Source: Streptomyces pactum (GTDB lineage Bacteria; Actinomycetota; Actinomycetes; Streptomycetales; Streptomycetaceae). From it: DNA of 64,000 nt. Positions 1 to 64,000 of the stretch are shown here, in pieces (position 1 is the stretch's first letter; every line of letters starts with the position of its first letter). The notes beneath the pieces are model-generated. The model did no database searches. It was not told the origin of the DNA and worked only from the letters and a program-made list of their open reading frames with translations. The stretch spans positions 3,722,501-3,786,500 of the forward strand of contig NZ_CP019724.1 of the NCBI RefSeq assembly GCF_002005225.1, read 5' to 3'. The translations under genes were made by a program, and so were the position numbers.

Positions 1-50
1 TCCGGTCGTCGTCGAGTCCCCGGTCGTGCGGCGAGCGGGACGGGTGAACC

Positions 51-596
51 TCACAGAGTGGAACCCTTCCGTGTCCTCGGCGCCGTCCCCGGCGCCGCAC
101 CGGGCGTCGGCGGAGAGGCACGCAGGCGCGGGCAGAACCCGGCGAGCGTGGTCAGCAGGGTGAGCGTCAGCAGGACGCGGTCCCCGCTGAAGGCGTGCGC
201 GGCTATCAGTACGGTGGCGACGAGCATCGCGGCGCCCACGCTCAGCAGGACGGCCAGCATCAGCCGTTCCAGCAGATCGGAGTGGCGTTCGAAGTCCGCG
301 TGCCGGCGCTCGACGGGGCCTTCGGCACGGCGGGCCCGTAGCGCGGGGCCGCAGAGTCCCACCAGGGCGGCGCCCGGTCCGACGGCCAGGAACGCGGCGA
401 CCGCCGCGCCGCGCAGAGGTGAGCCGCCGGGCAGGGCGAGCGCGGCGAGTGCCAGCCAGCCTGCGAACGGGGGCAGCATACGGATCACGAGGTCCTGCGG
501 TGTCATGGCTTCCTGCCGTGTCGAGGCGTCCTGCGGTGCCCTGGCGTCCTGCGGTGTCATGGCGTCCTGCGGTGCCCTGGCGTCCTGCGGTGTCAT
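51..596 (-). CDS. Small membrane protein with repetitive N-terminus, last visible gene of envelope operon
   Basis: I do not recognise a family for this 181-residue protein. Residues 1-36 are six copies of a hexapeptide (MTPQDA/RAPQDA type). Two hydrophobic segments follow at about 45-85 and 112-135, then a third weaker one at about 140-155, with an Arg-rich loop between the first two. The start at 596 has an AGGGGAG-like ribosome site about 11 nt upstream, but internal Met codons at residues 13, 31 and 40 could also serve, the last just before the first membrane segment. It begins 20 nt after the 719-residue membrane protein and is probably co-transcribed with it. A role in the same envelope polysaccharide pathway is inferred from position only. 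Confidence 0.7.
   Translation of the reverse strand: MTPQDARAPQDAMTPQDARAPQDASTRQEAMTPQDLVIRMLPPFAGWLALAALALPGGSPLRGAAVAAFLAVGPGAALVGLCGPALRARRAEGPVERRHADFERHSDLLERLMLAVLLSVGAAMLVATVLIAAHAFSGDRVLLTLTLLTTLAGFCPRLRASPPTPGAAPGTAPRTRKGSTL
489..596 (-). repeat. 18-bp tandem repeat in the 5' end of a coding region
   Basis: Six imperfect 18-bp units encode MTPQDA, RAPQDA, MTPQDA, RAPQDA, STRQEA and MTPQDL. Alternate units carry ATG, so a change in copy number would keep frame and add or remove possible start codons. Confidence 0.85.
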
Positions 597-616
597 GGTC
601 TGACTCGCTCCCCTTG

Positions 617-2776
617 TCAGCTCGCCGGCTTCAGGACATAGAGCACGCCGGCACTGTTCTCGGCGATGAGCTCGAACCTGGGTGAGGCCGCCACGGACTC
701 CCGTACGCGCTCCAACTGCGCCTTGTCCAACTGGCCGTTCATCTCCGAGTTGGCCGTCTGTCCCTGGGTGAGCAGGAAGTAGGCGCGGGCCGGTGCCTCG
801 ACCGCGGCCATGTCGCGGGCGAGGACGGCGGCCGGGTCGCGCACGATCTCGTCGACGTGGCGCCGTTCGTCGTCGAGGAACCAGTAGTGGTCGACTCTCC
901 AGTACTGCTCGTAGGCGAGCGGGTAGTTCCGGTTGGCGGCGACGACCAGGGAGTCGTCGGGCGCCTGGTCGAAGAGCTGCTGGACGAGGGCGACTTCCCG
1001 GGGCGGGAAGTAGTTGACGCGGTCCTTGCCCGAGTAGCTCGGCACGAACGCGAGAGTCCCTGCGAGCAGCACGAGCGGCGGCACCCACGCGCCGTAGCGC
1101 AACGAGGGCGGTGAGGGCAGCGGGTTCAGCGAGGCCAGGGGGAAACGACGGCGCCGGGCGGCGGCGGCCGGCGAGCGTCCACCCCGTCCGCCCCGTACAC
1201 CCGGCTCCCGCGCGGCGGCGTCGGCGGCGTCGGCGGCGTCGGCGGCCAGCGTGCGGACCCTGGGCAGCAGCGCGGCGGCGGCGAAGAAGGCCGCGCCGGG
1301 CAGCATGAACATCAGCACCCGGAAGATCATCTCGCTGCCGTAGCTGCTCGCCACGAACATCGGCAGCGGCGCCGCCGCGACCAGCACCAGTGGCCACGCC
1401 CGGTGCCGCAGCACCCGCTGGCGCAGTACGCCCACCAGCGCGAGCAACAGCACGGAACCCGACAGCAGCCGCGCAGCCCAGGAGGTTACCACCGCTCCGG
1501 TGCCGGTGGGAGTGGCCCCGTACCCGGTCTCGACGTTGGCGCCGACATCGCCTATGGAGCGGATCATGTCCGGCATGGCGGCGGAGAGGAAGGGCAGCGC
1601 GGCCGTCAGACACCAGGCCAGGAAGATCACGACCGTGGTGACCACCGGGACCCAGTGGCGGTAGCGGCGCGTGAAGGCCAGGGCGAGGAGCGTGACGACG
1701 AGCATGCCCGGTGTCAGTTGGTGCGAGACGACGATGGCGGTGACCAGGGCGCTGAGCAGTACGGTCCACACCACCTGGCCCGGCCGGCCGCGCCGCCCGC
1801 CGGAACGGCCGTAGCGGCGCAGTACGACCGCGATGACGCCCAGGTGCAGGGCGAACGCGACGGACTGCGGCGAGAAGTAGTCCTGGCCCACCCAGTTGGC
1901 GACGCAGAACAGCCACACGGAGGTCCAGATCAGCCGCCGGTCCTCGGTGAAGGTCCGGTAGATCAGCAGCAGCGGAAGCAGCAGCAGCGCGCTGGAGACC
2001 AGCGGCCACCAGGCCATGTACATCGCGGCGTTGTCCACGCCGAGCAGCCGCACCAGCGCCGCCTGGGCGGCGAAGAAGCCGGGCCACTGGTCGTAGACGG
2101 CCATGTCGCCGAGCTGGTCCGCGTTCTGGAGTCCGCCGGACGTCAGCAGATGGTCGATGACCGCGTCGTGCTTCCACGCCCACGCGTAGAGCGGGGTCGG
2201 GTAGAGAAGGGCCTGGGTGGCCCGCTCCATCACCAGCAGCGCCAGAACGTACGCGAGCGACCAGCCGCCCGGGCGGCGCGGGTCGCGGACCGTGAACCAG
2301 AAGCCGGCGGTGAGCACCGCGAGGCCGGCCCAGAAGGTGGGGTGCAGGGCGCTGACCAGACCGAAGTCGTCCAACGCGGAGATGTCGGTGCGCCGTATCG
2401 CGTAGCCCCACAGGGCGAGTGCGACGAGCAGCGGCACGGCCGGCCAGGCGGCGGCCGCACGGGTCGGCCAGGCGGCTGGGGTGAGATCGGACAGATCCGT
2501 CACGGGCGGCTCGACGGCGGAACCCGAGGGCTCCTGGGTAGGGGGGCGGTGGGCGCGTGCGGTGTTCTCCCGGCCGGGCCGGGCGGACGCCTCGTCCGAG
2601 GCCGTGGTGGCCGACTCCTGCGAGGTGCGGGGGGCCGGTTCCGGCAGGGTGCGGGTTTCCCCGGCTTCCGGAGCGTCCGAAGCCGTCGGTTCGGCCCGGT
2701 TCGACGTGTCCGGGGTTCCCTGCCCGGGCACGGGCTCTGGTGCGGATCTCTCCCGTGGAGTTGCTGGCGGACGCAC
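617..2776 (-). CDS. Large polytopic membrane protein, putative envelope glycan synthesis
   Basis: A 719-residue protein with a GTG start preceded by AGGGGGG. Residues 1-110 are polar and rich in Pro, Glu, Thr and Ser. About ten to twelve hydrophobic segments fill residues 120-560, interrupted near 480-515 by an Ala/Asp/Arg low-complexity loop. The last 130 residues form a soluble domain containing a Tyr/Trp-rich stretch (YEQYWRVDHYWFLDDE). The plan (many membrane spans plus a C-terminal soluble domain) resembles lipid-linked-sugar glycosyltransferases or polysaccharide polymerases, but I see no diagnostic motif. It starts 36 nt after the flippase-like gene and lies 20 nt before the next gene, so the four genes read as one operon. 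The assignment to glycan assembly is an inference from context. Confidence 0.75.
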   Translation of the reverse strand: MRPPATPRERSAPEPVPGQGTPDTSNRAEPTASDAPEAGETRTLPEPAPRTSQESATTASDEASARPGRENTARAHRPPTQEPSGSAVEPPVTDLSDLTPAAWPTRAAAAWPAVPLLVALALWGYAIRRTDISALDDFGLVSALHPTFWAGLAVLTAGFWFTVRDPRRPGGWSLAYVLALLVMERATQALLYPTPLYAWAWKHDAVIDHLLTSGGLQNADQLGDMAVYDQWPGFFAAQAALVRLLGVDNAAMYMAWWPLVSSALLLLPLLLIYRTFTEDRRLIWTSVWLFCVANWVGQDYFSPQSVAFALHLGVIAVVLRRYGRSGGRRGRPGQVVWTVLLSALVTAIVVSHQLTPGMLVVTLLALAFTRRYRHWVPVVTTVVIFLAWCLTAALPFLSAAMPDMIRSIGDVGANVETGYGATPTGTGAVVTSWAARLLSGSVLLLALVGVLRQRVLRHRAWPLVLVAAAPLPMFVASSYGSEMIFRVLMFMLPGAAFFAAAALLPRVRTLAADAADAADAAAREPGVRGGRGGRSPAAAARRRRFPLASLNPLPSPPSLRYGAWVPPLVLLAGTLAFVPSYSGKDRVNYFPPREVALVQQLFDQAPDDSLVVAANRNYPLAYEQYWRVDHYWFLDDERRHVDEIVRDPAAVLARDMAAVEAPARAYFLLTQGQTANSEMNGQLDKAQLERVRESVAASPRFELIAENSAGVLYVLKPAS

Positions 2777-2812
2777 GACGGTTCCCCCCTGGCGATTCGG
2801 CTCTGCGCTGGA

Positions 2813-5605
2813 TCAGTCCCTGGACATGCCGTTCGGTCTGGTGCGGTGCTGGGGCTCCGTCGTGTCCGTCATGTCCGTCGCCCTGGACGCACTCGTCGCA
2901 CTCGTCGCACTCGTCTCGCTCGTCTCGCTCGTCGCGCTCGTCGCAGGGGACGCACTCGTCGCGCCGGGCCCACTCGTCGTTCTTGTGGCGCTCGTCGTTC
3001 TCGTGGCGCTCGTCGTTCTCGTCGTGCTCGACGCACTACACGCGCTCGTCGCACTCGTCGTGCTCAAGGCACTCGTCGTGTCCGTCGTCGAAATCGGGCT
3101 GCGTAGTGACAGGAGCAGGACGACGAGGACGAGCAGCAGAAGGAGGGGCGGCGCGAAGGGGGCGAGCTCCTGACGCCAGACCCATCCCGCCACCGCGGCG
3201 AGATACAGAACCCCCCAGCGTCCCTGCCACCGCAGCCGGTCGCCCGCCTTCGCGAGCAGCAGCCACAGCGGTACGAGACACAGCAGATGCAGGACGAGCG
3301 GAGCCCAGCGCAGCAATGTGCCGGGCCCGTCGAGCCCCGCCGCTTCCGCGATGAATCCGGCCGTCTCGGTGTATAACGTGCCCCCGACCGCCTCCGGTTC
3401 CCGGCCCAGCGCAACGGGTGCCGCGTGCAGGGCGAGGACGGCGGCGCCCAGCGCGCCACCGGGCAGCCACGGGTCTTGCGCGGCGCAGAGGGTCACGGCC
3501 GCCACGAACACCACGAGCACCAGGGCCCCCGCGACCAGCGTCGGCAGGGGCAGTTCCCGCAGAAGCTCCTGCCCGGTGAGTTCGGCCCCGGTCCCGGAGA
3601 CGCCGCCCAGCCACGGCAAGTCGCGCAACGCCACCAGGAAGACGACGGTGGCGACGCCGAGCAGCAGCCAGAGTGCAGGCCTCAGACGCCGTTCGGGGAC
3701 CGTCCCGATCCTGCCGTCGAACCCGTCGTCCCCGTTCTCGGCGAACTCACCGACACCGCCCCCGCCCCCATGGGCGTAGCCGTGGTCTCCGACGGCTACG
3801 GGACGGGAGCCGGAGCCGAGGCCCGAGTCCACCCCGGTCGCCTCGGTCTCGGCGGACGCGTCGGCCGATTCGCGCGCGTCGGGTGCGCCCGGCACGCCGG
3901 CCGGTTCGGGCGCGTCGGTCGTATCGGTCGCGCCCGGCGCGTCGGGCAGATCCGATGTGGCGTCCGACGTCGCCTCCGGACCGGCGGATCCGGGCTCGGC
4001 GTCCGGGTGCCGGGAGCGCCGGACGATCACCGCGAGGGTGTCCGCCTCCAGGGCTTCCCGCTCGTACCCCGGGCGCCCTATGAACAGGGCGACGGTGTCG
4101 TCCCGTGACGCCTCGCCGGTCCGCCCGTCCTCGTACGCCGCCCGCCGTGCCCAGCTCGTGCCGTACCCGGCGGTGGCGTTCAGCCGGGCCCAGTGAGTGC
4201 CGTAGGAGGTGCCGGAGCCCGGTTTCCGGTCACCCCGCGGTCCGATGCCGCCGGAGACGCCCGCGCCCCCGCGCCCGCCGGAAGGACCGGCTCCGTCGAC
4301 ACCGCGCAGAGCGGCGCGCAGGCCGGGCGCGCAGCCGACCGCGACCACCGTCATGCCGCCCAGTACCGCCCAGCCGGCACCCGCGATCCCGGCCGGGGTG
4401 AACAGCATCGCCGCGCTGCCCAGCACGAGGACGCACATGCTGCCCTGCACGGCGGCGAGCATGCCGGTGCGCCCCTGGACGCGCAGCACGCCGATGTACA
4501 GCTCGACCACGATTCTCGGCAGCGCCCCGATGGCCAGCAGCCGCAGCACCGTGGAGCCGTGCTCGGCGTAGTCCTCGTCGAAGGGCGCGAGGATCTGCGG
4601 GGCGAAGACGACCAGGAAGAGGACGACCGGCACCAGCAGCAGTGTCATGCGGCGCAGTGCTCCGCGGACGCCGTCGGCGAGGCGGCGCGGGTCGTGCGAC
4701 GCGTGCGCGGTGAGGGAGGAGGCCATGTTGATGGCCATGAACTCCATCGTGCCGCCGACGGTGTACGCCACGTAGAAGTAGCCGTTCTCCGCGGCACTGA
4801 AGTTGACCGCGACCATGACCGGCAGCAGGTTGATCATCGCCAGGCTGAACAGCGCGCCCAGCGAGTCACCGGCCAGGAACCGCCCCATCTCCCGGACCTT
4901 GGGCGGCTCCACGTCCCGGTCCGCGGCGGCCTGGCGCGGGATGAGCCTGCGGAAGATCAGCCAGCCGAGCGGCAGTGTGGAGAAGGCGATGGCCACGGCC
5001 CAGGACACGAAGATGCCGAGCACCGGCAGCGTGGTGGCGAACAGGGCCAGCAGGATCAGCTTCCCGACCGAGAACACCGCGTTCCCGGCGGGCACCCACT
5101 CCGCCTTGCGCAGTCCGGTCAGCACACCGTCCTGCAGCGTGAGCAGTGCCCAGGCCACGCACGCGGCGACGAACAAAGCCCCCGCCTCGGCGGTGCCCAG
5201 CGGGGCGTACGACGCTCCCCACAGGTCGAGCGTGAGCAGGAAGACGACGGCGGCCACGGCGACGACCACCGAACTGGCCGCGTACGCCCGCCACACCAGC
5301 GGCCCGGTGGTACGGCCGGCGCGCGGCACGAAACGGACCACGGCGCCGATCATCGTGGTCGCCGTGATGCTGGCGAGCAGCCGCATGGCGGCGATGGCGG
5401 CGGAGCCCTGTCCGACGGCCTCCTCCGAGTAGTAGCGGGCGGCCACGAGCCAGAAGCCCAGGCCGAGCACCGCGGAGACACCGGTGCTGAGCATCAGGAA
5501 GTAGGCGTTCTTGAAGAGCGAGTCGCCACCGTGCCCGCTTTCGGGCAGCGTCGGGCCGCCGCCCGCGGCTGCCGCGGCGGTCTCCTGGACCCGCGTCTCA
5601 GCCAC
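2813..5605 (-). CDS. Oligosaccharide flippase-like protein (MATE/MVF superfamily) with long C-terminal extension
   Basis: A 930-residue protein. Residues 30-430 look like a Wzx-type polysaccharide biosynthesis flippase: about twelve hydrophobic spans with the early pattern FKNAYFLMLSTGVSAVLGLG and the charged loop RRLIPRQ between helices. Such proteins move lipid-linked sugars across the membrane. Residues 430-630 are polar and Gly/Asp/Ala-rich. A second hydrophobic region (about 640-830) holds four to six spans. The last 90 residues are an unusual Ser/Thr/Ala tail encoded by short repeats. The GTG start overlaps the end of the aminotransferase gene by 8 nt, which implies translational coupling. 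The C-terminal half has no function I can name. Confidence 0.8.
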   Translation of the reverse strand: MAETRVQETAAAAAGGGPTLPESGHGGDSLFKNAYFLMLSTGVSAVLGLGFWLVAARYYSEEAVGQGSAAIAAMRLLASITATTMIGAVVRFVPRAGRTTGPLVWRAYAASSVVVAVAAVVFLLTLDLWGASYAPLGTAEAGALFVAACVAWALLTLQDGVLTGLRKAEWVPAGNAVFSVGKLILLALFATTLPVLGIFVSWAVAIAFSTLPLGWLIFRRLIPRQAAADRDVEPPKVREMGRFLAGDSLGALFSLAMINLLPVMVAVNFSAAENGYFYVAYTVGGTMEFMAINMASSLTAHASHDPRRLADGVRGALRRMTLLLVPVVLFLVVFAPQILAPFDEDYAEHGSTVLRLLAIGALPRIVVELYIGVLRVQGRTGMLAAVQGSMCVLVLGSAAMLFTPAGIAGAGWAVLGGMTVVAVGCAPGLRAALRGVDGAGPSGGRGGAGVSGGIGPRGDRKPGSGTSYGTHWARLNATAGYGTSWARRAAYEDGRTGEASRDDTVALFIGRPGYEREALEADTLAVIVRRSRHPDAEPGSAGPEATSDATSDLPDAPGATDTTDAPEPAGVPGAPDARESADASAETEATGVDSGLGSGSRPVAVGDHGYAHGGGGGVGEFAENGDDGFDGRIGTVPERRLRPALWLLLGVATVVFLVALRDLPWLGGVSGTGAELTGQELLRELPLPTLVAGALVLVVFVAAVTLCAAQDPWLPGGALGAAVLALHAAPVALGREPEAVGGTLYTETAGFIAEAAGLDGPGTLLRWAPLVLHLLCLVPLWLLLAKAGDRLRWQGRWGVLYLAAVAGWVWRQELAPFAPPLLLLLVLVVLLLSLRSPISTTDTTSALSTTSATSACSASSTTRTTSATRTTSATRTTSGPGATSASPATSATSETSETSATSATSASRATDMTDTTEPQHRTRPNGMSRD
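2878..3085 (-). repeat. 9-bp-type tandem repeats encoding a Ser/Thr/Ala tail
   Basis: Degenerate short repeats (CACTCGTCG/GCGCTCGTC on the plus strand) encode runs such as TTSATRTTSATRTTS at the C-terminus of the flippase-like protein. The repeats stay in the coding frame. Confidence 0.8.
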
Positions 5606-6854
5606 CGGACGGAACCGTCCCTTCCGGCGCCCCGGCCGGTCGTACCGCGGACTCCTCCAGCGCCGCTACGGCCGCCCGGGCCCGCAGCGGGTCCACGGGC
5701 AGCGCGTGCCGCGCGAACCAGCGCGCTCCCTCGGGTGAGGGCGACGGGTCGGTGAAGGCGGTACCCGCGTAGTCGTCCAGCGGCGGGTCGTAGAGGTATC
5801 CGACGACGATGCCGCGCCGGGCCAGCGCCCGCACCGCCGCGTCCCGGTCCGCCACGAGCAGCGGCACCCGGAACAACGGCTGCGCCGCGCCCGGCGACCG
5901 GCTCCTGGCACCCTCCCACGCGGCCGGCTTCGCCCAGCGCGTCGAGAGCAGCAGCTCCGTACCCGCACGGCAGCCGGCGAGTACGTCGTCCAGCCGGTCG
6001 AGCCGCCGCCCGATGCGCCCGAGCCGGAACCGGCCGGCCGCCAGCCGGTAGTCGTGCATGTCGACGCGGACCCACGGGTCGTGGGCGTCGAGACCGGGGG
6101 CCGAGGCGAGCGCGCGGGACAGCTCCTCCGGACGCAGCGGCATCCGGATCTCCTCCCGCTCCATCAGCCCCAGCAGGCGCATCGTGGCCCAGGCGGCCCG
6201 CCGCAACCGCAGTCCGCGCACGGCGGCCTCCGCGTACGGCCGTACCGCGTAGGCGAGTTCGGCCCTCCCGCTACGCGGCAGCAGCAGGTCGTCGCAGGCC
6301 TTCTCCAGCGCCTCCCGCAGCCCGGGGTCGGCGACCGCGAGGATCCCGCCGGCCTTGGCACCGACGTGCTTGGACAGGCTGAATACGGAGGCGTCGCCCC
6401 AGGCGCCGACCGGACGCCCGCCCACCTCGCTGCCGATGGCGTGCGCCGCGTCCTCGAACAGCGGGATGCCCAACGCGTCGCAGCGGGCCCGCAACCCGGG
6501 CGCCGGGTCCGGGTTTCCGTACAGGTTCGTCGTCAGTACGGCGGACAGCGAGCTCCACGTCTCCTCGGGCACGGCATCGATGTCGATGGACGCGTCCGAC
6601 GGGTTCAGCGGCGCCTGCACCGGCCGCAGTCCGGCCGCGAGCACGACGAAGAAGATGACGTCGTCGTTGACCGGCGACATCAGCACCCGGCCGCCCGGCG
6701 GGCACCAGTGACGCAGCGCCGCGTACAGCCCGAAACGGCACGACGGTACGTACACGCATTCCCGGCCGAGTCGGCCGCGCATGGTCTCTTCCAGCCGCTT
6801 CCTCGGCTGCGAACCATCCCGCACCGAACCCGGACCGGCCTCCCCAATGGCCAT
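5598..6854 (-). CDS. DegT/DnrJ/EryC1/StrS-family PLP aminotransferase-like protein
   Basis: A 418-residue protein of the fold type I PLP family that transaminates keto-sugars. Visible landmarks are the N-terminal SCRFGLYAALRHW region, the PLP-binding Asp in FEDAAHAIGSE, and the Schiff-base lysine region VFSLSKHVGAKAGG. An in-frame upstream extension exists, but ATG at 6854 has AGGGGGA about 6 nt upstream and gives the family's usual length, so I start there. It is the first gene of the four-gene operon and overlaps the flippase-like gene by 8 nt. With a flippase and membrane transferase-like proteins downstream, a role in making an amino sugar for an envelope glycan is likely. Some members of this family have lost aminotransferase activity, which cannot be excluded. 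Confidence 0.85.
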   Translation of the reverse strand: MAIGEAGPGSVRDGSQPRKRLEETMRGRLGRECVYVPSCRFGLYAALRHWCPPGGRVLMSPVNDDVIFFVVLAAGLRPVQAPLNPSDASIDIDAVPEETWSSLSAVLTTNLYGNPDPAPGLRARCDALGIPLFEDAAHAIGSEVGGRPVGAWGDASVFSLSKHVGAKAGGILAVADPGLREALEKACDDLLLPRSGRAELAYAVRPYAEAAVRGLRLRRAAWATMRLLGLMEREEIRMPLRPEELSRALASAPGLDAHDPWVRVDMHDYRLAAGRFRLGRIGRRLDRLDDVLAGCRAGTELLLSTRWAKPAAWEGARSRSPGAAQPLFRVPLLVADRDAAVRALARRGIVVGYLYDPPLDDYAGTAFTDPSPSPEGARWFARHALPVDPLRARAAVAALEESAVRPAGAPEGTVPSGG

Positions 6855-7259
6855 CCGTCCCCCTGATGTGCCATCGAAAGCCCCCTCCCCGAGGCCTTCC
6901 GGCACCCGCCCAGAGTCGCCCCGTTCGCACCGCTCCGTCAAGATTGCGTACCGGCCTGTGGACAACTTCCCGCACACGATCGGACGCGGAGCGCCACATC
7001 CCCGCACGTTCACGCGGGCGTACGCGGGCGGCGAGGGAACCGCCCCACAGGTCACTCTCCCCGCCTCACGCACCGGCGCGCGGACCACTCCCCGCACGTC
7101 AGCCCGCTCGAGCGCGCCCTCCCCCGCCACGCACCGCCACCTCCCGACGCACTGCCCAAGACCGGCATGTCACCCGTAACGTGTGGCCCGGCCACGAACC
7201 ACGTGGCGCACACGGCGCGCACGGCGCACATGGCGAGCACGAAAGCGAGGCAGCACCCG
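6855..7259. other. Divergent intergenic region between the glycan operon and fumarylacetoacetase
   Basis: About 400 bp of GC-rich DNA without a credible gene. It must carry both divergent promoters. I found no convincing -35/-10 pair or operator. The right end contains a short run of CGCACGGCG-like repeats just before the fumarylacetoacetase ribosome site. Confidence 0.5.
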
Positions 7260-8492
7260 ATGCCCCCCTTCGATGTCCCCGAGGGCGACCCCTTCGGCCC
7301 GCACAACCTTCCGTACGGCGTGTTCTCGGTCCCCGGCAGGAAGGAGCGGACGGTGGGCGTCCGGCTCGGCGACCGCGTCCTCGACGCCGGCGCGGCGGCC
7401 CACGCGCTCGGATCGCCGTACGCCTCCCTGCTCGCGCGGCCCACCCTGAACCCGTTGCTGGCGGCCGGCCGCACCGCCTGGTCCGACGTACGGCGCGCGC
7501 TCACGGCCTGGGTGACGGTGCCCTCCCACCGCGAAACCCTGGGACCCCTCTTCCATCCCCTCTCCTCGGTGACGCTGCACCTGCCCTTCGAGGTCGCGGA
7601 CTACGTCGACTTCTACGCCTCCGAGAACCACGCCCGGAACGTCGGCCAGATCTTCCGCCCCGACGCCGCCGACTCCCTCACCCCGAACTGGAAGCACCTC
7701 CCCATCGGTTACCACGGCCGCTCCGGCACGGTCGTCGTGTCCGGCACGGACGTCGTACGGCCGTCGGGGCAGCGCAAGGCCCCCACCGACGCCGCTCCCG
7801 TCTTCGGCCCGTCCGTCCGCCTCGACATCGAGGCCGAGGTCGGCTTCGTGGTGGGTGTGCCGTCCGAACTGGGCAGCCCCGTGGCGCTCGGCGACTTCCG
7901 CGAGCACGTCTTCGGGCTCTGCCTGCTCAACGACTGGTCCGCGCGGGACGTCCAGGCCTGGGAGTACGTCCCCCTCGGCCCGTTTCTCGGCAAGTCCTTC
8001 ACCACCTCGGTGTCGGCCTGGATCACACCGCTGGACGCCCTGGAGGAGGCACGGGTGGCCCCGCCGGAGCGCACCCACGAACTGCTGCCCTACCTCGACG
8101 ACACGGCCGGGGAACGCGACGAACCCGGCGGCTACGACCTGCGGATCTCCGTCGCCGTCAACGGTCACGTCGTCTCCGAGCCGCCGTTCGCCACCATGTA
8201 CTGGACGGCCGCCCAGCAACTGGCCCACATGACCGTCAACGGCGCCTCCCTGCGCACCGGCGACCTCTACGGCTCCGGCACGGTCAGCGGGCCGACCGAG
8301 CGGGAGCGCGGGTCCCTGCTGGAGCTGACGTGGAACGGACGCGATCCCCTCGAACTCCCCGACGGCAAGCGGACGTTCCTGGAGGACGGGGACGTGGTGA
8401 CCCTGTCGGCCTGGGCACCGGGACCGGGCGGTACCCGGGTGGGACTGGGCGAGGTGACCGGGCGGGTCGTCGGGGCACCGGCCGGACGGTGA
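7260..8492 (+). CDS. fahA: Fumarylacetoacetase
   Basis: A 410-residue enzyme that hydrolyses fumarylacetoacetate to fumarate and acetoacetate, the last step of tyrosine/homogentisate breakdown. The N-terminus MPPFDVPEGDPFGPHNLPYG is typical. Family residues are visible: the Asp and His of DFYASENHARNVG, the two metal-binding Glu of DIEAEVGF, and Asp and Lys in NDWSARDVQAWEYVPLGPFL followed by GKSF. Earlier in-frame ATGs exist at 7167 and 7230, but ATG 7260 follows GAGG by 9 nt and matches the family N-terminus. No other tyrosine-catabolic gene is adjacent, so it is probably transcribed alone. Confidence 0.95.
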   Translation: MPPFDVPEGDPFGPHNLPYGVFSVPGRKERTVGVRLGDRVLDAGAAAHALGSPYASLLARPTLNPLLAAGRTAWSDVRRALTAWVTVPSHRETLGPLFHPLSSVTLHLPFEVADYVDFYASENHARNVGQIFRPDAADSLTPNWKHLPIGYHGRSGTVVVSGTDVVRPSGQRKAPTDAAPVFGPSVRLDIEAEVGFVVGVPSELGSPVALGDFREHVFGLCLLNDWSARDVQAWEYVPLGPFLGKSFTTSVSAWITPLDALEEARVAPPERTHELLPYLDDTAGERDEPGGYDLRISVAVNGHVVSEPPFATMYWTAAQQLAHMTVNGASLRTGDLYGSGTVSGPTERERGSLLELTWNGRDPLELPDGKRTFLEDGDVVTLSAWAPGPGGTRVGLGEVTGRVVGAPAGR

Positions 8493-8702
8493 CCCCCGCC
8501 ACTGCCCAGCGCCCGGATCCGCTGCCCTCCGGGTCCTGACTCGCACCGCCCGGCACCGTCATACTGGCGTCGGGCGGTGTGCGCGGCAGGTCCGCACGCG
8601 CGCGGCACCCTCGCACACCGGGCCCGCCGCGGCCCGGCACCGCCCACCACAACCGCACCACAGCCAGAGCCGCCCTTCCGACCAGGATCCGGAGCCCGTG
8701 GC

Positions 8703-9641
8703 ATGACCCTCTGCCTGCTCCTGCTGTTCGTCGTCGCCGTGACCGCCGCGGTACCGGTCCCGCGCGCGCTGACCCGGTCCGCCTGGCCCGAACGGGATCC
8801 CGTGGTCGCGCTGTGGGTGTGGCAGTGCCTGGTCGCCACCGTCCTGCTGTGCTGTCTGACGGCCCTCGTCCTCGGCGTCGCCGCCGTCTTCGGCACCGCC
8901 CGCGCCCAGCTCTTCGCGCCGGCACCACCCGCGGTGACCGCGGCCTACAACCTCTCCGCCGGCCCGCCCTGGGCGGCCGCCCTCACCCTGCTGCTGGCCG
9001 GCGGCGCCGCCTGGACGACCGCCATGCTGGCCCGCGAACTGGTCGAGGCCCGCCGCCGCCGCGCCCAGTCACGCGCCCACCTGCGCGAACGCGCCCCCGA
9101 CCTGCCCGCCGGGCTCCCCGCCGCCCGCGGTCCCCTCCTGGTGCTGGAGGACGAGTACCCGGACGCCTGGTGGATGCCCGGCAGCCCGCCCCAGCTCATC
9201 GTCACCACCGGCGCCCTGCGGCGCCTCACCGACCACCAGCTCGACGCCGTACTCACTCACGAACGCGGCCACGCGCGGGCCCGCCACGACTGGCTGCTGC
9301 ACCTGTCCACCGCCCTGGCCACCGGATTCCCGCGGGTCCCGCTCTTCGCCCATTTCTGCGACCAGACCCACCGCCTGGTGGAACTCGCCGCCGACGACAC
9401 CGCCTCCCGCCGCTGCGGCCACCTGACCACGGCCCTGGCCCTGATCGAGCTGAACCAGCACCGCGGCGTCCTGTCCTGCTCCTCCAGTCACCGCCTCCTC
9501 GGCGAACGAGTCGACCGCCTCCTCGAGCCCCCGCCCCGCCTGCTGCCCCGTCACAGGGCCCTGACCACGGCGACGGCCGCCCTGGTCCCCCTCATCCCCC
9601 TGCTGATCACCTTCGCGCCGGGTCTGACGGCGCTGGCGTAG
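8703..9641 (+). CDS. M56-family membrane metallopeptidase
   Basis: A 312-residue membrane protein with zinc-peptidase motif HERGH (in THERGHARARHDW) at about residues 188-192 and a downstream VELAADDTASRR segment that could supply the third ligand, as in BlaR1/M56 and M48 peptidases. Hydrophobic spans lie at about 1-20, 40-65, 95-115 and 285-310, so the catalytic domain sits between membrane helices. ATG 8703 follows GGAG by 8 nt. In many actinobacteria this family sits next to a BlaI-type repressor; none is seen here. It converges on recQ. The substrate is unknown. Confidence 0.85.
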   Translation: MTLCLLLLFVVAVTAAVPVPRALTRSAWPERDPVVALWVWQCLVATVLLCCLTALVLGVAAVFGTARAQLFAPAPPAVTAAYNLSAGPPWAAALTLLLAGGAAWTTAMLARELVEARRRRAQSRAHLRERAPDLPAGLPAARGPLLVLEDEYPDAWWMPGSPPQLIVTTGALRRLTDHQLDAVLTHERGHARARHDWLLHLSTALATGFPRVPLFAHFCDQTHRLVELAADDTASRRCGHLTTALALIELNQHRGVLSCSSSHRLLGERVDRLLEPPPRLLPRHRALTTATAALVPLIPLLITFAPGLTALA

Positions 9642-9707
9642 GCAGCCGCGCGCCGCGCGAGGACGACGTCCGGCCGACGCGGCGCACCACCGCCTCCGGC
9701 GGGCCCT

Positions 9708-11714
<2,007 letters not shown>

Positions 11715-11946
11715 CGTCCCGTCCCCCGTACGTCCTGCCTCGTCCGTCTGGTCTGTCTGGTCCGCCCTGTCCCGACCACTGCCTCAACGATAGGGGTCCG
11801 CGCCGACAGCTCCGGAGTTATCCACAGGTCGCCCGCCGCGGCCCGCGTCAAGGACACGGAAGTCGGTCACACGTTCGCGGGAGACCCGTCCGTTTCCGGC
11901 GGATAGTCTGATTGCACCCGCGAGACTCCGTCCCATGGGAGCACTG

Positions 11947-12546
11947 ATGAGCGTCGCGCCGAAGGCGTCCACACCCGACTGGCCGACCCCGCCCGAGGGC
12001 GGCTGGACCGCGGACGACCTGGACCGGCTCCCGAATCTGCCTCCGCACACGGAACTGATCGACGGAAGCCTCGTCTTCGTGAGTCCGCAGACCCTTTTCC
12101 ACTCACGCGCGGTGAGCTTCTTCGAATGGCAGCTCCAGTCCCTCGCCCCGGCGGAGTTCGAGGTCATCCGCGAGTTCACCATCGACATCGACCGGCAGAA
12201 CCGGCCGGAGCCGGACGTGATCGTCGTGCGGGGTGACGTGGTCGACGACCCGGAGCAGACCCGCTACCCCGCCGAGGCCGTCACCCTGGCCATCGAGGTC
12301 GTCTCGGCCGAGTCCGTCTCCCGCGACCGCGAGACCAAGCCCTTGACGTACGCCCGGGCGGGCATCGCCCACTACTGGCGGGTAGAGAACGAGAAGGGGC
12401 TCGCCGTCGTCCACGCCTTCGAGCTGGAGCCCACCACGCGCGCCTACGCCAGCGTGGGCATCTTCCGTGAGCGCATGAAGCTGAGCGCCCCCTTCCCGAT
12501 GGACCTGGACCTGACCGGCATCAAGCCGCGCCGCGGCGGCGAGTAG
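11947..12546 (+). CDS. Uma2-family (DUF820) putative restriction endonuclease-like protein
   Basis: A 199-residue protein of the Uma2 family, which has the PD-(D/E)XK nuclease fold. Typical features are the N-terminal motif TADDLDRLPNLPPHTELIDG, the central PEPDVIVVRGD, and the AIEVVSAESVSRDRETKP core carrying Glu and Lys of the putative active site. ATG 11947 has GGGAG 6 nt upstream; ATG 11935 overlaps that site and is less likely. These genes are multicopy and stand-alone in streptomycetes, and their role is not established. A strong terminator follows. Confidence 0.85.
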   Translation: MSVAPKASTPDWPTPPEGGWTADDLDRLPNLPPHTELIDGSLVFVSPQTLFHSRAVSFFEWQLQSLAPAEFEVIREFTIDIDRQNRPEPDVIVVRGDVVDDPEQTRYPAEAVTLAIEVVSAESVSRDRETKPLTYARAGIAHYWRVENEKGLAVVHAFELEPTTRAYASVGIFRERMKLSAPFPMDLDLTGIKPRRGGE

Positions 12547-12560
12547 GGCCCGCGCACGAC

Positions 12561-12595
12561 GGCGGCCCGGCACCCCTGAAGGGTGCCGGGCCGCC
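12561..12595. terminator. Bidirectional hairpin terminator between the Uma2 gene and nuoN
   Basis: A perfect 15-bp stem (GGCGGCCCGGCACCC / GGGTGCCGGGCCGCC) with a CTGAA loop lies between the convergent gene ends. It lacks a T-run, as is usual in streptomycetes. Confidence 0.9.
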
Positions 12596-12619
12596 GCCTC
12601 CGTACCGGCGGGCGCCGCG

Positions 12620-14278
12620 TCAGCGCACGAACACCCCCGCTTGTCCCGCGAGGTCCAGGAAGTACTGCGGCGCCACACCGAGCACCACCGTGACCGCCAC
12701 GCCGACGCCGATCGCCGTCATCGTCAGCGGTGACGGCACCGCGACGGTCGGGCCCTCCGGCCGCGGCTCACTGAAGAACATCAGCACGATGACGCGGATG
12801 TAGAAGAACGCCGCGATGGCCGACGAGATCACTCCGACGACGACCAACGGGACCGCGCCGCCCTCCGCCGCCGCCTTGAACACGGCGAACTTGCCGGAGA
12901 ACCCGGAGGTCAGCGGGATGCCCGCGAAGGCCAGCAGGAACACCGCGAACACCGCCGCCACCAACGGCGACCTGCGTCCGAGGCCGGCCCACTTCGACAG
13001 GTGGGTCGCCTCACCGCCCGCGTCGCGCACCAGTGTCACGACCGCGAAGGCACCGATCGTGACGAAGGAGTACGCGGCCAGGTAGAAGAGGACGGAGGAG
13101 ATGCCGTCGGGCGTGGTGGCGATGACACCGGCGAGGATGAAGCCCGCGTGCGCGATCGACGAGTACGCCAGCAGCCGCTTGATGTCGGTCTGGGTGATCG
13201 CGACGATCGCGCCGGCCAGCATGGTGACGATCGCCACGGCCCACATCACCGGCCGCCAGTCCCAGCGCAGGCCGGGCAGGACGACGTAGAGGATGCGGAG
13301 CAGGGCGCCGAAGGCGGCCACCTTGGTCGCCGCCGCCATGAAGCCGGTCACCGGTGTCGGCGCGCCCTGGTACACGTCCGGCGTCCACATGTGGAACGGC
13401 ACGGCGCCCACCTTGAACAGCAGGCCCATCACGATCAGCGCGGAGCCGACGAGCAGCAGCGCGTCGTTGCCCATGGTGTCGGCGAGTGCCGGGGTGACGT
13501 TCTGGACGGTGCCGTCGACGACCTGCGCGATCGTGCCGTACGACATCGAGCCCGCGTAGCCGTAGAGCAGGGCGATGCCGAACAGCGTGAACGCGGAGGC
13601 GAACGCGCCGAGCAGGAAGTACTTGACCGCCGACTCCTGCGACATCAGCCGCTTGCGGCGGGCCAGTGCGCACAGCAGGTACAGCGGGAGGGAGAAGACC
13701 TCCAGCGCCACGAAGAGCGTCAGCAGGTCGTTGGCCGCGGGGAAGACCAGCATGCCCGCGACGGCGAAGAGCAGCAGCGGGAACACCTCGGTGGTGGTGA
13801 ACCCGGCCTTCACCGCCTTCTGCTCGCTCTCGCTGCCCGGTACGGACGCGGCCTGCGCGGCGAAGGAGTCGACACGGTTGCCGTGCGCCTGCGGGTCGAG
13901 GCGCCGCTCGGCGAAGGTGAAGAGGGCGACCAGACTCGTCAGCAGGATCGTGCCCTGCAGGAACAGGGCCGGCCCGTCGACGGCGATGGCGCCCATCGCC
14001 GCGATGCCCGCCTTGGTCGTGCCGTATCCGCCCACCGCGAGCGCGACGACCGCGGCGAAGGCGGCGACGAGCGCGACGGCGGACACGAACATCTGCGCGT
14101 AGTAGCGGGACCTGCGCGGCACGAGGGCCTCGATCAGGATTCCGATGACCGCCGCGCCGATGACGATGAGGGTGGGCGACAGTTGCCCGTATTCGATCTT
14201 CGGCGCGTCGATCTTCGAGATCGGATCGGCCGCCGTCGCCGCCGTTGTCCACAGGCTGTGGACGGCTGTTGCGCTCAC
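12620..14278 (-). CDS. nuoN: NADH-quinone oxidoreductase subunit N
   Basis: A 552-residue antiporter-like membrane subunit of complex I that takes part in proton pumping. About fourteen hydrophobic segments are visible. Conserved charged residues are present: Glu in VALEVFSLPLYLL and Lys in FKVGAVPFHMWTPDVYQG. The GTG start overlaps the nuoM stop by 4 nt (GTGA). It is the last gene of the operon, before the bidirectional terminator. Confidence 0.97.
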   Translation of the reverse strand: MSATAVHSLWTTAATAADPISKIDAPKIEYGQLSPTLIVIGAAVIGILIEALVPRRSRYYAQMFVSAVALVAAFAAVVALAVGGYGTTKAGIAAMGAIAVDGPALFLQGTILLTSLVALFTFAERRLDPQAHGNRVDSFAAQAASVPGSESEQKAVKAGFTTTEVFPLLLFAVAGMLVFPAANDLLTLFVALEVFSLPLYLLCALARRKRLMSQESAVKYFLLGAFASAFTLFGIALLYGYAGSMSYGTIAQVVDGTVQNVTPALADTMGNDALLLVGSALIVMGLLFKVGAVPFHMWTPDVYQGAPTPVTGFMAAATKVAAFGALLRILYVVLPGLRWDWRPVMWAVAIVTMLAGAIVAITQTDIKRLLAYSSIAHAGFILAGVIATTPDGISSVLFYLAAYSFVTIGAFAVVTLVRDAGGEATHLSKWAGLGRRSPLVAAVFAVFLLAFAGIPLTSGFSGKFAVFKAAAEGGAVPLVVVGVISSAIAAFFYIRVIVLMFFSEPRPEGPTVAVPSPLTMTAIGVGVAVTVVLGVAPQYFLDLAGQAGVFVR

Positions 14279-15846
14279 TTGGCCGCCTCCACCTCAGGCT
14301 GGGGGTCCTTCTTGTGTACGTCGGACATGGTCTGCTCCACCGCGGGGTTGACGATGTCCGTGACGGGCTTCGGGAAGACGCCCAGGAAGATCAGCAGCGC
14401 CACCAGCGGCGCCACGACCACCAGCTCACGCACCCGTAGGTCGGGCATCGCGGACACCTCCGGCTTCACCGGCCCCGTCATCGTCCGCTGGTAGAGGACG
14501 AGGGTGTAGAGCGCGGCGAGCACGATGCCGAAGGTGGCGATGATGCCGATCACCGGATAGCGCGTGAACGTGCCGACCAGGACCAGGAACTCACTGACGA
14601 AGGGCGCGAGGCCCGGCAGGGACAGGGTCGCCAGGCCGCCGATCAGGAAGGTGCCGGCGAGGACCGGGGCGACCTTCTGCACTCCCCCGTAGTCGGCGAT
14701 GAGCCGCGAGCCGCGCCGCGAGATCAGGAAGCCGGCGATCAGCATCAGCACGGCGGTCGAGATGCCGTGGTTGACCATGTAGAGCGTCGCGCCGGACTGG
14801 CCCTGGCTGGTCATCGCGAAGATGCCCATGATGATGAAGCCGAAGTGCGAGATCGACGCGTACGCGATCAGCCGCTTGATGTCCCGCTGGCCGACCGCGA
14901 GCAGCGCCCCGTAGATGATGCTGATGACCGCCAGGACGAGGACGACCGGCGTCGCCCACTTGCTCGCCTCCGGGAAGAGCTGGAGGCAGAAGCGGAGCAT
15001 CGCGAAGGTGCCGACCTTGTCGACGACCGCCGTGATGAGCACGGCCACCGGGGCGGTGGACTCCTGCATGGCGTTGGGCAGCCAGGTGTGCAGCGGCCAC
15101 AGCGGTGCCTTCACCGCGAAGGCGAAGAAGAAGCCGAGGAACAGCCAGCGCTCGGTGCTGGTCGCCATGTTCAGCTCGCCGCTCGCCCGGGCCTCCGCGA
15201 TCTCGGTGAGCGAGAAGTTCCCCGCGACCACGTAGAGCCCGATCACCGCGGCCAGTATGATCAGCCCGCCGGCCAGGTTGTAGAGGAGGAACTTCACCGC
15301 CGCGTACGACCGCTGGGTGGCGGCCGTCTTCTCGCCGTGCTCGTGGGCCCGGTCCCCGAAGCCGCCGATGAGGAAGTACATCGGGATCAGCATGGCTTCG
15401 AAGAAGATGTAGAAGAGGAAGACGTCGGTGGCCTCGAAAGAGATGATCACCATCGCCTCGACGGCCAGGATCAGGGCGAAGAAGCCCTGCGTCGGCCGCC
15501 ACCGGCTGCTGCCGGTCTCCAGCGGGTCGGCGTCGTGCCAGCCCGCGAGGATGATGAACGGGATCAGGAGGGCGGTCAGCGCGATCAGCGCCACCGCGAT
15601 GCCGTCCACGCCCAGTTCGTACCGGACGCCGAACTCCGCGATCCAGGAGTGGGACTCGGTGAGCTGGTAGCGGTCGCCGCCGGGATCGAATCGGATCAGG
15701 ATCGTGATCGCCAGCGCGAGCGTGGCCAGCGAGACCAGCAGCGCCAGCCACTTGGCCGCGGTGCGTTTCGCGGCCGGCACGGCCGCCGTGGCGATCGCCC
15801 CGACGGCCGGGAGCGCCGCCGTGACTGTCAGCAGGGGAAAGGACAT
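14275..15846 (-). CDS. nuoM: NADH-quinone oxidoreductase subunit M
   Basis: A 523-residue antiporter-like subunit. Key residues are the Glu in IFFEAMLIPMYF, the Lys in FAVKAPLWPLHTWLPNAM, the His in YASISHFGFI and the Glu in PFVSEFLVLVG. The start MSFPLLTVTA lies 5 nt after the nuoL stop. The reading frame stays open far upstream across nuoL, but only this part resembles the family. Confidence 0.97.
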   Translation of the reverse strand: MSFPLLTVTAALPAVGAIATAAVPAAKRTAAKWLALLVSLATLALAITILIRFDPGGDRYQLTESHSWIAEFGVRYELGVDGIAVALIALTALLIPFIILAGWHDADPLETGSSRWRPTQGFFALILAVEAMVIISFEATDVFLFYIFFEAMLIPMYFLIGGFGDRAHEHGEKTAATQRSYAAVKFLLYNLAGGLIILAAVIGLYVVAGNFSLTEIAEARASGELNMATSTERWLFLGFFFAFAVKAPLWPLHTWLPNAMQESTAPVAVLITAVVDKVGTFAMLRFCLQLFPEASKWATPVVLVLAVISIIYGALLAVGQRDIKRLIAYASISHFGFIIMGIFAMTSQGQSGATLYMVNHGISTAVLMLIAGFLISRRGSRLIADYGGVQKVAPVLAGTFLIGGLATLSLPGLAPFVSEFLVLVGTFTRYPVIGIIATFGIVLAALYTLVLYQRTMTGPVKPEVSAMPDLRVRELVVVAPLVALLIFLGVFPKPVTDIVNPAVEQTMSDVHKKDPQPEVEAAK

Positions 15847-15851
15847 CGGTA

Positions 15852-17825
15852 TCAGACCGCCCTCATCAGCAGGGTCGCGGCGACGAGGACCGCCGCACCG
15901 CCGAACATCGAGACCGCGTACGAGCGCGCGAAGCCGTTCTGCAGCTTGCGCATCCGCCCGGACAGGCCGCCGACCGAGGCCGCCGTGCCGTTGACGACCC
16001 CGTCGACCAGGGTGTGGTCGACGTAGACCAGGGAGCGCGTGAGGTGCTCGCCGCCGCGGACCAGGACGACGTGGTTGAGGTCGTCCTGGAGCAGGTCGCG
16101 CCGGGCGGCCCGGGTGAGCAGCGACCCGCGCGGGGCGACGGACGGGACCGGCCGGCGGCCGTACTGCGCCCAGGCGACCGCCACGCCGATCACCATCACG
16201 GCGACGGTGGAGACCGTGACCGTCAGGGCGCTGATCGGCGCGTGGCCGTGGTCGTGGCCGGTGATGGGCTCCAGCCAGTGCACGAAGCGGTCGCCGATGC
16301 TGAAGAACGCGCCGCCGAACACCGAACCGACGGCCAGCGCGATCATCGGGATCGTCATGATCTTCGGCGACTCGTGCGGGTGCGGTGGCGTGTACTCGCC
16401 TCGCGTCTCGGCGGCGGGCTCCACGTCGGGCTTCGCGGGCGACGGCGTCGGGGCGTTGCGCCAGCGCTCCTCGCCGAAGAACGTCATCAGCATCACGCGC
16501 GTCATGTAGTACGCCGTGATGGCCGCGCCCAGCAGGGCGCAGGCGCCGAGAATCCAGCCCTCGGTGCCGCCCTTGGCGAACGCCGACTCGATGATCTTGT
16601 CCTTGGAAAAGAAGCCGGACAGACCCGGGAAGCCGATGATGGCGAGGTAGCCGAGGCCGAAGGTGACGAAGGTGACCGGCATGTACTTGCGCAGTCCGCC
16701 GTAGCGGCGCATGTCGACCTCGTCGTTCATGCCGTGCATGACCGAACCGGCGCCGAGGAAGAGACCGGCCTTGAAGAAGCCGTGCGTCACCAGGTGCATG
16801 ATCGCGAAGACGTAGCCGATGGGACCGAGACCGGCCGCCAGCACCATGTAGCCGATCTGCGACATGGTCGAACCGGCCAGTGCCTTCTTGATGTCGTCCT
16901 TGGCGCAACCGACGATCGCACCGAACAGCAGCGTGACCGCACCGACGATGGTGACGACCAACTGCGCGTCGGGCGCGCCGTTGAAGATGGCGCCGGAGCG
17001 GACGATCAGGTACACGCCCGCCGTCACCATGGTCGCGGCGTGGATGAGGGCCGAGACCGGGGTCGGGCCCTCCATCGCGTCCCCGAGCCAGGACTGCAGT
17101 GGTACCTGGGCGGACTTGCCGCAGGCGGCGAGCAGCAGCATCAGGGCGATCGCGGTGAGCTTGCCCTCGTCGGCCGAGCCCGCGAGTCCGGCCTCCCCGT
17201 GGCCGCCGAGTACCGGCCCGAAGGCGAAGGTGCCGAACCACAGGAACATCAACATGATCGCGATGGACAGGCCCATGTCGCCGACGCGGTTGACCAGGAA
17301 TGCCTTCTTCGCGGCGGTGGCGGCGCTGGGCTTGTGCTGCCAGAAGCCGATCAGCAGGTAGGAGGCGAGGCCGACCCCCTCCCAGCCGACGTACAGCAGC
17401 AGGTAGTTGTCGGCGAGGACGAGCAGCAGCATCGCCGCGAGGAACAGGTTCAGGTAGCCGAAGAAGCGGCGGCGGCGCTCGTCGTGCTCCATGTACGCGA
17501 CCGAGTACAGATGGATGAGCGAGCCGACGCCGGTGATCAGCAGGACGAACGTCATCGACAACTGGTCGAGCCGGAAGGCGACGTCGGCCTGGAATCCCTC
17601 CACCGGGATCCAACTGAACAGGTGCTGCGTCAGGGTGCGGTCCTCGGCGCCGCTGCCGAGCATGTCGGTGAAGAGGACGACACCGATCACGAAGGACGCG
17701 GCGGCCAGCAGCGTACCGATCCAGTGACCGACGGCGTCCAGCCGGCGTCCGCCGCACAGGAGGACCGCCGCTCCGAGCAAGGGCGCCGCCACCAGCAGCG
17801 CAATAAAGTTCTCTGCGTTAGTCAC
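15852..17825 (-). CDS. nuoL: NADH-quinone oxidoreductase subunit L
   Basis: A 657-residue antiporter-like subunit and the most distal membrane arm protein. The core carries [18 protein letters not shown] (Glu), [20 protein letters not shown] (Lys) and [11 protein letters not shown] (His). The C-terminus (about 560-657) supplies the lateral helix region. Residues 460-485 form a variable Pro/Glu-rich loop. It starts 15 nt after nuoK. Confidence 0.97.
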
Positions 17826-17840
17826 GGTTCTAGCGACCCC

Positions 17841-18140
17841 TCACAGCTTCATCAGGCTGGCGTCGTCGACCGAGGCCGAGTGGCGGGAACGGAACAGGGA
17901 CACGATGATCGCAAGCCCGACCACGACCTCCGCGGCGGCGACGACCATCGTGAAGAAGGCGATGATCTGGCCGTCGAGGTTGCCGTGCATGCGGGAGAAG
18001 GCGACGAACGCGAGGTTGCAGGCGTTGAGCATCAGCTCGACGCACATGAAGACCACGATCGCGTTGCGCCTGATCAGCACGCCGGTGGCGCCGATCGTGA
18101 ACAACAGGGCCGCGAGGTACAGGTAGTTGACGGGGCTCAC
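17841..18140 (-). CDS. nuoK: NADH-quinone oxidoreductase subunit K
   Basis: A 99-residue protein with three membrane helices and the conserved Glu in [19 protein letters not shown], a residue of the proton path. It overlaps the nuoJ stop by 4 nt. Confidence 0.97.
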
Positions 18141-18979
18141 TTCGACGCCTCCTCGGACCGGTCGGAGTTGCCCGGCTCGACGGCCTTGCGCTCGAGGCGC
18201 TCCTCGGCCCGCTGCTCCAGCGCCTTCAGATCGCCCAGCGCCTCCATCGACACGTCGCGGATCTGGCCCCGCTCACGCAGCGTCCTGCTGACGGTGAGCT
18301 CGGACGGGGTGCCGTCGGGCAGCAGGCCCGCGATGTCGACCGCGTTGTGCCGGGCGTACACGCCGGGCGCCGGCAGCGGCGGCAACTGCTTGCCCTCGCG
18401 GACGCGCCGCTCGGCCAGTTCGCGCTGGGTCGCCGCCCGTTCGGTGCGCTCGCGGTGGGTGAGCACCATGGCGCCGACGGCGGCCGTGATGAGCAGGGCG
18501 CCGGTGATCTCGAAGGCGAAGACGTACTTGGTGAAGATGAGGGACGCGATGCCCTCCACGTTGCCGTTCGCGTTGGCCTGGGCCAGACCGCTGAACTCCG
18601 TGACGGACGCGTTGCCGATGCCGGCGATCAGCAGGATGCCGAAGCCGAGCCCGGAGAGCAGGGCCAGCCAGCGCTGCCCCTTGATGGTCTCCTTCAGGGA
18701 GTCCGCCGCGGTGACGCCGACGAGCATGACCACGAACAGGAACAACATCATGATCGCGCCGGTGTAGACGACGATCTGCACGACGCCGAGGAAGTAGGCA
18801 CCGTTGGCGAGGTAGAACACCGCCAGGATGATCATGGTCCCGGCGAGGCAGAGTGCACTGTGCACGGCCTTCTTCATGAAGACGGTGCACAGGGCGCCGA
18901 CCACCGCGACGGTGCCGAGGATCCAGAACTGGACGGCCTCTCCGGTGGATGTGGAGTAGGCGGCGAGCTGCTCGGTCAT
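18137..18979 (-). CDS. nuoJ: NADH-quinone oxidoreductase subunit J
   Basis: A 280-residue protein, longer than the typical 165-200 residues because of a hydrophilic C-terminal extension (about 190-280) common in actinobacteria. Five hydrophobic helices are visible, including the conserved [19 protein letters not shown] segment. The start is set by the ATGA overlap with nuoI, although the frame is open upstream. Confidence 0.96.
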
Positions 18980-19617
18980 CGGCGGATCACCTCCTCCGAC
19001 GCCGGTTCGGTCCCGCCGAAGGTCGAGTCGGCCTCCTGGACGACCTCCCCCTTGGAGTGGGCGACCTGCTGGACCGTCCCGGGCGCGGCCTCGGTGACCA
19101 GGCCCCGGTAGTAGTCCTGCTCGTCCGTGCCCGGGTAGATGGCGTGGGGCGAGTCGACCATGCCGTCCTCGAGACCGGCGAGCAGTTGCTCCTTGGTGAA
19201 GATGAGGTTGGCGCGACTGGAGTCGGCGAGCTCGAACTCGTTGGTCATCGTCAGCGCGCGTGTGGGGCACGCCTCGATGCACAGGCCGCACAGGATGCAG
19301 CGGGCGTAGTTGATCTGGTAGACGCGGCCGTACCGCTCCCCCGGTGAGTAGCGCTCCTCGTCCGTGTTGTCCGCGCCCTCCACGTAGATGGCGTCGGCGG
19401 GACACGCCCAGGCGCACAGCTCGCAGCCGACGCACTTCTCCAGGCCGTCCGGATGGCGGTTGAGCTGGTGCCGTCCGTGGAAGCGCGGAGCGGTGGTCTT
19501 CTGCTGCTCCGGGTACTGCTCGGTCAGCCGCTTCTTGAACATGGCCTTGAAGGTCACGCCGAAGCCGGCCACGGGGTTCAGGAAACCGGGGTCGGTCTCC
19601 TTGGGTTCCTCAGTCAT
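18976..19617 (-). CDS. nuoI: NADH-quinone oxidoreductase subunit I
   Basis: A 213-residue ferredoxin-like subunit with two 4Fe-4S motifs, [12 protein letters not shown] and [12 protein letters not shown], which carry clusters N6a and N6b from the hydrophilic arm towards NuoB. The start at 19617 is fixed by a near-perfect ribosome site (AAAGGAGG, 6 nt upstream) inside the end of nuoH, which it overlaps by 8 nt. Confidence 0.97.
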
Positions 19618-20986
19618 CGGACGCCTCCTTTCCATCCGTAGATCCGCCCAGAGATTCGTCACTCTGAGTATCGGGCCCACCACTGACAATCAGCTCCCGC
19701 TCCCGGCGCGGACGGCGCCGCGGCACCGGTGGCAGCTCCTGTCCGGGCATCGGCGGTACCGGGAAACCGCCGGCCATCGGGTCGAAAGCGGCCGGCTCCT
19801 CGGCCGGGGCCGCCGCCTGTTTGCCCTTCTCGCGGTACATGTCCACGACGAAGGACAGCAGCAGCAGGACCAGGACACCGCCGCCGATGTAGAGCGCGAT
19901 GTCGGCGAAGCCGTAGTTCTCGTTCCTGAGGGCCCGCACGGTCGCGACCAGCATCAGCCAGACCAGGGAGACCGGGATGAGGACCTTCCAGCCGAGCTTC
20001 ATCAACTGGTCGTAGCGGACCCGGGGAAGCGTGCCGCGCAGCCAGATGAAGAAGAACAGCAGCAACTGGACCTTGAGCACGAACCAGAGCAGCGGCCACC
20101 AGCCGTGGTTGGCGCCCTCCCAGAAGGTGCTGACCGGCCACGGGGCGCGCCAGCCGCCGAGGAAGAGGGTGATGGCGACCGCCGAGACCGTCACCATGTT
20201 CACGTACTCGGCGAGCATGAACATCGCGAACTTGATCGACGAGTACTCGGTGTTGAAGCCGCCCACCAGGTCGCCCTCGGACTCCGGCATGTCGAAGGGG
20301 GCTCGGTTGGTCTCGCCGACCATGGTGACGATGTAGAGGATGAAGGAGACCGGCAGCAGCACGATGTACCAGCGGTCGCCCTGCTGAGCGACGATCTCCG
20401 ACGTCGACATCGACCCCGAGTAGAGGAACACCGAGGCGAACGCGGCGCCCATCGCGATCTCGTAGGAGATCATCTGCGCGCAGGACCGCAGCCCGCCGAG
20501 CAGCGGATAGGTCGAACCGGAGCTCCAGCCCGCCAGCACCATGCCGTAGATGCCGATCGAGGCGACCGCGAGGATGTACAGCAGGGCGATCGGCAGGTCG
20601 GTGAGCTGCATGGCGGTGCGCTGGCCGAAGATCGAGATCTCGTTGCCGGCCGGTCCGAAGGGGATCACCGCGATCGCCATGAAGGCCGGGATGGCCGCGA
20701 CGATCGGCGCGAGGACGTACACCACCTTGTCGGCGCGCTTGACGATGACGTCTTCCTTGAGCATCAGTTTGATGCCGTCGGCGAGCGACTGGAGCATGCC
20801 CCAGGGGCCGTGCCGGTTCGGGCCGACGCGCAACTGCATCCAGGCGACGACCTTGCGCTCCCACACGATGGAGAACAGCACGGTCACCATCAGGAAGGCG
20901 AAGCAGAAGACCGCCTTGACGACGACCAGCCACCACGGGTCGGTTCCGAACATCGAGAGGTCTTCAGCGGCGAGGTACGGGCTCAT
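19610..20986 (-). CDS. nuoH: NADH-quinone oxidoreductase subunit H
   Basis: A 458-residue membrane subunit that forms the quinone-binding interface. It carries the family signatures [25 protein letters not shown] (split near residues 45-65) and [20 protein letters not shown]. The Pro/Glu-rich cytoplasmic C-terminus (about 375-458) is longer than in enterobacteria. It overlaps nuoG by 4 nt. Confidence 0.97.
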
Positions 20987-23487
20987 GCCTCCACCTCCTT
21001 GGGGGCTACGCCTGCCGGCGTCGCCGGCCCGATGCGGACGAGGGTTCCGGGCAGCACCCCGGCGTCGGAGGCGACGCCGGTGCCGGCCGAGTTCAGCGGG
21101 AGCCAGACCACCCGGTCGGGCATCTCGGTGATCTGCAGCAGGAGTTCGACGGTCCCCGCGGGGCCGGTCACGGCCAGGAGATCGCCGTCCTTGACGCCGG
21201 CCTCGGCGGCCGTGGCGGCCGAAACGCGCGCGCGGGCGGCGTGCCGGGTACCGGCGAGCGCCTCGTCGCCCTGCTGGAGGACGCCCCGGTCGAGCAGCAG
21301 CCGGTGCCCGGCCAGTACGGCCTCACCGGCGGCCGGCCGCGGCAGCGCGCCCGCGGTCCCCAGCGGTTCGGTGGCCCGCGGCCCGTCCCAGGCGCCGAGC
21401 CGGTCGATCTCCGCGCGCGTGGTGCGCAGATCGGGCAGGCCCAGGTGTACGTCCATGGCGTCGGCCAGCATCTGGAGCACGCGGGCGTCGGCGGGCGCCA
21501 TACGGCGGGTCATCTGGTCCGGCTTGAGGGCGGCCTCGAAGAAGCGCACCCGGCCCTCCCAGTTCAGGAAGGTCCCGGCCTTCTCGGCGACCGCGGCGAC
21601 GGGCAGGACGACGTCGGCGAGTTCGGTGACCTCGCTGGGCCGCAGTTCCAGCGACACCACGAAGCCGGCCTCGGCGAGTGCCGCACGCGCGCGTGCCGGA
21701 TCGGGCAGGTCGGCGACCTCCACGCCCGCCACCAGCAGCGCCTGCAGCTCACCCCGGACCGCGGCCTCGACGATCTCGCCGGTGTCACGGCCGTAGCGGT
21801 GGGGCAGGTCGGCCAGGCCCCAGACCGCGGCCACCTCCTCACGCGCGCGCGGGTCGGTCGCGGGGCGGCCACCCGGCAGCAGTGACGGCAGCGCACCCGC
21901 CTCGATCGCGCCGCGCTCCCCGGCCCGGCGCGGGATCCACACCAGGCGGGCGCCGGTCGCGGCGGCGGTCCGTACGGCGGAGGTGAGGCCGCCGGCCACG
22001 GACGCCAGTCGCTCGCCGACGACGATCACGGCGCCCTCGGCGCGCAGTGCCTCGGCGGCCCGGGCGCCGCCGTCCTCCAGTCCGACACCGCTCGCGAGCG
22101 CGTCCAGCCACTCGGTCTCGGTACCGGGGGCGGCGGACAGCAGCGTGCCGCCGGCCTTCTGCAGGCCTCGCGTGGCGTGCGTGGCCAGCGAGAAGACCTC
22201 CTGCCCGTGCTTGCGCCAGGCCTTGCGCAGCCGCAGGAAGACGCCGGGCGCCTCCTCCTCGGCCTCGAACCCGACCAGCAGGACGGCGGGCGCCTTCTCC
22301 AGCGTGGTGTACGTGACTCCCGTGCCGTCGAGATCACGGCCGCGTCCGGCGACCCGGGAGGCCAGGAAGTCGGCCTCCTCGGGGCTGTGCACGCGCGCGC
22401 GGAAGTCGATGTCGTTGGTGTCGAGCGCCACGCGCGCGAACTTGCTGTACGCGTAGGCGTCCTCGACGGTGAGCCGGCCGCCGGTCAGGACGCCGGTGCG
22501 CCCCTTGGAGGCAAGCAGCCCCTGCGCGGCGATCTGCAGGGCCTCCGGCCAGGAGGCGGGCTCCAGCTCGCCCTCGGCGTTGCGCACCAGGGGCGTCGCC
22601 AGCCGGTCCCGCTGCTGGGCGTACCGGAAGGCGAAGCGGCCCTTGTCGCAGATCCACTCCTCGTTGACCTCGGGGTCGTCGGCCGCCAGGCGCCGCATGA
22701 CCTTGCCGCGCCGGTGGTCGGTGCGGGTCGCGCAGCCGCCGGAGCAGTGCTCGCACACGGACGGCGAGGAGATCAGGTCGAAGGGGCGGGAGCGGAAGCG
22801 GTACGCCGCCGAGGTGAGCGCGCCGACCGGGCAGATCTGGATGGTGTTGCCGGAGAAGTACGACTCGAAGGGGTCACCCTCACCGGTGCCGACCTGCTGG
22901 AGCGCGCCCCGCTCGATCAGCTCGATCATCGGGTCGCCCGCGACCTGGTTGGAGAAGCGGGTGCAGCGGGCGCACAGCACGCACCGCTCGCGGTCGAGCA
23001 GCACCTGCGTGGAGATCGGCACGGGCTTCTCGTAGGTCCGCTTCCTGCCCTCGAAGCGGGAGTCGGCCTGGCCGTGCGACATGGCCTGGTTCTGCAGCGG
23101 GCACTCGCCGCCCTTGTCGCAGACCGGGCAGTCCAGCGGGTGGTTGATGAGCAGCAGCTCCATCACACCGTGCTGGGCCTTCTCGGCGACGGGCGAGGTC
23201 AGGTGGGTCTTCACCACCATCCCGTCGGTGCAGGTGATGGTGCAGGAGGCCATGGGCTTGCGCTGGCCCTCGACCTCGACGATGCACTGGCGGCAGGCGC
23301 CGGCCGGGTCGAGGAGGGGGTGGTCGCAGAACCGGGGGATCTCGATGCCGAGCTGTTCGGCGGCCCGGATGACCAGGGTGCCCTTGGGCACGCTGATCTC
23401 GGCGCCGTCGATCGTCAGCGAGACGAGGTCCTCCGGCGGGACCGCCGCCTCTCCCCCTCCCGAGGGAGCATTGGTGGTCACGGTCAT
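20983..23487 (-). CDS. nuoG: NADH-quinone oxidoreductase subunit G
   Basis: An 834-residue iron-sulfur subunit. In order it has the 2Fe-2S ligands ([15 protein letters not shown] and a later Cys), the His/Cys ligands in [20 protein letters not shown], the 4Fe-4S set in [10 protein letters not shown] with [12 protein letters not shown], and an extra set CEHCSGGC of the N7 type, followed by a molybdopterin-oxidoreductase-like domain. ATG 23487 overlaps the nuoF stop by 4 nt. Confidence 0.97.
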
Positions 23488-24830
23488 GCGTTCACCTCCG
23501 TGCGGTCGGCCCAGGCCGTCGACTTGGCCGGGTCGAAGGGGCAGCCGCGGCCCGTGATGTGCTGCTCGTACTCCTCGCGGAAGTACTTGAGCGAGGAGAA
23601 GATCGGCGAGGCGGCACCGTCGCCGAGGGCACAGAAGGACTTGCCGTTGATGTTGTCGGCGATGTCGTTCAGCTTGTCGAGGTCGCTCATCGACCCCTTG
23701 CCGGCTTCGATGTCGCGCAGCAACTGGACGAGCCAGTACGTGCCCTCGCGGCAGGGCGTGCACTTACCGCAGGACTCGTGGGCGTAGAACTCGGTCCAGC
23801 GGGTGACGGCGCGCACGACGCAGGTCGTCTCGTCGAAGCACTGCAGTGCCTTGGTGCCGAGCATGGAACCCGCGGCGCCCACTCCTTCGTAGTCGAGGGG
23901 GACGTCGAGGTGCTCGTCGGTGAACATCGGCGTCGAGGAGCCGCCCGGTGTCCAGAACTTCAGCCGGTGACCGGAGCGCATGCCGCCGCTCATGTCGAGG
24001 AGCTGGCGCAGCGTGATGCCGAGCGGGGCCTCGTACTGGCCGGGGCCCGCGACGTGGCCGCTGAGCGAGTAGAGCGTGAAGCCCGGGGACTTCTCGCTGC
24101 CCATCGACCTGAACCAGTCCTTGCCCTTGTTCAGGATCGCGGGAACCGATGCGATCGATTCGACGTTATTCACCACAGTCGGGCAGGCATAGAGGCCGGC
24201 CACAGCAGGAAAGGGGGGACGGAGCCGCGGTTGACCCCGGCGGCCTTCGAGCGAGTCGAGCAGCGCGGTCTCCTCACCGCAGATGTACGCGCCCGCGCCC
24301 GCGTGCACGGTGAGTTCCAGGTCGAGTCCGCTGCCCAGGATGTTCTCGCCGAGGAAGCCGGCCGCGTAGGCCTCGCGCACGGCCTCGTGCAACCGCCGCA
24401 GCACTGGGACGACTTCACCACGCAGATAGATGAAGGCATGCGAAGACCTGATGGCGTAACACGCGATGACGATGCCCTCGATGAGGCTGTGCGGGTTCGC
24501 GAAGAGGAGCGGGATGTCCTTGCAGGTCCCCGGCTCCGACTCGTCGGCGTTGACAACTAGATAGTGAGGCTTGCCATCCCCCTGGGGAATGAACTGCCAC
24601 TTCATCCCCGTCGGGAACCCCGCGCCGCCGCGTCCGCGCAGACCCGAGTCCTTGACGTACGCGATCAGGTCGTCCGGCGACATCGCCAGCGCCTTGCGGA
24701 GCCCCTCGTACCCCTCGTGCCTCCGGTAGACGTCCAGAGTCCAGGACTCCTCCTCGTCCCAGAAGGCCGACAGCACGGGTGCGAGCAGCTTCTCCGGACT
24801 GGTGCCCTTGATCTCGGCTGCCACGGTCAT
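23484..24830 (-). CDS. nuoF: NADH-quinone oxidoreductase subunit F
   Basis: A 448-residue subunit that binds NADH and FMN. It carries the glycine-rich [16 protein letters not shown] motif, the NADH-site ESEPGTCKD region, and N3 cluster ligands in [13 protein letters not shown] plus a downstream Cys. The TGATG junction shares one base with the nuoE stop. The TVVNNVES region is intact. Confidence 0.97.
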
Positions 24831-25698
24831 CACTCCCCCTCCTCGGCGGTAGGCCCTGCCGGGTGGGAAGGGTCGGATGCCGATGTGTCCTGCGGCGCAT
24901 CGTGCGAGCTGAGGTGTTCCGTCGGGGACGGGTCGTGCACGGCCCGGCCCTGCGTGGCGTCGTGCGGCCCGCCGTCCCGCGGGTGCACCACGCGCGCTGC
25001 GGACGCCTCGCCCTTGGCCAGCTTCAGGCCGGCCAGGGAGGCGGGACCCGCGCTGCCGCCGGCCGCGACGGCGCCGTCCCGCTCGTCGGGGAAGCCCGCC
25101 AGGATCCGGGCGGTCTCCTTGAAGGTGCACAGCGGCGCACCGCGCGTGGGGCTCACCGGGCGTCCCGCGCGCAGATCGTCGACGAGGCGCCTGACGCTCG
25201 CCGGGGTCTGGTTGTCGAAGAACTCCCAGTTGACCATCACGACCGGTGCGAAGTCGCAGGCCGCGTTGCACTCGATGTGCTCCAGGGTGACCTTGCCGTC
25301 CTCGGTGGTCTCGCCGTTGCCGACGCCCAGGTGCTCCTGGAGGGACTCGAAGATCGCGTCGCCGCCCATGACCGCACACAGCGTGTTGGTGCAGACGCCG
25401 ACCTGGTAGTCGCCGCTCGGCCCGCGCCGGTACATGGTGTAGAAGGTGGCGACCGCGGTGACCTCGGCCGTGGTCAGGCCCAGTACGTCGGCGCAGAACT
25501 GCATCCCGGTGCGCGTGACGTGCCCCTCCTGCGCCTGCACGAGGTGCAGCAACGGCAGGAGGGCGGACCGGGAGTCCGGGTAGCGGGCGATGATCTCGCG
25601 CGCGTCGGTCTCCAGTCGGGCCCGGACGTCGTCCGGGTAGGCGGGCGCGGGCAGTTCCGGCATGCCCAGGCTGACGCCCCGCTCCGAAGAAGAGGTGG

Positions 25699-25702
<4 letters not shown>
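24830..25702 (-). CDS. nuoE: NADH-quinone oxidoreductase subunit E with long C-terminal tail
   Basis: A 290-residue protein. Residues 15-190 are the thioredoxin-like NuoE domain with 2Fe-2S (N1a) ligands in VGVCTNTLC and [12 protein letters not shown]. The remaining hundred residues are hydrophilic, rich in Ala, His, Asp and Pro, and absent from typical 160-180-residue NuoE proteins. The GTG start overlaps nuoD by 4 nt. Confidence 0.95.
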
Positions 25703-27026
<1,324 letters not shown>

Positions 27027-27030
<4 letters not shown>

Positions 27031-27782
27031 GAGTACGACCTCCGCTGGTCCGGAGCCGGGATCTGGGCGCCCTTGTACTCGACGGGGATGCCGCCGAGGG
27101 GGTAGTCCTTGCGCTGCGGGAAGCCCTGCCAGTCGTCCGGCATCATGATCCGGGTCAGGGCCGGGTGACCGTCGAAGACGATGCCGAAGAAGTCGTAGGT
27201 CTCGCGCTCGTGCCAGTCGTTCGTCGGATAGACGGAGACCAGTGACGGGATGTGCGGGTCGCTGTCGGGCGCGCTGACTTCGAGGCGGACCAGCCGGTTG
27301 TGGGTGATCGAGCGCAGGTGGTAGACGGCGTGCAGCTCGCGGCCCTTGTCGTGCGGGTAGTGGACGCCGCTGACGCCGGTGCAGAGCTCGAAGCGCAGGG
27401 CGGGGTCGTCGCGCATGGTGCGGGCGACTCGGACCAAGTGCTCGCGCTCGATGTGGAAGGTCAGCTCGTCGCGGTCGACGACCGTCTTCTCGATGGCGTT
27501 GTCGGGCAGGAGTCCCTGCTCCTCCAGCGCGCCCTCGAGTTCGTCGGCGACCTCGTCGAACCATCCGCCGTAGGGCCTGCTCGCCGGCCCGGGCAGCCGG
27601 ACGGAGCGGACCAGGCCGCCGTAGCCGGAGGTGTCGCCGCCGTTGTTGGCGCCGAACATTCCGCGCTGGACGCGGATCTCCTCGCCGCCCTGACCGCGCT
27701 GGCCGGGGAGGTTCTCGGCGGACAGGTCCTTCTCGGGGTTCACCCCGTTCCCGTCACCTGCCGTGTTGTTCGCGTCGCTCAC
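27027..27782 (-). CDS. nuoC: NADH-quinone oxidoreductase subunit C
   Basis: A 251-residue subunit of the quinone-reducing module. Residues 1-70 are a hydrophilic extension; the conserved core includes [20 protein letters not shown] and [18 protein letters not shown] near the C-terminus. The GTG start overlaps nuoB by 4 nt. Confidence 0.97.
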
Positions 27783-28333
27783 CGCAGCAGCCCCTTCATC
27801 TCGATGGTGGGCAGGGCCTTGAGCGCCGCTTCCTCCGCCTCGCGGGCCGCCTCCTCGGCGTTCACCCCGAGCTTGGAGCCCTGGATCTTCTGGTGAAGCT
27901 TGAGGATGGCGTCCATCAGCATCTCGGGCCGCGGCGGGCAGCCGGGGAGATAGATGTCGACCGGGACGATGTGGTCGACGCCCTGGACGATCGCGTAGTT
28001 GTTGAACATGCCGCCCGAGGAGGCGCAGACCCCCATGGAGATCACCCACTTCGGGTTCGGCATCTGGTCGTAGACCTGCCGCAGCACCGGCGCCATCTTC
28101 TGGCTGACCCGGCCCGCGACGATCATCAGGTCCGCCTGCCGCGGTGAGCCGCGGAAGACCTCCATACCGAAGCGCGCCAGGTCGTAGCGGCCGGCGCCGG
28201 TGGTCATCATCTCGATGGCACAGCAGGCGAGGCCGAACGTGGCGGGGAAGACGGACGACTTGCGCACCCAGCCCGCGGCCTGCTCGACGGTGGTCAGCAG
28301 GAAGCCGCTCGGCAGTTTTTCTTCGAGTCCCAT
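27779..28333 (-). CDS. nuoB: NADH-quinone oxidoreductase subunit B
   Basis: A 184-residue subunit that carries cluster N2, the direct electron donor to quinone. The tandem Cys of LACCAIEMM, the Cys of [10 protein letters not shown] and the Cys of LPGCPPRPE are the four expected ligands. It starts 12 nt after nuoA. Confidence 0.97.
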
Positions 28334-28345
28334 GTCAAAGGCCCC

Positions 28346-28705
28346 TCAGTCCCATTCCAGGCCGCCGCGCCGCCATACGTACGCGTACGCGACGAAGACG
28401 GTGAGCACGAAGAGCAGCATCTCCACGAGCCCGAAAATCCCCAGGGCGTCGAAGGTGACGGCCCAGGGGTAGAGGAAGACGATCTCGATATCGAAGATGA
28501 TGAAGAGCATCGCCGTCAGGTAGTACTTGATGGGGAAGCGCCCGCCGCCGGCCGGCGTGGGGGTCGGCTCGATGCCGCACTCGTAGGCCTCGAGCTTCGC
28601 CCGGTTGTACCGCTTCGGACCGATCAGCGTGGCCATGACCACGGAGAAGATCGCAAAGCCTGCCCCGAGGGCTCCCAGTACGAGGATGGGCGCATACGCG
28701 TTCAC
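28346..28705 (-). CDS. nuoA: NADH-quinone oxidoreductase subunit A
   Basis: A 119-residue membrane subunit with three helices and the conserved loop YECGIEPTPTPAGGGRFPIK. The GTG start is preceded by GAGGAGCGAGGAGCG. First gene of the nuo operon; its upstream region holds a Rex/Crp-type palindrome. Confidence 0.96.
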   Translation of the reverse strand: MNAYAPILVLGALGAGFAIFSVVMATLIGPKRYNRAKLEAYECGIEPTPTPAGGGRFPIKYYLTAMLFIIFDIEIVFLYPWAVTFDALGIFGLVEMLLFVLTVFVAYAYVWRRGGLEWD

Positions 28706-29399
28706 CGCTCCTCGCTCCTCTCAGTCGGCACTGACTGCTGGCGGTTGCATCGGACTCACCACCGCCCCGACAGCCCCACGAGCCCCGCTCGTCCCGGCGA
28801 AGATCGCGAACATGTGAAGCAGGTCACAAGCCCAACTGCCTCGCATCCTATGCCCGCCGCTCTGTGATCTGCGACACGGGGTATTGCACAAGCTTTGTGA
28901 TCTCTACCACCTGACGAACGATCATGAAGTCGGATGAGCAGTGATCTTCACACAAGAAGCGTTCAGGTGATCACCAGAGGTGACATTTTCGTTCGTCGCC
29001 GCTGGCCAGAGGATGTGGGAGGCGGCGTCTCAATATCAAGATGGTTCCCTTGCATGCAAATTGGTGTCGGACGCGAACCCTTGATAGAGGGCGCGTTCAC
29101 ACATGAGAGGGAGCGTCGGGGTGCGATGTGGACACGTGCACGCGTTCACGAGCACTCAGGACCCGTCGCGCGCCACGGACGCGACCGGACGGGTAACCGT
29201 TCCGTGACCTGCGCCACATTCATGAGAGACGTCTGAGAACCGGGCTTGGCCAACTGTCCCAACAAGTGGTAAGCACGGGGCAATTCGGGCGTAACGATCA
29301 AAGTCCGTGATCACAGGCCGGTTACGGGCCGCCCGCAATGTCCGTTAGGGCGTCAATAAGGAGCGACACGCCCGGGATTCGGGACCCGATTGAACAACT
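28706..29399. other. Long divergent intergenic region, nuoA / NlpC-P60 gene
   Basis: Almost 700 bp with no credible gene. It is noticeably richer in A and T than the flanking genes. The nuoA-proximal end holds the palindrome at 28813-28828 and, on the minus strand, a possible -10 box TAGGAT (28845-28850). TGTGATCT occurs twice (28863 and 28896), and GTGATCAC palindromes occur at about 28970 and 29308. No known riboswitch fold was recognised upstream of the NlpC/P60 gene. Confidence 0.6.
28813..28828. promoter_or_regulatory. Rex (ROP) or Crp-type operator upstream of nuoA
   Basis: TGTGAAGCAGGTCACA is a TGTGA-N6-TCACA palindrome, 108 bp upstream of the nuoA start and just downstream of a possible TAGGAT -10 box. 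It fits the redox repressor Rex consensus (TGTGAA...TTCACA) with one mismatch in the right arm. It also fits the Streptomyces Crp pattern GTG-N6-GNCAC. Rex control of respiratory operons is established in S. coelicolor; its use here is inferred. Confidence 0.7.
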
Positions 29400-30299
29400 G
29401 TGGCGCAGCACACGTTTCTTGAAGGTATGGAGGAGCTCCTGATACCGGTTGTCCCTATGTCCCACACCGCTCACATACGCAGCCACCGGAAGCCCCGCCG
29501 CAGCGCGTCGACCATCGCGATGCGGGCCGGAGTTGCCGGTGGCGTCCTCAGCACCCTGGCAGTGGCCGGGGCGTCGGGTTCGGCCAACGCGGCCGAACCG
29601 GTGACGCAGACCCTTGAACTGCCCACCCTGACGGCCGACCTGGCCGCTCAGGTCGCCCAGTCCGCGGACGTCACGCAGCAGGCGGCCGCGAGCTACGAGC
29701 TGCAGGCCGAGCGTGACGCGGCCGCCGCGAAGGCCGCCAAGGAGGCCAAGGCGGACCTCGCCGAGGCCAAGAAGAAGGCCGCGGAGGAGAAGAAGAAGGC
29801 CGAGGAGGCCGCGCGCAAGGCGGCCGCCGAACGTGCCTCGCGCAGCGCCGAGCGCGCCACTCTGAGCGCTTCGGCGGACACCGGGTCCTCCGACAGCTCC
29901 ACCGGCTCGGACAGCAGCGTCACCAGCAACACGTCCACGGCCACCGGCTCGGCCGCCGCGGTCGTCGCCTTCGTTCAGTCCCAGGTCGGCGACGCCTACG
30001 TCTCCGGCGGCACCGGCCCCAACTCCTGGGACTGCTCCGGCCTGGTGCAGGCCGCCTTCAAGTCGGTCGGCGTCGACCTGCCGCGCGTCTCCCAGGCCCA
30101 GTCGACCGCCGGCACCCAGGTGGGGCTGAGCAACCTCCAGCCGGGCGACATCCTGTACTGGGGTGGCGCGGGCAGCGCGTACCACGTGGGTGTGTACGTC
30201 GGCGACGGCATGTTCGTCGGCGCGCAGAACTCCTCCACCGGCGTCGTCAAGGCGTCGCTGTCGTACGACCCGCCGAGCGGCGCGGTGCGCGTGCTCTAG
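29400..30299 (+). CDS. Secreted NlpC/P60-family peptidoglycan hydrolase
   Basis: A 299-residue exported cysteine peptidase expected to cleave cell-wall stem peptides. It has a basic N-region (HRKPRR), a hydrophobic stretch and an AxA signal site (SANAAEP), then an Ala/Lys/Glu-rich coiled coil (about 70-145), a Ser/Thr linker, and the NlpC/P60 domain with catalytic Cys in SWDCSGLVQAAF and His in YHVGVYVGDG. The start is uncertain: GTG 29400 has no clear ribosome site; ATG 29457 would give a more normal signal peptide. A hairpin terminator follows. Confidence 0.92.
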   Translation: MAQHTFLEGMEELLIPVVPMSHTAHIRSHRKPRRSASTIAMRAGVAGGVLSTLAVAGASGSANAAEPVTQTLELPTLTADLAAQVAQSADVTQQAAASYELQAERDAAAAKAAKEAKADLAEAKKKAAEEKKKAEEAARKAAAERASRSAERATLSASADTGSSDSSTGSDSSVTSNTSTATGSAAAVVAFVQSQVGDAYVSGGTGPNSWDCSGLVQAAFKSVGVDLPRVSQAQSTAGTQVGLSNLQPGDILYWGGAGSAYHVGVYVGDGMFVGAQNSSTGVVKASLSYDPPSGAVRVL

Positions 30300-30342
30300 T
30301 CCAGGCACGCGGACACCACGCACAAAGCAGATACATCCGCCC

Positions 30343-30377
30343 GAAGGGGCGCGGCCGCTCGGCGGTCGCGCCCCTTC
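30343..30377 (+). terminator. Hairpin after the NlpC/P60 gene
   Basis: Arms GAAGGGGCGCG and CGCGCCCCTTC pair over 11 bp around a 13-nt loop, about 45 nt after the stop codon. Confidence 0.7.
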
Positions 30378-30393
30378 CGGCTCTTGCGTGCTG

Positions 30394-30522
30394 CGGACTT
30401 CTGCCGCCCCGGTCTCCTGACGTTTCCGGACTTCTGCCGCGCTCCGGTCTCCTGACGTTTCCGGACTTCTGCCGCGCCCCGGTCTCCTGACGTTTTCCGG
30501 ACTCCTGCCCGCGCTCCGGCGC
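30394..30522 (+). repeat. Three and a half tandem copies of a 33-36-bp intergenic repeat
   Basis: Units begin CGGACTTCTGCCGC and end GGTCTCCTGACGTTTC: 30394-30426, 30427-30461, 30462-30497, then a partial unit from 30498. Copies differ by single bases and small length changes. Non-coding, between the NlpC/P60 terminator and the deformylase gene. The rest of 30300-30728 shows nothing else I can name. Confidence 0.85.
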
Positions 30523-30728
30523 CTGGGGCTCCCACCACGCTGATGCCGCCTCGCGACTCCCTCAGTCGGCCCCACCGGCCCCCCGTGGCGCCCGCGGCCC
30601 CGCCCCACTCCCGCCCCCGCGGCGCTCCGGGCCTCGCGTGCCGGGCTCTCGCGGGTCCCCGCGCCTCCTGGCATGCTCGGCGCGGGCCGGTCCCCGCCGG
30701 CCCGCGCCGAGCCGAAGGAGAGAACGTC

Positions 30729-31385
30729 ATGCCCAGTGTGTTCGTACAGGGGCGGCCCACCGCCGTCTACCCCCCGCTCGCGCCCGAGGCCCGGCGCGGG
30801 TCGGTGCGGCGGGTCACCGAGGTCGGTGAAGAGGTGCTGCACAAGCCGTGCCGGGACGTCACCGAGTTCGGGCCCGACCTCGCCGCGCTGATCGACGACA
30901 TGTTCCGCACGATGTACGTCGCCGAGGGAGCCGGGCTGGCGGCGAATCAGGTGGGCGTCGGCCTGCGCCTGTTCGTGTACGACTGCCCGGACGATGACGG
31001 TGTCCGACATGTCGGACACATCGTCAACCCGGTGCTGGAACACCTCGAGCCGGCCGCGCGGCGGCTGCTCGACGAGGGCGAGGGGTGTCTGTCCGTACCG
31101 GGAGCCACCATGGCCGTACCGCGCCCCGACCGGGCCGTCGTGCGGGGCCTGGACAAGGACGGCGAGCCGCTCGTCGTCGAGGGCAACGGCTATTTCGCGC
31201 GCTGCCTCGCCCACGAGACCGACCATGTGAACGGGTACGTCTACCTGGACCGGCTCTCCGCGCGCGACCGCAAGGCGGCGCTGCGGCAGTCGGCGGACCG
31301 GCGCGCGGAGGTCTTCGCGCGCCGGTCCGCCAACGCCCGGGCCCTCGAGGAGGACTCGGGCGGCCTCACGGGGTCCCGGGCCTGA
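30729..31385 (+). CDS. def: Peptide deformylase
   Basis: A 218-residue metalloenzyme that removes the N-formyl group from nascent proteins. All three motifs are present: GAGLAANQVG, EGCLSVPG (metal-binding Cys) and HETDHVNG (metal-binding His pair with catalytic Glu). ATG 30729 is preceded by AAGGAGAG; an upstream in-frame extension is low-complexity and unlikely. It converges on the flavoprotein gene. Streptomycetes usually have several deformylases, so this may be one of a set. Confidence 0.95.
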   Translation: MPSVFVQGRPTAVYPPLAPEARRGSVRRVTEVGEEVLHKPCRDVTEFGPDLAALIDDMFRTMYVAEGAGLAANQVGVGLRLFVYDCPDDDGVRHVGHIVNPVLEHLEPAARRLLDEGEGCLSVPGATMAVPRPDRAVVRGLDKDGEPLVVEGNGYFARCLAHETDHVNGYVYLDRLSARDRKAALRQSADRRAEVFARRSANARALEEDSGGLTGSRA

Positions 31386-31401
31386 CCGGAGCCGCCGGCC
31401 G

Positions 31402-32685
31402 TCACGCCTTAGGCGCGACCTTGCTCAGTCCGTTGATGATGCGGTCCATCGCGTCGCCGCCCGTCGGGTCCGTCAGGTTGGCGAGCATCTTGAGGGTGAA
31501 CTTCATCAGGACGGGGTGGGTGAGGCCGCGCTGGGTCGCGATCTGCATGACCTTCGGATTGCCGATGAGCTTCACGAAGGCGCGGCCCAGCGTGTAGTAG
31601 CCGCCGTAGGTGTCCTTCAGGACGCGCGGGTAGCGCTGCAGGGCGATCTCGCGCTGAGCCGGCGTGGCCCGCGCGTGGGCCTGGACGATGACGTCGGCGG
31701 CGATCTGGCCGGACTCCATGGCGTAGGCGATGCCCTCGCCGTTGAAGGGGTTCACCAGGCCGCCGGCGTCGCCGACGAGCAGCAGGCCCTTGGTGTAGTG
31801 GGGCTGGCGGTTGAAGGCCATGGGCAGGGCGGCACCGCGGATCGGGCCGGTCATGTTGTCCGGGGTGTAGCCCCAGTCCTGGGGCATGGAGGCGCACCAG
31901 GCCTTGAGGATCTCGCGCCAGTCGATCTCCTTGAAGGAGTTGGAAGTGTTCAGCACGCCCAGGCCGACGTTCGAGGTGCCGTCACCCATGCCGAAGATCC
32001 AGCCGTAGCCCGGCAGGAGGCGGTCCTGGGGCCCACGGCGGTCCCAGAGTTCCAGCCAGGACTCCAGGTAGTCGTCGTCGTGGCGGGGCGAGGTGAAGTA
32101 CGTGCGGACGGCGACGCCCATCGGACGGTCCTCGCGGCGGTGCAGGCCCATCGCCAGGGACAGTCGCGTGGAGTTGCCGTCGGCGGCCACGACCAGCGGC
32201 GCGTGGAAGGTGACCTCGCGCTTGTCCTCCCCCAGTTTGGCGTGCACGCCGGTGATGCGGCCGGTGCGGTCGTCCACGACGGGGGCGCCGACGTTGCAGC
32301 GCTCGTACAGGCGCGCGCCGGCCTTCTGGGCCTGCCGGGCGAGCTGGTCGTCGAAGTCGTCGCGCTTGCGGACGAGTCCGTAGTCCGGGAAGGAGGCCAG
32401 ATCCGGCCAGTCCAACTGGAGGCGGGAGCCGCCGCCGATGATGCGCAGGCCCTTGTTGCGCAGCCAGCCGGCCTCTTCGGAGATGTCGATGCCCATGGCG
32501 ACGAGCTGCTTGACCGCGCGCGGGGTCAGGCCGTCACCGCAGACCTTCTCCCGGGGAAAGGCGGTCTTCTCCAGCAGGAGGACGTCGAGCCCGGCCTTGG
32601 CCAGGTGGTACGCGGTCGTGGAGCCGGCTGGCCCCGCGCCCACGACGATCACATCGGCGGTGTTGTCGGAGAGGGGCTCGGTCAC
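31402..32685 (-). CDS. Geranylgeranyl reductase-family FAD oxidoreductase (MenJ-like)
   Basis: A 427-residue flavoprotein with an N-terminal dinucleotide motif DVIVVGAGPAGSTTAYHLAK, KVCGDGLTPRAV, and the second FAD motif GLLLVGDAGGLVNPFNGEGI. The family hydrogenates isoprenoid chains. Mycobacterial MenJ partly saturates the menaquinone tail, and streptomycetes make partly saturated menaquinones. With menG and mqnC nearby and complex I adjacent, a menaquinone reductase role is the best guess, though other isoprenoid substrates are possible. GTG 32685 has GGGGAG 8 nt upstream; GTG 32730 has no ribosome site. Confidence 0.88.
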   Translation of the reverse strand: MTEPLSDNTADVIVVGAGPAGSTTAYHLAKAGLDVLLLEKTAFPREKVCGDGLTPRAVKQLVAMGIDISEEAGWLRNKGLRIIGGGSRLQLDWPDLASFPDYGLVRKRDDFDDQLARQAQKAGARLYERCNVGAPVVDDRTGRITGVHAKLGEDKREVTFHAPLVVAADGNSTRLSLAMGLHRREDRPMGVAVRTYFTSPRHDDDYLESWLELWDRRGPQDRLLPGYGWIFGMGDGTSNVGLGVLNTSNSFKEIDWREILKAWCASMPQDWGYTPDNMTGPIRGAALPMAFNRQPHYTKGLLLVGDAGGLVNPFNGEGIAYAMESGQIAADVIVQAHARATPAQREIALQRYPRVLKDTYGGYYTLGRAFVKLIGNPKVMQIATQRGLTHPVLMKFTLKMLANLTDPTGGDAMDRIINGLSKVAPKA

Positions 32686-32784
32686 GGCGGGATCTCCCCA
32701 GAGTTCGAAAATCTGCGTGCCGACGGGCACTGGACATGGGCAGTCTATTCAGCGTCACCGATCACCCGGCTGAAGGGCTGCCCA

Positions 32785-33300
32785 GTGAACCGAGCTCTCC
32801 CCGTTGTACGGTTGCGCGTCCCCACCGACGAGGACGCCGTCGCCTGGCACCGCGTCTTCGACGACCCGGACGTCATGGAGTTCCACGGTGGGAGGTCCGC
32901 GGAGCTGTCCGTCTACGAGGAACTCACCGCCCGCCAGCGCCGCCACGACGCCGAGCACGGCTTCTGCCTGTGGACCATGGTGGACGAGGACGACCGGGTC
33001 ATCGGCTTCACCGGCGCCCAGCCGTGGCCGCAGGACTGGGGCCCCAAGGGCGACATCGAGATCGGCTGGCGCCTCGGGCGGGCGCACTGGGGCAAGGGGT
33101 ACGTGACGGCGGCGGCCCGGCAGACCCTGGAGCGGGTGCGGGCGGCGGGTGTGGCGGAGGTGGTGGCGATGGTCAACGCGCGCAACGCCCGGTCCATCGC
33201 GGTCACGGAGCGGCTGGGCATGCGGCTCGACGAGGTCTTCACGACCCCGGTCTCGCGGCAGCGGGGGCACTGCTACCGGCTTCCACTACAGCAGACATGA
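32785..33300 (+). CDS. GNAT-family N-acetyltransferase (RimJ/RimL type)
   Basis: A 171-residue acetyl-CoA-dependent acyltransferase. The family core is visible: IEIGWRLGRAHWGKGYVTAA (acetyl-CoA loop), then NARNARSIAVTERLGM. GTG 32785 follows GAAGGG by about 8 nt. The substrate is unknown; relatives acetylate protein N-termini or small amines. It reads into the broken PASTA gene. Confidence 0.9.
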   Translation: MNRALPVVRLRVPTDEDAVAWHRVFDDPDVMEFHGGRSAELSVYEELTARQRRHDAEHGFCLWTMVDEDDRVIGFTGAQPWPQDWGPKGDIEIGWRLGRAHWGKGYVTAAARQTLERVRAAGVAEVVAMVNARNARSIAVTERLGMRLDEVFTTPVSRQRGHCYRLPLQQT

Positions 33301-33385
33301 CGGAAAGTAACCGACTGTCACAGTAAGTCACTTGCCGCTTCTCGGCGGTGCCCCGCGGAGCTACGCTGCCGGGTGCCGCCGGGGG

Positions 33386-33738
33386 GTGACGTCCGTGCGC
33401 CTGGTGCCCGGGAAGTCCGACGCACGCGTACCGCGCCCGGCCGGCCCGATGGCCGTGGCCGCGCGGGAGGCCGCTCGGGCGCAGGGCCTGTCCCTGCACG
33501 CGCCGGACCGGACCGGCCGGACCTCCGCCTCGCCGTCGTCGACCACGTCGTACGCCGGTATCCGCGGCCCGGCGCGCACGTGCCCCCGACGTCGACGGTG
33601 TACGTGTGGTTCGGCTTCGGGGAGGGCGAGGGCGGCGGGGCATCCGAGAGCCACGCGTGCCGGACCCGCCCCGCGGCGGACTCCGGCGGGAGCCGGCCGA
33701 GCCGGGGGAGCCTGGTGGACCTGGGGTGGATGTGGTGA
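33386..33738 (+). pseudogene. PASTA-domain protein broken by two frameshifts
   Basis: No single frame covers this region, but three frames joined in order give one PASTA-like domain: AVAAREAARAQGLSLHAPDR, then DLRLAVVDHVVRRYPRPGAH with PPTSTVYVWFGFGEG, then IREPRVPDPPRGGLRREP. The first break coincides with a 5-bp duplication in CCGGACCGGACCGGCC (about 33505-33520); removing one GACCG restores frame. The second coincides with a run of G near 33636, where one added G restores frame. PASTA domains bind muropeptides or beta-lactams. The intact relative is probably a small PASTA protein upstream of menG. An assembly error is possible. Confidence 0.7.
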
Positions 33739-33802
33739 ACCTGGTGAGCCGAGCGAGGGCGGGCCGCCCCGCTGTGCGGTCCTCAGTTCTCCCTGAACCG
33801 CC

Positions 33803-34498
33803 TCAGCCCTGCTTGAACCCCCGGTGCAGCGCCACCACGCCGCCCGTCAGGTTCCGGTACGCCACCCTGGACCAGCCCGCCTTGCCCAGCCGCTCCGCGA
33901 GCGCCGGCTGGTCGGGCCAGGCGCGGATGGACTCGGCGAGGTAGACGTACGCGTCGGGGTTGGACGACACCGCGCGGGCCACCGGCGGCAGGGCGCGCAT
34001 CAGGTACTCGGTGTAGACGGTCCGGAAGGGCGTCCACGTCGGGTGCGAGAACTCGCAGATGACGACCCGGCCGCCGGGCCGCGTCACCCGGTACATCTCG
34101 CGCAGCGCGGCGTCGGTGTCCTGCACGTTGCGCAGCCCGAAGGAGATGGTGACCGCGTCGAAGACGTCGTCCTTGAACGGCAGCCGCATCCCGTCGCCCG
34201 CGGTGAACGGCAGCCACGGGTGCCGCTCCTTGCCCACCCGGAGCATGCCGAGGGAGAAGTCGCAGGGGACGACGTAGGCCCCGGTGCGGGCGAAGGGCAG
34301 GGAGGAGGTCGCGGTGCCGGCCGCCAGGTCCAGGACCTTCTGCGCGGGGCGGGCGTCGACGGCTCTGGCGACCTCCTTGCGCCACGCCCGGTCCTGGCCG
34401 AGCGACAGCACGGCGTTCGTCAGGTCGTACCGTTCCGCGACGTGGTCGAACATGGAGGCGACTTCGTGCGGCTGCTTGTTCAGGGAAGCGCGGGTCAC
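33803..34498 (-). CDS. menG: Demethylmenaquinone methyltransferase
   Basis: A 231-residue SAM-dependent methyltransferase that converts demethylmenaquinone to menaquinone in the last step of the pathway. Family signatures are [20 protein letters not shown], the SAM motif [12 protein letters not shown] and [22 protein letters not shown] 34498 gives the family N-terminus; the frame is open upstream into the deacetylase remnant. Its product feeds complex I. Confidence 0.95.
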
Positions 34499-34579
34499 GG
34501 GCCCATTGTTGCAGCCCGCCCTCCTCCCGGCGCGGACGGGCTCACGGCAGCGGGCGCGGCCTCCTCCGCGCGGCGACGT

Positions 34580-34830
34580 CCTCCACCACCCGAACAGCGG
34601 CACGAACGCCGCGATCAGGCACCTGCGGCGTCCAGGTGGGGTTCGGGCCGTCGTCGAAGGTCAGGGCGATCGTCTTGTCCGGGACGGAGACGGTGGCCTG
34701 GCCGCCACCATCTCCGTCCCGGACACGGTGGTGGCCTGGCCGCCGCGGAAGGTGAGGATCGGCCCACCGTCGAGCACCTCGACGCGGACACGGACGACGC
34801 GGCGACCGACTGCAGCGGTGTGACGCAGGA
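34580..34830 (-). pseudogene. Polysaccharide deacetylase (NodB-type) remnant
   Basis: Minus-strand translation shows [20 protein letters not shown] followed by TPQ, the metal-binding motif 1 of NodB-family deacetylases. Just upstream, in another frame, is EVLDGGPILTFRGGQATT. A 38-bp insertion flanked by direct repeats GGCCAGGCCACC separates the two; removing it joins them as FRGGQATVSVPDK. No later catalytic motifs follow, so only a fragment remains. Confidence 0.6.
34677..34724. repeat. Quasi-palindromic inverted repeat inside the deacetylase remnant
   Basis: Arms GTCCGGGACGGAGA (34677-34690) and TCTCCGTCCCGGAC (34711-34724) are perfect 14-bp inverted repeats. After one mismatch the stem continues as GGTGGC/GCCACC around CTGGCC. 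Confidence 0.9.
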
Positions 34831-34877
34831 GGCGGGGGCGTTCGGGGCGGCGTTCGGGGGCTGACGGGTGACCGCGT

Positions 34878-35327
34878 TCAGCGGCGACGGTGCACCAGGC
34901 GTCCCGCGCACACGGTGGCGACGCACACGCCGTCGTCGTCGAGGACGGCGAGGTCGGCCCGGCCGAGCTCGACGAGGGCGGTGGGGCGGGTGCGGGCGAG
35001 CACCACGACGTCGTTGCGCTCGGCCGCCGCCCGCAGTGCGGGTGAGCCGGCGTGCTCCTCGAGGACGGCCACCGCGCCCAGTTTCAGCACGGCGTGGATC
35101 CGCTCGCGCGGCGTGGGGGCGTGGGGCAACGGGCCCTCGTGGACCCGCGCGGGCCCGAGCACACCGGGCCAGCGCCGCACCCGCGCCGCCGGGAACCGCT
35201 CCGCCAGCTCGGCGAGCGGCCCCACGGCGGCGATCCGGACGCCCTCGACGGCGACGGCACCGTCCTTGACCGGTTCCGGATCGTCCCAGACGTACCGGAC
35301 CTCCGCCGCGGCGTGAATCGTCAGCAC
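34878..35327 (-). CDS. Amidohydrolase/imidazolonepropionase-like domain protein
   Basis: A 149-residue protein that looks like the composite beta-sandwich of amidohydrolases without the metal-binding barrel: N-terminal MLTIHAAAEVRYVWDDPEPV, DGAVAVEGVRIAAVGP, and C-terminal GRADLAVLDDDGVCVATVCA with GRLVHR. The catalytic HxH motif is missing, so it is probably not an active hydrolase alone. It starts 7 nt after mqnC and is likely co-translated with it. A link to menaquinone synthesis is inferred from that position. Confidence 0.75.
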   Translation of the reverse strand: MLTIHAAAEVRYVWDDPEPVKDGAVAVEGVRIAAVGPLAELAERFPAARVRRWPGVLGPARVHEGPLPHAPTPRERIHAVLKLGAVAVLEEHAGSPALRAAAERNDVVVLARTRPTALVELGRADLAVLDDDGVCVATVCAGRLVHRRR

Positions 35328-35334
35328 GGCGGCG

Positions 35335-36534
35335 TCAGTTGGAAGCGAGCAGCTTCAGTTCCGGATGGGCCGTGCCGCCCTCGATGGCCGTGGACGAGAT
35401 GTGGGACACGACGCGCTCGTCGACGGGGTCGTTCGCCGGGTCGTCGTGCACGACGAGGTGCTCGTACGTCGTGGCGCGCTGCGCCGGTACGCGTCCCGCC
35501 TTGCGGATCAGGTCGATGATCTCCAGCCGGTTGGACCGGTGCTTGGCGCCGGCCGACGACACCACGTTCTCCTCCAGCATGATCGAGCCGAGGTCGTCGG
35601 CGCCGTAGTGCAGGGAGAGCTGGCCGACCTCCTTGCCGGTCGTCAGCCAGGAGCCCTGGATGTGGGCGACGTTGTCCATGAACAGCCGGGCGATGGCGAT
35701 CATCCGCAGGTACTCGAAGAGCGTGGCCTGCGTGCGGCCCTTCAGGTGGTTGTTCTCGGGCTGGTAGGTGTACGGGATGAAGGCGCGGAAGCCGCCGGTG
35801 CGGTCCTGCACGTCCCGGATCATCCGCAGGTGCTCGATGCGCTCGGCGTTGGTCTCGCCGGTGCCCATGAGCATGGTGGAGGTCGACTCGACACCCAGCC
35901 GGTGCGCGATCTCCATGATCTCCAGCCAGCGCTCGCCGGACTCCTTCAGCGGCGCGATGGCCTTGCGCGGGCGCTCGGGCAGCAATTCGGCACCGGCGCC
36001 GGCGAAGGAGTCGAGCCCGGCCCGGTGGATCCGGGTGATGGCCTCCTCGACCGACACCTTCGAGATCCGGGCCATGTGCTCGACCTCGCTCGCCCCCAGG
36101 CTGTGGATGACGAGCTCGGGGAACTCCTTCTTGATGGCGGCGAAGTGCTTCTCGTAGTACTCGACGCCGTAGTCCGGGTGGTGGCCGCCCTGGAACATGA
36201 TCTGCGTGCCGCCCAGCTCGACGGTCTCCGCGCAGCGGCGCAGGATGTCGTCGAGGTCGCGGGTCCAGCCCTTGGCGGTGTCCTTGGGCGCGGCGTAGAA
36301 GGCGCAGAACCTGCACGCCGTGACGCACACGTTCGTGTAGTTGATGTTGCGCTCGATGATGTACGTGGCGATGTGCTCGGTACCGGCGTACCTGCGCCTG
36401 CGTACGGCGTCGGCGGCGGCGCCCAGCGCGTGCAGCGGGGCGTCGCGGTAGAGGCCGAGCGCCTCTTCGGGGGTGATCCGCCCACCGGCGGCGGCGCGGT
36501 CGAGGATGGGCTGAAGGTCGGCCTTCTCGGTCAC
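35335..36534 (-). CDS. mqnC: Cyclic dehypoxanthinyl futalosine synthase
   Basis: A 399-residue radical SAM enzyme of the futalosine route to menaquinone; it cyclises dehypoxanthinyl futalosine. The cluster motif CVTACRFCAFY (CX3CX2C) is near residue 75, followed by GGHHPDYGVEYYE and the family C-terminal region. The GTG start has AAGGGACG upstream. Other mqn genes are not in the window, as in streptomycetes where they are scattered. Confidence 0.96.
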   Translation of the reverse strand: MTEKADLQPILDRAAAGGRITPEEALGLYRDAPLHALGAAADAVRRRRYAGTEHIATYIIERNINYTNVCVTACRFCAFYAAPKDTAKGWTRDLDDILRRCAETVELGGTQIMFQGGHHPDYGVEYYEKHFAAIKKEFPELVIHSLGASEVEHMARISKVSVEEAITRIHRAGLDSFAGAGAELLPERPRKAIAPLKESGERWLEIMEIAHRLGVESTSTMLMGTGETNAERIEHLRMIRDVQDRTGGFRAFIPYTYQPENNHLKGRTQATLFEYLRMIAIARLFMDNVAHIQGSWLTTGKEVGQLSLHYGADDLGSIMLEENVVSSAGAKHRSNRLEIIDLIRKAGRVPAQRATTYEHLVVHDDPANDPVDERVVSHISSTAIEGGTAHPELKLLASN

Positions 36535-36612
36535 CGGCGTCCCTTTCGCAGAGTTCGTAAGGGTTGTGGACGGACCCGCCCAGCCTACGCCAGCCCTTCG
36601 GGCCGGTGATCC

Positions 36613-37353
36613 TCAGGCCGCGTAGGCCCCCGCGAGCACACCGAGGAAGGCGCCCGCGATCAGGAACGGCCCGAACGGGATGGCCGTCTTGCGCCCCGCC
36701 CGCCGGGCGACGACGAGGGCACCGCCGTAGAGCGCGCCGAGCAGGAACCCGGCGAAGGTGCCGAGCATCACCGTCGGCCACCCGTACCAGCCGAGGACCG
36801 CACCGGCGCCCAGCGCGAGCTTCACGTCACCGAAGCCCATGCCGGCCGGGTTGATGAGGAACAGCACGAGGTAGCCGGCGCCGAGGGCGAGGGCGCCCAG
36901 CAGGGCGGTGGTCCACTCCCCGGCGTGCTCGGGCACGAGGGCGGTGAGGCCGAGGAGGCCGAGGGCGGCGCCCGCGAGGGGCAGGGTGAGGGGGTCGGGC
37001 AGCCGCCGCACCCGGAGGTCGACGACGGCGAGGAGCACGCCGGCCGGGGCGAGCAGCAGCCAGACCGCCACCTCGGGGCGGGTCCCGGTGGCCGCGGCGA
37101 GCGCGGCGCAGACGAAGGCGGTGACGGTGGCGAGTACGGCGGTGCGGGGGCCGTAGGAGGACGCCCCGGCCTCGCACCGCCCGCACCGGGCCCGCCCGAG
37201 CCAGCCCCGGACGGGATGCGCGCCGCCCGGGCACCGCTCGCGCCACGGCTCCCCCGAGGGGGCGGAGAAGCGGTAGGCCGCGCGGGGCAGCAGCACGCCG
37301 GCCGCCGCGCCCCAGACCGCGGCGACCAGGACGATCAGAAGCTCGATGTTCAT
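36613..37353 (-). CDS. A24-family prepilin peptidase (TadV/CpaA-like)
   Basis: A 246-residue aspartic membrane peptidase that cleaves type IV/Flp prepilins. The two catalytic Asp are in LLAVVDLRVRRLPDPLTLP and the GMGFGDVK motif (GxGD). Six to seven hydrophobic spans are visible. Cys pairs near residue 57 (CGRC) resemble a remnant of the zinc motif of classical PilD. ATG 37353 overlaps the upstream stop by 4 nt. It is the probable processing enzyme for the Flp pilin encoded 7 kb away. Confidence 0.92.
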   Translation of the reverse strand: MNIELLIVLVAAVWGAAAGVLLPRAAYRFSAPSGEPWRERCPGGAHPVRGWLGRARCGRCEAGASSYGPRTAVLATVTAFVCAALAAATGTRPEVAVWLLLAPAGVLLAVVDLRVRRLPDPLTLPLAGAALGLLGLTALVPEHAGEWTTALLGALALGAGYLVLFLINPAGMGFGDVKLALGAGAVLGWYGWPTVMLGTFAGFLLGALYGGALVVARRAGRKTAIPFGPFLIAGAFLGVLAGAYAA

Positions 37354-40334
37354 CCCGCGGCGGCGACGCCGTCGCGCCAGGTCGGCAGCAGTTCGTCGAG
37401 CAGTGCCTCGGTGCGCGGCGGCAGACCGCGCGCCCCGCTGCGGCCGATGAGGTCGGCGGCGAGCGCGTGGAGCCGGCCGGCGTCGTCGGTGGCGTGCGTG
37501 GCGCGCAGCAGCTCGTGCCACAGGCGCTCGTCGGCGGGTGCGGTGCGCAGCGCCGCGTTCAGTGCCTCGATGGCCTTCTCCGCCCGGTTCTTCTCCAGGT
37601 GGAACTCGCAGAGCGCGAGGCCGGTGTCCGCCACGAGCAGTGGGAGCTGGGCGTCGATGATCTCGTGGGTGAGCCAGCGGTAGCGGCCCTCGGGCCGGTC
37701 GGCGAGCAGCGGCCCGCGCACCAGCACCAGCGCGTCGGTGAGCAGCCGCCCGCGCACCTGGCGGCTGCCGACGCCCCGGCCCTGCGTGGCCTCGTAGTAG
37801 AGGGAGCGCAGCACGTCCAGGTCGGAGACGACGGACTTGGCGAGGGTGAGCCGTCCGCCCGCGTCCGTACGCAGTCGTGCGCTGCCGTCGGGGTCGGTGC
37901 CCAGCCAGGCCCGCAGCCGCTCGAGGAGCGCGTCACGCACGTCCGCCGTCACGCCGCGCGGCCACAGCGCGGAGGCCAGCACACGCGGGTGGACGCCCTC
38001 GCGGTGCAGCAGGAGCAGCGCGAGGGCCTCGTGGAGCTGGGCGCTGCGCTCGCCGTCGGGCGCGTCCAGGCCGATGATCTCGTACGACCCGACGAGACGG
38101 GCGTACACCGCGGGCCGCCCCTGCTCGCTGACGTCGACGAGGAACGGCGGGGTGTTGGCCGGTCCGCCGGGCCCGCGCTCGGGGTCGGCGTCGGTGAACA
38201 GCTCGACGACGGCCCGCTGCTGGGCGACCGGCAGCAACTGGGCCTCCAGCTCCAGCCCGAGGAGCGGGGCGAGCAGCTTCCCCTCGCCGGTGATCTCCAT
38301 CTCCCAGGCGGCGCCCGGCAGGTCGGCGCCCTCGGTGCCGACGAGGTAGCCGATGCCGAGGCGGGCGGCGTCGGCGGCGAGTTCGGCGAGCCTGAGGGCG
38401 TCCTCGTCGGACGGCTGGGCGGCGAGCAGCACGAGGTGCGGCGCCCAACGCGTGTGCTGGGCGGGCCCGGTGCGGCCGGTGAGCACGGAGTCGTGCCCGG
38501 CCGCGCCGAGCGCGCCGCGCCGCTGCCGGGTCTCGGCGGACATGGTCTCGAAGAGGTCCTCGAACCCGTCGAGGTGGCGGATCCGGTTGGGCGCGAGGGG
38601 CGTGAGGTCGTCCCCGAACCCGACGAGCGTGATGGTCATACGGTCCGACCAGCCGTTGGTGGCCAGTTCGGCGGCGACCGACGCGAACACGGCGGCCCGG
38701 TCGGCCTCCGTGCCGCTGAGCGAGACGATGCCGGGCACCGCCTCCAGGTTGAGCAGCAGCCGGGAGTCGTCCATGGTTCCGAGGCTGACCAGCCCCGGGT
38801 ACGGCGCGGCCGTGTCGGCGTCCTCGTACCCCTCGGCGTCGGCGCGGGCCAGCATCCAGAAGGTCTGGTCCTGCCCGTGCTGCCAGGGCGTGGGCGGCTT
38901 CCCGGCCGGCTGGGCGAGCTGCAGGTGCAGGTCGCCGTTGCTGCTCATCCAGGCCGCGTACACGACGGGCAGCGGCCGCGACTCGGCGGCGAGGGCTGCG
39001 GCCAGCCCGCGCAGCGACCGGTCCAGCAGGCGTACGCCCTCGGGGTCGGCGCCGACGAGCAACGCGTCCTGCGCGTCCTGGGCGTCGCCGGTCGGCGTGG
39101 GCGGCTCCATGCCGCGCCGTCCGCCGACGTTGCCGAGCGCCGACTGCCACAAGGCCTGCCGGCGCCTGCGGCCGAGGGCGCCGAGGAGACCGGCGGCGAG
39201 GAGGGGCGCGGCGAGGAGTGCCTCGGGGAGCCCGAAGGAGTGTCCGACCGCCGCGGTGGGGGCGGCGTGTTCCTGGCCGGTGCTGGGGGCCGGGGCCGGG
39301 GTGGCGGGCGTCGCCGGGGTGGGCGCGGGCCGCTGCTCGGGGAGGGAGACCCGGGCGTCACCGGCGCCCGCGCCGCCGCCCTGGGCTCCGCCGCTCCCCT
39401 GCGCGTGGTCACCGGTCTGCGCGTAGTCGCTGATCTGCTGCTGCACCTGCTCGGAGACGTTCGGTGCCGCGTCGGGCATCTCGACGAGCTCGCCGCCGCG
39501 GGCGTCGCCGGGCATCTCCATGATCCACCCGGGCCGGATGAGGCTGGCCTCGGACAGCTTGGACCCGTCCGGCTGCACACGGTCCTTGTTGAGCTCGAAG
39601 ATCTCCTTGTACCGGCGTCCGTCACCGAGGTGCCGGTCGGCGATCTCCCAGAGGGAGTCGTGGTGGCGTCCCTCGGGCGGCTGGATCCGGTAGTACTTCG
39701 TGTCGCCGTGCGCGGCGGCGGCGCCGTCGGCGCGGGCCGCGGCCTGTCCGGCCTGCTCGGCGAGGGCGTTCGCGGTGCCGGCGGCCTGCTCCTGCTGCTG
39801 GGCGAAGAGCCCCGGCGTCTGCTGGGCGGCGGCGACGGACGGCTTCTGGTTGCCCTCGATGCTCTGCCCGAGCTGCGACAGCCCCGGGGTAAGGCTGGCC
39901 GCGGTGGCGCCGACGAGCAGCAGCGCGGCGACGAGCTGCCGGGCGAGCAACTGACTGGGCCCGGACCCCGGCACCCGCCCCGGCACCCCGACACCGGACA
40001 GCGCGGCCTTGACCTCGACCAGCACGCAGGCGGTGAACTGCGCCCACGCGAACCAGACGACGACGGTCAGGATGCTCAGGAAGGTGTGGACGGTGATCTC
40101 GCGCTGCAGCCAGTCGAGGCCGGGCACGCCGTCCGGCAGGGGCCAGCCGATCTGCGTGGCCAGCGCCAGGGGCACCCCGACGACGAGCACGAGCAGCACC
40201 ACGAAGGCGAGGAACGCCTTGACGAAGTCCCCGAACGACCGCCGCCGCACCCGCACCGGTTGGGGCGTCCGGTTCCTCGGAGCCGGCGAACTTCCCGTCG
40301 AGCTTGACGAGCTGGTGGTGCGGCGTCGAGGCAT
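37350..40334 (-). CDS. Membrane protein with LysM and BTAD domains
   Basis: A 994-residue protein. N-terminal membrane helices lie at about 40-60, 80-105 and 130-150. A LysM domain follows (about 210-270: DSLWEIADRHLGDGRRYKEI), then a Pro/Ala-rich linker, a further hydrophobic segment near 370, a large middle region, and a bacterial transcriptional activator domain (BTAD) in the last 220 residues. BTAD is typical of SARP regulators, but the usual winged helix is replaced by membrane and LysM parts, so this is not a conventional DNA-binding regulator. It is translationally coupled to the prepilin peptidase, which suggests a function in pilus assembly or sensing. Confidence 0.88.
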   Translation of the reverse strand: MPRRRTTSSSSSTGSSPAPRNRTPQPVRVRRRSFGDFVKAFLAFVVLLVLVVGVPLALATQIGWPLPDGVPGLDWLQREITVHTFLSILTVVVWFAWAQFTACVLVEVKAALSGVGVPGRVPGSGPSQLLARQLVAALLLVGATAASLTPGLSQLGQSIEGNQKPSVAAAQQTPGLFAQQQEQAAGTANALAEQAGQAAARADGAAAAHGDTKYYRIQPPEGRHHDSLWEIADRHLGDGRRYKEIFELNKDRVQPDGSKLSEASLIRPGWIMEMPGDARGGELVEMPDAAPNVSEQVQQQISDYAQTGDHAQGSGGAQGGGAGAGDARVSLPEQRPAPTPATPATPAPAPSTGQEHAAPTAAVGHSFGLPEALLAAPLLAAGLLGALGRRRRQALWQSALGNVGGRRGMEPPTPTGDAQDAQDALLVGADPEGVRLLDRSLRGLAAALAAESRPLPVVYAAWMSSNGDLHLQLAQPAGKPPTPWQHGQDQTFWMLARADAEGYEDADTAAPYPGLVSLGTMDDSRLLLNLEAVPGIVSLSGTEADRAAVFASVAAELATNGWSDRMTITLVGFGDDLTPLAPNRIRHLDGFEDLFETMSAETRQRRGALGAAGHDSVLTGRTGPAQHTRWAPHLVLLAAQPSDEDALRLAELAADAARLGIGYLVGTEGADLPGAAWEMEITGEGKLLAPLLGLELEAQLLPVAQQRAVVELFTDADPERGPGGPANTPPFLVDVSEQGRPAVYARLVGSYEIIGLDAPDGERSAQLHEALALLLLHREGVHPRVLASALWPRGVTADVRDALLERLRAWLGTDPDGSARLRTDAGGRLTLAKSVVSDLDVLRSLYYEATQGRGVGSRQVRGRLLTDALVLVRGPLLADRPEGRYRWLTHEIIDAQLPLLVADTGLALCEFHLEKNRAEKAIEALNAALRTAPADERLWHELLRATHATDDAGRLHALAADLIGRSGARGLPPRTEALLDELLPTWRDGVAAAG

Positions 40335-40646
40335 GGCGGGTTTCCCGGGTCGTGTGTCGTGTGTGGGCGTATGCGGACGTATGTGGAGGGCGGCTGGAGC
40401 GTCCGGTATGAGGGGTGTGCTGAGCCTACAGAGATCTTATGGACTCACACCGACACCGTCGAAGGCCCACCACGAGACCCGATCGCAACCCCGGCCCCCT
40501 TTACGGCCTTTGCCCCATGACGTCGACCACACGCCGGCCCCCATTCACACCCCCCACACAATCCTCAGAAACCGCCCAGGGCCCCTGCACCTCGCCCTGA
40601 TAGTTCGTTCCCTGTCGCACACGCCGTACCCCGGGGGGAACCAACC
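40335..40646. other. Divergent intergenic region
   Basis: Some 310 bp between the LysM/BTAD gene and lipoprotein A1. The middle is less GC-rich. GGGGGGAA lies just before the A1 GTG start. No clear operator or repeat was seen. Confidence 0.4.
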
Positions 40647-41306
40647 GTGGCCCGCAGCGCCCTCACGATCACCGCCGCCACCTTCACCGCGACAGCGGCC
40701 CTGCTGCTGACCGCCTGCGGCGGAGGCGGCGACGACTCGGCGCCGGACGACATCGAGGGGGCGGGGGCGGGGGCGAGCAGTTCCGCTCCGTCGGCTTCGG
40801 CGTCCTCATCGACGCCGCCCGGCGTCGAGCGGCCGGTGATCAAGCTTCCCGGTAGCTTCCAACTGACCTTCGAAGACTGGACGAGCAGCGATGCTCAACA
40901 ACAGGCCGTGCTCAACGACGCCAAGGAAGAACTCCGGGCAGGGTACGCCGCGATCATCGCCAACGACCCCGACAGCGCAGCCGTTGCCTTCTACGACACC
41001 GATTCCGGCCGCTCCCAGAGCAAGAAGTGGATCAAGTCGTACACGGACAAGAACGTGACGGTGATCGGCAAGCTCCCGGTCTTCGACCCCAGGGTCACCG
41101 TGCTCGACGGCGGCACGACGGCGTCTCTCGGTTACTGCACGGACGAGAGTGAGGCCTACACCAAGCACCGGAAGACCGGCAAGGTCGAAGGGAATCCCGC
41201 GGACATGGATCCCGAGGTGTATTACCTGGTCACGCTCAGGAAAAGCAGCCAAGGCGTGTGGCAGAACGCTTCCGTCCGCTCGGAGAGGGGCGAGTGCGCG
41301 AAGTGA
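40647..41306 (+). CDS. Lipoprotein A, copy 1 (paralogue of 54707 and 60735)
   Basis: A 219-residue lipoprotein: residues 1-24 are a signal peptide with lipobox LLLTAC, then a Ser/Ala/Asp linker. The mature domain shares with its two paralogues a WxxxDxxxxAVLxDA-type helix, AVAFYDTDSGRSQSKKWIKS (others: FYYKG...W), and a C-terminal Cys pair (YCTDESEAYTKHRKTGKV and RGECAK). The size and pattern suggest a small NTF2/cystatin-like fold, but this is a guess. The last 13 nt overlap the secreted protein B gene, as in the other copies. Confidence 0.88.
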   Translation: MARSALTITAATFTATAALLLTACGGGGDDSAPDDIEGAGAGASSSAPSASASSSTPPGVERPVIKLPGSFQLTFEDWTSSDAQQQAVLNDAKEELRAGYAAIIANDPDSAAVAFYDTDSGRSQSKKWIKSYTDKNVTVIGKLPVFDPRVTVLDGGTTASLGYCTDESEAYTKHRKTGKVEGNPADMDPEVYYLVTLRKSSQGVWQNASVRSERGECAK

Positions 41307-42352
41307 GGGCTCGCCACAAGGGGCTGTCCGTGATCACAGCGTCGCTGGTCACGGCACTCTGCTGTTCCGCTCCCGCACACGCCTTCGGCGGCTCCGGCAC
41401 GAGAGGCGAAGCCGAGGGCAGCGAACTGACCGCCTCGGCCCAGCACACGAGCATCAAGATCACTCAAGTGGGCGGCCCTACCGGCGGCCAGCGGGGCAAC
41501 CTGGCGTCGACCGATGTCGACTGGGAGCCGCCGCCCTGCTGGTACGAGCCCGTGTTCACGCCCGAACAGCTGAAGGACTTCACGGAGAACGACGGTGGCG
41601 GTGACGTCAGCCTCCGCCAGGGGTGGTACGGATCCAAGCTGTGGACCGACCACTTCAAGGACGGCAAGGACGCGCCCAACTACTTCGGCACCCCAGCGTC
41701 CGTACAGGGCTACAAGGACTACAACCTTGGGGAGAAGGGATTCTTCTGGCGCGGAGTCGCCCCGAGCCTCTCCGCTCTCGACGACACGTCCCTCTGCAAC
41801 AGGCTCATGTTCTGGCAGGACGCCGGCGAGATCCCCGATGTGCCGAACGCTCCGACCCCGGAGATCCTCGCCGAGTACGCCTACGACAAGGTCGAGGTCC
41901 CCGCGACCGAGATCGAGGCCAAACCGGCAACCAAGTCCACCGTCAACCTCCCCACCTGGGTCTGGCTGGACAAGGGCACCTTCAAGGAGGTCAAGGTCCG
42001 CGCCGAACTGCCCAATACGGGCCTGTGGGCCGAGACGACCGCGAAGCCCGTCGCCCTCCACCTGGAACCCGGCACGGACGACGCGGAGACCTTCCCCGCC
42101 TCCGGCGACTGCGAGATCAACGCCGACGGCTCCATCGGCACGCCGTACACGAAGGGCAAGGCCGACGAGACCCCGCCCTGCGGCATCCGCTACCTCCGCG
42201 CGTCGAACGGCGAGCCGTACCATCTGAAGGCGTCGGTCACCTGGGAGATCTCCTGGGAGGGCAACGGCGGAGCCGCGGGCGACCTGCCGGACGGCACCTT
42301 CGAGACGACGCAGGACATGGAAGTCCAGGAGATCCAGTCCATCAACCGCTGA
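41294..42352 (+). CDS. Secreted protein B, copy 1
   Basis: A 352-residue exported protein with a signal peptide ending APAHA. Conserved in all three copies: WEPPPCWYEP near residue 80, STVNLPTWVWLDKGTF, ALHLEPGTDDAETFPASGDC, and the C-terminal TPPCGIRYLRAS ... PDGTFETTQDMEVQEI. Four conserved Cys suggest disulfides outside the cell. GTG 41294 overlaps lipoprotein A by exactly 13 nt with GAGAGGGG as ribosome site, the same geometry as the other two copies, which decides the start. No known domain. Confidence 0.88.
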   Translation: MREVRARHKGLSVITASLVTALCCSAPAHAFGGSGTRGEAEGSELTASAQHTSIKITQVGGPTGGQRGNLASTDVDWEPPPCWYEPVFTPEQLKDFTENDGGGDVSLRQGWYGSKLWTDHFKDGKDAPNYFGTPASVQGYKDYNLGEKGFFWRGVAPSLSALDDTSLCNRLMFWQDAGEIPDVPNAPTPEILAEYAYDKVEVPATEIEAKPATKSTVNLPTWVWLDKGTFKEVKVRAELPNTGLWAETTAKPVALHLEPGTDDAETFPASGDCEINADGSIGTPYTKGKADETPPCGIRYLRASNGEPYHLKASVTWEISWEGNGGAAGDLPDGTFETTQDMEVQEIQSINR

Positions 42353-42590
42353 ACAGATCCTCGGCCCGCTCCACCGTCATCGCGCGCCGGGCCAGGACTT
42401 CGAGCTGGTCGAGGTCGTAGCAGTCGAGCACGCGCTCACGCAGAGCGAAGCACACGGGAATGTCCCGCCACTCCAGGATGCGGAGCGCCATCGCGGCACG
42501 TGCCTCGATCCGCCCCTCCACCCGGCCCTCCTCGCGCACCTGCTCAGCCACCGGGTTGTCGAAGAAGTAGCGAATCTTTCTAGGCACAAA
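42342..42590 (-). pseudogene. C-terminal fragment of an RpnC/YhgA-like transposase-type protein
   Basis: About 80 residues (YFFDNPVAEQVREEGRVEGR ... ILEWRDIP ... DLDQLEVLARRAMTVERAED) match the C-terminus of a common roughly 300-residue streptomycete family with a PD-(D/E)XK-like N-terminal domain. The first two-thirds are missing. Its stop overlaps the end of protein B copy 1 by 11 nt. Confidence 0.7.
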
Positions 42591-42732
42591 CCCCACCCCC
42601 ACCCTCCGCGAACGAGTAGAAACGCGGCTCCGGGAATGGACCACGCAGCACGTCCTGATACGCGACCGCATGCAGCACCTCCTGCGACGAGCCGACCATC
42701 AGTTCTCCCTCCTGTACGACGCGGTCAACGCG

Positions 42733-42975
42733 CTACGCCGCGACAAGGTCACACCACACGTACTTGCCCCGGTTCCCGCCCCTGGCCAGCGGTTGCCACC
42801 CCCACACGTCCGCGCACGCCCGCACGAGCGCGAGCCCCCGCCCCTCCTCCGCATCGACGAGCGCCTCCGCCCTCCCCGGCGGCTCGGGCGGTTCCGGGTC
42901 GGCGTCCCACGCCCCGATCCGCAGCACGCCGGCGGCCCACCGCACCCGGAGCGCGGCAGGGCCCTTGGTGTGCCC
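42733..42975 (-). pseudogene. C-terminal fragment of an anti-sigma-type ATP-binding protein
   Basis: About 80 residues (VRWAAGVLRIGAWDADPEPP ... GRGLALVRACADVWGWQPLA ... GKYVWCDL) match the end of RsbW-like HATPase proteins abundant in streptomycetes. The N-box is missing, so the fragment cannot bind ATP. Confidence 0.7.
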
Positions 42976-42996
42976 GAGAGGCCGGGTGGCGTCGGG

Positions 42997-43458
42997 TCAG
43001 CCCACCTCGTTCTCCGCCACCGCCTGACCGTGGACGACCACGTCGCCGCCGTAGAACATCCCCGTGAAGACGGGGGAGTAGGTGAGCCGGACCTCGACCT
43101 GCACCTGCTCGGCGTCGGCCGCCACGCAGTGCGTCGCGGCGATGTCCGGGCCGGTCATGTCCATCTCCGCGGCGAAGGCCTTGACCCGCGCGTCGCAGTT
43201 CTCGTGGTTGATGGGGGCCGGGCCGCCCACGTCGTCGTAGAGGGCCTCGCGGTCGATGTCCTGGGCGGCGTAGCGGGCGGCCTGTTCGGCGATGTCGGCG
43301 GCGCGTTCGCGCTTGGAGATGGACATGCCGCCGTCGATGACGAAGGCGGAGAGGGCGAGGAAGACCAGGGCGAAGATGATGACCGCGCCGGCACCCGAAC
43401 CGCGGTCGTCCATCCGCGCCCGCCGGTCCGCGAGCCACACCCGGGCGGGAGATCTCAC
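42997..43458 (-). CDS. TadG/TadE-like pilus assembly protein
   Basis: A 153-residue protein with one N-terminal membrane helix (GAVIIFALVFLALSAFVIDG) after a charged RRARMDDRGSG segment, typical of the Flp-pilus TadG-like family, then an extracytoplasmic domain with two Cys. The GTG start overlaps the upstream gene by 4 nt. Last gene of the tad operon. Confidence 0.85.
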   Translation of the reverse strand: MRSPARVWLADRRARMDDRGSGAGAVIIFALVFLALSAFVIDGGMSISKRERAADIAEQAARYAAQDIDREALYDDVGGPAPINHENCDARVKAFAAEMDMTGPDIAATHCVAADAEQVQVEVRLTYSPVFTGMFYGGDVVVHGQAVAENEVG

Positions 43459-43892
43459 GCCGTCCTCCGGTACGGGTCCAGCGGGGAGCTGAAGCTCGCC
43501 GACAGTGTCGCGGGGAGGTCCAGGCCGATCATCGCCAGGCCCCGCACCTCGCAGCTCACCTCCACCGTGAAGAGCGTGTCGGGTTCGAAGCCCGCGCTCT
43601 TCTGGACGACGGTGACCGGGCCGGAGCAGACGCCCTCCAGGTTGGCCCGCGCCGCCTTCCTCGCCTCGGCCATGGCCGTGCCGTGGTCCTTCTGGATCGA
43701 GCCCGCGCGGGCCGCGTCCCGGGCCGCCCCGTCGAGGGCGCCGCGGCCGTCGACCAACTGGCCGAAGCCCACCAGGACCAGGATGAAGAGGATCATCACC
43801 GGTGCCAGGATCACCACCTCGATGGTGGACAGGCCCCGGTCCCTGTCGTCGGCGTGCCGCAGCCGGGCGGTTGCCGTGCGGGAGATGCCCAC
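43455..43892 (-). CDS. TadE-family pilus assembly protein (second)
   Basis: A 145-residue pseudopilin-like protein with RDRGLSTIEVVILAPVMILF, a type IV-like N-terminal helix with Glu five residues after the Gly, so it is probably cut by the prepilin peptidase. Two Cys lie in the C-terminal domain. Its GTG start directly abuts the preceding stop. Confidence 0.88.
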   Translation of the reverse strand: MGISRTATARLRHADDRDRGLSTIEVVILAPVMILFILVLVGFGQLVDGRGALDGAARDAARAGSIQKDHGTAMAEARKAARANLEGVCSGPVTVVQKSAGFEPDTLFTVEVSCEVRGLAMIGLDLPATLSASFSSPLDPYRRTA

Positions 43893-44354
43893 CTAGTTCT
43901 CCCCCTCCTGGACGAACCGCTCCACCGGCCCCACCGACTGCGCGTGCACCGTCAGGTCGAGCCCCGGGAACACCGTCGGGATGCGGGCCGTGATCTCCAC
44001 GCCGACCGTGTCCTGCTCCGGCTGGAGCATGGTCACGTCCGGCGACACCACGAGCTGCGGACCGAGTTGGCGGATGTAGCTGTCGACCACGTCCCGCGCC
44101 TCGCCCCGCCACGCGCCGGGCTGGTCGTGCGCCGTGGCACGGGCCTTTCTCGCGCCCGCCTGGGCGGCGGCCTGGGCGACGTGGTCCGCGAAGAAGTACA
44201 GCCCGAACTGCACCGTCGCGAAGATCATGAAGAACAGGATCGGCGTGAGAAACACGAACTCGATCGCGGTCATGCCCGCATCGCCGCGGGTGGCCGCCGC
44301 CGCGCGTGCGGCCTCCACCCTGCGGCGCACCCGTCTGAGCACGCTTGCCGGCAT
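43893..44354 (-). CDS. TadE-family pilus assembly protein (first)
   Basis: A 153-residue protein with an Arg-rich N-terminus followed by GDAGMTAIEFVFLTPILFFM, the canonical TadE helix with Glu. The rest is a small extracellular domain. It starts 29 nt after the flp pilin gene. Confidence 0.9.
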   Translation of the reverse strand: MPASVLRRVRRRVEAARAAAATRGDAGMTAIEFVFLTPILFFMIFATVQFGLYFFADHVAQAAAQAGARKARATAHDQPGAWRGEARDVVDSYIRQLGPQLVVSPDVTMLQPEQDTVGVEITARIPTVFPGLDLTVHAQSVGPVERFVQEGEN

Positions 44355-44383
44355 CCTCGTGTACCCCGTACGTCCGAGTCCGG

Positions 44384-44635
44384 TCAGCAGGTGCCGCTCG
44401 CGTCGGCGCCCTCGATGCACTCGCCGACCTTGGTGGCGCCCTTGTCCAGCGCCTGGCTGATGATGGCGGCCACCACGCCGACGATCGCGACGACGACCGC
44501 CGAGATGATGACCCACTCCACCGCGGACGCGCCGCGGTCCAGCTCGCCGGAGCGGGCCCGCTCCACGCGGCCCTGCAGGAAGGTGACCAGGAAGTCCACG
44601 GCCGGGATGCCGGTGCGGAAGTTCCGTCCGTTCAT
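44384..44635 (-). CDS. Flp-type pilin-like protein
   Basis: An 83-residue protein with class III prepilin signature RGASAVEWVIISAVVVAIVG: cleavage expected after Gly, leaving Glu at +5 and a hydrophobic helix. Two Cys at the C-terminus (GECIEGADASGTC). It is the likely major subunit of the Tad pilus. It begins 75 nt after tadC, a wider gap that may allow separate expression. Confidence 0.85.
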   Translation of the reverse strand: MNGRNFRTGIPAVDFLVTFLQGRVERARSGELDRGASAVEWVIISAVVVAIVGVVAAIISQALDKGATKVGECIEGADASGTC

Positions 44636-44710
44636 GGTGAGTTGTCCTCTCGTATCAGTTCTGGGAGCGAAGCGGCTCGGAGCTGCTGAAGCGAAGCTGA
44701 GAAAGCTGCG

Positions 44711-45631
44711 TCACACCTGAAACACCCGCATCGCCGCCGGATAGATCAGGAACACCAGGAACCCGGCGCACAGCAGGAGCTGGGCCACGAGCATCGACTG
44801 GGACTTCTCACCCGCGCTGCCCTCGATCTCGGCGAGTTCGCGGTGCCGCATGGTCTCGGCGCGGGAGGAAAGGGACTCGCGGACCTTGGCGCCGTCGTCC
44901 GCGACCAGGGCGAGCGAGGCGGAGAGGTCCTTGAGTTCTTCGACGCCGAGGTCCTCACCGAGCTGCCCCAGCGCCTGCCACTGGCTGATGCCCGTGATGC
45001 GCGCGTCGGACAGGGCGTTGCGGATGCGGTGGGTCGCCCAGCCGTCCGACACCTCCGCCGCCGCCATCAGGGCCTCGGGCAGCCCGCGACCGCCGGCCAG
45101 GCTCATGGACACCAGGTCCAGGTACGCGCCGATCACGCGTCGCAGGTCACGGCGCTTTTCGGCCGCGTCCCGGCGTACCTCCAGGTCGGGGAGGAAGAAG
45201 AAGAGCGCCGCGCAGAGCAGGGCCAGCCAGACCGGGATGATCGGGCTGTCGCCGAAGCCCAGCGTCCAGACGATGGCGAACAGGAACGGACCGAAGAACA
45301 GGCCGCCCACGCCCAGCAGCGCCTTCGTCGCCAGGAACTTCTCCCAACTGCGGTCCAGCACCGCCAGATCCGCGCGCAGCGAGCGCAGCTCCCAGCCCTG
45401 CTGCATGTACAGCTCGGCGACACGTGCGCCGACCTGGGCGCGCAGCGAGCCGATGCGGCCGGTGTCCTTCGCCACGCGGGCCGACTCGTACGCGGCCCCG
45501 CGTGCCCGCATCGCGTCGATCCGCGCGACCTGCTGGACCGGGCTCTGCCTGCTCGGCATCAGGGCGCGGACCAGGGCGTAGACGCCCAGGCCGATGACGG
45601 CGCCGACCAGTACCGGCATTGTCAGGTTCAT
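44711..45631 (-). CDS. tadC: Tad pilus inner-membrane platform protein TadC
   Basis: A 306-residue T2SSF-domain protein with four hydrophobic segments (about 5-22, 90-115, 120-145, 280-305) and the domain region AYLDLVSMSLAGGRGLPEAL. It pairs with TadB as the platform for the TadA motor. ATG 45631 overlaps tadB by 4 nt. Confidence 0.9.
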   Translation of the reverse strand: MNLTMPVLVGAVIGLGVYALVRALMPSRQSPVQQVARIDAMRARGAAYESARVAKDTGRIGSLRAQVGARVAELYMQQGWELRSLRADLAVLDRSWEKFLATKALLGVGGLFFGPFLFAIVWTLGFGDSPIIPVWLALLCAALFFFLPDLEVRRDAAEKRRDLRRVIGAYLDLVSMSLAGGRGLPEALMAAAEVSDGWATHRIRNALSDARITGISQWQALGQLGEDLGVEELKDLSASLALVADDGAKVRESLSSRAETMRHRELAEIEGSAGEKSQSMLVAQLLLCAGFLVFLIYPAAMRVFQV

Positions 45632-46716
45632 CGTCGTACCCCCTCGTCACCAGACGCCGGCGACGGCTGTGACGGTTGCGGCAGCCGCTGCACGGGCTGA
45701 CCCGCCTGACCCGCCTGACCCGGCTGGCCCTGCTGACCCGGTGTGCGGGGGCGCACGAACTGGATGTCGGAGCCGTCCCGGACCAGGAAGCGGTCGGGCG
45801 TCTCGATGGTCGACAGCTTGCGCATCCACCAGAAGCCCAGCGCGAACAGGCCGCACACGCAGGCCAGGACGAGCTGGCCGACGGGCGAGCCGTACGGTTC
45901 GACGAAGTCCCGGTTGAAGATGGACAGGCCGAGGACGAAGAGGACCGAGACCGCCACGACGATCTGGACCGAGCGGCGGGTCGAGGCGCGCTGCGCCATG
46001 ACGCGCTGGCGCATGTCGACCTCCTCGCGCGCCGACTTGGCGAGCGCGCCGAGGACCTGGCGCAGACCCGGGCCGCGCAGTCGCGCGTTGAGGATGAGCG
46101 CCGCGACGATGATGTCGGCGGACGCGTCGTCGATCTCGTCGGCGAGGTGCTGGAGCGCGTCGGGCAGCGGCGTGCGGGAGCGCAGCCGGTCGACCAGGGC
46201 GTCCAGGTGCGGGCGCAGGACCGGGGCGGCGGCGCGGGCCGAGGCCGGGATGGCCTGCTCCAGGCCGACCGCGCCCGCGATGGTGTCGCGCAGCGACTCC
46301 GTCCAGGAGGCGAGGGCCTCCACCCGCTTCATGGCGGCGCGCTCCTCGGCGGCGCCGCCGAAGAGGCGGTCCCAGAAGAAGACGAGGATGCCGGCCGCGA
46401 TGCCCAGCACCGCCCAGCGGGTGAGGAGCAGGACGACGAGGCCGACGATGGCCGCGAGGGAGCCGCGCCGGCCCGCCCAGCGGATCAGTTCGCTTGCCCG
46501 CTCGCTGGCCTGGCGCTTCTCGTGCTCGGGCTTGGCGGGCAGTCCGCGTACGGCGACCAGGAAGAGGGCGAGTCCGCCGCCGACGGCGACGCCGCAGCCG
46601 AGCGCGTACAGGACCGTGGTGGAGAAGAGGCCGCCCATGGAGCCGAGGGAGTCCAGCGCCGCGAGGGGCACGGCGGCGGCGTGCGTGGTGGTGTCCGACA
46701 TGTTCGTCATGTCCAT
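45628..46716 (-). CDS. tadB: Tad pilus inner-membrane platform protein TadB
   Basis: A 362-residue T2SSF-domain protein (ASWTESLRDTIAGAVGLEQA ... LADEIDDASADIIVAALILN) with membrane helices near 30-55, 90-120, 255-275 and 285-305 and a Gln/Gly/Pro-rich C-terminus. The start is uncertain: GTG 46725, ATG 46716 (overlapping the tadA stop as TGATG) and nearby ATGs are all possible. Confidence 0.9.
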   Translation of the reverse strand: MDMTNMSDTTTHAAAVPLAALDSLGSMGGLFSTTVLYALGCGVAVGGGLALFLVAVRGLPAKPEHEKRQASERASELIRWAGRRGSLAAIVGLVVLLLTRWAVLGIAAGILVFFWDRLFGGAAEERAAMKRVEALASWTESLRDTIAGAVGLEQAIPASARAAAPVLRPHLDALVDRLRSRTPLPDALQHLADEIDDASADIIVAALILNARLRGPGLRQVLGALAKSAREEVDMRQRVMAQRASTRRSVQIVVAVSVLFVLGLSIFNRDFVEPYGSPVGQLVLACVCGLFALGFWWMRKLSTIETPDRFLVRDGSDIQFVRPRTPGQQGQPGQAGQAGQPVQRLPQPSQPSPASGDEGVRR

Positions 46717-48023
46717 CACCCCCACGTTCCGTTGGGCCGGTAGCCGTAGGCGATGAGTTCCTCCAGGCAGGCTATGGGGGCGTGCGGTACGACCCGGCCG
46801 TCGGGCGCTTCGGCGAAGACCTCGCTGGACAGCACGCGTCCGTCGACGCCGTTGACCTCACGGACCGAGGTGACCACGCGCTGGAGGCGACCGCCGCTCT
46901 GGAAGTTGTTGCGCCGCTGGATGAAGACGACGAAGTTGACGGCGCCGGCGACCAGCATCTGGCTGGCCTCGATCGGCAGCCGTTCCGTGGCCTGGAGGGC
47001 GTACGTCGAGATGCGGTTGAAGACCTCGTGCGAGCTGTTGGCGTGGATCGTGGACAGCGAGCCGTCGTTGCCCTGCGACATCGCGTTCAGCATGGTCACG
47101 ATCTCGTCGCCGAGCACCTCACCGACGATGACGCGGGAGGGGTTCATACGGAGGGAACGGCGGACGAGTTCCGCCATGCTGATCGTGCCCTGGCCCTCGG
47201 AGTTGGGCAGCCGCTCCTCGAACGCCACCACGTTGGGGTGGAGGTCGGGGAAGGTGTCGAGGCCGAGCTCCAGGGCCCGCTCCACCGTGATCAGCCGCTC
47301 GTGCGGGGGGATCTCGTTGGCGAGCGCGCGCAGCAGCGTCGTCTTGCCGGCGTTCGTCGCGCCGGCGATCATGATGTTCTTGCGGGCGCGCACCGCGCAG
47401 GCCAGGAAGTGGCCGAGCTCGGGGGCGAGGGTGCCGTTGCCGACCAGGTCGGAGATGAAGACCTTGCCCATGCGCGCTCGGCGGATGGACAGCGCCGGGC
47501 GCCGGGCGACGTCCATGACCGCCGACAGACGCGAACCGTCCGGCAGCCTGAGGTCGAGCTGCGGGTTGGCGGAGTCGAAGGGGCGGGAGGACAGACCCGA
47601 GTAGGCGCCGAGGATCTGGATCAGCTCGATGAGCTCCTCGTCGGTCTCGGCGACCGGTTCGCCGCGCTCCTCGCGCCCGTCGGAGTAGCCGACGAAGACG
47701 TGGTCGCAGCCGTTGATGTCGATGTTCTCGACCTCGGGGTCGTCGAGGAGCGGCTGGAGCCGCCCGACGCCGAACAGCGCGGCGTGCACCGCGGCGGCGT
47801 ACTGCTCCTCCGTCTCCGCGTCCAGCGGCGTACGCCCGGCGTTGATCTCGGCGCGGGCGTACTCCTCCAGGATCTGCGCGATGACGGCGCGCGCGTACTG
47901 CCGCTCGTCCTCGTTGGACATCGGCGTGACGCCGCTGACCTGGTCCTGGCGGCGCTGCTCGGAGATGCGGTCGCCGGCGTCCTGCCGGAACCGCTTGACC
48001 AACGAGTGGTCGACAGCGGTCAT
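46716..48023 (-). CDS. tadA: Tad pilus assembly ATPase TadA (CpaF family)
   Basis: A 435-residue secretion ATPase. Walker A is GATNAGKTTLL; the Asp and His boxes follow (ITVERALELGLD; SQGNDGSLSTIHAN). It powers pilin assembly at the membrane. ATG 48023 overlaps the tadZ-like stop by 4 nt; the upstream open frame is not family sequence. Confidence 0.94.
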   Translation of the reverse strand: MTAVDHSLVKRFRQDAGDRISEQRRQDQVSGVTPMSNEDERQYARAVIAQILEEYARAEINAGRTPLDAETEEQYAAAVHAALFGVGRLQPLLDDPEVENIDINGCDHVFVGYSDGREERGEPVAETDEELIELIQILGAYSGLSSRPFDSANPQLDLRLPDGSRLSAVMDVARRPALSIRRARMGKVFISDLVGNGTLAPELGHFLACAVRARKNIMIAGATNAGKTTLLRALANEIPPHERLITVERALELGLDTFPDLHPNVVAFEERLPNSEGQGTISMAELVRRSLRMNPSRVIVGEVLGDEIVTMLNAMSQGNDGSLSTIHANSSHEVFNRISTYALQATERLPIEASQMLVAGAVNFVVFIQRRNNFQSGGRLQRVVTSVREVNGVDGRVLSSEVFAEAPDGRVVPHAPIACLEELIAYGYRPNGTWG

Positions 48024-48877
48024 CGGCCGGCCCCCGCGTGGCCGGTCAGGTCGGCGCCGGCGGGTCCGGTGGGCATGGACCAGGCGGCGCCGAACTGCTG
48101 GTACAGGTCCGAGGTGACCTTGCGGGCGGAGCGGATGAGCAGCGACTTGTCCAGCCGCCCGCGCTTGCGTCCGGCCAACTGGTCGGCGCCGGCCGGGTCG
48201 TCGGCGATCGTGCCGACCACGCGGGCGCCGGTCTGGGCGTGCACGAGCATGTCGTTGACCTGCCCGGAGAGCTTCGCGGCGTTGTTCGTGTCGGCGACCA
48301 GGACGACGCCGATCATCGGCATGCCGAGGCTCGCGGCGCCGCGCGGGCCGCCGTGCAGCTTGGCGGACAGAGCGGCGGCACGGTCGCGCACGCGGGCGAT
48401 GGCCTCCGGCTCGGTGCGGGAGACCAGCAGCACCAGGGCGGCGTGCGGGAAGAGCTCCGCGGCCGGGGTGTCCCCGCTGACGCGGCCGCAGTCGGCGATG
48501 ACGTCGGCGGGCGCGTTCGGGGACTCGGCGAGCGAGGCGAAGGCCCGGCCCAGGGTGGGCCACAGGCCCGTGAGGCCGGCGGCCTGCTCGGAGCTGCCGA
48601 GTCCCACGAGGACTTCGAGGCCGCCGCTGAGCGGCTGCACGTGGTCCCAGAGCTGGTCGGGCACGAGGCCGCGCCGCGCGGTGGCGGCGATCGACAGCAT
48701 GCCGGTGTTGGGGTTGAGCGGGCCGCCGTGCGCTGCGGCGGACCGGTACACCAGGTCGCCGCCCGCCGGATCGGTCTCGGCGAGCAGGACGCGGCGCGGC
48801 CAGACCGCCGCGAGGGCGACGGCCGCGGTGGTGACGCCGGGGGAACCCTTGTCGGCGGCGAGGGCGATGAGGGCCAT
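48020..48877 (-). CDS. TadZ-like ParA/MinD-family protein with degenerate P-loop
   Basis: A 285-residue protein of the MinD/ParA fold. The N-terminal loop reads AADKGSPGVTT instead of KGGxGKT(T), so the second glycines and the essential Lys are altered, while ETDPAGGDL (Walker A') and ADCGRVSGD remain. In tad loci such proteins localise the pilus machine at a pole or site. Located between cpaB-like and tadA genes. Confidence 0.85.
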   Translation of the reverse strand: MALIALAADKGSPGVTTAAVALAAVWPRRVLLAETDPAGGDLVYRSAAAHGGPLNPNTGMLSIAATARRGLVPDQLWDHVQPLSGGLEVLVGLGSSEQAAGLTGLWPTLGRAFASLAESPNAPADVIADCGRVSGDTPAAELFPHAALVLLVSRTEPEAIARVRDRAAALSAKLHGGPRGAASLGMPMIGVVLVADTNNAAKLSGQVNDMLVHAQTGARVVGTIADDPAGADQLAGRKRGRLDKSLLIRSARKVTSDLYQQFGAAWSMPTGPAGADLTGHAGAGR

Positions 48878-48895
48878 GGCTGCTTCGGTCGCCTT

Positions 48896-49612
48896 CTACT
48901 TGCCGGGAACGCGCACGACGGCGAGCTCGCCGGCCGCGGCCGCCGAGGCGAGGGCGGCGGCGTCGGCCTCGTCGGCGAGGAGGGTGACGGACTTGTTGCC
49001 GGTACTGACGGTGGCGTCGCCACCGTTCTCCTTGACGCTCGCCACCCGGGCGTTCGCGATGAGCGCGTTACCGGAGGAGGACGACGAGGAGTCCTCGTCG
49101 GACGAGCCGCTGGAGACGTCGGAACCGACCCGGTAGGCCGCTACGGCGTCACCGTTCTTGATGTCCTCGTAGTACTGGCCTTCCTTGAGCGCCAGACCTA
49201 CGTACGCCTTGCCCTGCTCCATGCCGGCCTTGCCGCCGAACATCTGGCCCACGACCACCGTGCCGGAGTACAGGGTGGACTTGGCCTGGAGCTTCTTCAG
49301 GGACTCCCGCTGCGACCACGGCACGAACTTGGCTCCGGAGTCGTCACTCACCATCACCGGCTTGATCTTGTCGTCGGTGATCGACGAGCCGGCCGGAACC
49401 TGACCGGTCAGTTGAATGACCTCCACCCGGTCCCCGACCCGCAGCACCAGCGTCGTGGCGCCCAGCGCGCCCAGCAGGATCAGCAGCACCGCCAGCGCGG
49501 CCAGCGCCGGTTTGCGCTCGCGAGGAGGGCTGGGAAGCCGGTCACCGACCGACGGCTGAGCCGGAGCCGCGGAACGTCCCGCGCCCGCCCCCGTACGCTC
49601 CTGGATCTTCAC
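48896..49612 (-). CDS. CpaB/RcpC-like SAF-domain pilus assembly protein
   Basis: A 238-residue protein: one membrane helix (about 36-56: LAALAVLLILLGALGATTLV), then a SAF domain (VPAGSSITDDKIKPVMVSDD) that resembles Flp pilus assembly CpaB, and a Ser/Asp-rich stretch near 170-185. First gene of the tad operon. Confidence 0.85.
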   Translation of the reverse strand: MKIQERTGAGAGRSAAPAQPSVGDRLPSPPRERKPALAALAVLLILLGALGATTLVLRVGDRVEVIQLTGQVPAGSSITDDKIKPVMVSDDSGAKFVPWSQRESLKKLQAKSTLYSGTVVVGQMFGGKAGMEQGKAYVGLALKEGQYYEDIKNGDAVAAYRVGSDVSSGSSDEDSSSSSSGNALIANARVASVKENGGDATVSTGNKSVTLLADEADAAALASAAAAGELAVVRVPGK

Positions 49613-50123
49613 GCAACCGCTCCCCGTACACCCAAGAAATCGTCTGTCATGGACCGCTTGAGCACTTACCGCTCAAGCGGTCGAAGTCATTGGCACATTC
49701 GGACACTTCACGCGTGCCCACCCGACCCGTGGCGTCTCGGGACAACCCCTGACGCACCCGCCCGACCTGGGCGAATAACCAGCAGTGAGGCGAGTGTCAA
49801 GCCATCGCACCGTATCAGCCGCACATAAGCCCCTCAAGGCGTGCCCGCCCCCTTGAACCCCACCCGCACACGATTACTCATCTGCAACTTCACGTCCGCA
49901 CAACCCTTTTGGCGAGCGCTTCAGGTCACGCCGCACCAACTGTGCGCGTGCGAATCCACCGTCGGCGCCACCGGACACCGCCCGCGTGCCGTTCGTCACG
50001 GTGCGGCCATGATGCCTGCACGATTCACTCACGAGGGAGCGGGCCGGCCGTGCCATGATCTTCGCTCGGATCAGTGACCGGGGGCGGCACGAGGACGACA
50101 CGAGGACGACACGGGGGACCCTG
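49613..50123. other. Divergent intergenic region upstream of the tad operon
   Basis: About 510 bp without a credible gene. It holds the hairpin at 49652-49682. The segment 49780-49960 is relatively A/T-rich and probably contains the promoters. Confidence 0.5.
49652..49682. promoter_or_regulatory. Perfect 12-bp inverted repeat in the tad leader
   Basis: GACCGCTTGAGC - ACTTACC - GCTCAAGCGGTC, 40 to 70 nt upstream of the first tad gene. It could be a regulator-binding palindrome or an mRNA hairpin (attenuator). No T-run follows on the minus strand. Confidence 0.65.
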
Positions 50124-51146
50124 ATGGACCTTCTTCCGGTGAACGGGGCGGCGCTGGCCTCCGACCCCAGAGCCCTGGAGGCGGTCCGTGCCGTGGGCGC
50201 ACGGCACGGCGTCGACTACACCGACGACGCCGCGGTGACCGCGCTGCTCGCGGAGCGGCGCCGGGCCATGGAGGCGGAGCAGCGCCGGCCCGCGGCGTGG
50301 CTGGGGGTGCTGGCGCTGACGGCGGGTCTGCTCCTGCCGTGCGTCGTCCCGATGGTCCCGGCGCTGACCGACCGCCTCTTCGCCGCGCTCGGCGCCGCGG
50401 GCTGTCTCGTCGTCGTCGGTACGGCGCTCGCCGTGCACACGCGCACCCGTTGGAAGCGGGCGCTGACGCACGACGCCCTGGCCGGCTACCGCGAGATCCT
50501 GGGCGTGGCCCGCGCGCACGGCATCGCGCTGACGCACGTACCGGCGTGGCTGGAGGGCCGTTCGTCGACCGGCGGCGGGAAGGGCGCGGCGCCGATTCCG
50601 TCGTACCCGCCGGCCCAACCGCTCCCGGACGGTCCGTCGCCGGCCGAACCGTCGCCGCCCGGGGCACCGCCGGCCGGGGCACCGCCGGCCGAGCCACCGT
50701 CGGGCGGGGCACCGTCGGGCGGGGCACCGTCGGGCGGGGCACCGTCGGGGGACGCGCTCCCGGGGGAGCCGGCGGTGGAGGTGGGCGCCGCCGTCCCCGC
50801 CGTCCCCGCCGTCGCCGCACCGCCGAAACCCGAGGCCGTCAGGTCGTACGAGACGATGGCCGACGAGGGCGGATGGCACGACGAGGCGGGCTGCCTGCTG
50901 GTCCTGCTGGGCGCGGCCGGCACGATGTGGGCCGCCACCTCGGACGAACCGGTCGGCTACGGCGCTCTCGTCCTCGTGCCCCTGGCCCTGTACGTCTGGC
51001 TGGTGGGCAGCCGCCAGGGCGGCGAGAAGGAGCGGTTGCGACAGGAGGCGCTGGCCTACGTCAGGGCCGTCGCGGCGGCACAGGCGGCCGGGGCCCAGGT
51101 GCCGGAGCTCTCCCCGGAACTGCGAAAACTGGTGGACGAAGCCTAG
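50124..51146 (+). CDS. Membrane protein with Pro/Gly/Ala-rich central linker
   Basis: A 340-residue protein of unknown function. Two hydrophobic helices (about 60-82 and 92-112), a cytoplasmic helix, a linker of PSGGA repeats (about 170-230), then two more helices (about 260-300). ATG 50124 follows GGGGGACCCTG; upstream ATG 50055 lacks a ribosome site. It is followed by a lipoprotein gene on the same strand. Confidence 0.8.
   Translation: MDLLPVNGAALASDPRALEAVRAVGARHGVDYTDDAAVTALLAERRRAMEAEQRRPAAWLGVLALTAGLLLPCVVPMVPALTDRLFAALGAAGCLVVVGTALAVHTRTRWKRALTHDALAGYREILGVARAHGIALTHVPAWLEGRSSTGGGKGAAPIPSYPPAQPLPDGPSPAEPSPPGAPPAGAPPAEPPSGGAPSGGAPSGGAPSGDALPGEPAVEVGAAVPAVPAVAAPPKPEAVRSYETMADEGGWHDEAGCLLVLLGAAGTMWAATSDEPVGYGALVLVPLALYVWLVGSRQGGEKERLRQEALAYVRAVAAAQAAGAQVPELSPELRKLVDEA
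50696..50750 (+). repeat. 15-bp in-frame repeats encoding PSGGA
   Basis: Three to four copies of ACCGTCGGGCGGGGC encode APSGG units in the linker of the membrane protein. Confidence 0.8.
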
Positions 51147-51215
51147 CCGCGCACCGCAAGCCCCCACCCACCAGCCGCCCACCCCCACTCCCTCCCCCAC
51201 ACCACGAGGAGCCCC

Positions 51216-51956
51216 ATGAACCGGCCCACCACGGCAGCCCTCTGCGCCCTCTCCCTGCTCTCCCTGGCCGCGCTCACCGCCTGCGGCGGGGACGCCGGTT
51301 CGGACTCGGCCGCGGACGAGCCGACGGCGACCGCGTCGCGGGAACGGCAGGAGAAGCAGACGACGCCGGAGGAACGGCTGAAGCGGATCGCCATCACGGA
51401 GTCGGACGTCCCCGGCGACAGGAAGGTCACGGAGCCCGGCGACGAGTTCGTCTTCGCCAAGTCGGCTAAGGAGGTCACGGTGGACAAGCCCGTCTGCACC
51501 CCGCTGGCCCTGGCCATGAACCAACTCCCCCTCGGCGAACCGCGGGCCGACCTCACGCGCGTCATCGACAGCGGCGGGGCGAACATCGGCGCGTTCACGT
51601 ACGTGACGCTCACGGCGTACGAGTCCGGCGGCGCCGAGTCCGCGACGTCCGGTCTGTCGAAGGCGGTGGACGCCTGCGGTGGCGGCTTCACGGCCGAGTC
51701 GGACGAGAACACGAGCGCCTACGACTCGGTGACCGCCGAGAAGCCCGTGGCGGCGGCCGGCGACGAGTCCCTCGCGTTCCGCTCCACGCTGACCTTCCGG
51801 GGCGCCACGCACACCGTGCACACCCAGGCCGTACGCAGCGGTGACGTCCTCGCCGTGTACTTCTCGGTCGACGGCAGCGCCATCGCCAACGCCAGGCCGA
51901 GCGACGCGAAGCTGCCGGCGGCGGTGGTGAAGGCGCAGAACGGGAAGTTGGGGTGA
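51216..51956 (+). CDS. Lipoprotein, unknown function
   Basis: A 246-residue lipoprotein with lipobox LAALTACGG at residues 17-25, an Asp/Glu/Thr-rich linker, and a soluble domain with two Cys (KPVCTPLALAMN; DACGGGF) that may form a disulfide. The layout resembles extracellular sensor-type lipoproteins of actinobacteria, but no motif is decisive. GAGGAG precedes the start. Confidence 0.85.
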   Translation: MNRPTTAALCALSLLSLAALTACGGDAGSDSAADEPTATASRERQEKQTTPEERLKRIAITESDVPGDRKVTEPGDEFVFAKSAKEVTVDKPVCTPLALAMNQLPLGEPRADLTRVIDSGGANIGAFTYVTLTAYESGGAESATSGLSKAVDACGGGFTAESDENTSAYDSVTAEKPVAAAGDESLAFRSTLTFRGATHTVHTQAVRSGDVLAVYFSVDGSAIANARPSDAKLPAAVVKAQNGKLG

Positions 51957-52020
51957 GCAAGCGGGTGGTATCACCGTAGCGAAGCCGTGCGCGCCCCCAG
52001 CCCGAGGCGGAGAGGTCGCG

Positions 52021-52134
52021 GTGTTGGGGATTCCGGCGCCGTTCGCGGTGTTCGTGGTGGCGGGACGGAGTGAACGGCTGGGGCGGTGGGTGCGGTTCCA
52101 GACGGTGGAGTCGCCGAAGGGTGCGTTGGCCTGA
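52021..52134 (+). CDS. Possible 37-residue ORF or C-terminal gene fragment
   Basis: VLGIPAPFAVFVVAGRSERL followed by GRWVRFQTVESPKGALA, starting at GTG with GGAGAGG a few bases upstream. Third positions are mostly G or C. The frame is open further upstream, so it could be the end of a decayed gene. Confidence 0.3.
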   Translation: MLGIPAPFAVFVVAGRSERLGRWVRFQTVESPKGALA

Positions 52135-52149
52135 GGCCGGCGGGCCCGC

Positions 52150-52737
52150 CTACCGCTGCCGGGCGGCGCGGCTCTTCCCCTTGCCCTTCTCTCGGAGCTT
52201 CCGCAGCCGCTCCCGCTCCCGGGCCCGGTGCTCCTCCGCGACGGCACCGCGCCACCGGTAACAGAGCCATCCCAGGAGAGCCACACAGCCGACGTACGAG
52301 AGGAGCGCGGGTCCGGCCCCCGGGATGTAGGCACAACCCGATTCGTACGAGTGGCAGTTCTTGCCCTGCAGGCCGCTGAAGAGGAACGGGACCGGCCCGA
52401 TCGCAGCCACCCAGCAGACACCACGGGCGATCGTACGAGCCACCCGCGGCAGCCTGCCCGTGCGTACCGCGGAAGGACGGTGGAGCCAGTCCGACACCGC
52501 CCCGGCCCACCCGAGGACGCTGACCAGTCCGAGAGCGCCCCCGGCTGCCCAGGACCCTCCGGGCAGGTCGTAGAAGACCGGAGCACTCGCGCGCGCGAAC
52601 CACCTCGTGCCCCCGATGGTGAAGACGAGCACGGCCCCGACCAACACGACGATCGACAGAAGCCCGACCCCGTCCCTCACCCGGAGCCCATCACCACGCG
52701 CCTTCACCCCCGTCGGCCCCCGCTCACCTTCCGTCAT
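52150..52737 (-). CDS. Four-helix membrane protein, unknown
   Basis: A 195-residue protein with hydrophobic segments near 25-48, 65-85, 105-125 and 145-165 and a basic C-terminal tail (RERERLRKLREKGKGKSRAA). A Cys pair (KNCHSYESGCAY) may be extracytoplasmic. ATG 52737 overlaps the upstream gene by 14 nt and has GGGAGT adjacent. Confidence 0.75.
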   Translation of the reverse strand: MTEGERGPTGVKARGDGLRVRDGVGLLSIVVLVGAVLVFTIGGTRWFARASAPVFYDLPGGSWAAGGALGLVSVLGWAGAVSDWLHRPSAVRTGRLPRVARTIARGVCWVAAIGPVPFLFSGLQGKNCHSYESGCAYIPGAGPALLSYVGCVALLGWLCYRWRGAVAEEHRARERERLRKLREKGKGKSRAARQR

Positions 52738-53398
52738 ACTCCCGGTCCCACCTGCTCTGCCGAACGCCACCCCACGTGCCCATCACGACGGCCGCCCCGA
52801 AGAGCGTCGCGAGGAACACTCCGTTCGAGTCGCTGTCCCGGTCCTCGGTCGGACTGGCGAGACCTTCCGGGTCGTAGCGCACGCGCAGCTTGTCGCCCTT
52901 CGACACCCAGTCCTCGCAGCCGTCGCCCTCCGAGAGCGAGGGGGATATCGCCCACCCGTCGACCGAGCGCAGGTCGCAGTGGTTGGTACCGCTGTCATCC
53001 ATGCGTACGACCACTGCGTCGGTCCACTCACCCCGGTTCGCCAGCGCGACCTGATCACCGGCGTCGGTGCCGAAAAATCCCATGGCCATCCCCGCCATCA
53101 GGGGCACGGTGAGCTGCCATGCGAGCTTCCTCTTCTTGCGCGGCACCCGCCGCAACACGAGCACCGGGACCAGCAGCGAGGCCAGCGGAAGCACCAGGAC
53201 GGCGAGCAGGAGCCCTGCGCCCCGCAGCACAGACGGAAGCGGCACCACGGGCCCCAGCCAGGAGAGCCCCAGCGAACCGCCGGCACACACCAGACTGAAC
53301 AGCAGCCACCGAACCCAGTCGGCCCGCCACCACACGCCCGTACCGCCACCCCGCTCCGGCCGAACAGCGGCCCCCACCCCGGATATGTCGTCTGCCAC
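52724..53398 (-). CDS. Membrane protein with periplasmic DUF3592-like loop
   Basis: A 224-residue protein with three N-terminal hydrophobic segments (about 28-95), then an outer domain (VVVRMDDSGTNHCDLRSVDG ... KGDKLRVRYDPEGL) and a last helix. The KxxVxYDP pattern resembles DUF3592-type proteins. It is coupled to the downstream membrane protein. Confidence 0.75.
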   Translation of the reverse strand: MADDISGVGAAVRPERGGGTGVWWRADWVRWLLFSLVCAGGSLGLSWLGPVVPLPSVLRGAGLLLAVLVLPLASLLVPVLVLRRVPRKKRKLAWQLTVPLMAGMAMGFFGTDAGDQVALANRGEWTDAVVVRMDDSGTNHCDLRSVDGWAISPSLSEGDGCEDWVSKGDKLRVRYDPEGLASPTEDRDSDSNGVFLATLFGAAVVMGTWGGVRQSRWDREYDGR

Positions 53399-53459
53399 GC
53401 GCCCACCCTAACGAGCACGGCGCGGCCGCGAACGCCCGTGAGCTACGCGCCCGCCGGAC

Positions 53460-53753
53460 CTACGCCTCGGCGTCGTCGTCCGCCACCTGGCCGGCTTCCG
53501 GCGGGTACGCGACGAAGGTGCCCTTGGCGGGGAGGGTGACGACGAGGCCGCGTTCGCGGAGTTCGCGGACAGCGCGACGAGCGGTGAGGTAGGCGACCTC
53601 ATACTCCTGGCCGAGGTCTCGTTCGCCCGGCAACCGCGCTCCGGGCCTCAGCTCACCCGACGCGATACGGGCAGCGATGTGGTCGGCCACCTGCATATAG
53701 ACGTACGCGATCTTGTTGGGGTCGATCGGCGAGTCGCCCGTGTCTGCTGCCAT
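53460..53753 (-). CDS. Short GntR-family transcriptional regulator
   Basis: A 97-residue protein consisting mostly of the winged helix: VYMQVADHIAARIASGELRP, GARLPGERDLGQEYEVAYLT and ARRAVRELRERGLVVTLPAK. No effector domain. Repeated TTGCTGC motifs lie directly upstream, probably its own operator. Confidence 0.88.
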   Translation of the reverse strand: MAADTGDSPIDPNKIAYVYMQVADHIAARIASGELRPGARLPGERDLGQEYEVAYLTARRAVRELRERGLVVTLPAKGTFVAYPPEAGQVADDDAEA

Positions 53754-53781
53754 ACCAGTCACCGTAAAACAGCTCTGAGCT

Positions 53782-53834
53782 GCAGCAATAGGCGCATTGC
53801 TGCGTACTGCTATGCACTGACATGCGCAGCAATG
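53782..53834. promoter_or_regulatory. Inverted-repeat operator candidate between the GntR gene and 53912
   Basis: CATTGCTGCG (53795-53804) and CGCAGCAATG (53825-53834) are perfect 10-bp inverted repeats with centres 30 bp apart. A third copy of GCAGCAAT is at 53782-53789. All lie in the divergent promoter region. Confidence 0.65.
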
Positions 53835-53911
53835 TACGCTGATCGCAGAAGACCCCGGCGACGGAGGCAAGCCGTCCCGGGGCATGGCCGACGCTGCAAA
53901 GGAGCGCCAAC

Positions 53912-54208
53912 ATGCTGGACCTTACCGCCCGCCTCCTCGCCTGGATGCTGAGCATCTGCACACCCAACCCCCGGGGCCGTCACCGCCTCGGCACCGCGCC
54001 GCCCCTGCGTTTCATCCCGGCACCCCCGCCCCGCTTCACCGAGATCCTCGACGGCAACGCGTCCCGCCTCGTACGCCCCTACGTCCTGGACCCCGCCGAA
54101 CGCCGCCACCAACGCGAACGCCGCCGCGCCGCACACCCGGCCACCCTCGGCGTCGACGTCGGCCCGAGGCACATCCACGGCGTACGGGTCCCGGCGGCAA
54201 CCCGATGA
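53912..54208 (+). CDS. Small basic hypothetical protein
   Basis: A 98-residue protein rich in Arg and Pro, with no known domain. AAAGGAG precedes the start. It overlaps the next gene by ATGA, so both are co-translated, and is divergent from the GntR gene, which may control it. Confidence 0.7.
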   Translation: MLDLTARLLAWMLSICTPNPRGRHRLGTAPPLRFIPAPPPRFTEILDGNASRLVRPYVLDPAERRHQRERRRAAHPATLGVDVGPRHIHGVRVPAATR

Positions 54209-54483
54209 CCGGGCGGCCTCCCCTGCGGATGTGCGCCCGCTGCCGGCGCACCACCGACGAACCGGTCCTGGTCCACGAGGTCCACGCCGCCACGGGCCCC
54301 GGCTTCAACGTCTACGCGTGCCCTGAGTGCGCGGAGCACTACCCGCCCATGACCGACGTGCTGGAACTACTGGACTCCGCCGCCCGCCGTCGCGCCCACA
54401 CCGGCGGGCCGCTCACCGAACCGATCCCCTGCTCGTCGACGAACCCGCCGTGCGCGTGCCCGAGGTGCACAGCACGGCTATAG
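54205..54483 (+). CDS. Small Cys-rich (zinc-ribbon-like) protein, copy 2 module leader
   Basis: A 92-residue protein with CARC, CPEC and a C-terminal CACPRC, which suggests one or two zinc sites. The start overlaps 53912's stop. A near-identical but truncated copy lies at 60247. It precedes lipoprotein A2 by 223 bp; that stretch is also duplicated and contains a small TTCGC-TCTG-GCGAA inverted repeat. Confidence 0.75.
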   Translation: MTGRPPLRMCARCRRTTDEPVLVHEVHAATGPGFNVYACPECAEHYPPMTDVLELLDSAARRRAHTGGPLTEPIPCSSTNPPCACPRCTARL

Positions 54484-54706
54484 AGAAGGCCCCCCAGCGG
54501 CTCCGGACGCAACACTCCCCAGCGTGCCCGGGGCCGCTTCCAGCCCGTCGCCCGCTGGGACACGATCAGGACACAGCACATTGCGGGAATGCCAGCGAAC
54601 GCCCGAAATGCCCAAGCTGTTGGGACAGTTCGCTCTGGCGAAACCAGCAACCCCACCGCTAGCGTCTGTGCTCTTGACTGCACCTTTGTCCCACGGGGAG
54701 TCCACT

Positions 54707-55363
54707 GTGAAGCGCCGCTCTTTGCCCGTTGCCGCCGCGCTCGCCGCGGCAGCGGTACTACTGCTGACGGCCTGTGGCAGTTCGGATGACGCCTCGAAGG
54801 CCAACGACGAGATCGCCGGGGCCGACGCTGGAAGCGAACAAGAGTCGGCTACGCCGGCCACGCGCCCCAGCGACACGGCTCAGCATCCGAAGGTGACATT
54901 GCCGAAGGACGTCGCGAACGTCTTCGAGGGCTGGAAGACCGGAGACGCCACGAAGGACGCGGTCCTGGCCGACACATCGCGCCGCGTCGATGCGCTGACC
55001 TACGCCATCACCCAGGCGGAGCCGGACGAGCCCGCGCTCGGCTTCTACTACAAGGGGGACGCCCTGCTGGGCGCTGCTGACTGGGTCCAGGAGTTCGTAA
55101 AAGCCAAGAAGTCGATGACGGGCGAGACCCGCTACTTCAAGCCGACCGTCGACGTGTACGCCGACGGCAAGGCGACGCTGACGTACTGCTCCTTCGAAGG
55201 CAAGGCGTTCGTCAAGGACCGGAAGACCGGTGAGGCGGAGAAGACCCCGGTCACCGATGACTCTTACCTCCTCTACTCCACCCGCATGGAGAAGAACGAG
55301 AAGGGCGTGTGGCAGACCGCCGTGCTGAACTCCGAGAGGGGTAACGACACATGCGCACCGTAA
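54707..55363 (+). CDS. Lipoprotein A, copy 2
   Basis: A 218-residue lipoprotein with signal peptide VKRRSLPVAAALAAAAVLLL and lipobox LLLTAC (Cys 23). The mature part matches copies 1 and 3: LPKDVANVFEGWKTGDATKD, ALGFYYKGDALLGAADWVQE, TLTYCSFEGKAFVKDRKTGE and a final RGNDTCAP. GTG 54707 follows GGGGAG by 7 nt; its first 50 bases and the leader are nearly identical to copy 3. It overlaps the B gene by 13 nt. Confidence 0.9.
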   Translation: MKRRSLPVAAALAAAAVLLLTACGSSDDASKANDEIAGADAGSEQESATPATRPSDTAQHPKVTLPKDVANVFEGWKTGDATKDAVLADTSRRVDALTYAITQAEPDEPALGFYYKGDALLGAADWVQEFVKAKKSMTGETRYFKPTVDVYADGKATLTYCSFEGKAFVKDRKTGEAEKTPVTDDSYLLYSTRMEKNEKGVWQTAVLNSERGNDTCAP

Positions 55364-56403
55364 CTCCTGCCCGCCGCTGGCTCCCTGCCGCTGGCCTCGC
55401 CATCGCATGCACCACCCTCATCGTCCCGCCCGTGTATGCCGACGTGAGTCTTGGCGATGGCAATGAAGGCGCCCAGGTAGAACAGGAAGGCTCAAACAGC
55501 GGTAAGACGTTGGAGTCGCGGATCACGTTCCGCGGTTCCACCAACGGTGGTAGCAGCTCCGACTCGGGAAGCCTGGCTCCCGTCGGAAACTGGACACCAC
55601 CTGCCTGCTGGTATGAACCACGGTCCGCCCAGGAGTTCGCTGAGTACATAGAAAACATGTACAAAACTACCGTCAATACCCCTGGTCAGCACAGCTACGC
55701 CAAGACAAGTGCGGGCAAGACTCGGGAAAAATACAAAGACGGTAAGTACAAGAACTACAACCTTGACCAGAAGGACGAGGGCAACTGGTGGGTTGCCGTC
55801 CGAGACGAGGACCGTTGGATGGAACCGGAGGCTCAAGTTTGCGACGAGGACCCCTTCTGGGCGGAGAACGGCGCCGCTCCGCCGGTTGAAAACGCGGTCA
55901 CTCCGGAGGTACTCGCCGAATTGGCCTACAACCGCATTCAACTGCCGACCACCGAAGTCGACCTCGCCCCTGCCGAGGCCACCAAGGTCAACCTCCCCAC
56001 CTGGGCCTGGCTCGACAAGGCAAAGTTCGACAAGGTGTCGGTCACAGCGTCACTTGACGCGGGCGCTGTGAACATCCAGGCCACCACCACCGCGACGCCG
56101 GTGTCCCTGAAGTTGGAGCCGGGCACCGAAGACGCGGAAACCTACCCGGCTTCCGGCGAATGCGCGATCAACGATGGCGGCTCGATCGGCGAGCCTTACT
56201 CCCAGGGCAAGGCCGACCAGACCCCACCCTGCGGCATCAAGTACCTCCGTTCCTCTGGAGACGGCTCCTTCGAACTCCAGGCGACAGTCACTTGGGAAAT
56301 CGCCTGGACCGGCACGGGCGGCGCGGGAGGCGACCTACCCGACGGCACCTTCGGCAACGACCAGGCGGTCATCGTCCAGGAGATCCAGTCCGTCAACCGC
56401 TAA
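55351..56403 (+). CDS. Secreted protein B, copy 2
   Basis: A 350-residue exported protein with a signal peptide ending at PPVYA. Shared motifs are WTPPACWYEP, TKVNLPTWAWLDKAKF, LKLEPGTEDAETYPASGEC and TPPCGIKYLRSSGDG, with a common C-terminal VIVQEIQSVNR. Residues 90-170 are the most divergent among copies. Likely acts outside the cell together with lipoprotein A. Confidence 0.9.
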   Translation: MRTVTPARRWLPAAGLAIACTTLIVPPVYADVSLGDGNEGAQVEQEGSNSGKTLESRITFRGSTNGGSSSDSGSLAPVGNWTPPACWYEPRSAQEFAEYIENMYKTTVNTPGQHSYAKTSAGKTREKYKDGKYKNYNLDQKDEGNWWVAVRDEDRWMEPEAQVCDEDPFWAENGAAPPVENAVTPEVLAELAYNRIQLPTTEVDLAPAEATKVNLPTWAWLDKAKFDKVSVTASLDAGAVNIQATTTATPVSLKLEPGTEDAETYPASGECAINDGGSIGEPYSQGKADQTPPCGIKYLRSSGDGSFELQATVTWEIAWTGTGGAGGDLPDGTFGNDQAVIVQEIQSVNR

Positions 56404-56518
56404 ACAGTAGACCACCATCCTTGTGACGTCCAGAAGATTCAGGCTGTCAAACGCTGACATCGCACACCACCCCAGCACTACCACCCTCGTTACGTCCACA
56501 GGAGACCAGTAAGCGATC

Positions 56519-56824
56519 ATGGCAGGCGACTCAGATCTCATTGTCAATGTCGATATCCTCGTTGAATCGGACACCAACCTGCGCAAGATCAAGAAGGTAC
56601 TTCAGGACATCAACGACAGGAAAGACGACATGCGCCCCCACTGGGGCAGCGGCGAGATCAGCGACGCCATGGGTGACTTCGTCGACAACTGGGATGACTA
56701 CCGCACGCGGATGATCGAGAGCCTCGAAAGCGTCGGGAAGCTCGTTACCAATACCATCGACGGGTTCACCGGCGCCGACGCCGCGCTCGCGAAGGAACTG
56801 AAGAAGGCGAGGAAGGGCAAGTGA
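56519..56824 (+). CDS. WXG100-sized helical protein C, copy 2
   Basis: A 101-residue, all-helical-looking protein: first helix around residues 18-35, a turn with HWGSGEI near 42, and a second long helix (FVDNWDDYRTRMIESLESVG). The size, W-x-G turn and position before a T7SS-signal-like protein fit type VII secretion partners. It overlaps the D gene by GTGA. AGGAGACC lies about 14 nt upstream of the start. Confidence 0.8.
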   Translation: MAGDSDLIVNVDILVESDTNLRKIKKVLQDINDRKDDMRPHWGSGEISDAMGDFVDNWDDYRTRMIESLESVGKLVTNTIDGFTGADAALAKELKKARKGK

Positions 56825-58155
56825 GCGCCTCCTCAAAGCCTCGCCCTCGGGACTGGCACCCGCTCGCGGAAACTGATCCGGTGCCAGGGGATCCAGCAGA
56901 AATCCGCGACGAAGTAACACACATGAAGAATGTGGCATCCTCACTAAGGGACCAGGCAGGCCGACTTCGTGACATTAAGGATGACGACGAGCTCAAAGGA
57001 AAGTATGCGGGAAAGTTGCGCGACGAGTCCGAGGTGCTGGAGAAGCACCTCAGGGAAGTCGCCAGTCGCTACGAGCGCGTCCACGTCCACCTGACCAATT
57101 GGGCCAACGAACTGGAAGAATTCCAGGGTACGGCCGACAAGGTCTTGACCAATGCGAAGAAGGAACAGGAAGAAGTAGAAGCCGAGAAGAGCAAGAAGGA
57201 TGCTCGCGGTGACGACTCTTCCAAGCGCGCGGATAGCGATCCAGAGGATCCACTGCAGAAATACCGCAATCAGCTCAACGGAATCACAGGTGACCGGGAC
57301 AGCCGAGCGGGACACTATGCAAAACAGATCCGCGACGAGATTTCCGATATCATCGAGGACAGCTTTTGGGATGACTTCAAAGGCTTGATTCATGACAACA
57401 TCGACAAAATAAAATGGGTACTCGATGCCCTTGGGTGGGTAGCTTCCGCATTGGGCACGTTGGCACCCTTCCTCGTATGGATCCCAATCATTGGTCCTGC
57501 TCTCGGAGCTATTGCCCTTGGGCTGTCCATCTTTATCGCAGCATCCCGACTGATTCTGTTCTTCGCGGGCGAAGCCAGCATGACAGAGGTGCTGATGGAT
57601 TGCGTCGGCTTGGTAGCCTTCGCCGCCGGAGCAAAAATGTTGACCAAACTGAAGACGGCCAACCAAGCAGTCAAGTCTGCGTCGAAGGTGCAGCGGAAGG
57701 ATCGACTCAAGGGACTATTGAGAACGAACCGAGCCACACGCGACGAGCTCACACGTCGTATAGCGACGGCTGCAGACGACAACGCGAGAGAAGCCGCGCG
57801 GGGGCACCTTAATCGACTTCGTAAAGACATGTCGCGGCACGCCGGCCGCGTAGCCGACGAAGCGCCAGTCCGCCCCACCGCACTCGAAAATCTAGGGTTC
57901 GGGAGTCCTGACGCCCGCGCAATCGTCACGAACATCCGTCAGAACACCTCGACGTTCTCCGACGCAGCCGCAGCCGCCGGGAAGTCCGACACGTACTACA
58001 GGGTCGCCGTGGGGAGTGCGGTGGTCGGTGCCACCGCAGATGTGACAGACAAGACCCTCGGCGAGAGTCCTGTTTTTCCAACCAAGCCTTATAACCAGTC
58101 GTACGAGGACTTCAAGGGAGAAACCGGTAAGTTGCCAGAGGACACTCACTGGTGA
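56821..58155 (+). CDS. Putative type VII-secreted protein D, copy 2
   Basis: A 444-residue protein. Residues 6-30 (RDWHPLAETDPVPGDPAEIR) resemble the putative T7SS signal domain of streptomycete secreted proteins. A coiled coil follows (about 35-130), then a polar region, hydrophobic segments near 205-275 (LAPFLVWIPIIGPALGAIAL), and a C-terminal domain (about 280-444) with no recognised toxin motif. From about 57200 the DNA is much more A/T-rich than the chromosome backbone (22 G/C in 57361-57420). Effector or toxin function is inferred from architecture only. Confidence 0.8.
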   Translation: MSASSKPRPRDWHPLAETDPVPGDPAEIRDEVTHMKNVASSLRDQAGRLRDIKDDDELKGKYAGKLRDESEVLEKHLREVASRYERVHVHLTNWANELEEFQGTADKVLTNAKKEQEEVEAEKSKKDARGDDSSKRADSDPEDPLQKYRNQLNGITGDRDSRAGHYAKQIRDEISDIIEDSFWDDFKGLIHDNIDKIKWVLDALGWVASALGTLAPFLVWIPIIGPALGAIALGLSIFIAASRLILFFAGEASMTEVLMDCVGLVAFAAGAKMLTKLKTANQAVKSASKVQRKDRLKGLLRTNRATRDELTRRIATAADDNAREAARGHLNRLRKDMSRHAGRVADEAPVRPTALENLGFGSPDARAIVTNIRQNTSTFSDAAAAAGKSDTYYRVAVGSAVVGATADVTDKTLGESPVFPTKPYNQSYEDFKGETGKLPEDTHW

Positions 58156-58183
58156 TGTAGTGCTCAATCAGAGAAGAGACGCC

Positions 58184-58564
58184 ATGAATTTTACCCAGCA
58201 AAGTCGAGAGGTCGGACGTCTCGGCGAGGGGCCTACTGCTCTGGCCAGGTTGTGTCTTATCACGGGTACGAGCTCAATCTTTCTAGTCATGGCAGCCTCG
58301 GTCATGCCCGATTCCGCCAGAGACACCGTCTATTTGATTCAACGGTCGATCGTGGCCGCAGCAATTCTCACATTGCTCTGCATCTTCTACAGGCATCCTC
58401 GCCCCACCCGGCGTCCATCTGGCCTCACAGAAGTCTTCATTTACTCACCGGCGCTTTTTCTGGCCGCTTGGGTAACGGGCATATGGCCCGGAGTCTTCAT
58501 TGCACCGCTGATTCCGCTACTTACTTTCGGTGCATGGCTCACAGAGAGGCTCAGGCGTGACTGA
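58184..58564 (+). CDS. Small membrane protein E, copy 2
   Basis: A 126-residue protein with four hydrophobic segments (ALARLCLITGTSSIFLVMAA and three more). It corresponds in position to 63319 in copy 3 but shows little sequence similarity. In polymorphic effector loci this slot often holds immunity proteins; not demonstrable here. GTG 58160 is an alternative start. Confidence 0.7.
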   Translation: MNFTQQSREVGRLGEGPTALARLCLITGTSSIFLVMAASVMPDSARDTVYLIQRSIVAAAILTLLCIFYRHPRPTRRPSGLTEVFIYSPALFLAAWVTGIWPGVFIAPLIPLLTFGAWLTERLRRD

Positions 58565-59201
58565 ACAGAGTCGAACAGTGCCGCAAATGCCCGTTGGGTT
58601 CAATCTCGTCCTACCACCTGGTTGGGACAAAATCAGGCTGCAGGAAGAGTTCTTGGACGACTCGATCCTGGCTGTGGTAGACCGCTCCATCAGGCAACTC
58701 CCCGACGACCTAGCGAAAGATGACATAAGCAAGGTTCGAATGGAGCTCTTCAAACAGCTCAGGAAGGCTGCCAGAAAGGCTGCGCGCGCAAATGGTTTGA
58801 TACTCTACCTGCCCACGGAACGCGTTCACGATACTGTCATTCCAGCATCTTTCGTCGTCACTGAACCGACTCCTGTGACAGGTGACGTCGGGAGTGGAAT
58901 TCAAACAGACCACATCTTCGCAGCTCTGGCGGCAGATAACAGCACTAGCGAGGCAGTCGAAGTCGACGGCTCGTCAGGCATACGAATGGAAAGGGTCGTT
59001 CATCCTCAGGAAGGTTCGGAGATTCCCTTCTCGTCCCGACGAGTTGAGTATGTGTTGTCTGTCCCCGGAAGGCCGCTTCCTCGATGGCTGGCGATCACCT
59101 TCAGTACAGTTGGCGACGGAAAGCCCGACAGCGATTACTCGTCAGCCCTGGTTGAACTTTTCGATGCCGTGATGATGACATTCCGCTGGAGCTACGAGTG
59201 A
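58557..59201 (+). CDS. Module protein F, copy 2 (unknown, T7SS-locus associated)
   Basis: A 214-residue soluble protein. The N-terminal pattern GFNLVLPPGWDKIRL ... FKQLRKAARKAARANGLILY is shared with copy 3 (GYRLLIPSQWAQIPL ... LARRFRKAVAGAQEHDGLDL), so the two are homologues. GTG 58557 follows GAGAGG and overlaps E by 8 nt. No catalytic motif seen; could be a chaperone or adaptor for the C/D proteins. Confidence 0.75.
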   Translation: MTEQSRTVPQMPVGFNLVLPPGWDKIRLQEEFLDDSILAVVDRSIRQLPDDLAKDDISKVRMELFKQLRKAARKAARANGLILYLPTERVHDTVIPASFVVTEPTPVTGDVGSGIQTDHIFAALAADNSTSEAVEVDGSSGIRMERVVHPQEGSEIPFSSRRVEYVLSVPGRPLPRWLAITFSTVGDGKPDSDYSSALVELFDAVMMTFRWSYE

Positions 59202-59791
59202 TTTTCTTCGAGACTGAGGCAGACCCCACCGAGTGGTTCCTGATGCCGCTCCACTGGACGGAGCAGCAGCGGACGGAAATCGACGAGTGGGCCGCCAGGT
59301 GTGCGGACATCGTTTATCAACGCCACCGGAAATGGTGGCGCAACCCCAACCGCGCTGTACTGACTGATCGCTTCCGGCAGTTGATCGAAGCTCACCCGCA
59401 CCCCCGGATCCCGGCACACCAAGTGTTCCTGTATGGAGGTGATCCTCGTAGAGTCCCGCAACCTTTCTATGCTCTCCTGATGCAGGGAGAGGGTGCGGGC
59501 CGAGAGTCCGACCTCAGGACACTCGTCCAGGCGACCGAAGAGGGGTCGGTTCGCCCCCCGGATGTCACCGCATTCGACTCGGACCGGATCGGTGAAGGCC
59601 TGCGCTGTCTACGCTACTTCAGCGATGACGCCGGCCTTGGTGTCTCGCTGAACTACGGTTGGTGGTCGGAGGAGCTTCAGATCTACGCATCCGTGCGCAC
59701 AGTGACGGATGAACTCGGCTGGCTGGGTCTCAACATGGACATCTTCGATGACTTCGCCCGCAGTATCTGGCTCAATCCCAACCCGGAGTGA
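59198..59791 (+). CDS. Module protein G (unknown)
   Basis: A 197-residue soluble protein, Trp-rich and acidic (FLMPLHWTEQQRTEIDEWAA). The GTG start overlaps F by 4 nt (GTGA). Last gene of copy 2; the matching position of copy 3 is outside the window. Confidence 0.75.
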   Translation: MIFFETEADPTEWFLMPLHWTEQQRTEIDEWAARCADIVYQRHRKWWRNPNRAVLTDRFRQLIEAHPHPRIPAHQVFLYGGDPRRVPQPFYALLMQGEGAGRESDLRTLVQATEEGSVRPPDVTAFDSDRIGEGLRCLRYFSDDAGLGVSLNYGWWSEELQIYASVRTVTDELGWLGLNMDIFDDFARSIWLNPNPE

Positions 59792-59920
59792 GTGACGTAC
59801 TGACAACCGGCTGCGCCGCGGATTGCATCAACCCACCTCATCCTGCCAGCCACCGGTGCGGCAGGACGCGCGCTCGCCGCTCGCCCCGCCGCACCGTCAC
59901 TCGCCCAACTCGCGCCGGCG

Positions 59921-60174
59921 CTACGAGCCCCGCGGCTGCTTCGCCAATTCCTCGTCGATCTGCGCGACCTTCCGCCGCAGCCGGGCGAGCTCCTCGGCCT
60001 CGCTCTCACCCCAGCCGTTGCCAGCCCGCTTGGCACGCGACACCCAGCTCGCCAGCGTCGTCTCGTTGATCTCCAAGTCTCGCGCGACCTCGGGGAGCGG
60101 CTTCCCGGTCTCCGCCACGATCCGTACAGCCCCTCGCGAAACTCAGTCGTGAACACCCGACGCTTCTCCGCCAT
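59921..60174 (-). pseudogene. IS3-type transposase OrfA remnant
   Basis: Starts MAEKRRVFTTEFREG, then shifts frame to MAETGKPLPEVARDLEINET and TLASWVSRAKRAG with a leucine-zipper-like end (EELARLRRKVAQIDEELAKQ). This is the helix-turn-helix OrfA of IS3-family elements; OrfB (DDE domain) and clear terminal repeats are absent. It sits exactly between module copies 2 and 3. The flanks 59792-59920 and 60175-60230 show only a weak hairpin at 59841-59866. Confidence 0.8.
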
Positions 60175-60230
60175 GACTCTCAACTTCCCGAGCAGTCACG
60201 GACCCCACACTACGAGGGAAGGCTCACCCG

Positions 60231-60790
60231 ACGGCCTCCCCTGCGGATGTGCGCCCGCTGCCGGCACACCACCGACGAACCGATCCTGGTCCACGAGGTA
60301 CACGCCGCCACGGGCCCCGGCTCCAACGTCTATGCGTGCCCTGAGTGCGCCGAGCACTACCCGCCCATGACCGACGTGCTGGAACTACTGGAATCCGCCG
60401 CCCGCCGTCGCATCCGGACCGACGGGCCACCCACCGAACCGATTCCCTGCCCGCCGACGAACCCGCCCTGCACGTGCCCGAGGTGCACAGCACGGCGATG
60501 GAGAAGGACAACCCTCCTCCCACGACGGCCCCGGACGCAGCACTCCCCAACGCGCCCGGGGCCGCTGTCGGCCCGTCACCCGCTGGAACACGATCAGGAC
60601 ACAGCACAGCGCAGAAATGAGAACGTACGCCCGACATGTCCAAGCTGCTCGGACAGTTCGCTCTGGCGAAATCAGCAACCCCACCGCTAGCGTCTGTGCT
60701 CTTGACTGAACCTTTGTCCCACGGGGAGTCCACTGTGAAGCGCCGCTCTTTGCCCGTTGTCGCGACGGCAGCACTGCTCTTGACGGCCTG
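60231..60790 (+). repeat. Duplicate of 54211-54760 (leader of the module)
   Basis: Near-identical DNA covers the Cys-rich gene, the non-coding leader and the start of lipoprotein A. The copies split abruptly on the left at GGCCTCCCCTGCGG. Confidence 0.9.
60247..60690 (+). pseudogene. Truncated copy of the small Cys-rich protein, copy 3 leader
   Basis: From 60231 the sequence closely follows 54211 onward, so CARC, CPEC and CPRC are kept. The native start (ATGACCGGG in copy 2) is lost at the junction, leaving only an internal ATG at 60247. The copy 2 stop TAG reads TGG here, so the frame runs on for about 65 more residues into the leader. Confidence 0.6.
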
Positions 60791-61379
60791 CGGCAGCGGG
60801 GAGGGAGAGTCCAGCGACACAGACAAGATCGCCGGAGCAGACACAGGCGAATCGTCGGCATCGGCGCCTGCCTCACCGAGCGCATCGGCCGACGTCAGCC
60901 GCCCTGATCTCTCCTTGCCTGATGACGTGAAGGAAGTCTTCGAGGACTGGGAGACCGGCGACGCCACCAAGGACGCCGTGCTCGCCGACGCGGGACACTC
61001 GATGACCGCGGTTACCCGGGCCATCACGGACGGAGAGACCGAGTCACCTGCTCTCAGCTTCTACTACAAGGGCGAGGCACTGGCGGGAGCTGCGAAGTGG
61101 GTACAGACCTTCGTGGACCACGATGCGACGATCACCGGCACCACGCGCTACTACGCGCCAACCGTGGACCTGTCCGGCAAAGCCACGGCAGCGGTCACAC
61201 TCTGCGCGGACGAGAGCAAGGCATTCAACAAGTTCCGGAAGACGAACAAGGTCGACCGCAGCGCCCCCTCCGACAACTCCTACGTGTACTACGTCAGCCG
61301 TCTTGAGCAGAACTCCAAGGGGATCTGGGTCACAAGTAAGGTCATTTCCAAGCGGGGGAACGAGAAATGTATTCCGTAA
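60735..61379 (+). CDS. Lipoprotein A, copy 3
   Basis: A 214-residue lipoprotein, lipobox LLLTAC (Cys 19), Ser/Ala/Asp linker, then LPDDVKEVFEDWETGDATKD, ALSFYYKGEALAGAAKWVQT, TLCADESKAFNKFRKTNKV and a final RGNEKCIP. GTG 60735 follows GGGGAG. It overlaps B by 13 nt. Confidence 0.9.
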   Translation: MKRRSLPVVATAALLLTACGSGEGESSDTDKIAGADTGESSASAPASPSASADVSRPDLSLPDDVKEVFEDWETGDATKDAVLADAGHSMTAVTRAITDGETESPALSFYYKGEALAGAAKWVQTFVDHDATITGTTRYYAPTVDLSGKATAAVTLCADESKAFNKFRKTNKVDRSAPSDNSYVYYVSRLEQNSKGIWVTSKVISKRGNEKCIP

Positions 61380-62404
61380 AGTCGCCCAGAAGGCTGGCGC
61401 TGCCCGGAGCCGTGCTGTTCGCCAGCGCCGCCTTGCTCCCCATGGGGCCGGCGCACGCGGAGACCGGCTTCGGCGGATCTCGGGGGGAGGCCGACACCAG
61501 CAGCGGTTCAAGCGGGCGGGACATCACTTCGCAGGTCACCTTCAACACCTCCAGGAACGGGACCGGCGAGTCGACCGGTGCTCTGACCGCTGTCGGCGAC
61601 TACGACCCGCCTGCCTGTTGGTACGAGCCGAAGTGGACGCCCGAGGAGTACGAGAAGGACTTCGAGCAGCGCTGGAACGTCGGACACTTCAGCGGTGCGG
61701 CGCAGGGCTACGCCGCCGAGAAGTCCCGCTACATCGAAGGCAAGCCCTACAAGGACTTCAACAAGGAAAAGTCCGGCGAAGGCATGTTCTGGGGGACGGT
61801 CTACGACTGGGAGCGTCTTGAGGGGGATGACTACCTGGCGTGCAGCCAAGCCGACTTCTGGGTCGACAACGGCGACGATCCGCCTGTTGAGGGTGCCCTC
61901 GACAGCGAGACTCTGGCGATGCTCGCGTACAACCGGCTCCAGGTCCCCGACACCGAGGTCACTCTCGCACCCGCAGAGGCCACAAAGGTCAACCTTCCCA
62001 CCTGGGCCTGGCTGGACAAGGCCGACTTCCACGAGGTATCCGTCACCGCGTCTCTCAACGTGGGCGGTTGGAACCTCTCTGCCACCACGACGGCCAAGCC
62101 CGTCTCGCTGAAACTGGAACCGGGAACCGCGGACGCCACCATGTTCCCCGCCTCCGGCGAGTGCACCATCAGCGCCGAGGGAACAGTCGGTGAGCCCTAC
62201 GCCAAGGGCAAGTCCGACGAGACCCCGCCCTGCGGTGTCACATACCTCCGGTCCTCCGGTGAAGGCACCTACGACCTCAAGGCAACCGTCACTTGGGAAA
62301 TCGCGTGGGAGAGCTCCACCGGCGAGACCGGAACGCTCCCCGACGGCACCTTCGGCAACGATCAGGCGGTGACAGTGCAGGAGATCCAGGCGGTAAATAG
62401 GTAA
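61367..62404 (+). CDS. Secreted protein B, copy 3
   Basis: A 345-residue exported protein, signal peptide ending GPAHA, with YDPPACWYEP, TKVNLPTWAWLDKADF, LKLEPGTADATMFPASGEC, TPPCGVTYLRSSGEG and a C-terminal VTVQEIQAVNR. Closest to copy 2. Confidence 0.9.
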   Translation: MYSVKSPRRLALPGAVLFASAALLPMGPAHAETGFGGSRGEADTSSGSSGRDITSQVTFNTSRNGTGESTGALTAVGDYDPPACWYEPKWTPEEYEKDFEQRWNVGHFSGAAQGYAAEKSRYIEGKPYKDFNKEKSGEGMFWGTVYDWERLEGDDYLACSQADFWVDNGDDPPVEGALDSETLAMLAYNRLQVPDTEVTLAPAEATKVNLPTWAWLDKADFHEVSVTASLNVGGWNLSATTTAKPVSLKLEPGTADATMFPASGECTISAEGTVGEPYAKGKSDETPPCGVTYLRSSGEGTYDLKATVTWEIAWESSTGETGTLPDGTFGNDQAVTVQEIQAVNR

Positions 62405-62535
62405 CAGTCTTTCTCCGCCCCTCGAGCCACATCACCGCTCTCGGTGCCGCTAGATTGCGGAGAATCCTTGACCATAGGGCACGCTCTTGACGAACGGAAT
62501 TTCGATTCCGGCCATCACAGACTGGACTGATCCGC

Positions 62536-62823
62536 ATGTCGGACTTGACTGTCGACTTCGACCTCCTGAAAACCTCCGCGAAGCAGCTCAACGCGATTCG
62601 CACCGAGTTCAAGGATCTCGGTGAGTGGAAAGACGACATCACCTCGGTTGTGGGCGCTTCCGAGCTCCGGAGCGCCATGACGGACTTTATCGACAACTGG
62701 GACGACAACCGCAAGCGCTTGGTCGAGTCGTTGGAGGAAGTCGGAAAGATGGTCGAAGGGACGCGCGATGCGTTCAAGAGCCTTGACGACGAGTTGGCCA
62801 AGACCGGCAAAAAGAACAAGTAG
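62536..62823 (+). CDS. WXG100-sized helical protein C, copy 3
   Basis: A 95-residue helical protein homologous to 56519: LRSAMTDFIDNWDDNRKRLV matches ISDAMGDFVDNWDDYRTRMI. The Trp-x-Gly turn of copy 2 is replaced (TSVVGASEL). It lies 131 bp after B and before the D gene. Confidence 0.8.
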   Translation: MSDLTVDFDLLKTSAKQLNAIRTEFKDLGEWKDDITSVVGASELRSAMTDFIDNWDDNRKRLVESLEEVGKMVEGTRDAFKSLDDELAKTGKKNK

Positions 62824-62865
62824 CCATGCCGATTGACGTACCGTACTGCTGACTCAGGGGAATTG

Positions 62866-63305
62866 ATGGCGAGGCCCAAAGACTGGCACCCGCTGCGCGA
62901 GAGCGATCCGGTGCCCGGTGATCCGAGCGGTGTCCGAGACCAAGTCACGCATATGAAGAAGATTGCCGAATACTTGCGGACTCAGGCGAAGTCACTCACC
63001 GCGATGGCGGACGCCGACAATCTTAAGGGCAAATACGCCGAGAAGTTGGCTGAGGACGCTCGCGGACTGGGACGCAAACTCGACTTGGCGGAAGACCGGT
63101 ACCGAAGTGGCGCGACGCCTATCCCGACAACCCCACACTGGCGTCCAACGCCAGCCAGGCCCAGCGCCACAAGGACGCGATTCAGGGTTCCTGGGCTGCT
63201 TCCACAGGGCTCGACGCTGCGGACAAGAGCGCGGATTCCCTCACGAACGACGGATACAGCAGGATGAAGGACCGGATGACCGCGCCCGTCGGCTCGCAAT
63301 GGTGA
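62866..63305 (+). pseudogene. Protein D, copy 3, short and frameshifted
   Basis: The N-terminus KDWHPLRESDPVPGDPSGVR and the following coil match copy 2, so it has the same T7SS-signal-like domain. Near 63105 the frame breaks; one base added there restores WRDAYPDNPTLASNASQAQR and a natural end at APVGSQW. The corrected product is about 146 residues and lacks the hydrophobic and C-terminal parts of copy 2. A sequencing error cannot be excluded. Confidence 0.7.
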
Positions 63306-63318
63306 GGGAGACTCTCCG

Positions 63319-63729
63319 ATGACCGAAACCCGCGACTCAGGGGGGACCAGCCGCACGGTTGCCTGGCTGCAGTACGGCGTCGCAGGCGTGAAGATCGTCT
63401 TCTTGCTAAGCGTCTTCCGTCTCCTGGCCACACCCTTCTCCGAGGAGATGTTCGGAGAGCAGTGGCTGCCGATGCCCACATGGGAATGGGCCCTGGCTTC
63501 CGTGACTCCTGTCTTGCTCATCGTGCTGGCACGTCGACCGGCCGACCGGGCCGCGCTCTCCGGCGAGCAGACCATCCTACGCATCGCACTCACCTTCTAC
63601 CTCGTCTACGGCCTGGCGTTCGCGGCCGTGCAGGACAAGGTCATTCTGTGGCTATCCGTGGTCGCTGGTATCGGCGGCCTGGTGACGATGTACCTTCTCA
63701 ACCGCAAGGAGCCCCTCCATGGCAGCTGA
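63319..63729 (+). CDS. Small membrane protein E, copy 3
   Basis: A 136-residue protein with four hydrophobic segments (from about residue 15 to 130) in the same slot as 58184. GAGGGAG precedes the start. Sequence differs strongly from copy 2, as expected of a variable partner. Confidence 0.8.
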   Translation: MTETRDSGGTSRTVAWLQYGVAGVKIVFLLSVFRLLATPFSEEMFGEQWLPMPTWEWALASVTPVLLIVLARRPADRAALSGEQTILRIALTFYLVYGLAFAAVQDKVILWLSVVAGIGGLVTMYLLNRKEPLHGS

Positions 63730-64000
63730 GCAGAGGGCGGCTGTGGGCCAGGAAGGCCCAAGGGCCACGGGATACCGCCTCCTCATCCCCTCCCAGTGGG
63801 CACAGATCCCTCTGCGCAGTGGCACGCAGGAAGCAGTTGAGCGGATCTTGCAGGACGCGTACTCACGCATACCCGCAGACGCCCCTTCAGACAAGATCGG
63901 CCCGTACAAGCAGGAGCTCGCCCGGCGGTTCCGCAAGGCCGTGGCCGGGGCTCAGGAACACGATGGCCTCGACCTGTACCTACCGGTCAAACCGGTGAGT
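63719..64000 (+). CDS. Module protein F, copy 3 (partial, runs off the window)
   Basis: The first 94 residues are visible, homologous to 58557 (GYRLLIPSQWAQIPLRSGTQ ... IGPYKQELARRFRKAVAGAQ). It overlaps E by 11 nt. Confidence 0.75.
   Translation, partial: MAAEQRAAVGQEGPRATGYRLLIPSQWAQIPLRSGTQEAVERILQDAYSRIPADAPSDKIGPYKQELARRFRKAVAGAQEHDGLDLYLPVKPVS

Follow-up and report, generated by a model that had tools for sequence, protein, structure and literature searches.

Organization of the two cassettes

At the end of the window, by which we mean the whole 64,000-nucleotide stretch of Streptomyces pactum DNA analysed here, two consecutive gene cassettes lie on the + strand about 6.0 kb apart. Copy 1 comprises ORFs for a small Cys-rich protein (54205..54483), the lipoprotein-like A1 (54707..55363), the secreted-type B1 (55351..56403), the WXG100-like partner C1 (56519..56824), which is without the W-x-G letters, the candidate effector D1 (56821..58155), with a T7SS_signal N-terminus, a hydrophobic middle and a variable C-terminus, the small membrane protein E1 (58160..58564; candidate immunity), the DcrB/Eag-fold protein F1 (58530..59201, with a start likelier near 58560; candidate chaperone) and the unknown soluble protein G1 (59198..59791), which has no family in Pfam or NCBIfam. 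Copy 2 repeats the order with a small Cys-rich protein (60247..60690), A2 (60738..61379), B2 (61367..62404), C2 (62536..62823), a D2 remnant (62866..63302), the small hydrophobic protein E2 (63319..63729) and the start of F2 (63719..64000), and continues beyond the window edge with the rest of F2 and then G2 (approximately 64352–65005, + strand; coordinates past 64000 carry the window numbering on beyond its end). The tandem arrangement and gene order proposed in a first-pass annotation of this DNA are thus correct, except that G had been placed in copy 2 and is found in copy 1 as well.

Identity between the copies is 86% for the Cys-rich proteins (80 aa), 51% for A (217 aa), 52% for B (348 aa) and 47% for C (92 aa), and for D it is 55% over 77 aa near the N-terminus only, with no significant match between E1 and E2 (E = 0.93). 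The earlier claim of homology in A, B, C and the D N-terminus therefore stands, but the difference in D2, which had been taken for variation, is mostly damage. D1 matches PF21725 (T7SS_signal) with 29.1 bits, above the Pfam cut-off of 27, while the WXG100-like C1, whose C-terminus bears FxxxD, scores 24.3 bits with PF06013, slightly under the cut-off of 27.3. PADLOC returned no anti-phage defence match for eight module proteins. Homology of F and G was considered and not accepted (hhalign probability 19.7%, E 0.0012).

Decay of copy 2 and the junction scar

Copy 2 is in decay: an internal deletion and a frame change have damaged D2, F2 has been split, and E2 remains open. In tblastn, residues 1–79 of the D2 relatives L048_98 and L049_60 matched the D2 region in one frame (84–86% identity) and their last 75–79 residues matched it in a different frame (55–57% identity), with the ~290 middle residues not found; the D2 ORF itself ends at 63267. 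F2 is broken over two frames (pieces 63767–64252 and 64212–64388). The E2-type genes from L048 and L049 share 40–47% identity with E2, which is the sole member of its family (19) found behind a truncated D. Breakage of D and F together, with E kept open, is the pattern predicted by a role of F in serving D and a continuing protective role of E. Between the copies, a scar on the − strand (59884..60118) consists of a transposase-HTH remnant (PF01527, 29.0 bits, above the cut-off of 24.1) merging into a duplicate of the downstream WXG100 gene's 3′ end, seen as an 88-nt repeat, 88% identical, that is also matched by the WXG100 protein in tblastn. The first-pass annotation mentioned neither the damage to D2 and F2 nor the constant companionship of F and D described below.

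D is polymorphic and F is its constant companion

A set of 86 D proteins forms one family in the N-terminal part and the hydrophobic middle, which in D1 has three hydrophobic segments, and falls into 15 clusters at the C-terminus. The gene after D varies together with the C-terminal cluster, although not one to one. The conserved delivery part, variable cargo and changing partner suggested previously are thus present, and a constant N-terminal delivery part with a variable C-terminus is a feature of polymorphic toxins. No toxin domain was recognised in D1, only 1/9 other D proteins has a named C-terminal domain, and D matched nothing among PDB sequences up to E 1. The predicted fold of D was of low confidence, with generic helical bundles on top and EspB and TelA-LXG lower, and was set aside. 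E1 has three hydrophobic segments and a DUF4118 match below the cut-off (21.2 bits). In its family, 38 of the 42 distinct members sit behind an intact D; E-type genes also occur as extra copies, and in copy 2 here the candidate effector D has been lost and its partner E retained.

No more than 4 kb separates F from D for 128 of 141 D genes, independent of the D C-terminus. F is also present at 6/8 non-Streptomyces D loci, and beside one of the three long Rhs-type D genes with enough flank. The AlphaFold2 model of F1 (pLDDT 88.6) has the fold of DcrB/PsbP/LpqN and of the T6SS Eag chaperones in structure matches, that is, the DcrB/Mog1/PsbP fold characteristic of Eag/DcrB (DUF1795) chaperones. 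By sequence F shows no match to the DcrB family: 32 F proteins gave no DcrB match in Pfam up to E 1 and one PsbP match at E 0.057, and comparison with the PDB gave nothing below E 0.38. Its modelled fold and constant pairing make F a candidate chaperone of D.

A divergent FHA-like ATPase adjoins the cassettes

Strictly, the earlier statement that the window holds no ESX core gene is correct, but it reflects an edge effect, as WXG100, ATPase and Ser/Thr kinase genes start 1.3 kb beyond its edge: a core WXG100 gene (65269–65640, − strand; PF06013, 63.8 bits), a gene for a 1,567-aa FtsK-type ATPase (65722–70425, + strand) and a Ser/Thr kinase gene (70436–72328, − strand; 118.5 bits). In Pfam the ATPase has two stretches of FtsK_SpoIIIE, together with an FHA-like match that stays below the cut-off, and its family scores were 567.1 (EssC), 429.5 (EccCa) and 324.1 bits (EccCb), each under its own cut-off. 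Against the PDB its best match was 4nh0 (361.7 bits), followed by a YukB entry (310.8) and EccC5 (241.9). Judged by these matches, this little-studied ATPase is a divergent one of the EssC/EccC type with an FHA-like part. Two features expected of a T7SS of any subtype, an EccC/EssC-type multi-domain FtsK ATPase and a WXG100 protein encoded alongside it, are therefore present. A divergent WXG100 gene adjoins 61/64 close ATPases, and a membrane Ser/Thr kinase is encoded at the locus studied here and at 20 of the 31 ATPase loci with enough sequence. The ATPase N-terminus may be ubiquitin-like, as hinted at by YukD matches in 5/14 relatives (best E 0.04), a Ufm1 match in one relative (E 0.0098) and, among PDB sequences, a match to a redesigned ubiquitin at E 1.

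Among 150 Streptomyces genomes, D-type genes occur in 35/35 with a close ATPase relative and in 4/115 others, so that the module is patchy (39/150); D matches of E 1e-7 to 1e-3 (11/50 genomes) are left out of these counts. One relative that carries the island is Streptomyces tendae, a harmless species amenable to laboratory work, whose D is 71% identical. The T7SS link proposed earlier is thereby borne out, for this T7SS-type ATPase.

A and B form a pair often found alone

Neither A1 nor B1 has a Pfam family (A1 up to E 1). B1 relatives occur in 61 of the 150 Streptomyces genomes (E ≤ 0.001). Among 94 distinct B genes, a T7SS_signal gene lies within 6 kb of 59 and is absent from 35, a count that omits matches weaker than ~E 1e-50 (20/61 genomes), a few fragments or entries with stops, and 37/97 further B neighbourhoods. 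A and B are a pair often present without C and D, as exemplified within the window by a lone A–B pair (40647–42352). Neither was seen at the eight non-Streptomyces D loci (~1.5 kb each side), and four genomes with ATPase and D (G001, G086, G120 and G121) have no B among the B matches kept. The view of A and B as an integral part of the module accordingly holds by half, and the 35/94 B genes without a nearby T7SS_signal gene, together with the four B-less genomes, weaken the case for A/B as core machinery.

Proposed function and alternative explanations

We propose, with a probability of roughly 60%, that the module is the effector island of a Streptomyces T7SS variant, with E as immunity protein and F as chaperone. 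The variant would be built on the FHA-like EssC/EccC-type ATPase and the divergent WXG100 protein, joined at many loci by the membrane Ser/Thr kinase, with each C-D-E-F-G cassette dedicated to the delivery of one effector. C would associate with D at its T7SS_signal end and bear the export signal, and F, to judge from its fold and constant pairing with D, may hold D by its hydrophobic middle until export, a step that by linkage would fall to the adjacent ATPase. D, by means of this hydrophobic middle and the variable C-terminus, might then act on target cells at their membrane or envelope, with E, often a small membrane protein, shielding the producer in the C-terminus-specific manner that co-variation suggests. 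A and B would be envelope accessories in the Streptomyces version.

It had been proposed that the module depends on a remote secretion system, and a canonical remote ESX could indeed serve the cassettes if the adjacent ATPase were unrelated to them. The genome encodes an EccD (137.3 bits) and has, at 5.54 Mb, an EccC-like gene that is interrupted, and EccB (PF05108) is found in 135/150 Streptomyces genomes (0/14 named control genomes). However, the profile search within the 150-genome set found no EccB in the S. pactum genome itself, one of 13 of the 35 ATPase-bearing genomes without an EccB match, even though all 35 have D, and, of eight EccB-less module genomes tested, four (G011, G024, G027 and G087) retain D with no EccD or canonical EccC over the cut-off. 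Since WXG100, ATPase and kinase genes are adjacent, a remote ESX is not needed as an explanation; we reject it as the main reading and give it only a very slight chance. The interrupted EccC-like gene, like the broken D2 and F2 and the transposase remnant with its duplicated WXG100 end, would also suit a dying or selfish genomic relic in which copies come by recombination and break, functionless in this strain. That copy 1, the core WXG100 gene, the ATPase and the kinase are all open, and that the same arrangement is found in many species, leaves this reading little probability.

D could also be exported by the adjacent ATPase without being a toxin, acting in envelope building or signalling (for example, in development) with E as its matched membrane anchor or receptor. 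The scarcity of recognisable toxin or other C-terminal domains in D would accord with this, as would the facts that the genus sporulates and that a housekeeping gene resembling mqnA adjoins ATPase and kinase in several loci. Conflict genes nonetheless fit better, because the 15 C-terminal clusters have matched next genes, E-type genes occur as extra copies, the module is patchy, and D has decayed with E open; a non-toxin role is thus unlikely. Exchanging the parts of the two companions, F being the immunity or neutralising protein and E a membrane-insertion helper, appears quite improbable, as a single F family spans all C-terminal clusters while it is E that varies with them, and as F2 is broken alongside D2 with E2 intact.

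Comparison with known systems

Compared with T7SSa/ESX of actinomycetes, the ATPase is close in sequence, but its N-terminal part is FHA-like, there is one divergent WXG100 gene only, and EccB is missing here and in 12 others of the 35 genomes. In type VI secretion, Eag chaperones (EagT6, SciW) act on effector transmembrane domains; F differs in the type of secretion involved and shares ~8–10% sequence identity with them in structural alignments. Like the LXG toxins of T7SSb with their Lap partners and immunity proteins, as covered in the parts of PMC9600267 considered here, the cassettes have a conserved helical N-terminus, a small WXG100-like partner, a variable C-terminus, a partner gene next and additional partner copies. 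They differ from T7SSb in the T7SS_signal of D, the DcrB-fold F and the lack of EssB/YukC (PF10140; 0/14 genomes, with the positive control Bacillus subtilis matched).

T7SSd, described in Olsenella and Bifidobacterium (Garrett et al., 2024; PMC11217815), likewise combines, in the sections of that article considered, an actinomycete FHA-bearing ATPase, a WXG100 protein and a Ser/Thr kinase, with Rhs or LXG-like candidate substrates and small WXG100-like partners alongside, comparable to the cassettes here. By contrast with T7SSd as presented there, the kinase is found in only 20/31 loci, the pThr-binding motif of the ATPase looks incomplete by eye, and the ATPase has the possible ubiquitin-like N-terminus, T7SSd being without a ubiquitin-like protein; those sections mention no counterpart of A–B or F. 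Streptomyces effector-like genes alongside T7SS genes appear in the part of PMC12691689 considered. In searches covering few subscription journals and no bioRxiv preprints, we found no T7SS linked with Eag chaperones and no account of this Streptomyces T7SS variant.

A bolder reading, which we hold tentatively and at less than even odds, is a separate T7SS subtype outside T7SSa–T7SSj that would export membrane-inserting polymorphic effectors needing the Eag-type chaperone F. It would be marked by an ATPase with fused ubiquitin-like and FHA-like parts, a divergent WXG100 protein lacking W-x-G, no EccB or EssB and often a membrane kinase, with the A–B lipoprotein/secreted pair providing envelope passage in Streptomyces. 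If so, the Eag-type solution known from type VI secretion would recur in type VII. The known weapons of Streptomyces are mostly small molecules; the effector island, if real, would add a protein weapon system with many exchangeable cassettes, open to study in ordinary laboratory strains, and extend the range of FHA/kinase-type T7SS to this genus. It would also predict, in concrete terms, that a T7SS effector has an Eag-like chaperone. The tie between ATPase and cassettes in 35/35 genomes opens the substrate range of this ATPase to direct testing.

Gene organization

The first-pass annotation had made the module depend on a remote secretion system, an artefact of the window edge, since WXG100, ATPase and kinase genes adjoining the module start beyond base 64000. 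There F2 and G2 (2 denoting copy 2; F encodes a candidate chaperone of predicted DcrB/Eag fold) are followed by the core WXG100 gene (65269–65640, minus strand; PF06013, 63.8 bits), an EssC/EccC-type ATPase gene (65722–70425, plus strand; 1,567 aa, two FtsK_SpoIIIE stretches) and a convergent Ser/Thr kinase gene (70436–72328, minus strand; PF00069, 118.5 bits), whose product has a hydrophobic segment C-terminal of the kinase domain. The ATPase scored 567.1, 429.5 and 324.1 bits against the EssC, EccCa and EccCb models, each under its own cut-off, and its FHA-like match was likewise below cut-off (PF16697, a family with the FHA fold; 27.2 versus 33.2 bits). A conserved 95-aa part of its N-terminus (about 11864–12140 in L001, the locus whose positions plus 53999 give window numbering) weakly resembles YukD/ubiquitin-like domains; a TsxB-type domain fused to the ATPase, if true, would be unusual.

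In the 8.55-Mb single-contig genome (window, bases 3722501–3786500), the set of genes for a Cys-rich protein, A (lipoprotein-like), B (secreted-type), C (WXG100-like), D (candidate effector), E (candidate immunity), F and G is present twice, consecutively and ~6.0 kb apart. Protein comparison confirmed the proposed homology of the two copies for A (51% identity), B (52%), C (47%) and D close to its N-terminus (55% over 77 aa); the Cys-rich proteins share 86% of residues over 80 aa, and E1 and E2 have no significant match to each other. DNA identity is 92% in the Cys-rich region, 89% just after it and 74% over 300 nt of B, so a single recent simple duplication does not account for the two copies. 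At the junction between the copies (59884–60118), the remnant of a transposase HTH (PF01527, 29.0 bits) runs into a copy of the core WXG100 gene 3′ end, which makes it probable that recombination inserted or duplicated one module copy beside that gene. A GntR-type regulator gene (53463–53885, minus strand; 59.9 bits) directly precedes copy 1.

Copy 2 is in decay, judged from its reading frames. One frame of D2 aligns with residues 1–79 of its relatives (84–86% identity) and a different frame with their last 75–79 residues (55–57%), the ~290 residues between being missing from D2, and F2 is broken into pieces in two frames; A2, B2, C2, E2 and G2 are open. The loci read contain 19 distinct genes of the E2 family; E2 itself is the only one behind a truncated D, the D before the other 18 being intact.

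C-terminal [FYHW]xxx[DE], similar to the YxxxD/E motif known from T7SS substrates, occurs in 151/157 C (shuffled mean 34.6) and 42/44 core WXG100 proteins (15.6), counts that are evidence of conservation only, as the proteins are related to each other. W-x-G was found in 2/157 C and 0/44 core WXG100 proteins.

Polymorphism of D and its partner gene

The proposal of a conserved D N-terminal part with a variable C-terminus and a co-varying partner was borne out. From our own locus and L033–L132 we obtained 93 distinct D, and clustered the 86 shorter than 1,000 aa: residues 1–140 formed one cluster (partly by construction), residues 140–290 one cluster holding 85/86, and residues beyond 300 fell into 15 clusters, 11 with at least two members. 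On a simple hydropathy scale, the middle of D contains two or more hydrophobic segments in 82/86, and the part beyond residue 300 lacks them in all 86. Behind D, 69/86 have a gene on the same strand within 400 nt, and the family of this gene is associated with the C-terminal cluster (mutual information 1.86; maximum 1.05 in 5,000 shuffles): cluster 1 leads to family c2 in 13/14, cluster 2 to c4 in 8/9 and cluster 6 to c9 in 4/4. The pairing is not strict, since the 17 cases of cluster 0 lead to six families, of which four are small hydrophobic proteins, with five of the cases leading directly to F or G, and c3 is found after clusters 4, 5 and 7.

In nine D of other clusters T7SS_signal was over cut-off in five, just under in two and absent in two, and one of nine tested had a named C-terminal domain (Stv, PF21527, 77.5 bits; L062:2158–3744). 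Two D, incomplete at locus ends, continue into what by eye are Rhs-type repeats. E-type copies lacking an adjacent D were 18/40 for c2, 7/24 for c4, 3/14 for c8 and 4/42 for c5. Four c2 genes at one locus (L114_86, 93, 100 and 106), with no D adjoining, resemble a bank of orphan putative immunity genes.

Association with the ATPase

Across 150 Streptomyces genomes, the ATPase (420-aa query, E < 1e-130) was counted in 35, D in 39 (E < 1e-7; 50 matched at E ≤ 0.001), F in 36 (E ≤ 0.001) and B in 41 (about E < 1e-50; 61 had a match). D occurred in 35/35 ATPase genomes versus 4/115 others (G050, 82% complete, G101, G116 and G137), F in 33/35 and B in 31/35; Fisher tests on these counts treat genomes as independent, ignoring kinship. 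Reading the loci reached through D, B and ATPase matches, together with 78 named loci found in a public scan, yielded 80 distinct ATPases, of which 70 are close. For the 64 close ATPases with at least 8 kb upstream, a divergent core WXG100 gene lay within 1.2 kb in 61, D within 10 kb in 61, F within 10 kb in 60 and B within 12 kb in 48; a convergent kinase lay within 3 kb at 20/31 loci with at least 2.5 kb downstream. The genome-level count is fairer, as many loci were chosen through D.

The inclusion of A and B in the module held in part. We gathered 94 distinct B from 40 loci mostly picked by D, from our own loci and from 60 out of 97 additional B sites. A lay within 1.5 kb of 84 of these B, and a T7SS_signal gene within 6 kb of 59, leaving 35 without; same-strand C then D followed in 25. 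Because B tracks the ATPase genome-wide (a looser cut-off, E < 1e-60, gives 63 ATPase genomes, including 40/41 B genomes), A/B may serve the system from a distance, or may merely share the ATPase clade. A third A–B pair, without C/D, lies at 40647–42352, adjoining genes at 44711–48563 that we read as a presumed Tad/Flp pilus cluster.

The island is, on sequence grounds, a real and recurrent set of candidate effectors of a divergent Streptomyces T7SS, with export, toxicity and chaperoning putative. Its strongest points are the ATPase tie, the co-variation of C-terminus and partner, the companion of predicted Eag fold, and broken D2 and F2 beside open E2.

Relation to other T7SSs

Within the sections consulted, Garrett et al. 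2024 (PMC11217815) describe T7SSc–T7SSj, Actinomycetota appearing only in T7SSd (FHA-ATPase, WXG100 protein, kinase, TsdH and TsdI), and do not use the word 'Streptomyces'. T7SSd and the island share an ATPase, FHA-like in the island, a WXG100 protein and a kinase, although the island kinase is not at every locus. Two other papers place PsbP/MOG1-like genes next to T6SS toxins (Zhang et al. 2012, PMC3482391) and alarmone-synthetase genes alongside Streptomyces T7SS genes (PMC12691689). A literature search judged by titles and abstract openings found no description of this island.

EccB (PF05108) was present in 135/150 genomes, and 13 of the 15 without it, our own included, belong to the 35 ATPase genomes, as if one T7SS replaced the other. 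We tested 14 genomes further: in the eight without EccB, EccD was missing from four (G011, G024, G027 and G087) and canonical EccCa over cut-off from five (these and our own), each being missing from 0/6 with EccB; EssB/YukC was found in 0/14. Those four genomes thus carry the island with no detectable canonical ESX core, as read from model searches. Our own genome, with EccD (137.3 bits) and, near 5.54 Mb, a fragmented EccC-like gene that carries a stop, may have a damaged one. Besides EccD and the two-piece EccC-like gene, this second T7SS-like locus (L150, 5538000–5556000) encodes a 718-aa protein and two small helical ones. Across our own genome, PF06013 matched only two proteins, the core WXG100 protein and C1.
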